Of a stretch of DNA of 64,000 bases, positions 1 through 64,000 are shown piece by piece. The translations under genes were made by a program, and so were the position numbers. Source of the stretch: Lytechinus variegatus (lineage: Eukaryota > Echinodermata > Echinoidea > Temnopleuroida > Toxopneustidae); contig NC_054742.1 in NCBI RefSeq assembly GCF_018143015.1, positions 54,259,195 to 54,323,194 of the forward strand, read 5' to 3'. The stretch's first letter is position 1; the number at the start of each line of letters is the position of its first letter. A model generated the notes under the pieces. The model was not told where the DNA came from. It did not search any database and saw only the letters and a list, made by a program, of their open reading frames with translations.

Positions 1-613
1 TGACTTGATGCGCTGCATGCATGGTGTAGAAATAACGCGCACGCGCATTACTGGGTAGCGCGTTAATTTTTGTGAGTAAAACTTTCACTGATTAATAGTT
101 ACGTCAGAGAATAATATTGTGGAATTAGCAATTGTGACGTATTGACGTCCCATATGCGTATCAATTTTCATCATTTTGCTTTATGAATTTTACTCTATTT
201 ATTGAGATAGGAATATCTCTAGCCTGGATCATCCCTTTAAGTCCCATCCTCGCACCTGTATAATTTAAAGTAAAATGTATTAAATTCAGAACTCATATGA
301 TGACTGCACTTCAGTGTGTTACAAACGGCATGCACCTTGGATGCTAGTATTGACACGTGAAGTTATCAGCACCTAAAGTGCTCAAAATCTACACACCGAA
401 GTAACAGTCACTAGTTACAAGCGCCTGAACTGCAAAATAAATTATGACACCAAAGAGTAAGATCTCATCTTTAATTTGGAATCAGATATTTTATGTGAAT
501 CGTTCACTCAGATTACGAGCAATAATCTATTCTTTTTTTTTTCATCCTACAAGATGTCAGATCTGAAAACTTTCCTAGGTATTGATCGGCTGAGAAGCAC
601 TGGTACCATGGTA

Positions 614-935
614 ACTGTCGGACGAAACTGGGCCCCTTCTTACAAAGAGTTACTATCGATCCAATCAATTATAACTCTACATGGAAATCCATCAGTGTCA
701 TAATTTCTTCTACAGGAAATTTGTAAAATGCCCTTTGTAAACAATATAGAACACACCAAATTGTCAAGAAATAAATGAATTTATGGATATAGATTCATAT
801 CTAGAAAGACATTTTGAACAAACATGCATTTTATATGTTGACGTTGCTGGCCGTCCATAGTTGCGGTTGATCGGATCAAACTCAACTCTTTGTAAGACGA
901 TGCCCAGGACTTGTCGGATAAAATATCTGAAAATT
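614..935. repeat. Decayed inverted-repeat element
   Basis: CTTACAAAGAGTT near 649-661 recurs inverted near 881-893. Flanking sequence on both sides (TCGGACGA / TTGTCGGAT, GATCCAATCAAT / TTGATCGGATCA) also matches in inverted orientation, so this looks like a worn palindromic MITE. Confidence 0.45.
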
Positions 936-3149
936 CCATGCATGATCTGCTCCCAGCCCTGGCATCTAGATCAGTAAATAGGAAAAACTGAATCTCAAAA
1001 TATGTAAATGAAAGAAACCATGGAGCAATTTCTTATATACATATCTTGACAAAAATAGAAAATTCAAATTTATGACACACTTAAGACATTTTTTACACAG
1101 ACACACCGTAAATATGATAAAAAGATAACTTTATTATATCATTCCATCGGCAACTGCAAATGGATGATATCGGCACTATCAAAAATATATACATGTATGT
1201 ACAGTCATTCTGAAACATTGGCTAAAACAAGGGTTTTAAAAGCCCCCCCCATGGTTTACATATTTCATGACACTTTTCACGTTTAACCAGAGCAAATGGG
1301 TAATTTATCTCATTCACAAAGAAAATATAAAGGTTCTTACCCTCACTCCTTATTACATCTATGTGTACGATTTTACGGTTATTGATCAATGAATTTTAAT
1401 CCAACATACTAGTAATATTATTATACGAGTTTATTGAGTTAGAATTACATGATTTGACACCATCGAACATCGGTCACATAGTGGAAAAAATATCTGGTAT
1501 CAGGAGAGATAAGTTGCTGGGGTAGGCCATCATCCAAGTAATTTGTTTTCTGGAATTAATAGCCTAAACCCATCCATCTTGTTTCATCCATGTTAGATCA
1601 TTGAACTCACTTAAACAATGTGTGCATGTATAAAGGGAGCCAGTCTGTATATAGCTCATCTGATATCAGACTGTTAAAAACCAGGATTTGTATTTTTTTG
1701 CTTGGTATTTTGTACTCTTTGGAATAGTGGCAAAAGTTGCGGACTACACACATTGTAGTGCATGGCAAAAGTAAGGATTACACACATATTGTTACCGTCG
1801 ATTGTATGGTTGGTACTCTGTGTCTGGTACCTTCATGCAACGCGCATAGCGTATTTTAAGTGCCCGATGGTTATGCTGCCTGAAAAGTCTTTAAAAAATC
1901 GGAAGCGGCATGGATCGCTTCCTGCAATTCATTTATATTGTCCAATAAAACGCGATCAAGAAGAATCATCGTTAAGCGCACATCTTCACTGATCTATTCA
2001 TTTACTTATATACATAATTGCAAATATGACACACAGTGACGGTGCCAGGATTTTTTGTTCGGGGCCAGGCGAACTAAATGATAATTTCTCAAGTGAATAT
2101 TTTCTGTATTATAGAGCAATACCACTATCATTTATAATTTATATACTGATCTTTTTTCTTCTTCATTCCTTTTTCTTCCTCCTTTTCACTACTTGAACAA
2201 TCATATAAGTGTTCACCCCCTGCCCATCCCCCGTGGCGCCGCTATTGAGTGTAAAACCATTATAAAATCAATCTATTTACATTACGGTTTATTACATGTT
2301 ACATAAAAGGGCAAATACTTAGAAAAAACTAGAAACTAATGTATTTTTTATTATCAAAATAAAAATATTTACAATTCGTGGATGGAACTCGTCTATTAAT
2401 GCATAATGATGTTTGCAGTGCAGATTACAAGTTCTAATTATACATAGTTCATAAACATCTCAAATATGATACTGAATATTATTCGCAACATATATATGGC
2501 TACAAAATGTATGCAGTGTTGATAAACATATTTGCAGCAGTGTGCTTTATAGCATATATCACTTATCATATCCTAAATGATAAGCAATCAACTTTATAAC
2601 GAACAGAATGATGGTAGATAAATCGTTGAGCAAATGCTATACTTTTGTAGTCCTATTTACAAGACATCATAAAGAAGTTCATATTACAAATTTGACCATG
2701 ACCTATCTAATTTCAACAAATACTTCAAATAAGTATTGAATGGATCATTAAAAAACTGTTATAATAATCTATTTCAACACAAGATTTGCACGAAAACAAA
2801 TTGCACTTCATTTTACTTTATTGCTTAGTGCTTTTGCAAAGTCCGAGAAGGAAAAGGGAAAATAAAGGAAGAAATTATCTAGAAATATCGTTGCATAGAG
2901 AACACTCAGAAAAGTGGTGGACAACATAATAAAGACGGGAAAGAAAAAGAGAATATTATTAAAGATAAAATAAACCAGTCCAGTTTACTAATGTTTTCAA
3001 AAGAAAGTCGACGATGGGGGTGGAAAGTGACGGGGTATAGCTATTATCTAGTAGAACGAATTGCCTTTTTGATTGAATAATTATAAACGAAATGGTCTAT
3101 ATGGAATCCAATTCACACGCATTACTGATGCAAAGAACGAACTAATCCA

Positions 3150-3415
3150 AGGCCATCCAAGGCCATGGCCTTAGATGCCCTCAGAAATGGCCTTGATGCC
3201 CTTTCAAATATTTGTAGACTTAAGGCCAAAATAACTGCCCTTTTTTGCTGTGGCCTTGGTGCCCTGCGGTAATCCAGTGCATGTGCCCCATTGAAAAGTG
3301 CATTTATTATTGATGCCCTTTTTTTGGCGGCCTTGGATGTCCCATAAAGTGAAAACTGCCTGCCCTTTTCCTTAAGTGCCTTTTTAAAAAATGGCCTTGC
3401 CCCTTTAAATTCTTA
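3150..3415. repeat. Degenerate GGCCTTGATGCCC-type tandem repeat
   Basis: GGCCTT followed within a few bases by GATGCCCTT or GGTGCCCT recurs at least six times with variable spacers. Low-complexity tandem array; no coding sense. Confidence 0.55.
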
Positions 3416-3730
3416 ATTCGAGCATTGTTGCTCCGTTTACACAAACTTGGACACGTTAATTGTAATACGATTTTACCTAACAAGAAGTCACATACCACCT
3501 TCGTTACTAGGAAAATAGATAGATGGATTATAAACATGGTATAAGGAGATCGGGAATAAGTAAGTAAATAGTAATAGGTAAATATAAAAAAAGCTGAATA
3601 CAGGAATAAAAAGAATCTTTACTAAATTCTATTTCTACGATTCCTTTAAAAATATATTAGCCACGAAAAGATATAATCGTGTTTTTTTTTAAATCTTTGA
3701 AAAGATTATCAGTACAGTGATAATTTGAGG

Positions 3731-5299
3731 CTAAGAAAATACTGCATTTCGGACGTATCCTGACACAGGATCGGTAACCAATATTTCGCAAACATTTTGG
3801 CGTTGTGGTTGTCTCATTGGAGGGTTGTCTTCTTTGGAAACCATGCCTGGAGACGATCCCGGTGGAATTTCTTTTGATATTGTTTCAGGGTTTATACTGC
3901 CACAATGAATGGCAGACATCTCGCTTGCTTCCTCATGGGAGACATAATGGCCATTCTTAAACACGCATCCTCCCTTCCTAAGTTGGCCATTCGAGGAGTC
4001 TTCCTCAACATCTCTTGCCAGGATGATCTGTCTGTCTGCATCATCGGAAGGAACCTCAGACACAGACGAGTTCGGAGAAGAAGCTACAGAGGTGCAAGGT
4101 GAAGATGTCGTTGAGGAAGGGCATGACGGGTTTGGTATTTTAATGCAGGTGGAACGGAGACGACTTACTTCACTAGGGATATCTACTGGAGATGTATCGC
4201 AGACGAGTACTGTTTTCATTCTTTCGTTTACAGAAGAATCTGATTCTGAGTAGAAGTCACTCGCATCGTAAGTTGACATGGCACTTTTTTGTTCTTGAAC
4301 AGGTAAAAAGGTAATTTCGTCACCTCGCTGTGCACAACCGTATTGGTCCTTTGAGACGTAGCCATAGTCAGTGTCGCTCTCCTCTTTGGTCGACATACAC
4401 ATATATCCTGAAAAGATGTCACTTTCACTTCCAAAGCTCTTGTTAGATGATTTGGACTTCCTACGATACTGAGGTAAGTTGTAGGGAAAGTTGTCACCAT
4501 TAGAAGACCGATACCGTGATGACGCCATTGAACTGCAAATGCTTTCTATTTCATCCAGACCAAAGTAATCTGTTCTATCTTTCAAGTCAACGTGTGCATG
4601 CAGCATGTCCAGATTCGAAGGTATGAACTCTGTGAACATGGGGGAAGTCGTTTCCGTAGGACTGACCTGCCGGGAATCTGGATCACTGTCTGCACTCCCG
4701 AAACCCTGATCACTCGACGAGGTCAAGACAGTGGGAGTATCACTTTGACTAGATTGGAATCTAATCCTCTTGGTAGGTTGATCGTACACGTTTCCCTTTA
4801 AGATTAATCTTGACACACCTAGTGTACCAGGTTCAACATCGTTTGGATTTACATAACCATAGCTGTCTTCATCTTCCTCATCTGCTTCCTCAATGTTGTA
4901 ATTCCCATTATTGATCAATAACTGTTCCATGCTTTCCTTTTCTGAAGTTATACCGCATTTAGCTGCTGGTGTTGCCACAGAATAACCTGTTTCCGGATCT
5001 TTCATCAGAAGAACTTGTTTATTGCTTGTTAACTTCACCCTGCAACCCAAGGTAGACACATCGTGATAGTTGGAAGAATTGTACTGAGAAGACGAACACG
5101 ATGATGACCCACTGCCGCTGTTACTGCTACTGCTCTGCATGTCATAGAAACCGTGATCGACGCTCGAACCCCCGCTGTTGCTAACCATTGTTGGAGAACG
5201 CTGAGAATGGTCTTCGAGTAACGACTTGTCTTCCTTGAACTCACGAATTTCGTTAAAATATTCACTGGAGCAGGGCGGCCGAGGAGTCAGTGCTTCTTT
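3731..5299 (-). CDS. Receptor exon 10: cytoplasmic signalling tail
   Basis: Residues 517-1038 and the TAG stop, all on one exon. The tail is Ser/Asp/Glu-rich and low in predicted order. Tyrosine sites include Y568 in YDMQ (YXXQ, STAT3-type SH2 site), Y665 in YVNP (YXN, GRB2-type), Y815 in YMCM (YXXM, PI3K-type), Y830 (YVSK), Y968 (YVSH) and Y1031 (YVRN). DP-x-[TS]-GY occurs twice, at 617-622 and 1026-1031. The exon starts after CTGCAG at 5299; the longer open frame upstream is intron. The antisense frames inside it are shadows. Confidence 0.92.
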   Translation of the reverse strand, partial: KEALTPRPPCSSEYFNEIREFKEDKSLLEDHSQRSPTMVSNSGGSSVDHGFYDMQSSSSNSGSGSSSCSSSQYNSSNYHDVSTLGCRVKLTSNKQVLLMKDPETGYSVATPAAKCGITSEKESMEQLLINNGNYNIEEADEEDEDSYGYVNPNDVEPGTLGVSRLILKGNVYDQPTKRIRFQSSQSDTPTVLTSSSDQGFGSADSDPDSRQVSPTETTSPMFTEFIPSNLDMLHAHVDLKDRTDYFGLDEIESICSSMASSRYRSSNGDNFPYNLPQYRRKSKSSNKSFGSESDIFSGYMCMSTKEESDTDYGYVSKDQYGCAQRGDEITFLPVQEQKSAMSTYDASDFYSESDSSVNERMKTVLVCDTSPVDIPSEVSRLRSTCIKIPNPSCPSSTTSSPCTSVASSPNSSVSEVPSDDADRQIILARDVEEDSSNGQLRKGGCVFKNGHYVSHEEASEMSAIHCGSINPETISKEIPPGSSPGMVSKEDNPPMRQPQRQNVCEILVTDPVSGYVRNAVFS

Positions 5300-8200
5300 C
5301 TGCAGATAATGAATCAAAACAAAGGACAAACATTAAGGTGGCGAACGAATAAAAGGTTATTTTCGCCATTCGTCATGTTCGTATTGATATGATGATGATA
5401 ATAATGATGCTGAAGGTGCTGATGATCATGTTGGTGAAAATGACGATTGCGATGATGATGACGGTGATGATGGTAATAGTTTGGTGAGAACAGTCTTTCC
5501 GTATAAGGCATATGTCATGTACAGTATCTTTACTATTAACACATTTCACAACCTTGCAAATAATTCATGACAAACTTAACAAGAGCTCATATCGTATTCA
5601 TGAACTAATGTAATTCATCATTGACAATGCTGAGTTGTAAGTAAAATAGTACTTGAATCTATGTCCCATTCACCTTAACCACATGGTTTAATCTTTATAC
5701 AGTCCTTTCACCAGCTACGATTGCCCCCCCTTCCGTCAACGTCTTTTATTACGTTTGGGATACGGTCTCAAGCTTAGCTAATTATTTACATGTAGATTAT
5801 AATTGGAAAACTCACCTTCATGGCGAGGACTTCTGGTGGGATGTATGGTTGAGGTAGACGTGGATTTTTTTTGAACGGATTAATCCCAATATGCCAGCAA
5901 CACAATCCAAGACCAATGATGAACATCACTTGGCAGAGAGTTATAGCTGACACGATCATACCGCCGGTTCGTCCTTTTCTTCTACTACCTGTATGAAAAA
6001 ATGGAGATGAGAAATAAAAAAAGATGAATGGGAATGTGATCATTTCTTTGATTCCTCGTAACTATTTCCATTTTGCGCGATGATTTGTACTATTTCTTCT
6101 CTCCAAGACATGGGTGAATATCTCCAATTGGCAGCTCGCCTATGACGTTTTGGATTTCTGCTAATAGTAAGTCGATATTTTATAGTCACGTTACCTTTTC
6201 GTGGAATAAAAGATGTACTGATGTTCAATCACAATAAGATTCGGAATAAAGATAACAGCCAAGTATAATGCAGTTAAACCCCTTATGTGCATCGTGTGTT
6301 TTTTTTGTGTGTGAAACTACACCCCAATCATACATGAATAATCTAAATAAATTGATTGATGCGAAATGCATTTGCTATTTTCCTTATTGCAATGTCTATG
6401 ATGTTAACCAAACCCTTTATTTTTACAATATACTGCCTATTGAAGAGTGCTACTCATTTTTCCCCTTTGATTGTCAATCATGGTGGGTCCAGGAGTGTCC
6501 AATCGGCCGCGTTTATCATTTGGCGATGTAATTCTTATCGATTTATCATTTTATGATGATCATGTAGAGTTATACCCACAGACTTAAGCCAGTTCCCCCG
6601 CCAAAACGCTTTGAAAATTTTAAATCCCTCAGAGAATGGGAGGGTGAGGGTATGGGTTGGTGTCAGTTTAGCAAGAATGATTGTGTACCTGATCTGTACT
6701 TACTTTCTGGAACGGCTGGTAGAGCAATCATTTCGGGTTCAGTCGTGGGTCCCTCTCCTCTCATATTTACAGCGCTCACCCAGACCAGGTAACTCTGCCC
6801 TGCTTCAGAGTTGATTAAGGTGTATTCTAATGGAATGTCTTCCTGCTCCTCTGTGGCGACAGTAATGTTTTCCACGATTATTTCATCTGCCGTAGAAAGA
6901 ATGCAAAAAAAACACAAATATTAAAAAGACGTATAAAAAATATAAAAAATGAAAATGAAGACGATTCTGACTTTCGTAAAATATTGCACAGAGCCAATAT
7001 TTGCTTCTCATGGGCATCCATCCTTGTGCTACAAACTTCTTTTGGTGGCACCATTATCTTTTTTTTATCTGATTAAATTTTCAAATTAATTAGATTATCT
7101 ATTTCTTATAATCTTTAAGCTGTAAAGCTTAAAGAATAAGCTGTAAGCTAGATTTCACTTTCAAATTTAAACATAACTTTGGTATTCAGTAATACTGCAA
7201 GTTATGTTTAAATTTGAAAGTGAAATCTAGCTTGCAAAATATAGTAAATAATATAAAATCGATAAGAGAATTTACCTAAGCAGAGATGAGATGCCCATTC
7301 CTGAGAGTCTCTGCTACTCCTGACAGAATCCCTAACATAGGTATGTGGATAGGACCCATTCAGTTCGCAGGAATAGATCATATAACCGAATATGATGCCA
7401 TTTTCTTCCATGGGGTCCACTGGAAACCATGTGACTGAGATCCAATTTGGATTTTCTGAAGATTCGTTCAAGGTGAGGTTTCGGGGTGCTGCTGATGGAG
7501 CTGCGAAAAAATAAAAAGATAACAATAATGATGAAATAGATCAAAAGATCCTTTCGTTTCCTTTGAAATAGATATGAGTAAAATCGATTGGATTTGTATC
7601 ATGCTATTCAGCATGTTAGCACTTAGTAGCACTTAGTGTTTCCAACAGTTTCCCAATTATCTGATTTGCACTTACGACTTATATTCATTATCGTTGTGCT
7701 CTGAAGACTTACCTATTCTACTCCTAACGAAAGTTAGGAAAGGGTGCATGGCTTGGACTTAACCTACTCTAGATATTGGTGGCGAATGTCAGGGATACGC
7801 CAAATTGATAAGCCTATTAAAAGGTAACCTGGATTTTACAATGGATATCAGTTACCAGCCATTTATTTGATAAGTCAGCCTCACAATATATACATGCGAT
7901 ACATGCCATGAATTCAAAGGTTACATGCAAATTTATGACGAAAAATATGAGATGTAAGTCCTCTATCTGAAATGAATGCCAAATCAGTTTCAACTGTTAA
8001 CAATTGTATAAGTACTTTAAGAGTACTACTAATCAGAACCAATTGCACCTTTTTCTCAGCCATGAATTATTAACATGTCGTCTATTTCAAGAACCTCAAA
8101 CAGATTATTGCTTCTTTGACGTTTGTGAAGCAATGATAGAAAGTATTAACATCGGTTTCAAGAATCAGGAAACAGAGGATCGGGAACTGTGAGGCACTAT

Positions 8201-11200
8201 TTAAAGAGCTAACGGTATGATTCAGAAGCTTTCCTTTATCATCTCTATGCATGTATATTGTTATCATGCATGCCTATATTTGATCTTGCTCTTCAAGACT
8301 ATATCGGCATCTCTAAATTTCGACTAAACAGCACTGATTATTCCGACAAGGTCAAAACACGTGTTAAAGTATTATCCTTATTCTTTACCCTTCTCTCCAT
8401 TACAGCAGGGATATAATATATTTTTTAAATAAGTGCTTAATTAAGTTCAAGATGATATTTATCTTTATCGTCATGATTATCAATATGGTGATAATTCTGA
8501 CACTATTCAAGCACGTGTTTAATGATCGTTATTTTGTTATCATTCTCTCCATTGCAACAGGGGTATACTATGGGTATATATTTACAATAGTAAGTTCGAT
8601 GCAGTTCAACTTTTTAATTTTTTATTTTTTTTTTTTTGAAATATCAACATTTATAGTAGAGGTTTATTTTCATTTGGTCTACAAGCATTTGGGATAAATC
8701 AATTTCGGAATTTAATCAAATTGTCGTTTGGTCTAAAATCCAAACGGTCCAAGTTGGCAATTTACAGAACATGTTGACGACGTCTATTTGCTGTTCTCTT
8801 ATACCCTACTCTTCATTCCATCAGGGATATGATCATTTCGGACAATATTGCTCAAAATCCATTTCACTTTAGTTTTGTAATGATCGCAACAATTCATCAG
8901 CAATGAGGGATATTCTGAAATTTTGATATATGTCTCGATCTTTTATTCAAATTTCTCAGTACTTTTATTTCCATATTAATTGCATCTTCCCGCAACAATG
9001 CACCCGTTGTTGTTGTTAGCTTGGGTTTTGAGGCGCGTGTCATTCAGATATGAATATTTACGCCATCTGAATTAGGTGTAGTCTCATCTTTGGTAGTTCT
9101 ACTAAAAACTTAAAAAAACGGGTTAAAGTTGTTATTCTCCTTCAGGTATTTGCGTGATTTTTGGCCTGAAAACTTCCTAGTTCATGCCTTTTTATGCTCA
9201 AGAGTACACAATGATCTGGTTTCTTTTCAGGCCCAGAGAGTAGAACTGGCCCTGTGTTGGTTCCAAGCTCTATAGAGAAGACCCCTCCCCCCAAAAAAAA
9301 ATGCTATTATATTTCTAAGAGACTATAAGCAATATAGGCAGACAGTGAATTGGCCACACGAAGCAGATTGTATTCAATGTATAGGAATTTAAGGTAAAAG
9401 CATTTTTACAAGAACAAGAACTTCACTCATAGCAAAATGCTAGTTATATGGCATAGCAATAAATATATGACTATGGTAGATGAAAGGGATTGAAAATTAT
9501 CCATACCTGTTGCTAGCGTTCTTGCTGTAACATGTTTAGACCATGTTCTCATATCATTTAGGTTTAAGTAAGTCGATGATGATACCATTACTTCATATGT
9601 AGAGTAAGACCTTAAGTCGCAGAGTTTGTAGTGTTGAGATAAAATATACTCCTCCTGGAAATCAAACATATGAAAATGCTATGAGGAATGTATTATGACT
9701 GAAATATTAATGCAGAGTAAATTGAAAATCATCTGTACAGCACAGCCATAAAAAACACTAATTACGAAAGGTGTTTCTTAATTCGACGCTTATTCATTCT
9801 CGCATTAATTTTGAAATGGAATTGACATTTATTTTACGCTGCTTTGCCACCTAAAAGAGAGAGATGAAAAATGAAGTACAATAGTCAGTGTGCTGTGGTA
9901 GAAGGGAGTACATTTCCCAATTTAAACTGATTTTGATGACTTTTGATACCAGCAAAAGTTAGACAACCACTCTCTTATCTCTTCTCCCAATAATACTTGT
10001 AAGAGATATTGCCGAAGCTCTAAATCGGTCCTCCATAAACGCAATTCACTTTTCCACATTTATGACTACACAAAAGACTGGGTTCATGTAAGTACTGGAA
10101 CTAAGAACTTCCCATGTCACCATACATGGGAAGGTGAATCTATGCCTATATACAGTGGAGAAAACTGCTGCCATTTTTCTTCCTAATCGGTTTTCACAAG
10201 TCATGCACTTAGAAGACAATAACATGAGGGCGACAATTTTTTTTTAATCTTGAAGCGGTTTTCACGATCAAAATCACGTTTGCATTACAATGATGTTTCA
10301 GAATAACTCCCTACATTTACCTGTTTGTGAATGGTAAAACTTACCTCGGTCCACTGTGAATCCGAGGTTGGATGATCCAGGTCTCGGAACCTGATTGAGT
10401 ATGTCAAGAACAGAGACCCGTTCATCCACCCAACAGGGTCCTTCCAGGACGCCGTTAAACATCCTGGCTCGAGTGCAGTTACGCTGAGATCAGTAACAGG
10501 ATTGGGACGAACTGTAAATGCAATTTGAATATGAAAATGTCTTACTACGGTTTTATTTTAACACCTATTGCTTAGGAAAGGAAATTGAAGTTATTACTTT
10601 CAAGTTTCATTTAGCATGTGGCCATAGTATAATAAATTAAGAAAGAATGATATCATAATTATCCTATAGTGATAATGGCATATGTCAGTACCTAAGCATC
10701 TCCATGCACTGATAATTAAATGCTTTGCAGGATGAAAGTAATCATTGTTAAAGGGATGAGCATGATTTCTAGTTTAAGAAGTGACCATTATTTAAATGGA
10801 AAATGGTTTGTGTCAAAATAGGCTGAACATGTTTTTTAAATTAAAAAAGTGATCTTTATCTAGATTGAAAATGGTTTGTGTCAAATTCAATCTACGTCCT
10901 TTCTGGTTAACATGGGTAGGTTGAAAAAATGTAGCTTTGATATTCTACTACTTGACAAAGCTCTGTCAAGTAGTCTTCTACTTGACAAAGCTGTGTTGGT
11001 TTTAGTTAATATACGAAGTATATTTGAAAGAAATGGGGAAAATGATTGGATACACCCAAGCCATTATTAAGATTTTCTCAAAATACTAGGGAAAACGAAA
11101 AATATGTTTTTAAATACATGTACTGAAAAGGTACCACGACGAACAATCATATGGCCTATATTAAAGGGCCCATCACTTACTAATTTCTCCGAAGTAAAAT

Positions 11201-14200
11201 GAAGACAGTTCGCTGAGAGACTTTCCCAGCACATTGGAAGAAACTACACGTATTTCAAATGTGTCATGACAGTCTTGACAGCTTGCTTCACATCTATTCT
11301 GTTCTGTACGCCTATTCCTACAGGTTCGCCAGGAATCTCTGGATAACGAGAAATTACAATTATGACTTGCAAATTCAAGTGTATAAAGCTTCGTCTTGAT
11401 TAGAAGTACTCACATACTAATACACCACTGGACACTACTTCTATAATTACTTAATTTTTCTATAATTACTTAATTTTAGTGAATTATTTCACCGAGTAAG
11501 ACTTGCTCTGATATTTAGCTGGATCTAGTAAAAAAAAAACTGCATGAGTTTGTTTTTGTTACCTGAGAGGCTATTGACCAGATTTATGAAGATATGATTA
11601 AATTTATCGCAAAATTGATTTTCTGTCCATTTTGATTTTCCATACGTATTTATGATGACTGAAAACCCGATTTATTTTTCTTTAAACTTCAGGAAATACT
11701 TTTAGTCCCCCATCTGTCTCTTCGGGTTGTTCTTTAACCCTTACGTACAGCTTTATCAAACAGTAAGTTGAGTATATGCACATAGTAACTGCGCTATATA
11801 AAAAGAAATATTATTATTATTTTCATTATTACTATCATTATTATTATTGTAATTATCAATATTATTATCATTATTATACTTAAAAATCAGCCAAAATATC
11901 GAGGGCCTTTAATACGTTGGACGGTTTTTGAAAATCAAACATGAGCGACTTAAGGGGGGGGGGTGTTCCAAATTGTCTCCTTCTAAAGGGATATAAACTG
12001 ACAGAATAAAATGAAATCCTGTTGGACAGGTATTCATTTGAAATTTTGAAGCACAATACTGACATCACGCCACCATAAAATTTGGGCTAACGGATTCCTT
12101 TTTCTGTATTAGATATATAAAATTTCCAGTAGATACAGATATCGTTTCGCAATTTTGCTGCTACTTAAATGTCAGTATTGATCCAAGGTTTGATATCTCC
12201 TTTCGAAATGTCCTGCTGCAAATTGATAAGCTATCTCACGATTTTTTTTTTATAACTTCGACCACATGTCATCTTCCGGATATTATTATTGTTGAAATAC
12301 CTGCACATTGTGACTGTGTAATATGAACATATTATAACCCCGATGTTTAAATCAACCTACTTTGAACCATAGAGCTATTATAGCTCCATGTTTTAACTAT
12401 TATCATAAATCGCTTTTATTATATATCACTCTTGCCAGGAATATGCAATTAAGAGCTATTGTTGGTTTACTAAAGTAGTACACTTTTGATGTAATATGAA
12501 GAGTAAGCTAGTGAAGAAGGAGGGATGTGGGTAAACCATCAATCATTCCTAAAATGCAAGTTTATAAGTAAGTGATTCATCGATAAGTGAGTTTGTTGTA
12601 CAATGAAAATATACTTACTCGTTGTATGGTTTGAACTCGAGTGTGTCTGTGACAGCTAGATTTGTAGTAGTGTGGTGGCGATTGTCCCATGTGCACCAAA
12701 ATGTTGTTAACGTTGGGGCCTCGCATGTTATATTGTCCACAGGTTGGGGTGGCGCTATAAAGGTGAGGGGAAGAGCAAATAAGTTCATTTCTTGTTACTT
12801 GCGCTATCGAAAAATCTCTCTTCCAGTGATTCAAACATTTATCCTATAAGGTATATGACATCATGGAGGAGTTGTTGTGCATGTGTGTGTGGAGGAGGGT
12901 ACCTGTGTGTGTTATTTGGGTATATAAGTTTATATTCCTGACATTACACCATTTAAAATTCTCTATGAATTGATTCAAACAAATACAAATATTTAGATAA
13001 AATGTATCAGGATGAGAGATCAAAATAGATTGAAATCAACGGAGAAAAGATAGACTAAGGAATTGGGCTAACTCGACTATAAAATATCTATATTGCAAGA
13101 TCTGTGGATGAACATGCACGGAACCATACCACACGGTTACAAAAAAGCTCAAGTAAAGAGTGATCGAAAGAATTATTTTGTGTATAATAATTTATTCTCA
13201 AAACAGGTTGTAAACAAACTCCACTCTTTAAATGTCTATATAGATGTAAGGGTCAGAGAAAAGAAACCGGGTTTTTTTTTGGTCACGACTTTTGTAAGTA
13301 TTTCACAACATTATTAGTTTTACCCAGCTTTAATACATGAATGCAATATCTTTAAGTACATTGTTTTTAGAGTGCTGTGGTGATGACCCGGCCTAACTAA
13401 CTGGAAAGATCGCGAAAAGACATAGCTCATCAATAAGAAAATATATATTAGTCTAAAATAAATCGATATTCAATCAAATCAGTGTGAATGTTGATTTGGC
13501 AAAAACCCTCTTAAATGAGCCATAAGTTAATTTAACATAATGGCAATTAAACACCCGAAAGCTATAGGAGACAGAAATCCTGCCAAATGATATTTCATTT
13601 GAGGAACTGACTACATATTATTATTGCTACAAATTGTGACGTTTCTGTACAAAATTGATGACGTTTAAAGGCTTCTCGGCTTATGTTATAAATGTTTTTT
13701 TTTCTTTACTCTACCAGCACCCTGTCTGCAGTTTTGAATGTTCATGAATTTTAGAAGATATCTTGCGGGGCAGCGATAGGGGAATTGTGGAGATAATTTT
13801 CCAGATTTAATTGATTGAATATGAAAGCTTCTATCATTATCCATCGGGGATCATCTAAAAACCAAATAATTCCTGCACCAATATAACACCGCTATATGTG
13901 TTCATAATAAATAAATAAACATTTTTGACAACTAGTGTTTTATTATACTAAAAGTCAGGTCGGTGAAGGACATTTAATGTATCCCCCCCAAAAAAAATGA
14001 AAGGGCAAAGCTTTTCCTATGAAGTCCGCTTCTTACGATTCGAAAATCTACGCAATACTGACACATTATAGCGGAAGATAATTCATATAAGGTACATAAT
14101 TGGTCAAACTTAACATTCATATTGCATTTTTAAATTTAGTTCAGCTTTAAAATTTTAACAACTTCTATTGCTTTGCAAGATACCCGTAGAAACAATTTGA

Positions 14201-17200
14201 TATGACAATACACAATCTGGTCATAAACTTCATTATTCATGTTGATTTTATGTAAAAAAAATGTTATGTAATATTCATTATTGTACCGGTAGAGGAGGGT
14301 ATTGAGAATAAACTTACAAAATCCCAACCTTCCAAACATAAAAGTTGTTTTGCGGTAATTTATGGATGAAATTTTGATTGCTTTGTTATCATGAGATCAT
14401 AAAACACCTTTCAAGGACTTGATAAATAAAACATTTGGCAACCTAAAATGTTTGTTACTGTATCCAGCGGCCATGGAACAGTTTTGAAGGTGCGGTATGC
14501 CGAAGTGGGGGCTTACAATGCAACACCCCCCCCACACACAGTCAGATCGTAATTATTTATGTCTTTGTACACGTTTATCGGAAAAACGTGGGGGCTGGAT
14601 CTCTGGGCCTCCCAACCCTAACCCCCCCCCGTTTCAGCGGCCACTGGTATCGATGTATTAACCTATATTTTGAGAGCAGCTATGAAAATGAACACATCTT
14701 TATATCGATTTGCTATATAGGTTGTACAACATTGAAGAGTATTGTTTCTCTCTATATAGTTACTCAATTGATTTAGCCAGTTAAAGACCTGTTTTATCCA
14801 GCAACACAAATTTCAATTCATATGCTTTTGTCTGGATTGATTAATCAATACATCGAACATACAGAGATAACTTTGGTCAATCATAATTTCTTTACTATTT
14901 ATCTTTTCATTTATTTATTTGTTTATTTACTCAATTATTTGCTTCTTTAATATATTTGTTTTTCTCACGGAGTGATTTCTTTCTTCCTGTTAAATTTCTG
15001 CAATGTTTTAGCTAGTGATAAAACATTACATTCAATAAAGTGTCTGCATTCAACACTCAGCATGGAGCAATGCATTTTGTGGTTGGGTTCACAAACAATT
15101 GAGCTCAACTGTATTATGTATATGTTGGAGAAGCAAGCATTTGTGATGGACAGTGCAATATAAAAGTTAAAAATGAAATTTCATAATTTCACAAAATGAA
15201 GAAAAGGGTGTAAGCGCACAGAAACGAAAGCCAGATAAATAACAAAGAATGACATGATGATGGATTGGAAATATATAACAAATAAAGTATATGAATAAGA
15301 GCATGAATACATTTTGTAATTAGCTGCATATAAAAATTAGAAAATAACATTCTAACAAATTAGAAACCCTTTCCACAAAATTCAACGGCTATTTCGATGT
15401 AGCCCTTTTATAGAGGTTACAATCCTTAATCACAATACAGGGTTTTTTTTCAATCCCCAAAATAAATAATAAACAAACAATTTCTTCAAGTTTATATAGT
15501 ATTTATATGCAGCTACTTCAGTTTCGTTACAAAGTAGGTCTAACGGTAAACAGACTGTATAGAGTACTAGTATTTTAGAAAAAGATCTAATATTTTATCT
15601 TGTCTGATTGTCCGTTGAAAACACTCACTTTTTATTTCTTATTTCCATCCGTCTTTTTACTTAATTTTTCATTTTTTACCAAATAAATTGGGTCATTAAC
15701 TTACTTCCGATAAACACGTGGACGCCTGGCCTTCTCGACCGATCGTCATCATCTTTGAATTGGCAGTAGTATTTTCCCGCGTCTTCGATTGTGACATTAT
15801 GCAAATGAAGAAGTGACGTCGATGCATTGGGCGTGGTGTACTGAGATGCTGGGATAGGGGTGGAGCCTTTTCTCCATTGTATTGACTGAGATGATCTATT
15901 CTCATTCTTTCCGTTATGAAGGGTGCAGGAGAGAGTAAGAGAACTTCCGACCTGGATTTCAGGGTCTATAGGATCGAGTGAAGCTAGAGGGACAAAGATA
16001 AAGAAAAAATGGAGAGAAAGGAAATTGATGAGAACTAAAATAAGCATTAATCCGTTAAGTTGATCTGAAATTCAGGGGGGGGGGAAAGATAGACAAATAT
16101 GAGAGAGAGAGGGGGGAGAGAGAGAGGAATAGAGAGGGGATGGGAAAGAGGTTTGGAGGATAAAAAGGTGATGAGGTGGATGAAGGGTAATTCAAAAACC
16201 AATATTGGTTGTACGCTGCAATAAATGTCGATGTCAGACATTATGTGGACTATGGAGTAGTTTGATCAAATTTACCTGACTTTTCCAAGGCAAACTGAAC
16301 GTTTATTATTAAATCCTTCTATTCATTTTATCTCTATGTATTTTCTTGTAAATCGAATAGATTGAAATAATGATAATGAAAGGAACAATAATAAAAATTA
16401 GATAAGTCATAACTTTTCTTTTTTTAATCATGAATTTTGACTTTTGACTTTCAGCCCTTACTTTTAGAGAGAGAATAGCTTGTTTTTATTATTGAATTAG
16501 AAAAAAAACCGCTTAGATACTCTCTTTATAGCTTCAACTTCTATGTATCTAATACTAGTACTTCAGAAATTGGGTGAAGCATAATTCTCATTACCGGGTT
16601 CCTCGGAGAAGACCCAATGCCGTCGGGCAACCAAAGGAACCGACGCCTCGGCCCTCTGGTTGCTTATCGACATTTTGTACTTTCTTAGCAGTCGAGTGAA
16701 ATAAAAACCAATATCCTACTCATTAATGGTGTTAAGAGGGAGTCGAATTCCCAACACGGATTGGGATAGTGGTAGCAAAAAGTACGTTCACTACCTGTTC
16801 CTGAAATATCTAACTTATAACAATGCAAATACCGAGAAGAATTCATTTCGAAGGATTGTTCGCACGAATAATCATAACATTGACCTCTATCTTCATTTCC
16901 AGTATTAACAACATGATATTCCTTGACAGAATGCATCATAAAATACCAATATCATGAATACCACGTGTGTACAAGCTGTCACAGACGACGTTGTGGTTTA
17001 GTTGGGTGTTTAATGCTAAGAAAACTGGTCGTAATCTCGTAATGTTGACGGACAATTAAATTTTCCGTATGGAAACATCAATTTTATTACATGCAATTGT
17101 CATTTCTAATTAAAGCCATAATGATGGACTGCACTTTTAAGGTAAATGGCACAGCGGTTGTTTTAGCCATTTTTCTATATTCGAAAACGTACATACTTTA

Positions 17201-18198
17201 TATTATAAGTCATGATTGTGACAATTCTACCGGGCGTTGTGGCGTGCGCCTGTAATCCAAGCTATGTGGGGAAGTTACAAATTGATGCAAAGGTTCGAGG
17301 TTCGAGCCCTGGTCACGTCTTTCGGATGATGACGTTAAAAGTCGGTCCCAGACGTAAATAATCATATCTGATTGATACACGTCTGACAAAACTCAATACA
17401 CACATTCTACTATTCGGTATAATCCATACATAATGTTTTTAAATGATTATAGAATACTAGTACTATAGCCAAACCAAAAATAGCATGATTATAGCATGAG
17501 AACGTCCATACTTTATTATTCATGTTACGATTTTACTATCAGGTATAATTCATGCAGAATGTTTTTAAATGATATAGAATAAACTATTCAATCAAACCAA
17601 ATATAGCATGATTATCAATTACTTAAGAAGGTGGTCAGATATCTCGAATGGAAAATTTAGGGGTTTTTTTACAGCTGTATAGGGGAGTTCAGAAAATCTA
17701 TATCATTTCGCCGTTGGACAATTTCTTCGGCTATTGTCAGTGTATTTACTCTTCTGTTTTGGGAATATTGTATAATTATATCATAAGCGAACCGATCTTT
17801 ATTAATAATAAAATACAGGTACTTGAAAAGCTGCTAAACTAAAGATATGACCAGGAAAGATAAGGTAGAGCCGGTTATGGTAGGCTGATATTGTTTTTTT
17901 TTCAATCATAGATGATGAAAAAAAAAAAATGATGACTCACCCAAACCCCAACAAACACCATTAATAGGCCCCATGACAATGGCCCCGGATCGGATATCAT
18001 CATACATAACAGTAAGAAATGATATAGGATAGACTTATATAAAAAACAAATCCCAAACCAAGAAATGCCACCATCAAAAATAGGGGGTGAAAAGGAAACG
18101 AAGAAGCAAAGGAACTTACCAGATATACTTTCTCCACATTGTATTCGAAAAATGCATATCACTGCCAGGAGTATATGGCCGATTCGACAAGATGACAT
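3731..18198 (-). CDS. Class I cytokine receptor, gp130/IL-6-receptor-like (10 exons, 1038 aa)
   Basis: A single-pass surface receptor of the hematopoietin (gp130/LIFR/IL-6R, Domeless) family, expected to bind a helical cytokine and signal through JAK/STAT. I joined ten exons with GT-AG sites whose phases all agree; the total is 3117 nt. Order by residue: signal peptide 1-24; Ig domain about 28-118 (Cys in LSCTL, Trp in IQW, DAGKYYC); cytokine-binding D1 about 120-217 with C130-x9-C140-x-W142; D2 about 218-322, opening with RPNP and ending in TWSKH at the WSXWS position; one FN3 domain about 323-458; transmembrane helix about 469-492; Box1-like NPRLPQPYIPP at 500-510; acidic/Ser-rich tail to 1038. 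Vertebrate gp130 and Domeless have three FN3 domains here, this protein one. The start is the first ATG after an in-frame stop and gives a good signal peptide. An untranslated 5' exon may exist. The family call is strong; orthology to a named vertebrate receptor is not claimed. Confidence 0.9.
5816..5988 (-). CDS. Receptor exon 9: transmembrane helix and Box1-like segment
   Basis: Residues 459-516. Outside the membrane lies SSRRKGRTGG, then the hydrophobic run from M469 to I492 (MIVSAITLCQVMFIIGLGLC), then a basic stop-transfer segment and the proline-rich NPRLPQPYIPP, the expected JAK-binding Box1 position. The acceptor is TCATACAG|GT (phase 1) and the donor AAG|GTGAGT (phase 0). Confidence 0.9.
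6704..6886 (-). CDS. Receptor exon 8: membrane-proximal FN3, second half
   Basis: Residues 398-458. It contains PLEYTLINSEAGQSYLVWVSAVNMRGEGP, written here as its ends only: PLEYTL and SYLVWVSAVNMRGEG, the E-G strands of an FN3 fold. Phase 1 at both ends; the acceptor is ACGGCAG|AT and the donor A|GTAAGT. Confidence 0.88.
7145..7233. repeat. Perfect 34-bp inverted repeat in a receptor intron
   Basis: Arms 7145-7178 and 7200-7233 are exact reverse complements, separated by 21 bases, in the intron between exons 7 and 8. Transcribed, it would form a strong hairpin. Confidence 0.9.
7276..7500 (-). CDS. Receptor exon 7: membrane-proximal FN3, first half
   Basis: Residues 323-397. It opens with APSAAPRNLTLNES and contains WISVTWFPVDP and FGYMIYSCEL, the A-C strands of a fibronectin type III domain. 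There are several N-x-S/T sites (NLT, NES, NGS). The acceptor is TTCGCAG|CT and the donor G|GTAAAT, both phase 1. Confidence 0.88.
7501..9506. other. Receptor intron 6, no feature seen
   Basis: AT-rich intronic DNA between exons 6 and 7. I see no exon, RNA gene or clear repeat in it. Confidence 0.6.
9507..9654 (-). CDS. Receptor exon 6: cytokine-binding D2, second half
   Basis: Residues 274-322. It contains YSTYEVMVSSSTY (F strand) and then MRTWSKHVTART in the slot of the WSXWS box, so only the first Trp-Ser is kept (W311-S312). The acceptor is TTTCCAG|GAG (phase 0) and the donor G|GTATGG (phase 1). Confidence 0.88.
10345..10511 (-). CDS. Receptor exon 5: cytokine-binding D2, first half
   Basis: Residues 218-273. 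It starts with RPNPVTDLSV, the Pro-rich D1-D2 linker typical of gp130-like receptors, followed by the B and C strands with LTASWKDP and LTYSIRFRD. The acceptor is TTTACAG|TT (phase 1) and the donor GAG|GTAAGT (phase 0). Confidence 0.9.
11181..11338 (-). CDS. Receptor exon 4: cytokine-binding D1, second half
   Basis: Residues 165-217. It carries four cysteines (C171, C181, C185, C188), where the second conserved D1 disulfide is expected, and then TFEIRVVSSNVLGKS, the F-strand and N-x-L-G-K turn that closely resemble gp130 D2 (its first cytokine-binding domain). The acceptor is ATCCAG|A (phase 2) and the donor A|GTAAGT (phase 1). Two extra cysteines over the usual four are unusual. Confidence 0.88.
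12619..12754 (-). CDS. Receptor exon 3: cytokine-binding D1, first half
   Basis: Residues 120-165. It reads NITCEAPTLTTFWCTWDN, the C-x9-C-x-W signature that defines D1 of class I cytokine receptors. The acceptor is TTTATAG|CG (phase 1) and the donor GA|GTAAGT (phase 2). The longer open frame on this strand is a different frame and is not coding. Confidence 0.9.
12755..15704. other. Receptor intron 2, no gene seen
   Basis: A 2950-bp intron. It holds AT-rich sequence with short C-runs near 14525 and 14625 but no convincing exon or element. Confidence 0.6.
15705..15983 (-). CDS. Receptor exon 2: Ig-like domain
   Basis: One whole Ig domain on one exon, phase 1 at both ends as is usual for Ig exons. 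The B-strand Cys is in SLTLSCTL, the core Trp in SIQWRKG, and the F-strand motif is EDAGKYYCQF. The acceptor is CCCTCTAG|CT and the donor A|GTAAGT. The acidic run DDDD followed by RSRRPG sits where the F-G loop should be. Confidence 0.9.
16596..16675. other. GC-rich island with possible hairpin
   Basis: In an AT-rich intron this stretch is clearly GC-richer. GGGCAACCAAAGG can pair with CCCTCTGGTTGCT 20-odd bases downstream. I do not recognise it as a known RNA family. Confidence 0.3.
17230..17406 (+). mobile_element. SINE with 7SL-like 5' end, copy A
   Basis: It begins CCGGGCGTTGTGGCGTGCGC and CTGTAATCCAAGCT, which matches the 5' Alu domain of 7SL RNA, and has a Pol III B-box-like GGTTCGAGCCC further on. 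The tail continues past TCGGTCCCAGACG to ACTCAATACACAC. A second copy, inverted, lies at 35645-35815 and differs at only a few positions. Confidence 0.7.
18120..18198 (-). CDS. Receptor coding exon 1: signal peptide
   Basis: Residues 1-26. The segment MSSCRIGHILLAVICIF has a basic n-region and a hydrophobic core, as expected for secretion. The donor is G|GTAAGT at 18120/18119, phase 1. A TAA lies in frame 13 codons upstream of the ATG, with no ATG between. Confidence 0.8.
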
Positions 18199-18231
18199 CT
18201 TTCCTGCTTCTAACGAGTTGCGACACTCCAA

Positions 18232-19683
18232 AGATTATTCTGAAGAAAAGAGATAATACCCATAGATATAAATAATACTTCTTCCAATTATCAAAAGGCG
18301 CCAAATTGTATGTCGCTTCTCGCTCATCATGTTTTTTATACATTCGGCAGTAGCCAATGAGAAACGATGTTTTCTTTGGAGCTGAGAGATCAATGACACG
18401 AGTGGTACCCCATGTTATCTTGGCATTCACGGAATATACCAAACTAAACTGAAACAGAAAGAGGGGTGTGTTTCCGACAGCCCCCCCCCCGCGTCAGTTT
18501 CACTACGTCTCACCCTTTTCATTGTTTTGCTTATTATCTTACCTCATTTTTAGCTGAAAGATTAATCACGACTGATTCCTGATTTATGTGACTTTTAACT
18601 AGCAAAATAAAACCAAATTATAACCTATTATAGAAATGGCGATTTGAGTGTTGCCGCCTTTTCTATTTTCGCCGCCGTTTAGTTTCAGTTTTTTCCCCTT
18701 ACCTCTAATTTTCTCTTTTCTTTAGATTGTAATAATCAATGTAAAGATATTCATAACCCCAATGAACATGTTTTCGTCGCAAAGTTTTCAGATACTGCTG
18801 TTTAAAAACTTTATTTTTTTATATACTTTGTCTCCCGTTCCATTTTTCGTTCGCTCCATCTCTCGCTTAAATTTATCGCTCTATTTCATATTGATATTCT
18901 CTCATAATTCTCCTTCCCTGTTCCCCAGCAAGAACTCGTGTTATAAGGTTGCGCCAGGCACATGCCCGCATATTCGTATACGGCTGACTTCTTCTGTAAA
19001 TAAATACCTTCATTTTATCTCTTTTTAACGGGATCCATTTACGAAATACCCTTTACATTTCATTAGATAGACATTACAATCGGTTCAGAAAATATTTAGC
19101 CCTTTGCTGAACGGCAGTAATCTTTTATCGTTAGAATCACATTTCACCTGTCTCTAACACTTGAGAATATAAACCGTGCACATAATATACGGAATCTAGG
19201 CATAGATTTTGATAGACAACTCTACTTATCTGACCTGAATTGGTTGATAAACTCTATCTGCTTTACTTCTTTATCATCAATTTGAGCCTATCATTTTGTA
19301 TTCCCTTGATCACATCACATTACACTATTAAGACAATGTTCTAACACTTATTACAAAAACTGACTTGAAAGCTCGTTAAATGTATGCACGATTTATCGTG
19401 AGTGCAATTTTGCAAATTTCATCAACATAAAGACAACTTCAACATTGGCTCTCAAGGACATTACAACTTCACTTAAAATTGATATCAATCTAGTCTTATT
19501 ATTCATACAATAAACGGTAAATTTTATTTCAAAATCTAATCAAAATAACAAGTTAACGAGCCTAGATTGCACATTTTACATATAGCAACCAAGCTGAGTT
19601 GATTTTTATATCACCCGCTATTTTCTTAATAGGTGAGAAACAAAGCCAATTTAAAATTTTACTTTAAGAATATAAAACATATA
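18232..19683. other. Upstream of the receptor start, no gene seen
   Basis: This should contain the receptor promoter and any 5' UTR exon, but I can point to no TATA box, initiator or CpG island. There is a C-run at 18481-18490. Confidence 0.4.
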
Positions 19684-19897
19684 GGCCCGTATTCTGAAGT
19701 CGGGTTTAACTTAGACCATGGCCTAACTCTGCATGTGCTAAAATTATGGGAAGCCAAACGTTTCAAAATTTTGTTTAAAGTGAATGCTTCCCATGTTTAT
19801 TATATGCTTTTTACTAATACTTAATGGTGAAAACAACTGTCATACTTATCCTTCCTAGGCATTAGAGGCGTCGATCCTGGGGGGGGGGGGGGGCTGT

Positions 19898-20070
19898 TGC
19901 ACCCACAAATGTAATAACGCCCACAAATGTAATAACGCCCACAAATGTAATAACACTTTACCCACAAATGTAATAACGCCCACAAATGTAATAACACTTT
20001 ACCCACAAATGTAATAATTTTTGATCGCCCACAAATGTAATAATGACTTTACCCACAAATGTAATAAATT
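19898..20070. repeat. Left arm tandem array of CCCACAAATGTAATAA
   Basis: Eight units, linked by CG, CACTTTA, TTTTGATCG or TGACTTTA, so the period alternates between about 18 and 24 bases. Confidence 0.9.
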
Positions 20071-21856
20071 TGAAGGGATTTTTGGCGAATCCGTTCTAAA
20101 CTAAAATCCTATAGTATTGCGTTCATATAGCACAAAAGTGCAAAGTCTTTTTTTTTCAGACCGGGTTAATAAAACATCAAAGTACAAGTCCAAAGTCTTT
20201 TTTCCAGACCCGGTTGTTTCAAAAATTATAATATAAATCCAAAGTCTTTTTTCCAGACCCGGTTGTTTAAAAAAATATAATAAAAGTCCAAAGTCTTTTT
20301 TTCCAGACCCGGTTGTTTAAAAAATTGTGATATAAGTCCAAAGTCTTTTTTCCAGACCCGGTTGTTTCAAAAATTATAATATAAATCCAAAGTCTTTTTC
20401 CCAAACCCGGTTGTTTCAAGATCTATGATATAAGTCCAAACTAAGATACAATAATGATATTCTTGTGGAAAAAAATGGGAATCGAGCTTAGTCTTTTCTC
20501 CAGACCCAGTTAATTAAAACTGGTGGAATTAATGTCTTTGTTGTTGTTTCAACTTATACGGTGTATATTGTGAATATATGCACTAAGAGTAAATTGAGAA
20601 TCAAGCGTAGTCTTTTCTCCAGACCCGGTTACCTGTTATTTAAACATTATGAATAACAGTTTAAAAACAGTGTAAAGACCCCATAATCTTATTAATGCTG
20701 GATATAGCGTAGTCTTTCTGCCCGACCATTTTTTTCTTAAAAAAAAACGCTAATAGTAAGAATTAAAAAAGACCAAACAAACCTTCAACCTAAGAACCTG
20801 TTTTAAAAGAGGTTTAGAGTGTTGTCTTTATTCCAGACCTAAAACAGTTACGAAAAAAAATCTAACATAAGACCTTATATTCTTATTCTCGTGGAATAAC
20901 ACGAGTTTTAAAACGTACTCTTTCCTCCAGACCCGGCTATTAAAAAAAGTAACTGAAAAACTTCAAATCTAAGACCAAATTTCCAAAGTTTCACCCAGTA
21001 AAAATATGTCTTTTTTTAGATAATACTACTACCCCTACTAACGCGTGGGTAAAGCAGACATCCTTTCTCCAGACTTGGTTACTATTTGAAAAATAAAATA
21101 ATTTTTACAAATATTCTAAAACGAATACCCAATAATCTAATTACTGTGGAACAACATGAAGACCGATTGTCGAAGATCGACTTTCCTCCAGACACAATTA
21201 TTTCAGGAATAAAAAATCAATAAAACTCAACCCCCAACAACGAATCTAAGAACCAACAATCCTCCAAATTAAGACCATGCATGTAGAAAAGCACATGTTT
21301 AGAGCGTTGTCTTTATTCCAGACCCGGTGATTTAAAAATGATTTAAACAATCCTAAAAATAAAAAACTCATATTCTTATTCTTGTGGAATAACACGAGTA
21401 TTATGCTTAGTCTTTCGTCTGGACCCGGTTATTTAGAAGATAAAGAAATATTGAAAAAAATGACAGCTGAGACCAATCTTCAAAATTAAACCCACTTAAA
21501 ATGCTTGGGCTTAGAGTGTTGTCTTTACCCCTCACCGACGTATATTATAACTTTTGAAACGACCGGGTCTGAAAAAAAAGACTTTGGACTTGCATTATAA
21601 TTTTTGAATTAACCGGGTCTGGAAAAAAAAGACTTTGGACGAATGTTATAATTTTGAAACAACCGGGTCTGGTAAAAGTACTTTGGACGTATATTATAAT
21701 TTTGAAAAACCGGGTCTGGAAAAAGACTTGGTCTTGTACTGTAATATTTCATTAACCGGGTCTGGAAAAAAAGACTTTGAACTTTTGTGCTCTTTGAACG
21801 CATTACTATAGGATATTAGTTTAGAACAAATTCGCCAAAAATCACTTCAAATTTAT

Positions 21857-22111
21857 TACATTTGTGGGTAAAGTCATTACATTTGTGGGTAAAGTGCATT
21901 ATTACATTTGTGGGTAAAGTGTTATTACATTTGTGGGCGTTATTACATTTGTGGGTAAAGTGTTATTACATTTGTGGGCGATCAAAAATTATTACATTTG
22001 TGGGTAAAGTGTTATTACATTTGTGGGCGTTATTACATTTGGGTAAAGTGTTATTACATTTGTGGGCGTTATTACATTTGTGGGCGATTATTACATTTGT
22101 GGGTGTAACAG
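21857..22111. repeat. Right arm tandem array, inverted
   Basis: About twelve units of TTATTACATTTGTGGG with the same linkers in reverse complement. One unit lacks GT (ACATTTGGG). The open frames here are products of the repeat and not genes. Confidence 0.9.
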
Positions 22112-22244
22112 GGGCAGGGGGCGATCGCCCCACCAATGAAAATATTGGGGGCAAACATATCGTTTTGCCCCCCCCCCCCAATAATTCCGCATGTGCACAA
22201 AATAAATAAGATTGTAATGTTAAACAGAAACCAGCAAGCGAGAC

Positions 22245-22500
22245 TGAGATACACAACTCATTCTTCGCGCTCGCATCATTTCTGTAGCAAAAACCCTTAC
22301 TTCTAATGATTAAATAGGTGAACAGAATGATCCGTTTTCAGTTTTAAACCCCAAAAGACTTCCCGCTTCTATTTGCAGTAATCTTTTGTTGGATCTTATT
22401 TTAAACAGGCATCTTTTTCCTGTTATCAGGTCAGTATAAGATTCTCAAAAAAATTCAGCTCGCGCTTCGCGCTCGAATTAATTTGTTGGTGAAATACATG
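22245..22500. repeat. Interspersed repeat with GCGCTTCGCGCTCG motif
   Basis: TTCGCGCTCGC near 22264 and CTCGCGCTTCGCGCTCG near 22459 are matched in inverted form by GAGCGCGAAGC in the array at 25860-26330, so both belong to one repeat family. Confidence 0.45.
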
Positions 22501-22536
22501 TATGTGTCTCTATCTCATGAGTCATACATACATATA

Positions 22537-23352
22537 CAGTGCGTCCCAGAATAAACGAAACCGAGATTTAGCGAGCATTTATCATATGTTAATCATAAAT
22601 AGAATAGACAAATGACCTACCAATTTAAAGCTTAGAATCTCCTCTTTCATCTGATATTACTTGGGTTATTTCTTATTCACGCATGAGTGAGCAAAAACAA
22701 TTTGAAGAAAGGATACCAAAAACTCATTTGGCGGGGGGTATCTGGGTTTCAAAAAGAAAACCACATTTCTGAAAAGTTCAATATCTGCTCTTTATTTTGG
22801 TACCTCAATTACAGAAAATGGTCACGAAATAAAAAAGTTGTGGTCATTTGAAATAAGGCTTGTATTTCCATAATTTCATGAGATAAACGTGTTTTCACCG
22901 GTTTCCCACAGAAGCTTTCGCATGGTGAACAAAAGATTTAATGCATGGCTGATCGTCAACAAAACGGAGTGTCGAGTGAGTTTGAAAGCCAGCCTAGAGA
23001 ACCTCTTCATTTTATGAAATTATTGAAATTCAAGCCTTATTTCAAATGACCAGAACTTTGTTATTTCTTGACCATTTTCTGTAATTTAGGTACTAAATTA
23101 AAGAGCAGATATTGAACTTTTCAGAAATGTGGTTTTCCTTTTGAAACCCAGATACCCCCCGCCAAATGAGTTTTTGGTATTCTTTCTTCAAATTGTTTTT
23201 GCTCACTCATGCGTGAATAAGAAATAATCTAAGTAATATCAGATGAAAGAGGAGATTCTAAGCTTTAAATTGGTAGGTCATTTGTCTATTCTATTTATGA
23301 TTAAGTTATGATAAATGATCGCTAAATCTCGGTTTCGTTTTTTCTGGACGCA

Positions 23353-23355
<3 letters not shown>
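22537..23355. mobile_element. Tc1/mariner-like foldback MITE
   Basis: It starts CAGTGCGTCCCAGAATAAAC and ends with GGACGCACTG, with TA on both sides, the Tc1/mariner target duplication. The inverted arms are about 330 bp each (22537-22870 and 23025-23355) with about 155 bases between. No transposase is visible, so it is non-autonomous. Confidence 0.85.

Positions 23356-23394
<39 letters not shown>
23356..23394. repeat. (TA)n microsatellite
   Basis: An uninterrupted TA run directly abutting the mariner-like element; the element probably inserted into it. Confidence 0.95.
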
Positions 23395-23397
<3 letters not shown>

Positions 23398-23894
23398 GGT
23401 GTGTGTGTGTCAGGGTGCTCGCGTGTGTGTGTGTTGGTTTGGAAAGTTGATTCATGATTTTTGCCCCCCCCAATCTGAAAAATGGATCGACGCCCCTGCC
23501 AGGCAGTTAATAATGTTTTGTGAGTCAAACGAGCTGATAAATTGAACCTCTACTGTTAGAGACTTATGAAACAATTGGCTTTCAATAGTTAAACCACAAC
23601 TTTAAACCAGAGTTTAAATCAAACCCGACTTCAGAATACGGGCCATAGTTTTCATAGTTGGCGTCTGATTATGACAACAAGTCAAATTATTTCAGGCGTA
23701 AAACATTACACAGGTCTTCATCATTAAACGGATAAAATTCTAATGTTTACGATATTCATGATAATGAACGGTTTACAATTTACCACTTTCAAGCCATGAA
23801 CGGGCTAAATTTTCAAGATATAATATTTATTTGCAGCTTTTTAATATGAGTAATGATTGGTCAAGAGTTAACAATTCCTATTCAAAGAATATGA

Positions 23895-24412
23895 CAAAAT
23901 AAACGTTACCAAACGGGTGCTAGGATTGTTACCAGAAGAAAAAGAAATGAATCTGTATCATCTGTATTAAGATCCTTGCATTGGTTGCCTGTCAGGTCAC
24001 GTATTAAGTTCAAGATCTTACTACTCTCTTTTCAGTGTTTTCGACAAATGGCTCCAACTTATCTGTCAGAGTTACTTGTAAAATATGAACCTGTTCGAAA
24101 TCTTAGATCACTTCATAAGGATTTATATAACGTACCGATTGTTAAGACAAAGTTTTATGGTGAACGGGGGTTTGCGCATGCTGCGCCGGAACTCTGGAAT
24201 AGCATCCCACAAAATTTAAGGCAAGTTGACACAATTGGGCAATTTAAAACTGCATTGAAAACATATTTATTTAACTGAAAAGAATATTAACAAAGCATTA
24301 CCAGCAGCTTACCCCTCATCTTTCTTTTTCTTCTAAAGCGCATTGAGACCTTTGTAAGGTGTAATGCGCTATACAAAAGCTGTTCTATTATTATTATTAT
24401 TATTATTATTAC
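23895..24412 (+). pseudogene. 5'-truncated CR1/L2-type LINE: reverse transcriptase C-terminus and 3' tail
   Basis: The frame from about 23895 to 24278 reads TGARIVTRRKR, then SLHWLPVRSRIKFKILLLSF, then MAPTYLSELL, FYGERGFAHAAPELWNSIP and FKTALKTYLFN. These are the conserved last blocks of the reverse transcriptase ORF in CR1/L2-clade non-LTR retrotransposons. The 3' UTR has GCGCATTGAGACCTTTG and AATGCGCTATACAAAAGCTG and ends in an ATT/TTA microsatellite, as usual for these elements. Only the 3' 0.5 kb is present, so it is a dead 5'-truncated copy. Confidence 0.85.
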
Positions 24413-25859
24413 CAAAAGAAGACACTAGAAAATTGCAAACTGATTTAAAATTAAGATTTTCGCAAAGAAACAACTTCACTCTTCTAAGATTGGAACGTTA
24501 TGAGCCTTTATCAAAATTTGAGATAGTAAATATTTGATTTTTTTTTCTTTTTCTGTTTTCTTCTTTTTTTTTGGCAGGGGTATGTCATATTTGTTCGTAT
24601 AACGATTACGAAGAAATCATCTGCCAAAATTTTGAACGGGATTTTACTACAACAGACAAACCTGGAAAACCTAGAAACGTTGTTTAACTTTGAATATTAT
24701 AAATATCGAAGTAAACCACTTTGGAATTATTTGGGTGGACCATCTAACACAGGGCTCCCTTACCCATACAAATGGTCTCACTCCTCATGGAATGTAAACA
24801 GTACCGTCAATAGACATAATAAAATTTAGATTGGAACGAAGTCTTTACATGTTTATAAAACAATACTTTATTGCAGTGGGAATTCATAGTAAAATACTAA
24901 GAACGCTTCATCTGTATGACATCTTCGAATCCCTATGACAGTAACGTGCATAAAAAGACAAAGTAATATACCACCGTTTAGTAATTCCGGATATAGAATT
25001 TACCATACGTTTACTCTATCATTTATCTGATTTTGAAAATATTTTACTGTTTCGCCTATACATTTTTATTTTTAATGAATTTGATATTCACCTTGATGAA
25101 TTTTCTCAGCATTTTTTTCACATCATAAGTTCATTATTTCAGTAGAAATTTTCATTTATTGGTATTTTTTATTTGTATACATATATTTTCTGTAGAAATG
25201 GCTTTTAAATGTTCCATTGTAGTTGTATAGTTTCAAAATTGTATGAACTACTGAAATAACCTGTTTTTTGTTCAACATTTTATCTATTCTTAAAAATTGA
25301 TAAAAGTTTGTTGAAAGTTAGGAATTGATTCACATCCGAGCATTAAATGTAACTCATATTCATATTAAGATTCATTTTATTGCTCCATACCACAAACATA
25401 GAAATTTGTCCTCCACTGGCAGTACATAACATGAAGTATATAAATAAACGCTAATGACGTATTAATTTGAACAAATATTCAAACGTTGAAGGAATATATA
25501 TGAACATATATTGCAATATAACGAAAAGTAATTGGCAAAATAATTACCTATACAGGAAACAAATGAAAAAAAAACGGGTGGAGAGAGATAACTGAAGAGA
25601 AGAATGGAAGAGATCTTGTAAGAGCGAAAAGAAAGAAGTCAACTGGATATAAAATTTGAGATAGAAAGTGGCAGGTAAAGAAAGGGAAGTGAGAAAAAGA
25701 AGGAAATAAAGGGAAACAAATGGAAAGAGAGATATAGATAAATAGAGAGAGAGAGAAGGGAGTTAAAGGGGATGAAAAAATACATTACAACATTACTCAG
25801 TTGCCAGGTATACTGACCTAATAGAGACATTTTAAGGACAATGCAATTAAACGGATATA
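24413..25859. other. AT-rich gene-free stretch
   Basis: No exon or RNA gene seen. GA-rich low complexity occurs around 25565-25775. Confidence 0.6.
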
Positions 25860-26330
25860 TATCTCACTAATTAAACAATGTGAGCGCGAAGCACGAGCTG
25901 ATATTTTTTTATATATTGACCCAAAAAGTGATATTTAAGGACTATATTTTAGGAATCCATTAAGAGTATACACATCTCACCATAGTCATTGAGTGCCAAG
26001 CGCTTGCTGATTTTATTACAATTACATCTAAACATATGAAGCAATTAGTCATTGTAATAATGATTAACATATGCATATCACTAATCAAATATTGCGAGCG
26101 CGAAGCGCGAGCTGAAAATTTGATTAGTGATATGAAAATTTACGAAATTCAGACCTGAAAAGAGGCATTCTAAGGCTTGTTTTTAGGAATTCCCTAAGAC
26201 CATACGTATTTCACTAACCAAATGATGCGATGAAATCAGAAAAGGGACATTTTAAGGACTGAATTCATGAAGAGCAGTCATATCTCACCAATCCACTAAT
26301 GCAAACGTAAGCACGGATATGATATATTTA
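25860..26330. repeat. Degenerate tandem array with GAGCGCGAAGCGCGAGCTG
   Basis: Units of roughly 130-240 bases share TATCTCACTAAT, a GAGCGCGAAGC-ACGAGCTGA block, and GACATTTTAAGGACT followed by AGGAATCC. Best blocks are near 25877, 25996, 26096 and 26305. Confidence 0.5.
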
Positions 26331-27271
26331 TATGTTTTATGAATGTTGGGCAATCACTTTAAGTATGAAAAAGAAGCATATGTCAGTACAATAATTATTC
26401 GACGAAATGCGAGAAAATATATTTGGTGTATATTGACTTAAAAACAGGAGGTTTTAGTACAACCGGATCATAGTTAACCAGGAACAAGACATAGGCCCTG
26501 CGCAAATTATGTTATCAAAAGTTATGAACGATGTTTCTTATGTAATACAACATAACACAATTATAATATAAAATTATAATGAACAATAATTTCTTCTTTC
26601 CCTCTGTTTTTCTTCCTTTCTCCCACTTTTTCTCCTTTTCCCCGGTTTTTTTTTTTTTTTGGGGGGGGGGGGCATATGGGGGCACCGTAGTTACGCTATT
26701 GGAGAGAAGATGCACTTAATTAAAGTAATTGCATAATAAAAATACATTAAAACCGACTTTGTGGCGCATGCATGGAAATGACAGAGGCAATAACGGGCAG
26801 GAAGTCGGACAACTAGTGGTTTGAAATTTTAACTGACGTATAAATAATTTACATAAAACAGCAACAATATAGACCATGTAAATGCTACAACCATGATTAT
26901 GCAATGTGTCAGCAGCGTTAGACATTATCATTGTACATATGCATTGCATTGAAAACGGGATTGTAGACTTCCAAACTGGCAGATGAATGCTTTCATTGGA
27001 CTTCCAACATGACTTATTGAAAAGGCATTATTAGTGTTTTAAGTTTCAATTTCTCTTCAAATTGTTTTTATCGATTGTTCTGTAACAAACTTGGATTAAA
27101 GAACTTAATGTTTGAAGCTAATAGAATGATATTTTTCTTGTACTTGCATAATTACTTATTTTGTCACGGTGACGCTCATTTCTTGAATTTTCTTAAATTA
27201 ATGATTAACTTTACTGACAGAAAGCTTTCGTATCTATCCTTTTAAGAGTTACAAAAGATTATCAGTTTAGT

Positions 27272-27333
<62 letters not shown>

Positions 27334-28594
27334 AACGACAATACGTATATCACTTTTCTTACCAGCATGTGATACCACCATGATATTGGTCTACTGCAAA
27401 CCTCCTTCAGTCTCTTCGGCCCAGCAAGCAGTAGATGCAGACTGCACAAGTCCCTCTTCACTCATATGTCTTGAAGAATTAAAGAATAGCTGGCAAAATG
27501 TTCCCCACTTTTAGTTGGAGTAGATCGATCCTCAATTCATCTTATCTTTGGGATCAATGGCACAAAACTAATAAAAATTCTTTGAAATACAGCCCCTCTT
27601 CATGCGCATACCGCTCAAGAGACAAGGCTAATTTCTTTTCCTTTCCAGAAGTATACACCCTTTTGTAACTGTGCATGTTGTCTGTTATAGAGGCAAGGAG
27701 GCGCTCTCGACTTAATTGTTTTGGTCATTTTTTTTTTCTCCGTGCGTAAAATTTCTTTTAGTAATATACTGGTAGTATCAGCATGCAGTCATATTAGAAT
27801 CCGGACTTCACGTTTGCTGGTATCTAGCCAGGCTGATTTTTACTACACACGCTATCTCCTCCGATAGATCAGGATCTTTTGTTTTGTACGGATGATCATG
27901 GACCTACTTTCTAGTGTAGCTCTCCATGATCAAATTACAGTTTACTTTTTGAAGTGGTTCCTGACTTTCGTCATTATCACTTCAAGGTGAGATCTATCCA
28001 ACCTATCCACCTTGAAGACAAGTGTGTGTAATAACATGATAATGGAATATGATTATGGTATATATACCTGTCATTCTAATATCCTTAAAGTAAACAAAAT
28101 AAAGGATTATCAACACGGTAACATGCATCTACGCAGTAATGTTTAGCCTGCTATATGGAATATGATGTGATTCTAGAGGTTTATTTTATGGGGGTGGGGA
28201 TTGATATCAAAAATATACCCCACATGCACGCATCTTGCACGAATAGCCCATTGAGCTGTATCTCCCAATTTTTTTTATGACCTAAGTCCTAACTCCATAT
28301 ATTCTTGCTGGATATTCGACAAACCGTTTTTCATCATTAATTTTTTTAAATTAACTTTATTTCAGTACTTCTGGGGGGGGGGGGGCACCAGCCAGTACCT
28401 CCACATTCACAAACCACAAACGGCTGGTATATGCCATTCGAGGTTTGACCATAAAAAAACGAATAATATATTTCCTAAACCCGAAACGGAGGTATTCTCA
28501 CAAGATAATCAGGGGTTTACTGCAGACTTAAAATAAAACAATCTTAGAAGATATTTCATATATGGGATGATACACAGAAAGTTTTCCAATACTA
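26331..28594. other. Gene-free stretch with a TA microsatellite
   Basis: AT-rich sequence with T/G homopolymers near 26646-26672 and a (TA)n run at 27276-27331. No supported gene. The open frames here lack splice context or homology I recognise. Confidence 0.55.
27276..27331. repeat. (TA)n microsatellite
   Basis: A continuous TA dinucleotide run of more than 50 bases. Confidence 0.95.
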
Positions 28595-29122
28595 ATACCA
28601 CTTTCATAAACCCAATTATGCGGCTAATAGCAGCATAATTTGGTCGTAAAATCAGAGGAGGACAAGAGTTATCCGCATTATTTTGATGCTGCTATCATCC
28701 GCATAATAGCAGCATCGGGACAAGATTTTGAGTTTATGAACGCATTTCCAAATAATGCGGATAATTATGCGGCTAATAGCAGCATAATTTGGTCGTAAAA
28801 TCAGAGGACAAGAGTTATCCGCATTATTTTGATGCTGCTATCATCCGCATAATAGCAGCATCGGGACAAGATTTTGAGTTTATGAACGCATTTCCAAATA
28901 ATGCGGATAATTGCCATGGTGCGGTCACAAGGTCACCCTTTTCCAACGCAACCGCATCGGAGGGGGCGTGTCCAGTTGTCATGACGATTATCCGCCTTTT
29001 TCAGGACGGGCGCTCGTAAAAATAATGCGGCTTATTTTCGGAGTTTGTGAACGCAATTTTTATTGAATTATCCGCATTACTCTTAGGCGGCTAATTGGAG
29101 GATAGGTTTATGAAAAGGGTAT
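28595..29122. mobile_element. MITE with ATACC...TTTCATAAACCCA ends and internal duplication
   Basis: The left end is ATACCACTTTCATAAACCC and the right end GGTTTATGAAAAGGGTAT, flanked by TA on both sides. Inside are two tandem copies of a 149-base unit (28614-28762 and 28763-28910), nearly identical except for a 3-base indel. A related, shorter copy is at 40314-40511. Confidence 0.75.
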
Positions 29123-29269
29123 TAGTGACTTAAATAATAGTTTTTATTAGTTTCCCGGACGACCATCTAGCTGACAGGATAATATAAATGTGAATCAACA
29201 AAATTGACCGCAGACTCATGCCGGAACCAACATATTATCAACACAGTGTGTTACTATGATCAAGACGTA

Positions 29270-29740
29270 ACCCAGGGGGCTCCCGGCAGCTTAGCGGTCG
29301 GGAGCCCAGGATCGTACGTGCAATTTGTCATACTCACCTGACAAGCGTGAAGTATGGTCAAAATAATTCTCCGAATAAATAGTTAAAACAGAAATCAAGC
29401 ACTTACCACGATTATATGGATGATGGTCTAACGAGTGGCAGTTTTTCTGACATCTGGGCACAGACTCGAACCTCAAAAAACGAAAAGTTCTCTCCTTCTA
29501 CCCCGTCTCGATCGGCCATTTTGTTACAATTCATAACAAAAATGGCCGATCGAGACGGGGGTAGAAGGAGAGAACTCGTTAGACCATCATCCATATAATC
29601 GTGGTAAGTGCTTGATTTCTGTTTTAACTATTTATTCGGAGAATTATTTTGACCTTACTTCACGCTTGTCAGGTGAGTATGCCAAATTGCACGTACGATC
29701 CTGGGCTCCCGACCGCTACGCGGTCGGGAGCCCCCTGGGT
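29270..29740. mobile_element. MULE-like foldback element with 11-bp flanking duplication
   Basis: A near-palindrome of 470 bp. It begins ACCCAGGGGGCTCCCGGC and ends GGGAGCCCCCTGGGT, and the arms meet around AAAATGGCCGATCGAGACGG near 29539. ATCAAGACGTA flanks both sides (29259-29269 and 29743-29753). Long terminal inverted repeats plus a 9-11-bp target duplication fit Mutator-like elements; no transposase is present. Confidence 0.75.
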
Positions 29741-30062
29741 TAATCAAGACGTAGTCAATTGTTCACAGTGTGTGAACACAATGCTGACACAGTGTGATAA
29801 GTAGAACACGTATACAAGATTTGAGTAGCCACTTTTGTGTTTCATTGATAATTAATTGTACCTTTTTCTAACAGAAATTCAGATGGAAAGTGTATTTACT
29901 AACCATAACTATAGACGACACGCAATTGGTGGACAAATAAGTCAAAGCGGTTATCTATGCCAGAGAGAGCTTACAGTGAAACACAGTGTGGCAACACTGT
30001 GTTTCTCTCTGGCCACACTGTGTTCACGATATCCCACTGAGAAAGTGAAATATGTTTTCATA

Positions 30063-30375
30063 GGCCCGTATTCTGAAGTCGGGTTTAAATTAAACTCTGG
30101 TTTAAAGTTGTGGTTTAAGTATGGAAAGCCAATTAGAGCATAAATCCCTAACAGTAAACATTCAGTTTATTAACTCATATGACACCCAATTTGTTCATAA
30201 TTGTCTGGGAATGATAACTGAAGTATTTTCTTAATTATTATATAAGCAAAACGAAACTAAATACTACACATAAGTAATATAAAATATAAACTTATTTTTG
30301 AATTCTTGGCTTCCCATAATTTTAGTGCAGAGTTAGACTGTGGTCTAAGTTAAACCTGACTTCAGAATACGGGCC
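30063..30375. mobile_element. Compact copy of the GGCCCGTATTCTGAAG MITE
   Basis: A 313-bp element with GGCCCGTATTCTGAAGTCGG at the left and the inverted form at the right, flanked by ATA on both sides. It shows what the split copy at 19684-23644 looked like before insertion. Confidence 0.8.
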
Positions 30376-30770
30376 ATAGTGTGTTATACAATGCGAATGC
30401 TTATACATCAGTCTTGAACATGTTAACATCAGAGTGAAAAAAATGCCCAACTTTATCGTTGTGGAATGACTACGTGAACACAGTGTGAACATTTTTTTTC
30501 TCTCTGTGGTTAAGTCACTTTATGTTATTATTCTCGGTGTTGACAAAGGACCCTGGGAATTATTTTTTTACGGAGGCTGCTGGAGTAAATTTGACATTTT
30601 GGTTATATTACCAGATTTCCAGGAGGTGCTGCGTATGGAAAATAACACTTAAAGCGCCCCCGCTTCCCACCCAGGGCCATGCGTTGACACACTCTTCACA
30701 TCAGTATGGAATCACTATGTGAACACACTGTGTTTCACAGTTTGGTGACTGTGTGTTATTTCCACCAGAG

Positions 30771-31424
30771 ACGCAATTCGTGGCATACGCAGGCCTTGGA
30801 GTGATGTTATGTAAAATTTTGCAAGAATGACATGGGACAGTACACACAATTTCACTTCTGCATAATTTTTTCTGTTATAGGCCCTTGTCATTTGATTTGC
30901 GTAGATTTTCCATTGGGTCACATAATACAAACATCTTGATGACAGGAAATACAAAATGAGAAAATTATCCTCGTGGTGACCCCCCACCCTTGAAATCACT
31001 AAATGAATACTTGGGATCAGCATTTACTTTTGTCACGTGCGATATCATGGATATGAAGATCACTTAGCATGAATATCACTCGTTACTTTTTATGCATCCT
31101 TCGAAATAACATCGTTAGTTTTTAAACTCTACACTCTACTAGCACCATTCATCCTTATTTACAAACTTCCGTTGACTTCGAGCTGAACTTCGACTTCCAT
31201 CATGAAAACAAAGTACTGGTATCAATTACATCTGTATTATGTTAAAATCGAAAGGATTTCAATTCGTATACAGTTTAAAGAAAAATAAGTAAACTTTATA
31301 AACCAATAGACTAACATGACGATAGAATGACCCGTTGAATAATTAGCAAAGCTTTAAGTATATTGTCTGTATAGACAGACTCCTATAGACGTGTACAAAT
31401 ACACAAAAATTACCATTAGTTGAG
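30771..31424. other. Gene-free stretch
   Basis: No gene, RNA or clear repeat recognised. Confidence 0.5.
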
Positions 31425-33745
31425 TCGGAAATAGGGGTTTCCGTACATGCACTATCATGATATATTTTAACCAACTTTTTGTATTGCCTGAAGTGTCTAG
31501 TTAACGATTCTTGATATTCCCTTTGCAAAATCATGTCCCATGGAAATCAAAATTGGCAATTTGTCGGCCATCTTGGATTTTTCATGAAAATCAAAAATTT
31601 TCATATTTCTTGCACAGACAATTGGAAATTCTTAAATGAATACGCATTTCACAATAATTAAGAGAGTAGAAATCGATTGCGACCATTTTCTGGAATGTCT
31701 GGTTAATATTTTTTGAAAAATTAGATAGTTAATGTTAATTTTTTTTGGTCAAAAATTTGCATGTGCATAAATATCTTTCTGATTTATCATTAACATCAAC
31801 AACTAATGCAAAATATAAGAATTCGACAAGAAAGAGGATGTATTAACGAGAATATTTATCATGCTTCGTAACAGTATTTATGTCTTAACTTCCTTAGATA
31901 AAGAGCAGATACCTCCAAGTGCATGTATTATACGATATTGCGATAAAATAAAAAAGCAACCTCTGTGTCCTAGTCACACTAGTGATACCGACCACATAGC
32001 GATCGCTATAAATTAACGTCACTTTTATTTTCATTTTTGAAACCACTTGGAAATGAAAGAGAAGGCTTTTTTTTATCACGGAAAAGGGGTGGGTGACTTC
32101 GACAGCCCGCTGAGAGGGAGGGGGGGGGGGTAGGCTTCAACATGCCAACACTTCTTTATATGTAGCAGATATAGGAAAGACTACTCTTTTTCCCAAGTGG
32201 TTTTCAAAACCATATAAGTGACTTAATTACGTAGCAGAAACGATTTTTTGCCTCAATGTAGACTCCAGAATGGCAGATTATCCAATAAATAGATAATATA
32301 ACGAAAGGGGAAGGGTGATTTCGGCACCATTGACGGGTATGCTTTGCCCCCTTTGCCGTGCCAGCACTTCTTTATACGTGGCTGATGGAAGCTACTCTTT
32401 CGTCTCTAAGTGGTTTCAAGACAATGAAAGTGGCTTGCTATGTATCGTAAACACCTTTTTGCCCCCAAAAAGGTCTTCAACCGCAACAAGAGGACATTTC
32501 GGACCAGAAGAAAAATGACAAGCAGAAAAAGAAATTCTTCAAGTTCATTCAAGTTCAAAGGAGGGGACCACTTGTGGCTCGTCAGGGATCAGTTGTGACT
32601 CGTCGGGGGGGGGGGCAGGGATACGTCCCTTGCATCTTCCAAGAAATAGACAAACTTACGAAAAGGGGTTGGGTTACTTCGGCAGCCCCCTGAGGGGGTA
32701 GGCTTTGCTGTGTCAGCACTTATGAAGCTAGCTGATAGAGAAAAGCCTACTCTTTCGTCGCCAAGTGATTTCAAGAAAATACAAGTTTTTTTTACATAGC
32801 CGAAACACAATTTTGCCACATTGGGGCTCCAAAATGCAAGATATTTTAATAGTTAAGCTACAGATAAAGGTGGGTAATTTTGACTGGCTCCTGCGAGACT
32901 ATGCTTAAGGTGCTCGAATGTAAGTTCATGCAACACGCAGAGCAATGTTTCCTCTAACTTTTCCAAGAGTTTTCATTAACACAAAATTTGCTTTAATAAG
33001 TCTAGAAAATGCCTTGTGCCCACATGCACATATTATGTTATATACACCTTTCTATCGCTACGCACATTGCATGCATTTCTACGTGTTAGTCACACCAACA
33101 AAGGTGGGGGTAAGACCGATTATTTTAGTCTATTGGACTCTCTTGAAAAGTATGCCAGCGATCGCACTGTGGTTGGTATCACTAGGACGCCGAGGTTGCT
33201 TCTTTTTGTCTTTTTAGAATCGCAATATCGAGTAATATATTTGGAGATATTTGCCACCTAAATAAGTTAAGACATTAATATTGCCAAGAAGCATATCAAT
33301 TTTCTCGTTTATATATTCTCTTTCTTGTCGAATGCTGATATTTTGCATTAGTTGTTGATGTTAATGATAAAACAGGAAAATGCATATGCAAATTTTTGAC
33401 CAAAAACATTAAAATTTTGGCATGAATTCTCATCTTTTTCAAACAAAATTTAACCGGACAGTCCAGAAAAAGATCGCAATCGATTTCTATCTAAATCATC
33501 GTGAAATGCGTATTCATTTAAGATTTTCCTATTTGTCTGTGCATAAAAAAATGAAAATAACTGGTTTTCACGAAAAATCCAGGCTGGCCGTCAAAGTTGC
33601 AAATTTTAACCCCATGGGACACGATTTTGAAAAGGGAACATCAAGAATCATTAACTAGACACTTCAGACAAAAAAAAACATGGTTAAAAAATATAGGGCA
33701 TGTCACGATGGTGCACGGGAACCCCTATTTTCGACACGACCAATT
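31425..33745. mobile_element. 2.3-kb inverted-repeat element with tandem-repeat core
   Basis: The arms (about 31425-32010 and 33150-33745) are diverged reverse complements. Matching blocks include GATATTTTGCATTAGTTGTTG-type sequence near 33338, inverted near 31800, and AACCCCTATTTTCG near 33720, inverted near 31425. Between them lie three tandem units (from about 32080, 32300 and 32655) sharing GGGTGACTTCGACAGCCC, CCAACACTTCTTTAT and ACTACTCTTT-CAAGTGGTTTTCAA. No transposase frame is seen. Confidence 0.65.
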
Positions 33746-35374
33746 ACATTTTTGAAGGCGTTTATTAAAAAAAGACTACATCTGATTGCGATTTTTATTA
33801 AATTACCCTGACTGTATTTAGCAGAGTAGCTATTCCACGCTCCGTTCCGCCGTATTCCAATTCCAGCCAGCTCGGATGAAAAACTCATGAAAAAGATGGC
33901 TGAAATGACAGGATGCTTCCTGTAGGCTGTATAGGCCCTAAAATCAACGGCACTCTTATTATATCTATGCAGCTTGTAAGTTCAAAAATATATCACTAGA
34001 AACAAATTTTAATGATTATTTCTTATAAATGAAGCACCCCCTCATCCTCGACAATACGACATGCCTCCCCTAGACACACCCCCCAGATCTGTGGCGGTTT
34101 CTTGCACACATACCAGTACAACTAAGAAGGCGCCCTGCAGTCTGAAAGTAATTAGATTCCCCCGTAAATAAAAAGCTCAATTTTTGATTTATGATAGTTC
34201 CTTTAAAAACTCACAGGAAATTGTAAAGAGTTTTTTATGTCTTAAAAATGACAACATATAGATGGTTTTAGAAAAAAGGAGTCTTCGGGTGCACACAACC
34301 TGTAACCAGAATGCATAGGCGGATGGGGGGGGGGTGCGAGGTATAGCCTTTATACATAGCTGTATAGTCGTATATAGTCGTATATTGTCATTTTCTCTGA
34401 TCTGTCTCTCTCGAGAGACCATTCACCTTTTTGGGGGTAGGGCCTGTTTAAACCCCTATAAATATGCAAATCTGAGTTTGGCCATTAATTTCTCCAGATC
34501 CCCAATTTCACACAATGCATATCATTCTAAAGATGATTTAATTTTCTTTAAAATGATACCACGCTTGTTATGAACATGCCATTACAAAAAGAGCAGGATT
34601 CAAAAGTGTTGGATGAGGTCTGAATTGAAAAGCTGCCAACGAGCAGAAATAGTCATGAAGGGTCAATGAAGAATATGATTCTTTTGTCTGCATGTGAAAA
34701 TCCATTTAAATCAAGCCTCTGCTTCTTCATAGTTTATGTTTTGTTGTGGTTTATGTAATGATGGTTCTGTGAGATAACACGGTTTGAGTCGTGGTTCGAA
34801 ATACCCATGCATGTTTGTTATGTGTTGCTTGTGCAGAGGTATGTTTGATTCCATGATGTTGATGTTAAAGTGCATGAAAACAAAAGAAACCGCTGAAAAC
34901 TCACGTGCACCACGGAAAAAAAGGAAACAGTAACTTTCAATATTGTGTCATTTTTCAACTTTTGAATTTTGACCTTGTCCCATGTTTCATGGCACGCACC
35001 TCCATGTGAACTAAAATCATATCAATCACACATTAAAGTTCACTAAAACCGAGAAGGGTTTATATATCAAAGTCAGATTTCCAAACTTTTTGGGGAGGAG
35101 TTAAGCTGTCATTCAAATTTTTTGGCACTAAAGACAATTTCAAATGTCTAAATTTAAGAGTCGAACAATGATCGTGATTAGCTGGGAAGCCCCGTCACTA
35201 AGTATTCCACAACAGAAGAGGTACCACATAGTTGTCATATTGAGACTTATTTTTTTAACGGACTCGTATACAATGGATCATCATTTACTCCGCAAACCAT
35301 TTCGATCTTTTCATTAGAATAAGCATTCCATTGGAGCTTTAGGATAGGGCCTATACCATTTTATATTCATTCAT
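33746..35374. other. Gene-free stretch
   Basis: I see no supported gene or RNA. Confidence 0.5.
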
Positions 35375-35592
35375 TCCGATTCATTCATACATTCATTCAT
35401 TCATTCATTCATTTATTCATTCATACATTCATTCATACATTCATTCATTCATACATTCATTCATTCATTCATTCATTCATTCATACATACATTCATTCAT
35501 TCATTCATTCATTCATTCATTCATTCATACATTCATTCATTCATTAATTAATTCATTCATTCATTCATTCATTCATTCATACATTCATTCAT
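35375..35592. repeat. (TTCA)n microsatellite with TACA interruptions
   Basis: More than 200 bases of TTCA/ATTC units with periodic CATACATTCA variants. Confidence 0.95.
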
Positions 35593-35644
35593 AAGTCCAC
35601 CCTAACCATTAGCTGATTTGAATAGAAAGAAGAAAATCCAACAA

Positions 35645-35815
35645 GTGTGTATTTGAGTTTTGTCAGACGTGTATCAATCAGATATGATTATTTACGTCTG
35701 GACCGACCTTTAACGTCACCATCCGAAAGACGTGACCAGGGCTCGAACCTCGACCCTCTGCATCAATTTGTAACTTCCCCACAGCTTGGATTACAGGCGC
35801 ACGCCACAACGCCCA
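35645..35815 (-). mobile_element. SINE with 7SL-like 5' end, copy B
   Basis: Reverse complement of copy A at 17230-17406: CTGGGCGTTGTGGCGTGCGC, CTGTAATCCAAGCTGTGG and GGTTCGAGCCCTGGTCACG. It sits just beyond the TTCA microsatellite. The open frame across it is incidental. Confidence 0.7.
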
Positions 35816-35844
35816 GTTATATAACACTTAACATATAACACTTA

Positions 35845-36336
35845 AAATTTCAATCAAAATCGGATGCGAAATAAGATAGTTATGACTTTTAAAAGTTTCG
35901 CTTAATTTCACAAAACAGTATAATTATGCACATCCTTGTCATTCTATTCCACTCACTATTTCTTTTGTATTTTTATTGTGCGAAATATGAAATATTCTAA
36001 TTTTTCCTCATTGTCAAGTGAAACTAGGATTGATTACATTGTGGAAATAGCATTATTCAAAGGAATGGTCCAGGTTGGAAATATTTATATCTCGATAAAG
36101 AGAATGAAATTCACAAAGCAAAATGCTGAAAATTTCATCAAAATCGGATAACAAATAAAGTTATTGAATTTTAAAGATTTGCATTATTCCGGTGAAACAG
36201 TTCTAGGCATGTCTTTATGAATGTGCTGATGATTTTATATTCCCACTTGTTCTTATTATACATCAGATTTTGATGAAATTTTCAAGTTTTTCTCTATTTA
36301 TTTAAATCATCATTTTTCTTTGGTGGAATTGACCTT
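35845..36336. mobile_element. MITE related to the AAAGGACAAGTCCACC family
   Basis: It shares CAAAATCGGATG-AAATAAG, AAAGTTTCGCTTA and GATTTTGATGAAATTTTC in inverted arrangement with the element at 63108-63716, and ends in GGTGGAATTGAC. Confidence 0.55.
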
Positions 36337-36359
36337 TATATTCGACAACTAACCGCCCC

Positions 36360-36700
36360 GTGGTCAATAGAGGGCAGTTGTATTTTACGGCTCTGCAGCA
36401 GACGTGGACGACCGGATCGATCCGACGGTAAATATGATCAAAATTGTAATTATTTCTGAATTAAAAGTGCCAATAATTTTCATTCTGTGTGACTGGCTCG
36501 AAAGGACGTTCTGGATGCAAATTTGAAATCGTTTAAGTAGACGTAAACGTATGTCAGTGTCTGAGACTTTGTGCTCAAATGTGTTCGTTATTGTCAGCGG
36601 GTCAGCGGCAGCGCCATGACATGAATGCCGGGGCGTCACCGGCTGCAACCCTTGTAGTAGTAAGGGTAAGGCGTCGCGCGCCGCCGATTGTCGCATGCAT
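36360..36700 (+). promoter_or_regulatory. CpG-richer segment, possible SLC35B4 promoter and non-coding first exon
   Basis: This is the only stretch upstream of SLC35B4 with many CpGs (CGACCGGATCGATCCGACGG near 36408, GGCGTCGCGCGCCGCCGA near 36671). A GTAAGG donor-like site follows AGTAGTAAGG near 36665, and a good acceptor precedes the start codon at 39192. Inference only. Confidence 0.3.
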
Positions 36701-37005
36701 CATACTGCCTTAAATAAAAGATTCCTACTTACCGAGCTCAATACTATTATTGTATTAAGTTGTTATGCCTTACTTTAGTGACAGTCAGTCACACTAGTGT
36801 GAGGTTAGTGTTAGTACCAACAAGTATTACTATACTAACCTCTCACAAAGTAAGATAAGAATTGCATTTGGCTGGCAGTGGATTTCTATATAACTAACCT
36901 AGATCTAAGAAGTTATGCTATGGCTTGATTTTTCTGTGAAAAGCAGCATGTAATGAACCTTTTAGTGAGTTAAAGTGGTATAACAGCCCCCCCCCCCCCG
37001 GCAGA

Positions 37006-37115
37006 GCCTAGTCTTGAGGACATAATGATGATGACTTTTTAAAATCCTGTCATATACTTCTTCATCAAGAAGTATATGACAGAGAGTCATCATCATTGCA
37101 TCCTCAAGACTAGGC
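37006..37115. repeat. Hairpin MITE
   Basis: GCCTAGTCTTGAGGA at the left is inverted as TCCTCAAGACTAGGC at the right, with further pairing around AAGTATATGACAG in the middle. Confidence 0.75.
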
Positions 37116-37670
37116 AGAGCCCATTGGGAAAAGTAAAAAACAAACAAACAGGAAAAATGGAAAAGGGAGAAGAAAGAAAGAAAGGAAGGGGTAATGTTAG
37201 ATCTAATGTAAAGGGAAAAAAGAAGAAAAAGATAGAAAGAGGGGAAAAAAGGAAGGAGAAATAACGAGAATGAAGGTAAAATGGAAGGAAGGAGAAAAAG
37301 AAAGATCTAGACTATAAAAAGAATGTGTGAGAAATAAAAAACAATGGAATGGGAATTTATGGTGGAAAAGGGAAAGAAAATAGTCAAAAAAGAAAAAAAA
37401 AAGAGTTAGAATGGAACATTGAGCCAAGATGTTGGTTGAAATGTTTTGTTTAAAATGAATAAAAGATAAGAGGAAAAAAACAGGAATTTATTAAAGAACA
37501 TGGCCAGCTGTTGTTAATTGAAAATAAGTAACAGGAAGAAAGAATGGGATGGAGTGTATAATATAGCTTGTTTGCCTTGCTATATATTCAATGCAATAAC
37601 TGTTGCAAGCAGGACAAAAAAAATACTGAACATCAAGAGGTTCGAGAGGTACCACCCAAGCAATGCCTAT

Positions 37671-37842
37671 GTAGTATACTCAAGGGCTGGACTCCCCTTT
37701 ATGCTTCAAATTTAAATTTCAGAAGGCAAAAAATGTCCTCATTCCCTTTGCTCTTTCTTGATGCTTTTAGAAATGTTCCCACATTTGCCATGTGCCCCCT
37801 CAAAGTGTTTTGTTTATTATGCCACTGCCTTGAAGTAATGTG
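37671..37842. repeat. 170-bp dispersed repeat, copy 1
   Basis: From GTAGTATACTCAAGGGCTGG to TTGAAGTAATGTG. Nearly identical to 44082-44250 inside SLC35B4 intron 6, same orientation. Confidence 0.85.
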
Positions 37843-38489
37843 TTTTTCAAACCTAAACCCATGATTTGATGGAAAATAGCGGCATCTTTAAGGTTTATAA
37901 TGGCTGAATCTGGTGTGGTCTAGGGGTCTCCGCCCCCGCATAGAGCTTTGCGTTAACACTCGTGTACAATCATCATCATGAAAAGTCCTGTTCACATCAT
38001 GATATGACTGGGAAATTTTTTGTTCTATGTATTGTAACGTTTGTGGTCGTTAAATATCTTCTTGTACTGGAATCGTGCAGATACATGTGCGCACAGACAA
38101 GGGGGACTGCGCAGACTTTAGGGATCTTACAATTCAAGGCTATGATACACTGCCAGTTAGCTATCTTCAACTCCCTATTACCTGTGAAAAAAACAATACA
38201 GTAGATTTGGTCTCTGGTTTTTACTGGTAATAGTGAGTTTAAGAAAGCTGACTGGTAGTACCTTGTTCTCTGTTAGGACCCCCTGTGTGGTGAAATAAGG
38301 TTGGCTTTTTTTTCTTGTTACTGAAGATAGATAAATGCTTGATTCTTTACACTGTCAGTTTCTGTTACAGCTATTCATCATATATCTTGGCTGTAAAGTT
38401 GAATGAAATCTTTCAATTATTTTTTTCTAAATAAAAAAGAAGAGATTGTTCGGTGACAAATCTGACCAACTTTACTTTTCCACCACAAA

Positions 38490-38830
38490 AATATGCTTGA
38501 AATATCAATGAACTTTGGCCATGTTTGGGGTGTTTGTTTGAATAACCATCATATCTCTGTATTAAAGGGTATTGGTCTAGTTCATAAAACGTGGACATAC
38601 ATGTAAGAGTCATCAAGTATCACTGAACCTCTATATGAGTTTCAGGTCACATTACCAAAGTCAAAGGTCATTTAAGGTCATTGAACTTTGGCCATTTTAG
38701 AGGTAATTATTAGATTGCTGTCATAACTTTCAAAGTTTATTGTATAAAATGTGGATATAGGGGTAATCAAGTATCACTGACAAGTTTTAGGTCACATCAT
38801 CAAAGTCAAATGTCAATGAACGTAGTATTG
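38490..38830. repeat. Two-unit tandem repeat with AAGGTCA motifs
   Basis: GAACTTTGGCCAT, AAAA-GTGGATAT, CATCAAGTATCACTGA and TTTCAGGTCACAT recur in order with a period of roughly 175-185 bases. Confidence 0.6.
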
Positions 38831-39191
38831 TATCATTATATGAATAGCATTTTTTGTGAATAATTATTTTATAGTAGTTTTGAAAGTCAGCACTGCTGCT
38901 ATACTGAATCGCGTGATGCAGGTGAGACGGCCAGAGGCATTCCACTTGTTTTACCTCATTGATTCTTGGAGTTGAGCAGTTTATGCTGTCCAGGGGTCTG
39001 TCTATTTAGACTAGACCACATAGCATGCAGCCAATAGTTAGATAAACCAGGGATACACAAAGGTTTAGAGTCATCTTGAGACTGAGAGGAAGTTCATCCT
39101 TCAAGATCAATCAATACACGGCTATTTAAATTTGTTCTACCACAAATAATTGCGTTGTAATGATTTGTACAATCTTTACCTGTAATTGCAG

Positions 39192-39247
39192 AGCTCTGGC
39201 AATGTGTGCATGACTTTGGACTGAAACTGTAGCACAAGGAAACAGAC
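39192..39247 (+). other. SLC35B4: Untranslated start of SLC35B4 coding exon 1
   Basis: A polypyrimidine-poor but valid acceptor, TGTAATTGCAG, ends at 39191, 56 bases before the ATG. This suggests that a non-coding exon lies upstream. Confidence 0.4.
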
Positions 39248-39336
39248 ATGGCATATAGTATGTATGTTTATATGGCCATGACCATGGTGTTCATAGGATG
39301 TGGTGCTAATGTCTTCTTCTTGGAGCTTATAGTGAG
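39248..39336 (+). CDS. SLC35B4: SLC35B4 exon 1
   Basis: Residues 1-29 plus two bases. First helix: VFIGCGANVFFLELIV. The donor is AG|GTGAGA. Confidence 0.88.
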
Positions 39337-42300
39337 GTGAGAATGATACACTTCAGAGTTCAAATAATGTTTCCAGATCTGAATTTTCTTGATTTCTTTA
39401 ACAATATACATTCAAATACCAGTATCGTGTTTTCTTAAAATCCAAATTTTATTGTTCGAAGTAGACACCAGAAATGAAATACTCCAAAAATTTGTTTTGC
39501 CCAATTGATCTTGGGCCCGGCAGCAACTGTGCAGTGCCAGATAGAAGAGGCTTTATCCCTTTAATTGTAGAACGCCAAACAGGGTAGCAGCAACACCCAT
39601 CTTTTAACGTCTTTAGGTCTGACGCGGCCGGGGTTTGAATCCCCGACCTCCCGGTTGTGAGACGGATGCTCTACCAACTGAGCCAACACACCGATTTTTG
39701 TTTGATTTATCTTATCTGCCCCCCCCAAAAAAAAAAATCTAAATTTTATTTCTTATCTCTTCTTTTTATTGTAATTTATCTGCTACGTTACCCTCATTTT
39801 CCTACATTTTTTTCATTGATTAAATTTTTAAACTAAGGAACGTGTAAGTTCAGCAACCATTCATATAGGAAAGACTGGCCACTATGTATAAATGCAATTT
39901 TTTGGCAATTAATGAAAATCTTTTTAGGAAAGTAATGGTAGTGGTACTAAAAGGTTAATATTTTTATGTAACCTTTGCTTAAAGAAATGGTTGCATATTG
40001 CTCATTCTGAATGATTTTGTGACTTGAACTTTGAAAAAGTCCGGCCACCCCTGACTCACTTTAAATATTGTAATTGATATTGAATTAGCAGCGGAAGCTG
40101 CAGTGAATTTGACTTTGAATCATGGACAGAGATACTAACTGCCTTCATATTTTGCTTTGACTTCTAATCAGTGAATATCCTGGAAGTGGCAACATTATTA
40201 CATTCGCCCAGTTTCTTCTGATAGCTGTAGAAGGATTTGTTTTTACCTCTCAATTTGGGACAAAGAGACCCGTTATCCCTATCAAGTAAGTATGATGTAA
40301 TCAATGTTTTCTCATACCCCTTTCATAAACCCATCCTCCAATTATCCACCTAAGAGTAAATGCGTTCATAAAGTCAAAATCTGGTCCCGATGCTGGTATT
40401 ATGCGGATAATTGCAGCTTCGAAATAATGTGGATAACTGTGGTCCTCCTCCGATTTTACGACCGGATTATGCTGCTATTATCCGCATAATTGGGTTTATG
40501 AAAGGGGGTATTATATAACCTTTGAGGGTCTGCATAGTGGTACAGATATTATGGGAGAGGTTCATAGTTCACCAAGTGGTTTAGTCTCTTAACCGGCTGT
40601 CTGTACTTTGAAAATAAATGAATTGAACTGAATAGTCCTGAAAAGGTCTGTTGAGTGGTGGATTGATAAAGATAAAAATGGAAGGCGAGAAAGATGATAT
40701 TGTGTAGTTTCTTCCATGATGTAAGGTGTAGTCCTTAAAAGGACCGTGAACTAGATGAAATTGAAGAAGTGGATGAGTTGAGATGAGAAGTACTGGTGGT
40801 ATTGAGTGGAAGACGAGTATATAAGCAGAGTAGATTGGTGACGAGAAGATGAGCAACGAAGAGTAGTAGCAATGAGGTGTCTTGACTTCCTGGGCAGCTT
40901 GACGGTCTGTCATCATTAATCATCATTTTTTCTTTACATACTAACATGCAATCGTTTGATTTATTGAAATTACCCTAGGTTGTTATCAAAATAATCTCAC
41001 TTTATCTGAATGGCCTTTTTTCTTTTTAATCCATATTTTGATGCAGGTACTACTTTATAATGGTGGCATTCTTTTTCTCAACAAGTGTCGTGAACAACTA
41101 TGCACTCAACTTTAAAATATCTGTTCCTCTTCATACTATCTTCAGAAGTGTAAGTATGTTGCAATTTTATTTGAAATATGAGAAATGTACTATATAAGTA
41201 AACTCAATATGTATTATTCTCATGATTGAACTATTGTTTAATTCCAGATTAAAATATTTGTAAAGCCATATTTCTATTGAATTCCAAGTTTAATCGTCAA
41301 TATTCAAGATAACATACTATATAATTATTGAATTTGTGTGTATCCTCACATTATCCTATTCCTTTGATAGATTGCTTGATATAATATTTTCTTGATTAAT
41401 GAGGTGGCATATTGCATTCCATAAAAGTGTGGTGTAAATTAGCCTAGTGTTTTCTAGACCATTGCTATGAGGACACCACCCAGTATGTTTTCTTGTAACT
41501 TTAGCTTTTTTATGTACATGTAGATTTAAGATCCTGTATCAAAGTAGGAACATTTTTCAGATCCGTTAAACAAAATGATTATTGACATGTATTTTTCTTA
41601 AAGAGAAGCATGCATACTTTAAATGAAGCAAAATTTTGTTTCTCTTAACTTTTAATTAAATCACTGTTCTTTGCTTAGTCCAAATCATTGTCATTTGTTG
41701 AGTCCAAATTTGATTCTTCTTTGTCAATGTATAGGGATCTCTCATAGCAAACATGGCTCTTGGTATAATCATCTTACACAAACGGTGAGTTGTTGATTTC
41801 TAGAATTCTAAACCGTGTAGCAGGGTGCTACATAAGCACTTGTCTGATTGCCTGGGGCAAGTAAAAGTTATAGTCAGGCAATTGTTTTGAAGTAAAGACC
41901 AAAATTACTTGCCTGAATTGGGCAAGCAAAATTCTCACAGTAGAATGACCAGAATTAGGGTCGATGATATGATACTGAACCTAATTTTGGTCATGGCAGG
42001 CAAGTTAAAATCACTTTGGAAAAAGAAATGCAATAACAAGGTAAATTAGTTCATGTCAAAAGATAAAACCGCAAAACTTTCTTTTGAGGTAAAGCTTTTT
42101 TTTTCAAGGATTTTGGGGGGCAAGTATTTTCAAACTATTTAAAAATTTACTTGCCCGACTGTGCAAGTGCTTCTAAAAAGTTATGTGTAGCACCATGGTA
42201 ATAGATACAATTATTAGACTCTTTGGTGATAGACAATCTAGGATTAGACCATGTGATATTAGACCAAACAGGAAGTAGACGAAGAAGGTTTAGACCAAGT

Positions 42301-45300
42301 GGCAAGTAGTTAGTTACCTTGATTAACCCATTGGAAACTGACTGACTTTGCTGTAACATATATGTTTTCCATCGACTCCAACCCGTGGGCACAATCTCCA
42401 AGGGGGTTAAACCAATATCATGCTGGCAAATGCTTTGAAGTACCCTTCGACTGTCACAAGGGCAAAACTAAGTCATCCATCATCATTTTAAGACTTCAAG
42501 TTTTGTTTGAAATTAAATTTATTTATCCTAAAATGTCATTTCATTCTGAATATCACACGTTTGATCGAGATCCACTTCTTTGGTGAGGACTTTGACTGTT
42601 GCACTAAGAAACGAGTCTACATTCTTATTCTTCCCTAGAGTGTTTTCATAAAGTCTTAGCATTTGATTCAAAAGAGAAATATGTTCATAAAAGAGGCAAG
42701 GTACTGGTAGGTTATATGCTTGCAGTGAAAAATTAGAATGACACTTTTCAATCACTTCTAAAACCAGAGTTGAATACCACATCATTCTTTTGCATTCAAT
42801 ACAAACAAAGTTGAAAGATTTTTTTTCAGCGAGGTAGTGCTTTTATTCTTTGCATTTTTTAATTTAAAATTTATGTTTTCTATATTTTTTTTAAATTCCT
42901 ATGATAGATATTCTCCTTCCAAATATGTGGCTATATTCATGATATCAGCAGGAATCTGTCTGTGTACCCTTATGTCGGCCAAGAACATAGTGAGTTGAAA
43001 ATATTCTTTTAATGAATTTAATGTTTAAAGGATTTTAGTGTAAGGTCCTGTAATCATGTTAGTAGGGGAAAGAGGATAATTCCAATGAAAAAAGACATTA
43101 AAGTTCTTGAACTTGATCACAATAGTGGTGAAGGGGTATGGTCCAGCTGAGTAATATGGAAAAAAATTATTATTTTAATATCATCTAAATAAAAATTGGA
43201 GCTAATGTAACAAGATAGTAATTGAATATTTCACCTCCTCTCAGGTTTATCAAGAATCTTAGCCATCAGCCTCCTGATCATTAAAAAAACAAAGCTGGCA
43301 AAATTATTAGAAAAAATGAAATTGATAAAGCACGAGTTTTATAATCCCAAACTCCTTGTGCAAAATTCTCATTAAATGGGAGATGAGAAACATGTAGAGA
43401 AATTATTTTTTACTTTATCATATTCATCATTTGGTTTTACATGTGTAATTACTTTATGATATAATTTACAGTGTAAATAATTCTGTAGTCACTTGTATTT
43501 TCTTTTCAGCTTTACCAAAATATATGTATCAGTCATGATATGCATGATAGATCACATCACAAAGAAATGTTATCAATCTAAAAAGCACATTGCAGGAATT
43601 GGTAATTGTTTTGAAGCATCCACACAAATTCTATTTTTTCAAAAATTATTCCCATACCTCCCCCATTAGTGGATGAACATGAACACAATTGAATCTGTCC
43701 GAGTATTCACCGTTGGGTCATGGTGATTGTTTTACCGGTATTTTTTTAAAGCATGGTGCTCTATATGGGATCTGTTTATACATGTATATTGAAATGATTT
43801 GAATTTCAGGGTAATGAAGATCAACCCAAAACGGAAGGATTTGATTCCATGTCAGATTTCATGTTGTGGATAATAGGTAAGATCTCTTCTATGCCTTCCC
43901 TCCTCCCCCCCCTCATCCACCTTTTCCTGTTTCTGTTGTCTCTCTTTCACTTTCATTTCTACTTTCCTATCTCCCCTCTCTCTTTCTCTCTGCACCTTTT
44001 TCCAATCATTATCTTTTGTAGATGCATTTAATATGTGTGTAATATACTTGACTTTACCAATCACGCCTAGAATGTCTATATGTAGTATACTCAAGGGCTG
44101 GACTCCCCTTTATGCTTCAAATTTAATTTTCAGAAGGCAAAAAATGTCCTCATTCCCTTTGCTCTTTCTTGATGCTGTTAGAAATGTTCCCACATTTGCC
44201 ATGTTGTGCCCCCTCAAAGTGTTTTGTTTATTATGCCTTGAAGTAATGTGAATCATTTTATACATTTCTAATGAAAATAATGAAATGAATAAAAGACAGT
44301 ATTCTGCAGCAGTAGTATGAGTATAATTTTCAAACACTTGACAATGAGAGATCACCCTTTTTGTGCACTCTCAGACAATTAACGTATATATGATTCTCAT
44401 TTTCTCTCACATCATTCTCACGGGAATGCAGACATTTGATATTTGATCAGGGATGTATGTTAAAGCTTTTAGGGAATGGGGAGAGGCAGCAAACAGACCA
44501 GACGAAATCCTTTGTGTATAATCTCTGCCTTTGTGTGTGAAGTATTGTGTGTGTATCTTCAATTGATTGTAATCCAACTGACTGCAGATTGCTTCGTCAT
44601 GCAACAATGAGCTGATTGGTTCAGTTTGTACTCAGCAGGTAGGGTCCACACAGAGACATAGGGGCCCAGTTTCATTTCTACTGATGGTGGATGATCCCCC
44701 CCCCCCAAGAAAAAAAACAAACTAAACTACAAAACAAAAGACAAACAAAAAGAAGAAGAAAAAATGTAAAAACATAAGAATGGAAAAGGCAGTGAACATG
44801 CTATAAATGAATGAATCTATTGAGATTGTTCAATAATTAATCATTTGGCTCAGTATTATATAAGTGTTGGCCACTCCAAACAAAGAAGGTAGATTTCAGT
44901 CATTGAAGACTACGTAATGTGTCAACATGCCTTCCCGTGTTTCATACAGCCACATATGAAAACATTCCTTCCCTCATGATTTCATCATGAAATCAATGGA
45001 AATACAGCCATTGTTAGATATAATAGAACATACTCATTGTGGAATGGAGGGTTTCTCTTCAGCATGTGTTATGTATTATTAATGCAATGTTCTCTCTCTC
45101 ATCAGGTTTGTGTATGTTGACCTTTGCCCTTTTCCTGTCTGCTCGCATGGGAATCTTTCAAGAGACACTTTACAAAGCCCATGGCAAACACCCCAGGGAA
45201 GCCCTCTTCTATTCAGTAAGTAGTCACATGACACTGATTCCTATGCACTTTGATCCCACACATATACAGGAACTACAAATAAATTACGTTGCTGGGAATT

Positions 45301-48300
45301 GAATGTTAACAACATTAATGAATACTTATAATTTAACACTAGTATAATCTTACAAAAAAAAGTTAATGTCCATATTTTGCTGAAAATGTTGAACATTATA
45401 AACCTCTGGGTTATATGTAGTAGTTTATGTACATGTATCTTTGCTGGCTCTGTGTAGGATGACTTTTAATATATATGCTACAAAAAAACACTTATTCAAG
45501 ATTGTGATTATTTTGATACTCATGAAATAAAAGTTGTGATTTCTAAGAAATTTTAAAAATCTGTCCTACTTGCCTTTATTGCTTAATATTCTTATTTGTG
45601 TAGTTTAGTAATGGGGGCTTTTGACTTGTTTCTCTTGGAAAGTCGCAGGTGAAGGGTTGATGAAACTTGCGATTATCACAATCTTTGAATAGGTTGGATA
45701 GTTATGGGTGGAGCTTCATGCACACTAGTGAACAATCATATATTGTCCAATTATCTATTGACCAATGGTAATTAGCGGGTGTGGCAACAGTGATATGAAT
45801 ATTCACAAGCCCAATACTCTGTATTAATTCTGCTCGATAGGCATTTACATGGAAAAACAATCCAATGTTAATATTCTCTAAGTCAATTGTGAATGTGACT
45901 AAACTCTTAAAATGTTAGGACTTCTTGACAAGTACCTTTGTAGATTAAATGACATGTATTATTCATTTTCATATCATAGAATATTAATGTGTACATTTAT
46001 TTTCTTCAGTGATGTTTCCTATTTGTTTGTATATCATGCCCATCAAACCCCATGATGGGATATTTCAATTAAATTGACTGGTAGATCTATACAAGAATGC
46101 AGCTATTATTGATTTCTTTCGTGCTAGTTTAATAGTTGTTTACGTACGTTTGTTTCCTACGAAATGGGAATGAAATTAGTTTATTGACCACACTATGGTG
46201 ACCGTCCAGTTTTCCTCTTGGCGTTGGTCAAAATTCAATGAATTGACATTATGTAGCTTTCCACAGAAAGAACGCTTGAAATATCATGGTTATCTTTACT
46301 TAACTAACATCTTTCTTTTGAAAAGCATACAAAACCGCACATTTGCCCTCATACAGGCCCCAAAAGTGCAGACCAGTATAGGTTGAATCTTCTGAATTGT
46401 TGAGAAAAAAAGTACAAGAAGTGTTTTAAACAGAAATACTTGAACTCACTATCCTATCTTGTGAAGCAGACCAAATTAGGATGCACACCATAATATCCTA
46501 TCATCTGAGAGAAATCAAACTGATGCGTAGTTCATGCAGTAAGGGTACCTTGATGGTATCCCTTCATTTCCTTGAATTCTAAAGACTCATAATATAAAGT
46601 ACAATGAATAAAGAATGAATGAAAGAACAAGAGATAAGAGTGTCATAAGACCTTCTAATGATAATCATCAGCAGAAATCATTCAAGTTTTTTTTTTACAA
46701 GTGCACACGTAAGTATAAAAATGCATAAAGCATTTTCATTTATTTGATGCACGATAAAAGAGCTATGTTTATATATACTACTCAGTAAAAGAATCGAACC
46801 TCGGACTTTCATTGTGTAGCTGGGTGCCTTAGACCACTCTGTCATGGTACCACTCCAAAATCATTTAAGTTGATTATTGTTGCCTATAAGACACAAAAAA
46901 ATGACCAACCATCTCTCCTATCATTATGGGTACGGATGCGGTTCACACACATTATAAAATACATTAAAAACGATACAGCAAATTTTGTCTTTATTGAAAA
47001 TGAAAGCATGTCTTTTTATGTAACTTCAGATAGAGATAGTCAGCTGTGTATAATACTTAATATGATAATTATTCTTGTTTGTTTGATTCCTACTTTCTTT
47101 GTTCCAACAGCATGCATTGCCTCTTCCTGGGTTTCTCCTAATGGGTAGAGATATCTATCATCATGCTGTAATGTATAGTGCTACAGGTAAGTGGCTCCAT
47201 ACAATGAACTGAAGACCTAAAGGCCTGTTTTCTGTTCAAAGTCATAGGCCATGGTGTAACTCTGTTAAAATTATTCAAGTCATTTCAATTCAGTTATTTT
47301 TATTGTCATGTTCAATAAAAAAAAAAACAATTGTCATCAGACTCCTAATAACAAAAAGTGCTTAGGAACAAAGAATAGTCAATCACAAAACCATTTCAAA
47401 ATTGCATTGAAGTTATGAGCATTCTTTCTTTAGTTGGCTCTTTCCTCATGTTTTGAAGACAAAGAGAACTGTTGTAGTAATTATCCCCACTCAGTTGTTA
47501 ACGATCTGGATGAGCTTGTAAATTGAACCTGTACTGTTAGAGATTTGTTTCACGATTGGCTACCCATAGTTCACTACAACTTTAGACCAGAGTAAAGATT
47601 AAACCAGAGTTCAGAATATGGGTCAAAGTGAATAGGCATGAGTGAGATGGTGATAGATTTTGCATGAGGAGAAAGAAAGATGCCCTATTAGAGTGTCTCT
47701 TTCTTTCACCGAATGCGAAATCTCGCACCATTGCATGAATAAGAATATTCGCTATTTGTGTTGTACAACGCCTCGTAATTTAGCAAAAATATGAAACAAC
47801 AAGAGTTTATCCCTGGAGTAATCTATGAAAAGGGAGCAAAAATACTGAAAGCTGGAAGCAAAATCCCACAAGCGCACATGACCTTGGGCAGCATTGCAAA
47901 TTTAGCCAGCAGGCTTATACGCGTATTGCACCTTCATTTTTACTGAGCGCAATGAATTAAATTGTATTGTGACGTCACCTCCTAAAGCCGTGCAATGGTA
48001 CATTTTGGACAGTACATTTTGGATGGTACGTCTTTTGTGCAACGGTACGAATGTTTGACATTCAGCCTCCCATTTGCTCACGTACAACAAGCTAAGTAGG
48101 CGTTGTGCAAGAGCTAAAATTGCTTGGGCAATATTGTTTCTATGATGAGGGTTACCATCATTCATCATTGGAGGTGCTAGAAATTTCTAATGGGACCAAA
48201 AAATGGAGGGGCAAACTGTAATATGATTATGTCTTCGTCTGATCAAGCGTTTTGGTACCACCAGTGTTTTGGTACCAAAAACTAGTATCATGGGGGAAAA

Positions 48301-49705
48301 GAATACACGAGTGTTACATTTTAGGGTAAGTTTGGTGTTTGGCTTAATGTACAGATTGTGCATGAGGGCAGTAGTCACTAGATCAAGACCACAATAGATA
48401 TCTAAAGTACAAATCTTCTGCTATGTGGATAAATAAATATGTTGGTATATTACTGTCTTTGTAACATGGTATAATGGAAAGCATTTATTGTAATTTTATA
48501 GCCTAGTTAATCCATAAATTGTTAATTAATATGATTACTTCCACATGTCATATATTGTGGTAAAACACTCATTGAATTTACAAGAATTTCTCTGAAAAAA
48601 AGACTTTGGCATTGAATAATTGACAACTGGTGGTTACCTTTTTTGTGTTAAGGTGTATTCGTATGTGAATTTGCAGGTAATGCTGACTTTTTTATTAGCA
48701 CCATTTTATGACTCTACCAGTATTATTTTACGTGTGGTATGCAGTGTCCGTTTCAAATGGACAACCTCATTTAACCTTTCCTTTTGTTAATTTGTTTCTT
48801 CATGTTTATTATTCCAGAACCTATTGTGGTCGGTCTTGGAATAGCTATACCAAAGATGTGGCTTTATCTAATTGGAAACATGCTTACACAATATCCTTTT
48901 TGCTTCATATTTATTGGCTTAGAATGTATGAACTAAGAAATAGAGCATGTTTTGGTCAGAGCAGTATTTGGGAGAAAATACTGAAATATAATTCAAGTCA
49001 GAATGGGAGGGGGAGGGGGGGGTAGATAGTAGATGGTATATGGAATTGAATAGAAAGAAATGTAATGTGGAAGTGAATACTAAATATTAGGATAAGGGGT
49101 TAGGGGAAATGAACAAAAGTGAAATCTCGAATTAAATTTGAAACTTCCTTCTAGATGAATATATAAGAGAAGGATGGAAAAAAAATAAAAAAAGAAAGTG
49201 AAATAAAAATAAGGATGCAAGCAAAATATCTTGATACTACAGCCTTCTGCGAAGAGGAAATTCAAAGTAACATTTCATCATCCTGATGGAATATAATAAC
49301 GTCAAATCCAAGACTGATATATAAAAATGTAGTGGCCATAGATTGTGGAGTGAGCACTGCCCTATAATCTGTTGGAAGAGGAAGTTGATGTGAGGAGGGT
49401 TGATTTTGTAGAAAATGTTATTTCCTCCCTTAACCTTTGACCTTACGTATATATGCATTCGCAGTGTGTTCATCCTGACCTCGGAATGCCCATCTCTCGT
49501 CACCACCCTAGTCGTCACCCTCCGCAAGTTCATCAGCCTCGTTGCTTCCATCATTTTCTTCCAAAACTCTTTCACCCTGTTGCATTGGTTAGGAACCACC
49601 ATGGTGTTTGGTGGGACCCTTCTTTTTACCGGTGTCCTCCATCAGTTGAAGGATGCCCTCTTTGTGAGACCACCACCTGCATCTCAAGACAAGAAGACTG
49701 ATTAA
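39248..49705 (+). CDS. SLC35B4: SLC35B4, UDP-xylose/UDP-N-acetylglucosamine transporter (10 exons, 340 aa)
   Basis: A nucleotide-sugar antiporter of the drug/metabolite transporter superfamily with about ten membrane helices. It brings UDP-xylose and UDP-GlcNAc into the Golgi/ER lumen for glycan synthesis. Ten exons join in frame to 1023 nt. The product is close in length to the vertebrate protein (about 331 residues) and matches it along its whole length: NVFFLEL, EYPGSGNIITFAQF, VVNNYALNF, PLHTIFRSGSLIANM, LMSAK, ARMGIFQETLYK, HALPLPGF, TLVVTLRKF and FTLLHWLGT. The C-terminus SQDKKTD ends in a KKXX dilysine signal, which fits recycling to the ER. Nine introns: eight GT-AG and one U12-type AT-AC. 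The start ATG gives an N-terminus a few residues longer than the vertebrate one. Confidence 0.95.
39510..39692 (-). mobile_element. tRNA-derived SINE in SLC35B4 intron 1
   Basis: Reading the minus strand, the head has an A box, GGCTCAGTTGGTAGAGC, and a B box, GGGGATTCAAACCCC, at tRNA spacing. The body continues with GACCTAAAGACGTTAAAAG. The lower-coordinate end is approximate. Confidence 0.7.
40172..40285 (+). CDS. SLC35B4: SLC35B4 exon 2
   Basis: Residues 30-67 plus two bases. EYPGSGNIITFAQFLLIAVE is near-identical to the vertebrate block. The acceptor is TTCTAATCAG and the donor AA|GTAAGT. Confidence 0.93.
40314..40511. mobile_element. Second copy of the ATACCCC-TTTCATAAACCCA MITE, in SLC35B4 intron 2
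   Basis: TIRs ATACCCCTTTCATAAACCCA and TGGGTTTATGAAAGGGGGTAT. The interior GCTGCTATTATCCGCATAAT is shared with 28595-29122. A single-unit copy without the tandem duplication. Confidence 0.8.
41047..41149 (+). CDS. SLC35B4: SLC35B4 exon 3
   Basis: Residues 68-102, with SVVNNYALNFKISVPLHTIF. The acceptor is TTGATGCAG and the donor AGT|GTAAGT, phase 0. Confidence 0.94.
41735..41784 (+). CDS. SLC35B4: SLC35B4 exon 4
   Basis: A 50-bp exon, GSLIANMALGIIILHK, too short to stand out as an open frame. The acceptor is ATGTATAG and the donor CG|GTGAGT. Confidence 0.93.
41823..42197. repeat. Inverted-repeat element in SLC35B4 intron 4
   Basis: GGTGCTACATAAGCACTTG at the left is mirrored by GTGCTTCTAAAAAGTTATGTG-TAGCACC at the right, and ACTTGCCTGA / TTACTTGCCCGA recurs between. 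A short MITE with imperfect TIRs. Confidence 0.6.
42908..42989 (+). CDS. SLC35B4: SLC35B4 exon 5
   Basis: YSPSKYVAIFMISAGICLCT then LMSAKNI. The acceptor is CCTATGATAG and the donor ATA|GTGAGT, phase 0. Confidence 0.93.
43810..43876 (+). CDS. SLC35B4: SLC35B4 exon 6
   Basis: GNEDQPKTEGFDSMSDFMLW, an acidic loop of low conservation followed by the next helix. The acceptor is GAATTTCAG and the donor G|GTAAGA. Confidence 0.88.
44082..44250. repeat. 170-bp dispersed repeat, copy 2, in SLC35B4 intron 6
   Basis: Nearly identical to 37671-37842 and in the same orientation; a few substitutions and short indels separate them. Confidence 0.85.
45106..45215 (+). CDS. SLC35B4: SLC35B4 exon 7
   Basis: LSARMGIFQETLYKAHGKH and REALFYS, the best conserved block of the family. 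The acceptor is CTCTCATCAG and the donor TCA|GTAAGT. Confidence 0.95.
45216..47110. other. SLC35B4: SLC35B4 intron 7
   Basis: A 1.9-kb GT-AG intron. Apart from a tRNA-like segment at 46786-46856, I see nothing in it. Confidence 0.6.
46786..46856 (-). repeat. tRNA-like segment, SINE head or tRNA pseudogene
   Basis: On the minus strand, ATGACAGAGTGGTCTAAGGC (A box) and GAGGTTCGATTC (B box) are about 35 bases apart. I could not close a full cloverleaf, so a working tRNA is unlikely. Confidence 0.5.
47111..47186 (+). CDS. SLC35B4: SLC35B4 exon 8
   Basis: HALPLPGFLLMGRDIYHHAV, aligned to the HALPLPGF block of the vertebrate protein. The acceptor is TTCCAACAG and the donor G|GTAAGT. Confidence 0.94.
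47513..47625. repeat. Partial copy of the GGCCCGTATTCTGAAG MITE
   Basis: The right half only: TTGAACCTGTACTGTTAGAG, ACAACTTTAGACCAGAG and AGTTCAGAATATGGG match the right end at 23545-23644. Confidence 0.65.
47643..47735. repeat. Hairpin MITE in SLC35B4 intron 8
   Basis: ATGGTGATAGATTTTGCAT and GAAAGAAAGA pair with TCTTTCTTTC and ATGCGAAATCTCGCACCAT. Confidence 0.6.
48818..48890 (+). CDS. SLC35B4: SLC35B4 exon 9
   Basis: EPIVVGLGIAIPKMWLYLIG then NMLT and the first two bases of a Gln codon. The acceptor is TTATTCCAG. It ends at ACACA, directly before the AT-AC intron. Confidence 0.92.
48891..49446 (+). other. SLC35B4: U12-type AT-AC intron of SLC35B4
   Basis: The 5' site is ATATCCTTTT, an exact match to the U12 AT-AC consensus. 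The 3' end is CCTTAC, with a branch-site-like CTCCCTTAACC whose adenosines lie about 13 bases before the acceptor, the normal U12 spacing. Splicing here joins CA|G to give Gln and yields TQYICIRSVFI, which matches the vertebrate protein; no GT-AG alternative does so. Phase 2. Confidence 0.92.
49447..49705 (+). CDS. SLC35B4: SLC35B4 exon 10 (last)
   Basis: YICIRSVFILTSECPSL, TLVVTLRKFISLVAS and FTLLHWLGTTMVFGGTLLF, then a short tail and SQDKKTD with TAA at 49703-49705. The final three helices of the transporter. Confidence 0.95.
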
Positions 49706-49751
49706 CAATTGAGCTTCATGGTGAAACTGTTCTTAGATTTTAGTTAGCTTT

Positions 49752-49876
49752 ATGGTGTTTGGGGATACCCTTCTTTTTACCGGTGTCCTCCATCAGTTGA
49801 AGGATGCCCTCTTTGTGAGACCAACACCTGCATTTCAAGACAAGAAGACAGATTAATGGTTGAGCTTCTTGCTGAT
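49752..49876 (+). pseudogene. Tandem duplicate of the end of SLC35B4 exon 10
   Basis: 125 bases that repeat 49601-49725 at an offset of 151. Across the 105 coding bases I count six substitutions and no indel; frame and TAA are kept. It lies after the real stop, so it is untranslated as things stand. Confidence 0.9.
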
Positions 49877-49920
49877 TGTAGTGCCTTGTTTCCTGAACAT
49901 ACTTCCATTTTAAACCATTT

Positions 49921-49959
49921 ACTTATGCTACATAAATACTGTACTTATGTAGCATAAGT
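49921..49959. repeat. Perfect 15-bp hairpin
   Basis: ACTTATGCTACATAA, nine bases, TTATGTAGCATAAGT. Confidence 0.9.
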
Positions 49960-51689
49960 AAAAGGTTTACAATACAGTGGCAGTTAGTGCTGTAACCGGC
50001 AAGTGAAAACCCGATCCGTACTGACCCTTATAATCCAATGATTTGCAGGCAGGACCCGCTGACCCGTTTGGTTGGAACCTGGGGTTAATCATATAATCTA
50101 AGTCTACCATGGGCACTCACTCAATCACATGTGTTCACCATGATGTGAGTGATATCCCCACACTGTACAAGCTCACATCTGGAAAATATTTTCCAACTAA
50201 AGTTGGAGTGAAATCACTTCCAAAATCACCGATTTAACTTTAATCCAGAGTTCTGGGAGTGACATTGTACGATGAAATGGGTCTTCGTCGATCTCGTAAG
50301 CATTGAGCAGTAACTCTCAGAGCCAATTTAAGAATCACCGATTGCAACAGTAATTATTACTATTTACGAGTTATATGCTGGTACACAATGTGCTGCAAAA
50401 ACAAGCTCCTCAAATTGGCAATGAAATAATAAAAAATCAATGGATATCTTCAGTGGCAGTATGTGTGACCTATATGGTAGGCACTTATGAGGCTAGTGTA
50501 CATTGAGGCGGTATTTGGTGAACTGAGCTCGCGGGCCCACACAATGTTCACAAGACAAAAATACCCCATTTTTTTTTAAGGAAACGTAAGCATCTCTACA
50601 AGAATCTACCATGTAAGAAACACAGTATCTTGAGTAATCCGAACTCAGTTTATTCCGTTTGTGTGTTTTGAATATTTATGTGTGTGTCGTGACTTCTCCC
50701 TTTTTCATACCTGTGCTACAGCTATAATCTGCGGATTTGAAAATGAACTCGGAACTCAGCCGGACCTGCAACCCGCATTAGGGGCATACCGGCAGGTTTC
50801 ACTGTACCACAATGGGGTACGGTTTGCAAAACCAGTGCCAGTCCTTTACAGTTTAACCCTCAACTCTTTACGGAATGCAGCTCTATGGGCTTCAGCAGGT
50901 CTATTGTTTGGTGCCAAATGTTGACAAAGTGCTTACTCGTCTGAAACATCCTAGATAGTACACTAGATAGTACTGTATCAACTCACATCCTTAATTGATG
51001 GCATAAATATCTTGTATCACATGATTACCTTTTGAACATTAGTACAGCAAGATTTCTAGTATGTGAAATATAAAAGATTGTATCACTCATTGACAGAGTT
51101 GGATGATATTAAGGAGAAATTAAACCATTGTAATTGGTTGAGTGAACAAAAATATTTGATATATTGAATACTGTAGGAGAATACAGAAGATAATGTGAGT
51201 GTGCCTACATCAGATCATTTAAACCACTGACATTATTTTGTGAATGTCACTTTTCTGTGAAACCAAACAAAAAGTGAAAAGCCATGCAAAAATTTCTTAT
51301 GTTGACATGCAGATGAAATTTAATTGATATACTGATTTATTCATATGAACCTATTGTTGGGATGGACCTTGTTATTTCTCTAGTGCAAAATCATGTTCTA
51401 AAGTCGACAGAAATCTCTGACAGCAAATAAGGAGAACTTCTATTATACCTTCATGATTATGGTGGGAAGCCCGCTAGCTCAGCTGGCAATTCTGAAAGTA
51501 CTTTTAAGACATCACCGTGCATTCTCATAGGATTGAGCACTTAACCTCAAAAGTGTCTTGGTCGGGTAGGAATGATTGCTGAAAATAATTAATCTAATTA
51601 AGATTTGTCAATTTATGTATATTTTTCCAATTAAATGGGTATGAAAGCATATGCAGTCTACCAAAAACATTAATATACATATAACCAGG

Positions 51690-51785
51690 CCCCTCTTCCC
51701 GCCGACGGTCTCATCACTGAGGCAGAGTTCTTTTTCTGATATGTTCTGCTAACTCTCCAGTCTACCGTCGTCGAGGAGGGGGTCG
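51690..51785. repeat. GC-rich imperfect hairpin
   Basis: CCCCTCTTCCCGCCGACGGT pairs with ACCGTCGTCGAGGAGGGGG, and inside that ACTGAGGCAGAGTT with AACTCTCCAGT, leaving a loop of about 20 bases. It could be a MITE or a structured RNA. Confidence 0.5.
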
Positions 51786-52879
51786 GCTAGTGTAAACAAA
51801 GACCACAACATTAAATAAATACAGACAATGACGTTTATATATATAGATTATTCTTGGTTCTTTAATTTTAAATATTAATTTGAAGTTGCCAGGGGAATAC
51901 AAATAATTCCAATTGCTTCTCTTTAACAATAATCAATTAACATTAAAAGTGAAAGGGTGTTAAATAGTTTTAGAAAGAAGAAACCTGTATTTTCGGAAGA
52001 TGGGCAAGGCCTTGTAGCAGTTCAGTCTATAAGAATGTTCAGTCCTCCCATGCAGCTGTTTTCCGCAGTCGTGTCCTAGCTCTCTGCCACACTCGCTGTC
52101 TTTCCTCCTAATTGTAAATTAGCATACAACGCTCTCCGAGTTCTCCTCTAGTATTATCCGCAACCTCATCCTATTTCTAGAAGTTGTTGTATATCGTCGA
52201 AAACGAAGTAGAAAAAGAGATGATATGTATTCAGCAGGTGAGGTACGATGGGATTAGATTCTGAAGAAAGATTAATTCTGAAGACAATTAGTTCTGAAGA
52301 CGATTAATTCTGAAGACATATAGTTCTGAAGACAAATAGGTTCTGAAGACAATTCTGACAATTATGGTTGAAAATGAATTCTGATGATAAATGCTAGATT
52401 CTTGCTGGAGGGGAATGAGGTAGAATTCATGTCTCTTATTTCTCTGTCCTGTATTTCTGCCTGTTATTTCTCCTATTTCTTGATTGGAATGGGATTTGTT
52501 TCGGTAAACAGAACATCAGGTGTCTAAAGATGGAGTATATTCAACCCAGTAATTAATTTCTTTATAGTAATTCAATTCTCTTTGATCTTTCTTGTCTGCC
52601 TTCTTTTGGACAGGTGACAGAACCTGGTTCACCTTGCCATAAACTTTCTTTTTTTTTAATTCTTTAATATTATTGCTAGCACCCTAGGAACACTTTTTAG
52701 AGTACCCTAGGAACATCTTTTTTAATCCACTACATACATAAAATAAATTTTGATTGATGAAATGTATATACTTTAAAGTGCCTATTGATCACCATGATAA
52801 TTTTTCATTACCATGTGCAATGATATTCATATCTGACATTTCTTTGCATTATCCTTTTGTTGTTCCTATAACTGGTTTG

Positions 52880-52975
52880 TTTCCTCAGTTGGTAGAGAGT
52901 CTGTCTCACTCTCACAACCATGGGGTCAGGAATTCAAGCTCCTGCCGCCTCGGACGTTAAAAAATGGGAGTTACT
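52880..52975 (+). mobile_element. tRNA-derived SINE fragment
   Basis: TCCTCAGTTGGTAGAG (A box), a CTCACAACC anticodon-loop region and a worn B box GGAATTCAAGCTCC, then CGGACGTTAAAAAATGGGAG, the same order as the SINE at 39510-39692. Confidence 0.6.
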
Positions 52976-54939
52976 TGGAGAATGTTTATGGTTCACCATG
53001 TGTAATATGAAGAAGGGAAAGGAAAAACAGGCAGAAAATTGAAATGTAAAGATGAGAAAGGATGTAAAGAGGAAATTAGAGGTATTCTTTTCTTGAAAGT
53101 GAGTGAAGTCCTGAATAGGACTGTAAACCAGATGATATGAGCTGAATATGGCTTGAGTAGCGATGATTTGAGTAGTAGCAGGTTGAAGTGAAGAGGGGTT
53201 GCTCAACGTTTTGGGCAGGTTGACTGTCCTGTCTTGAGGAGTCTGGGAGTTGTTGCAACCCTGTTTAGTGTTCAATTATTCAAGGGATAGAAAAAAGCAT
53301 CTGGCGCTGCACAGTGGCTTCTTGGCCCATGATTAATTGGGGAAAATGAATTTTCAGAGTATTTCTATTTAGATTTCTATTTTGTGCACTAAAATATGGA
53401 TGTTTATTTTTGTATGTCAGAAATAACCAAAGTGTTTGCCAGTGTGTAGTGATAATTTGGTTAAGTATGATAATATTTGAAACTCAATGGACTTACTACT
53501 ATTTTATTGAAATTATAAGCTTTTTTGACTGCTTTGCATGTTTGTTAGTGTTGCATAATGTCTACTTGGGTGAACAGGCAATAAGTAAACTTGTGAGATG
53601 AAGGTGACGATTTTAGGGTTAAAGTCTGACATTCATGAATCAATGAGTCAATTAAATTATTTTTTTCTACAACATCTAGTGCAAACTTATTGATTTTTCA
53701 TAAACAGAAGCTTCTAAATATGCATCAAATCAGTTTGCTTTAATTAATGATAAATATTGTATTTGATTTTTGAATATTGTAATCTGAAACATGATGAAAG
53801 GCTAAACTGTATTATATTTTAGTATCATATCATTGAGACTCGCAAACACAATCCAGGTGAATGGGTGCTTTTTAAAAAAATTATTTCTTTAAACACAGGA
53901 GTGTGTAGCAGGTGTGTTAATTGCTCAATAGACAGGGTAATTATGATGCATCATTGTAAAGCCTTCAGGTATTTCTAATAAAGCACTATATAAGTATTAT
54001 TATTGAAGAGAGAAGGAAAAAAGACACCCCAGAGAGAGAGAGAGAGGAAATATTTGAATTATCAACTTTTAACATGGTCTACGTACATGTATGTGTGTGG
54101 AGTGACAATGACCTGTTTTAGGAGTATCAAGGTCAAAGGTAAAATATTACAGAAGTCATACTTTGAAATATCTTGTCCTCACCATCACTATCAAACCATT
54201 TGAAACCAGTGTAATTTGGTTCGGTGTCAATGGCTTTTCAATACTATGGTCATGTTTGATGAAAATTGTCATCAATGACAGGTGCTGTAAAAAGACATTA
54301 AAATGATATAAAGACTCTAAAAGTGTAAATGAATTCCAGAATTCTTATGTTGAATATGTGCATGAAATGGGGCCCTGAAATACATTTTTGAATCAGAATT
54401 TGTAATGAAATTTTGTGTAATGCACATTAAAAAAAATAGTTTTGTGTTAAATCTAAATTGAGAAGCATTTCAGTTATGAAAAAGGGATGTTGAAAGTAAT
54501 TCTTTGAGAATTACAGTACTCTTGAATCAACCATTCCATGTTTTAGGTGTATGTAAAGCTCAATAGTTTTATGTGCAATGTACATGTAGTTTGTGTTTGT
54601 GTGTATGAAGCAACTCCTTACTTCCCCCACCAAAATTGATTATACTTGTCTCATTGCAAGCCTGGCTTATTTAGCATATGGGCTATTCAACCAAAAATTG
54701 TTTTTGATACTTTTTTGGTTTTATGTAAATGGCCCAGTTGGAAGTATTTTCATGAATGTGCAAAGAAAATTGGAATGAAAGTATAGCTCATAGAATGGGT
54801 AGATTTTAATGGTATTGAAAGATGAATACATGAAGGAATACATGTTACAAATAGTCACATTACTGAAAAATTTGGGACCAAAAGTGCACTGACCATCTGA
54901 TATTTCCTATATGTCTTGCTTGAATTATATGGACGGATG

Positions 54940-55010
54940 GACAGACAGACAGATAGAAAATAGATAGGGTAGATAGAAACATAGATATATAGATTGATAG
55001 ATAGATAGAT
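54940..55010. repeat. GATA/GACA microsatellite
   Basis: GGACAGACAGACAGATAG followed by repeated ATAGATAGATAG units with interruptions. Confidence 0.8.
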
Positions 55011-55587
55011 GAATGGTTTATTGTGACCAATGCTGAATTTTTATGTATTTTCAAGGTAATAATGACACAAATATTACGAAAATGGCGTTATGGGGAAAAT
55101 AAATCACACAACTTATAAAAATCAAAACTTTATAAATTCAATTTTTTTCATTTTTTTTCCTTTAATTAAAACCATCTCATCAGGATGAACTTCCTCTTGA
55201 TGTGGTATATTTGTATTATCAATGTCACAATTCACATTTGTATGCATCTGCCCACTGGGAACTGAAGGCATTATGTTCTTGGGTCATCCATCCAAACCTT
55301 CTTTTGTTCTTGTGATGACTAAAGAACCATTTGATAGATCACCTTTAAACTTGATCCAAGAAATAGAAGTGAAGTTTTGAGGGTAAGGAGGTCTAAGGTC
55401 ACAGACGTCATTACATACCTGAAAATATTGTTTTGGGGGATGTATAACAAGTCATTTGAGGTTAAAGGTCACAGCAGTCATTACATAAATTAACACATCT
55501 TATTTTACAAGTGATCATCACCAAATAATCAATTGAGGGATTAAACAATCTTACTTGACTCATGTATTTGGAAAGTCAGTGGTCTGG

Positions 55588-55729
55588 GGCCCGTTGCAGA
55601 AAGACTTGCAATCAAACGCAACTGAAAAAATCTTGCACAACTTGATTTTCAGCCAATGAAGCACCCCGTATTTGGGACTTGCGCTTGATATTTTGACTTG
55701 TGTTCAAATGCAACTCTTTCTGCAACAGG
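55588..55729. mobile_element. Short MITE with CCCGTTGCAGAAAGA ends
   Basis: GGCCCGTTGCAGAAAGACTTG at the left (first 20 bases considered) and CTCTTTCTGCAACAGG at the right. A cousin with CCCGTTGCAT ends is at 61606-61767. Confidence 0.7.
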
Positions 55730-56886
55730 TTTGTTTTGTGTGTCACAAGGCCAAAGTTTAAAGGCCACAAAGTTCATCATTTTGAAATCACCAAAGTTGG
55801 ATGCATGTGTACTATTTTCTTAAACTCTCTGGCTGAGAGATGAATTCTGACCTTGTGTATTTGAGAAGTGATATAGTTTTTGGTTAGAATAATATTGATA
55901 GTGATTTTTAAGTGTGGAATAATTTGATTCATTTTATTTATAGTGACAGTAATTTAAGAAAGTGATTCTGAATGTTTACTTAGGTTTGATATTTTTTCAC
56001 TTTAATGTTATTCTGGTGTAATTTCATTTTTTTGGATGAAGTTTGTAGATTATATTATATATTAGTAGTTTGAGTAGCTTAAATGATGGGATTTACTTTC
56101 ATATAGTGACACTCAAATCTTGTGATAGCTGATTGCTGCATGTGATGTCCATTTTCCTGGATAGGAAATATGGTTTTGAGCTTGGAACCCTTTGCAGAAA
56201 TGCTCCCCAGAGAGTGGAGCATGTGCATACTTTGTGTGAGGAAATCCAGGGTCTGATGACTAGGTTAAATATATCTGTGAACCACCTTGTGTCATCGTCT
56301 TGATATAATAAGTGTTCAATATATTGAATAAAATATTACATTTTAATCTATTCAAAGTGTATTGAAGGTGTTTGCGAAACGAAGTCATCTAATGATATAC
56401 CTTGGTGAAGTGTTTTTTTCTCCAAATTGATTGAAAGTATAACAAAAATATGATAGAGAAATTTACCAGCATATTGTTGATACATGTAGAGAGAAATATG
56501 AAACAAATACTGCACTTAGTGAAAAGTTGCCACTTAAATAATTTGTCACAAGGTTATTCAAATTGGAAGTGTGTGCCAATGTAATTAATGTATGAGTTAT
56601 GTGTGCTTCATGATTGGGCATTTTATCATTATAACTGTTGCACTTGACTATCAAATTTAAGATTTATGAAGTAAATTGTAATGATTGTATATGTACCATA
56701 ATATTAAAATGCTAAATAAAAACTGATAAAGATCTTCTTTTGTATCCTGATGTAATCCTTCTTCCTGTATTACAGCTTGATAACCAGGGCTTGATAATCG
56801 TGATGTATACTGTGGATGTTTTGGGGGTATTTCATCCATCCTTGCATTTCTTTTGTTGCTGCCCTTGCTTTTCATTTTCATGTACA

Positions 56887-57075
56887 CACTCTAAAAACTA
56901 GTTAAAACCAAAATTAGTTAGTGCCCCTAGAGGACTACTACACCCTGAGGGGTTAAAATTACACCCTAGAGTGTGAACATAACACCAAAGAGTGTTAAAG
57001 CAACAACCGAATGTGTGGTTATGACACCCATGGTCCATGGGTGTTGAACTGACACACTGGAAATTGAACACCAGA
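56887..57075. repeat. ACACC/GTGT-rich element
   Basis: ACACCCTGAGGGGTTAAAAT, ACACCCTAGAGTGTGAAC, ACACCAAAGAGTGTT and ACACCCATGGTCCATGGGTGT: short palindromic variants in a row. Confidence 0.45.
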
Positions 57076-57330
57076 AAAGGAAGACAAAGATACAAGAGTC
57101 TAAAAAAGAAATCCATCTTATAGAGAGGGAGGTCTGGGTTGTGCAACTCTTTGTTATTCAATAAGAGAGAGAGAAAAAATGACGTCATATTGTCTTGCTC
57201 CACTCCGACCAACCCATATCTGGTGCTGCTCTTGATTATTTTTTTCTTTTCTCTCTATCATTTTCTGTTTATTATTCTTTCTGTATAATTTTGTTTTGTC
57301 ATTGCCCCCCTCTCCCCTTCTTCCTTTCAG

Positions 57331-57458
57331 CTGTATTTCTTGGATTCTTTCTTCCGATCCTTGGTTCCTCTGCTAGTATTCAGCTGGCCTATGACCTCCA
57401 ATCAATGAGGGGGGGGGGTCCAGTCCCTACCCAAATGTCCACCCAAATAGACCAGTAG
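57331..57458 (+). other. Orphan exon candidate
   Basis: A strong acceptor (CTTCTTCCTTTCAG) is followed by an open frame with a hydrophobic run, AVFLGFFLPILGSSASIQLA, ending at a stop. I cannot connect it to either neighbouring gene and do not recognise it. Confidence 0.2.
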
Positions 57459-58782
57459 CCCATAGGCAAGTTTGTACAATTGACCTTTTATTTCTTCCAT
57501 TAATTAATCGGATTAAATAAAAACAAAATACACGCACACAATACAATCATTTTTTAGCTAACTTAATTTTCCGAAATGCGGTTCCTATTGAAAACTCAGC
57601 CCTGTTAGTTTTCAAATGCCTACCCCCCCCCACCTTTTTACGCCATGCTGGTATTCACGGGCATCACTGTCCAGGTCAGCTGTTGTGATAGAATTTCACA
57701 TCAGACATTCTTGGAATGCATCGCCCATAGTCACGGTCTTTACAACTTTCCTCCCATCGTCAGGTTCACGTACACCAAGTATCATCGCCAGTCATGTGAC
57801 TTATTCCAACTGTAAGAACTAGAATTTAAATCAGTACTCAAACGCAGTACTGGAACTGAAAACAGCAGCAAATACAAACATATATACGGAGGTTCTGCGA
57901 TACATCGGGAAAGTTCTAAGCTGTCCTTTACGAAACGTTAAAAATAAGAATCATAACAATAATAGATTTATAACATAGGCCTACTGATGATGGTGATGAA
58001 GACGGTGACAACGATGACGATGATAAACCTACAACAGCTATAAGAAGTACAATCGATACCAAAACACTTATTTGTATGTCCCCTTTTTTTCTTCCTTTTC
58101 TACCCACTTTTCTTCCGTCCCCCATGTGGGGTGCGGAGGTCTCCCCCGCCCCAGAGGCACCGCCGAATCGTCCCTGAATATAAATACATGTCTGGAGTGT
58201 CGGTGGGTTCTTCCCTTAACATATATATAGATATGTTATTTTTACTATATTATTAATGTTATCATTGATTGGTATATGCGGTATTTATTTTGTTTGTTGC
58301 CATGACGTCCAGTCAACATCCATCCTCGTCCAAGATGAGGTTGGTTTGATGATGACGTTTCAAAAATGGCCTCTTTCGTATCTCCTCTCCCTCTCTAGCT
58401 CCCACTTTCTCAACTTCTCTCTCCCACACACACACAAACACACCCACGTGCGTACATTTTGTGCACGCTCTCTCCCTATATCGCTTCACCAACACACACA
58501 AACTCACACCCCATCACTCCCTCACTCACTGCATCTTTCTCCTTCATGACACGATATGCGTGTTGTATGTGATGATGGTAATGACATTTCGCTCCGGATG
58601 CGATGATGATGATGATGATACCAACATTTCTACTCCATGGAACGACACTCTTAACTAGTTGAATAGAACTTCTAATCTTTATGAACGATCATTTGCCAAA
58701 CTCTTGCATTTTCCATCTCGGGAATATTTTGTACTGGATTTGTCATATATTTCTTTGATCTGATTTGGATAACCAAAACAAC

Positions 58783-58854
58783 ATGGCTATTATGGAAAAA
58801 TGTTTTTGTTGTGGATTGAGGAGTGGATCCATTTTGAGTGCAATTTATTGCATG
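58783..58854 (+). CDS. LAPTM-like exon 1
   Basis: 24 codons, MAIMEKCFCCGLRSGSILSA then IYCM. The ATG context is ACAACATGG; the donor is ATG|GTAAGA, phase 0. Confidence 0.65.
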
Positions 58855-61800
58855 GTAAGAGAAGTTTCACTATCAGCTTATATCATTGAATTGTTTTAAC
58901 GGTTTTTGCTTGTCTTGTTCCTTTTCCTCAAGTTAATGATGAGAGAATTTTTATTTTCAAATTATTTTTCCTTAGGGAACCAATGTTTAAAAAAGAACAC
59001 ATATACGGATACGATTATTTTATAATAATAATAATATATTCATTTATATAGCACAAAAACTATATCTATATATTCTATTGCGCTGAGTTTAATCAAATTC
59101 AACCATACACGCAGTAGCTCCACAATAATAGATGGATCCTATTTCATATATATATATATATTCCTGAATTTACAGAAAAAGGAATTGCTATAAAAGAAAA
59201 ACACGTGCTTTGATCTTCGGGCTTTGTCCCCCCCCCTCAAAATAAAAAGATAAATGGAATAAATTATTTTTTTTTAATGGGAAAAAAAAGAAATAGCGTT
59301 GAGGTTGAGGATTAAGAATGATTTCTAATACTTTTATACCAATTTACATTCAATTTTATCATCAATCCTTGATATCACCCCAAAGCATTGGAATCTATGG
59401 GAAATTAAGTTATAGTTGTTTAGCCACTCATGGGAACATTATGAAGTAGAATAGCATATAGGGGCTATTGATAGTTGAGTCATATTCAAAATCTGCTGCT
59501 GTTGGGTATGATGCCTACCAGATTCCATTCCTCTCCGTTTCTAGCACTTGGAAGTATCCTGGGTAGATATCACGGGTAGCTCTCTGTGTACACGAACTGA
59601 AGCAAAAAGATATCCCGAGAATTCGGCCTCATACTTCATCATCTACGTCATGCCGTGAGACGGAGCAACCCCGGGAATGGAGGGATGGGAAAAGTAAAAT
59701 ATAAACCCCTATGAAAAAGAAGCTAAAAAGATATGATAGGATGCTAGCGAAAATGTTTATAATGAAAAGTCATGATTATGAAATTGTGATTGCTCTATGC
59801 AAGCGAGATAATGCTAAACTCTTTGGATATACACAGCAAATTCATCAGTGTGATATAATATTAGCAGAAGATAAGTGATCTCATCATGGATTCATGCCGG
59901 CCATTCTAACTTTACGTATAGAAACAGTAAATCAAACTCAGATGAAAATACACATATGTATACACTAATAGCCCTATCATCTGACTCGGCTGTTTTCACT
60001 GGCGAGTGTTGAAATCTAACTTGATTCAGAGTGACTTGCCCTTTCTCTTGAAGACCGAGATGCTGGAGGCTGGACTGGGTGTATCCTATCTGACATGTAA
60101 CCAGGATAACCAGACATACATGATAGGGCATGTGGAAAAGCTATAGCCCTTATAACCTACATTATGTAGTAAAATATAGAAAAAAAACATAATCGCAATT
60201 CAATACCAATCAATACCCCCTTTTTCACTCTACCAGGATTTATGCATATGCAGTCAACGAAAAATGAATTCGTACGAATACTGATTCTTGTTTATTATTG
60301 ATATACAACTGATATTTTATTTAATGCGCCTACCTATTATGAAAAAGACGTGACACTTCCACTCGCTTTTCATAACATTATATTTGCCAATCTAACTTAT
60401 GTCAAGTCACCCTATTTTGTCCCTCTATTATAATTTTAAAGTCTGTATTAAGAGGGTTTCTGTAAGTGATGTCAAATCTTCTACCATCTATAATTATAAT
60501 GATTTAAGTGCATGGATCCTCAACATACATTCCTACGATCCAGTCTGACTGACATTACTCCTACCCGACCTTGACCCGATACCCGATTACTGTCAATGGG
60601 AATTAATTGGTAGTTGGTGTATGAATGCCGGACGGTGTGACCGAGGTTTAAATGCTCATGAGCATGATGGTTCGAACGTGATGGTTACATGGATGACGGC
60701 TGTTATCTTTGTGGGAAGTCAAAGGCCTTCGACGATGATTGAATTGGTGGAATACCAAAGAGATGTATGTTCAACCCCATACATTAATGATGATCTTCTT
60801 ACTCGTCATTTATGATGAGTAAGAATGGACGATGAATAGGAGTCTATTTCAAGATGGTTATTCATTTTTCTTTAAAGAGAATCTGACGACAAAAATGACG
60901 AAGAAGAAGATGATAATGTGGAAATCAGTTAATAATTTGTCGAGTAAAACGAGAATACAATGATGGAAATTTAAATGAATATCTAGGCCTTTATCATCAG
61001 TCAGGGCCCGCTTGGTTAAGGCACTATTATTATGTGGGACATTTTTTTAACAAGCAAAGGTATTGAGAGTTGTAGAAATTCAGGGGCAATGGAACAGGGG
61101 GGGGGGGGCTGAAGGGGACCCACCCCCTACTTTTATGGTAACGGGTACAGTAACAAGGAAATGACCGTCAATTGTGACTTTCTTTGCATGCTCAGTCCTC
61201 TTAAAAACCGTTTCTTTATAGTTGTCTTAAAAATAAATGACGAGGTTTCTTTTGGGGGTTTAAAATCAACTTCATCAATAGGAGCGATAGCTCGGTCTGA
61301 CTGGTTTATAGTAATCCGGAAACCCGAGTTCGAAACCAAGCTAGTGCTCCAGGTCCCTCGAAGATGACGTTAATCAGTGGGTTCTCTGGTTACTTACTTC
61401 AGTAGCATCATGTTTTCCTATATAATAGAAATCAAGTAAAAAAAGATAATCAACAAGCCAATCTTAGAGTTGATTAATCCGCTACGTTCAATCTGCATCT
61501 ACATTTGCATCTGCACCATATCTGATCTAACGTAGATGTGTACATATAGGACTGTTGGTGAATCATGACATGAAAGGGCCAATGGCAGGTCACATTGCTA
61601 TACATGGGTCCCGTTGCATAAAAGACACGTCTATTCTGGTAACTTTGCCATCCAGTGGTAACTACCATGGTAACAATGCTTATCAGCCAATCAAAATCAA
61701 GGGCTCAATGGAAGTTACCATTGGAAGGCAAAGTTACCATAATGGTAACTTTCACGCAACGGGGCCCTGAATGATTTATGTGACTAGTCATCAAAACCAG

Positions 61801-64000
61801 AGTTACCTCCATACAGGTATTTTAAATATCTTATCTGAGCCAACCATTTTATCGGGATCCATTTCACTACATTAAAAAAAGAGAGATATTTCAAACAATG
61901 CAGTTCTTTCAGTGACAGCTCTTTTTTTAACCTAAACCTCTCCCGTATAACACATGCATCTATAATGATCATTTTTGTATTTTTTGTTACAGTTCTCGTC
62001 ATATGTATATCATATTGACATAAAATTAATATATTTTCTTTAATTTTCTTTTTTGACAGATTTTCTCTGCAATTTCAGTTGCGCTTTCTGCATACTACGT
62101 CTACAGGCATGGAACACTGGGTAAGCTATCATCATAATCTTTTCACATGACACATGTCACCAGGAAGAAACATCAAAATAATCTTCGTCCACCTAGTAGC
62201 GGATCAAGGGTGTTCGGGGGGTAACCCCCCCCCTTGGGTTCCCTAAAGGGGAGGGGTGAAATACCCCCATTGAAAGGGATGATAAAAATAACTCTGTAAA
62301 CAGATTTTGTTTGTCAGGGTTTGTTTGCTTGTGTTTTTTTCGGGGCGGGGTGGTGTTTTCTTAGTATTAAAGATTGTAAGTAAAATTATACAAAATTAAT
62401 ACTCAAGGCCTGGTAGAAAATAAATATGATTAATCTTTAAAAATGCTGAATCATGAGAGATCCTTAAAGGAAAAAAAATATCTGTAAGATTGTCTGAAGC
62501 GTCTGAGCTCCAGAAATTTGTCGCATTTTTATTCCTCAAAAGCTTAGTTTTTGGTGAATCTACTGTTTATGCAATGATTATTCCACACTTACAGAAATGA
62601 AAAAGTGACTTATTTTGCACCGTTTTTCTTACTCAGAGCAAATCAATGGGAGCGTTTCATCAACGATTTTGTCTCACAAGTTGTTGGATCTGACAATTTT
62701 CCGGAATTTTGATTGGCTGAGAAGTATAAGCGTTCGACAAGACCTTTCGTGAAATGCTTCCCTTGATCGCATCTAATGGATCACTGTAAAGAAAGATAAA
62801 ACATGACCTGTTTGACAACACTTTCTCAAATGTCATTCAGTATTCTGTATACATGTACTCTATTACCATATACAATTACTGCTTTGGAACACCACTTTTT
62901 ACACTAAAAAGTATTTCGGGGCAAACAAATCAATGTCAACACTCTTTATGTTTACTTTTCTTACCCTCTCAGATGCTGGTGAGACGAGTGTCTTTGTCAT
63001 CAACGCGCTTGAACTCATTTTCTACATCACTATCCTCATGGTCTCAATTCTCCTTCTCTTTGCTATATTTCGGGTAAGCTCTTTTGAGCAATCTATCAAT
63101 TATTATTAAAGGTCAAGTCCACCTCAAAAAAATGTTGATTTGAATCAATAGAGAAAAATCCGACATGCACAATGCTGAAAATTTTTATCAAAATCGGATG
63201 TAAAATAAGAAAGTTATATGACATTTCAAAGTTTCGCTTATTTTTAGCAAAATAGTTAATATGGACGAGCCAGTTACAGCCAAATGAGAGAGTCGATGAT
63301 GTCACTCACTCACTTTTTTTTTTATTGTTTGAATTATACAATATTTTAATTTTACGAATTTGACGATTAGGACCTCCTTGCCTGAAGCACAAAATGTTAA
63401 AATAATGAGATTCCATGTGCCCAGGGAGGAATGAAACTTCATTTCACATGACAATGACGAGAAAATAATAATATTTCGTATTTCATATAGGCCTAATAAA
63501 ATACAAAAGAAATAGTGAGTGAGTGATGTCATCAGTTCCTCATTTGCATACCGACCGAGATGTGCATATAACTGTTTTGTGAAATGAAGCGAAACTTTAA
63601 AATGCCATAACTTTCTTATTTTACATCCGATTTTGATGAAATTTTCATTGGTATGCTTGTTGATTTTTTTCTTTTTTTATTCAAATCAATTTTTTGTTGG
63701 GGTGGACTTGTCCTTTAAATAGGTATATTTTATGAATGTGTGCTCAGCCTTATGGGTGCAAAGCTGTTCACGGAAATGATATTTACATCTTGATTGTTAC
63801 AATGACAGAGAGCTAGCCGGTCATACTTCATATTGATCGAATATAACATGTACAATGTTATGACTGTGATGAATACTAGTAGTTCACATTCTAACTAAAA
63901 TGTACTTTTAAACATTCAATTTTTATTACAGGACGGATTCAAATTCTTCATCCCATTCATCATAGTGATGGCCATCTTTGTTCTCATACAAATCATCAGT
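58783..64000 (+). CDS. LAPTM4/5-like multi-pass membrane protein, 5' part (4 coding exons seen)
   Basis: The first 101 residues of a small tetraspan-type protein, cut by the window end. The N-terminus MAIMEKCFCCGLRSGSI resembles the cysteine pair and C-C-G-x-R-(S/T)-G-(S/T)-I block that opens lysosome-associated LAPTM4/5 proteins. Helices are at about 14-37, 50-77 and 80-101. A negatively charged luminal loop (LDAGET) lies between helices 1 and 2. Four exons join in frame with phases 0, 1 and 0. LAPTM proteins sit in late endosomes and lysosomes and carry PY motifs in the C-terminal tail, which is outside the window, so the family cannot be confirmed. Other DUF-type four-helix families with the same start are possible. 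Confidence 0.6.
61281..61350 (+). repeat. tRNA-like segment
   Basis: GGAGC at the start can pair with GCTCC at the end like an acceptor stem; ATAGCTCGGTC resembles an A box and GAGTTCGAAACC a B box. The anticodon arm does not close well, so it is probably SINE- or tRNA-derived. Confidence 0.45.
61606..61767. mobile_element. Short MITE with CCCGTTGCAT / ACGCAACGGGGCCC ends
   Basis: TIRs GGGTCCCGTTGCATAAA and TTTCACGCAACGGGGCCC. The interior has several TGGTAACT/AGTTACCA inverted blocks. Confidence 0.7.
62060..62120 (+). CDS. LAPTM-like exon 2
   Basis: IFSAISVALSAYYVYRHGTL, the rest of helix 1. The acceptor is CTTTTTTGACAG and the donor G|GTAAGC, phase 1. Confidence 0.65.
62973..63073 (+). 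CDS. LAPTM-like exon 3
   Basis: DAGETSVFVINALELIFYIT then ILMVSILLLFAIFR, helix 2. The acceptor is TTACCCTCTCAG and the donor CGG|GTAAGC, phase 0. Confidence 0.7.
63108..63716. mobile_element. 609-bp MITE in LAPTM-like intron 3
   Basis: TIRs AAAGGTCAAGTCCACCTC and GGGGTGGACTTGTCCTTT. Matching inner inverted blocks are ATCGGATGTAAAATAAGAAAG and TTTCTTATTTTACATCCGAT (20 bases of each considered). Related to 35845-36336. Confidence 0.85.
63932..64000 (+). CDS. LAPTM-like exon 4, cut by window end
   Basis: DGFKFFIPFIIVMAIFVLIQ and on, helix 3. The acceptor is TTTTTATTACAG. The open frame runs to the last base. Confidence 0.7.

Follow-up and report, generated by a model that had tools for sequence, protein, structure and literature searches.

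A putative U12-type AT-AC intron preceding the last exon of a probable SLC35B4 gene in Lytechinus variegatus

In the window (the whole stretch of 64,000 nucleotides of Lytechinus variegatus DNA that we analyzed), the last intron of a probable SLC35B4 gene, intron 9, is almost certainly a true U12-type AT-AC intron, as judged from its sequence. Such an intron had been proposed in a preliminary description of this DNA, and the proposal is borne out by the donor, the branch site, their spacing and a unique junction register; no acceptable GT-AG alternative turned up in the range that we tested.

The host gene and the position of intron 9

Our exon model comprises 10 exons on the plus strand of the window (39248-49705), whose joined coding sequence of 1023 nt is translated into 340 amino acids followed by a stop codon. 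The C-terminal 172 amino acids of the gene product match the Pfam family UAA (PF08449) with 185 bits (cut-off 26.2), and the predicted protein is a member of the UAA nucleotide-sugar transporter family. The gene is probably SLC35B4, a name that rests on a working copy of the human sequence, with which the predicted protein shares 192 identical residues out of 329 aligned, in a comparison limited to SLC35B4. A search of the PDB returned three distinct sequences, each of them SLC35B1, with a weak match (22.9 bits over 51 residues). When this human protein was used as a tblastn query, nine of the ten exons were matched, all but exon 6. The features of the gene model, all on the plus strand, are as follows.

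39248..39336, plus strand, SLC35B4 exon 1, from the ATG (exon model, tblastn)
40172..40285, plus strand, SLC35B4 exon 2 (exon model, tblastn)
41047..41149, plus strand, SLC35B4 exon 3 (exon model, tblastn)
41735..41784, plus strand, SLC35B4 exon 4 (exon model, tblastn)
42908..42989, plus strand, SLC35B4 exon 5 (exon model, tblastn)
43810..43876, plus strand, SLC35B4 exon 6, the better of two candidates, without tblastn match (splice sites, frame, required W)
45106..45215, plus strand, SLC35B4 exon 7 (exon model, tblastn)
47111..47186, plus strand, SLC35B4 exon 8 (exon model, tblastn)
48818..48890, plus strand, SLC35B4 exon 9, ending in phase 2 (ACA CA) (exon model, tblastn)
48891..49446, plus strand, SLC35B4 intron 9, putative U12-type AT-AC intron, 556 nt, phase 2 (exon model, motifs)
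48891..48899, plus strand, candidate U12-type 5' splice site ATATCCTTT, 9/9 to consensus (motif match)
49426..49434, plus strand, candidate U12-type branch site TCCCTTAAC, 8/9 to TTCCTTAAC, with A49432 or A49433 as candidate branch A
49444..49446, plus strand, 3' splice site TAC (sequence)
49447..49705, plus strand, SLC35B4 exon 10, including the stop codon (exon model, tblastn, own-genome search)

A genome-wide search with the last exon yielded two matches, the exon itself and a partial copy 3' of it. The 3' end of this exon is part of a direct repeat (49601-49724 and 49752-49875; 113 of 124 positions identical, 151 nt apart); the first unit spans the last coding part, the stop codon and the start of the 3' UTR, and in the second copy the frame is still open up to a stop of its own. 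An inverted repeat with arms of 33 nt (91% complementary, 1 nt gap) lies at 49907-49973, in what is probably 3' UTR or flank. Within intron 1, a tRNA-like match on the minus strand (39620-39692; 33.5 bits, cut-off 29) is possibly a tRNA-derived repeat. Elsewhere in the window, exons on the minus strand at about 3734-16071 may belong to a cell-surface receptor with Ig and FN3 domains: five Ig families and Lep_receptor_Ig scored above cut-off at 15679-16071, and an fn3 match at 6666-6920 fell below it. The family scan took in ten stretches of the window, and eight of them gave no match.

Splice-site motifs, junction register and alternative readings

The 5' splice site of U12-type introns conforms to (A/G)TATCCTTT, and their branch site, which lies close to the 3' end, to TTCCTTRAC. 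We scored both motifs as plain match counts to these consensus strings, in place of a published weight matrix. The borders of intron 9 read TACACA|ATATCCTTTTTG ... TTTCCTCCCTTAACCTTTGACCTTAC|GTATAT, and the letters and coordinates of the preliminary description agree with ours: exon 9 ends in TTACACA at 48890, the intron starts with ATATCCTTTT at 48891, CTCCCTTAACC occupies 49425-49435, the terminal TTAC lies within a CCTTAC that ends at 49446, and the joined exons 9 and 10 read MLTQYICIRSVF. Introns 1 to 8 are all GT-AG, and intron 9 is the only AT-AC intron among the nine. Its donor matches the U12 consensus at 9/9 positions (3-5/9 in the other eight introns) and the U1-type consensus (AG|GTAAGT) at 2/8 (5-8/8 in the other eight). 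Branch-site-like sequences in these eight introns reach at best 5-7/9, the value of 7/9 being found in introns 1 and 3.

The candidate branch A is separated from the end of intron 9 by 13 nt (A49433) or 14 nt (A49432). A spacing of 13 bases had been described before; it holds if the count starts at the second branch A and runs up to the end of the intron, but the CTCCCTTAACC block itself ends 5 bases before CCTTAC. PMC3584512, a review, gives 11-13 nt as the optimum distance between branch A and 3' splice site of U12-type introns, names the 5' splice site and the branch site as the defining features of the class, and describes these introns as being without a distinct polypyrimidine tract. Pyrimidines occupy 12 of the 16 positions before the 3' end of intron 9, in a stretch that overlaps the branch site; since the other eight introns have 7-13, pyrimidine content does not set intron 9 apart.

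The preliminary description had also relied on the exact restoration of the encoded peptide. The AT-AC junction does restore TQYICIR, but so do five junction registers in all, and restoration alone therefore cannot fix the junction. Homology limits the junction to these five registers and recognized termini, AT-AC, are present in only one of them, so that the AT-AC register is unambiguous. We then compared the 48891/49446 pair with other in-frame, stop-free pairs (GT-AG, GC-AG, AT-AC, AT-AG and GT-AC; length of at least 50) with donors at 48840-49349 and acceptors at 48950-49539. Judged by the score against the human segment, the AT-AC pair was the best of 67 alternatives (173 vs. 157 for the next). 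An in-frame AG is present at 49462-49464, 18 nt 3' of the AC end, and its use would drop six conserved residues.

Three other readings of the junction were weighed. A conventional GT-AG (U2-type) junction elsewhere, which would make the AT-AC motifs a coincidence, could draw on GT dinucleotides within and beyond exon 9 and on the in-frame AG (CATTCGCAG, 49464). We consider it very unlikely: among the 67 in-frame, stop-free pairs of the tested range, no GT-AG or GC-AG pair had a U2 donor of at least 6/8, none ranked among the 12 pairs most similar to the human protein, and the donors of the other eight introns score far above the 2/8 of the AT-AC donor on the U1-type scale. Slightly less likely still is that the major spliceosome removes intron 9 as an AT-AC intron. 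U2-type introns of this kind are on record in PMC3584512, and 85 major introns of the AT-AC or related subtypes are tested in PMC8280824; the donor of intron 9, however, is a perfect U12 consensus almost without U1 complementarity, and its duplex with the human U1 end has an energy of +1.0, as compared to -5.7 to -13.2 for the other eight introns. AT-AC termini, moreover, account for at most 0.07% of U2-type and for 8-47% of U12-type introns (in the listed animals that have such introns) in Table 2 of PMC7367187.

The remaining reading, to which we assign the smallest likelihood of the three, joins the AT donor to the AG at 49464, either constitutively or in a minor isoform lacking six residues. 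Splicing to this AG would keep the frame and leave the product open (NMLTHVFILTSEC), but the conserved YICIRS would be deleted, the branch A would lie about 31 nt from the AG, and AT-AG combinations are described as disfavored in PMC3584512. We thus rejected the U2-type GT-AG junction, the U2-type AT-AC intron and the AT-AG acceptor 18 nt downstream on the basis of the pair scan, the donor scores and the U1 duplex, and retain the U12-type AT-AC reading.

The expectation by chance was assessed on 200 sequences simulated with a first-order Markov model of a single strand of the 64 kb window; a pair was defined as a donor with a branch site of at least 8/9 plus YAC lying 60-5000 nt downstream. 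The mean per simulated strand was 0.725 for donors and 3.465 for acceptor ends, and 35 of the 200 strands held one donor-acceptor motif pair or more; in 64 kb, the motifs alone would therefore be no proof of an intron. The chance that such a pair falls at one of the five peptide-keeping registers is about 3e-9 (product of per-position rates), a rough figure because the match thresholds were chosen after the sequence had been seen. The improbable part is the placement of the motif pair at a junction defined by homology and not the motif pair itself. In the window, ATATCCTTT occurs once when both strands are searched. Further exact U12-like motifs are GTATCCTTT at 22716 (minus strand), ATATCCTT at 28079 and TTCCTTGAC at 16919, each inspected in its sequence context only.

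Minor-spliceosome genes and the predicted splicing of intron 9

We searched the animal's own genome (869.6 Mb, 33 contigs) for the minor-spliceosome snRNAs. Loci scoring above the Rfam gathering score were found for U12 (at least 5, 103-114.6 bits, 5/5 confirmed by cmscan), U11 (at least 6, 101.6-110.8 bits), U6atac (at least 1, 135.3 bits) and U4atac (at least 3, 86.9-90.6 bits); these counts are lower bounds because only the best candidates were scored. The same searches for U12, U11, U6atac and U4atac gave no match in any of 14 control genomes, a weak control if these are prokaryotes. In the window itself, Rfam recorded no snRNA and only the one tRNA match. A CTAAC motif near -60 precedes all 11 of the U11 and U12 loci (in the form CTAACC in 9 of the 11), and TATATAAGG is found upstream of U6atac; these upstream boxes fit what we would expect of working snRNA promoters. 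The U11 and U12 genes (L003-L013) are multicopy loci spread over several contigs, and one U12 copy (L007, 103 bits) is diverged in its 3' half and does not show the CTAACC form.

Contig C8 holds four pieces matching CCDC84 (CENATAC) in a stretch of about 31 kb, the best with 78.7 bits. Two of the four (L015 and L017) contain one TAG each, perhaps at points where the match extends beyond the end of an exon. According to PMC8280824, CENATAC promotes the splicing of AT-AN minor introns, and its depletion affected 92% of A-type vs. 24% of G-type minor introns. The claim made at the outset, that the organism has active minor splicing, is strengthened by the U11, U12, U4atac and U6atac genes and the CENATAC pieces of its own genome, but the presence of genes is not activity.

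For pairing calculations, U11 was represented by L008 (one of 6 loci), U12 by L003 (one of 5) and U6atac by L014 (the single locus). With each of them, intron 9 gave the duplex of lowest energy among the nine introns, namely -5.4 (U11), -6.8 (U6atac) and -12.0 kcal/mol (U12), the next best introns reaching -3.7, -3.3 and -9.5 kcal/mol, respectively. The U12 duplex picked by the program for intron 9 is not the canonical branch-site pairing. When the human U11 end was paired with a donor longer by one base, intron 1 came to -5.0 and intron 9 to -5.4; U11 pairing discriminates only weakly among the introns. Taken together, the duplex energies lend weak support to the U12 class, and the weight is carried by the donor sequence itself.

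Under the U12-type reading, U11 would pair with AUAUCCUUU at the donor of intron 9, and at the branch site U12 would pair with UCCCUUAAC. U6atac would take the place of U11 at the donor, and the branch A would attack the donor. Exons 9 and 10 would then be joined at ACACA|GUAUAU, restoring the Q codon that the intron interrupts in phase 2 as well as the conserved TQYICIR. Because intron 9 is AT-AC, CENATAC would probably assist in its splicing. In conceptual translation, the frame of a transcript retaining intron 9 reads TQYPFCFIFIGLECMN, the 15th codon after TQ being a stop, and we infer that retention would yield a protein lacking what the last exon encodes. The earlier notion of control over the last exon by minor splicing is valid only in the trivial sense that this exon cannot be joined until intron 9 is removed; any regulation is presumptive. 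It is improbable, in our estimate, that intron 9 acts on SLC35B4 as a regulated or rate-limiting step, at which retention would produce a truncated transporter and so couple sugar-nucleotide transport to minor-spliceosome (CENATAC) activity.

Comparison with known minor introns

Since AT-AC introns make up about 26% of human minor introns (PMC10639083), the kind of intron found here is unsurprising; in the listed animals that have U12-type introns, the AT-AC share of 8-47% cited above was reported. A search of main texts found no paper linking SLC35B4 with a U12, U12-type or minor intron, and SLC35B4 may well be present in published minor-intron lists. In a search for relatives, a peptide pattern was matched by 10 stretches of viral_contigs and 170 of genome_contigs, neither of which is an animal collection, and none of these matches was confirmed. 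Intron 9 is a sound but ordinary example of an already known kind of intron. Its description adds a well-supported AT-AC minor intron for a transporter gene, in a genome that has all four minor-specific snRNA genes. Gene predictors limited to GT-AG introns would miss the junction of exons 9 and 10, leading to a truncated or distorted protein annotation.

With U12-type AT-AC introns, intron 9 shares the donor ATATCCTTT, a branch site near TTCCTTAAC, the short distance between branch site and intron end and the AT-AC ends, as well as a phase other than 0 and its position as the single such intron among the GT-AG introns of its gene; it departs from the consensus by one mismatch in the branch site. 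The AT-AC termini are also those of U2-type AT-AC introns, from which it differs in that donor and branch site fit the U12 and not the U1/U2 class. By its AT-AN termini and its U12 donor, intron 9 resembles the CENATAC-dependent A-type minor introns of humans (PMC8280824), and the animal's own genome has the CCDC84 gene pieces described above.
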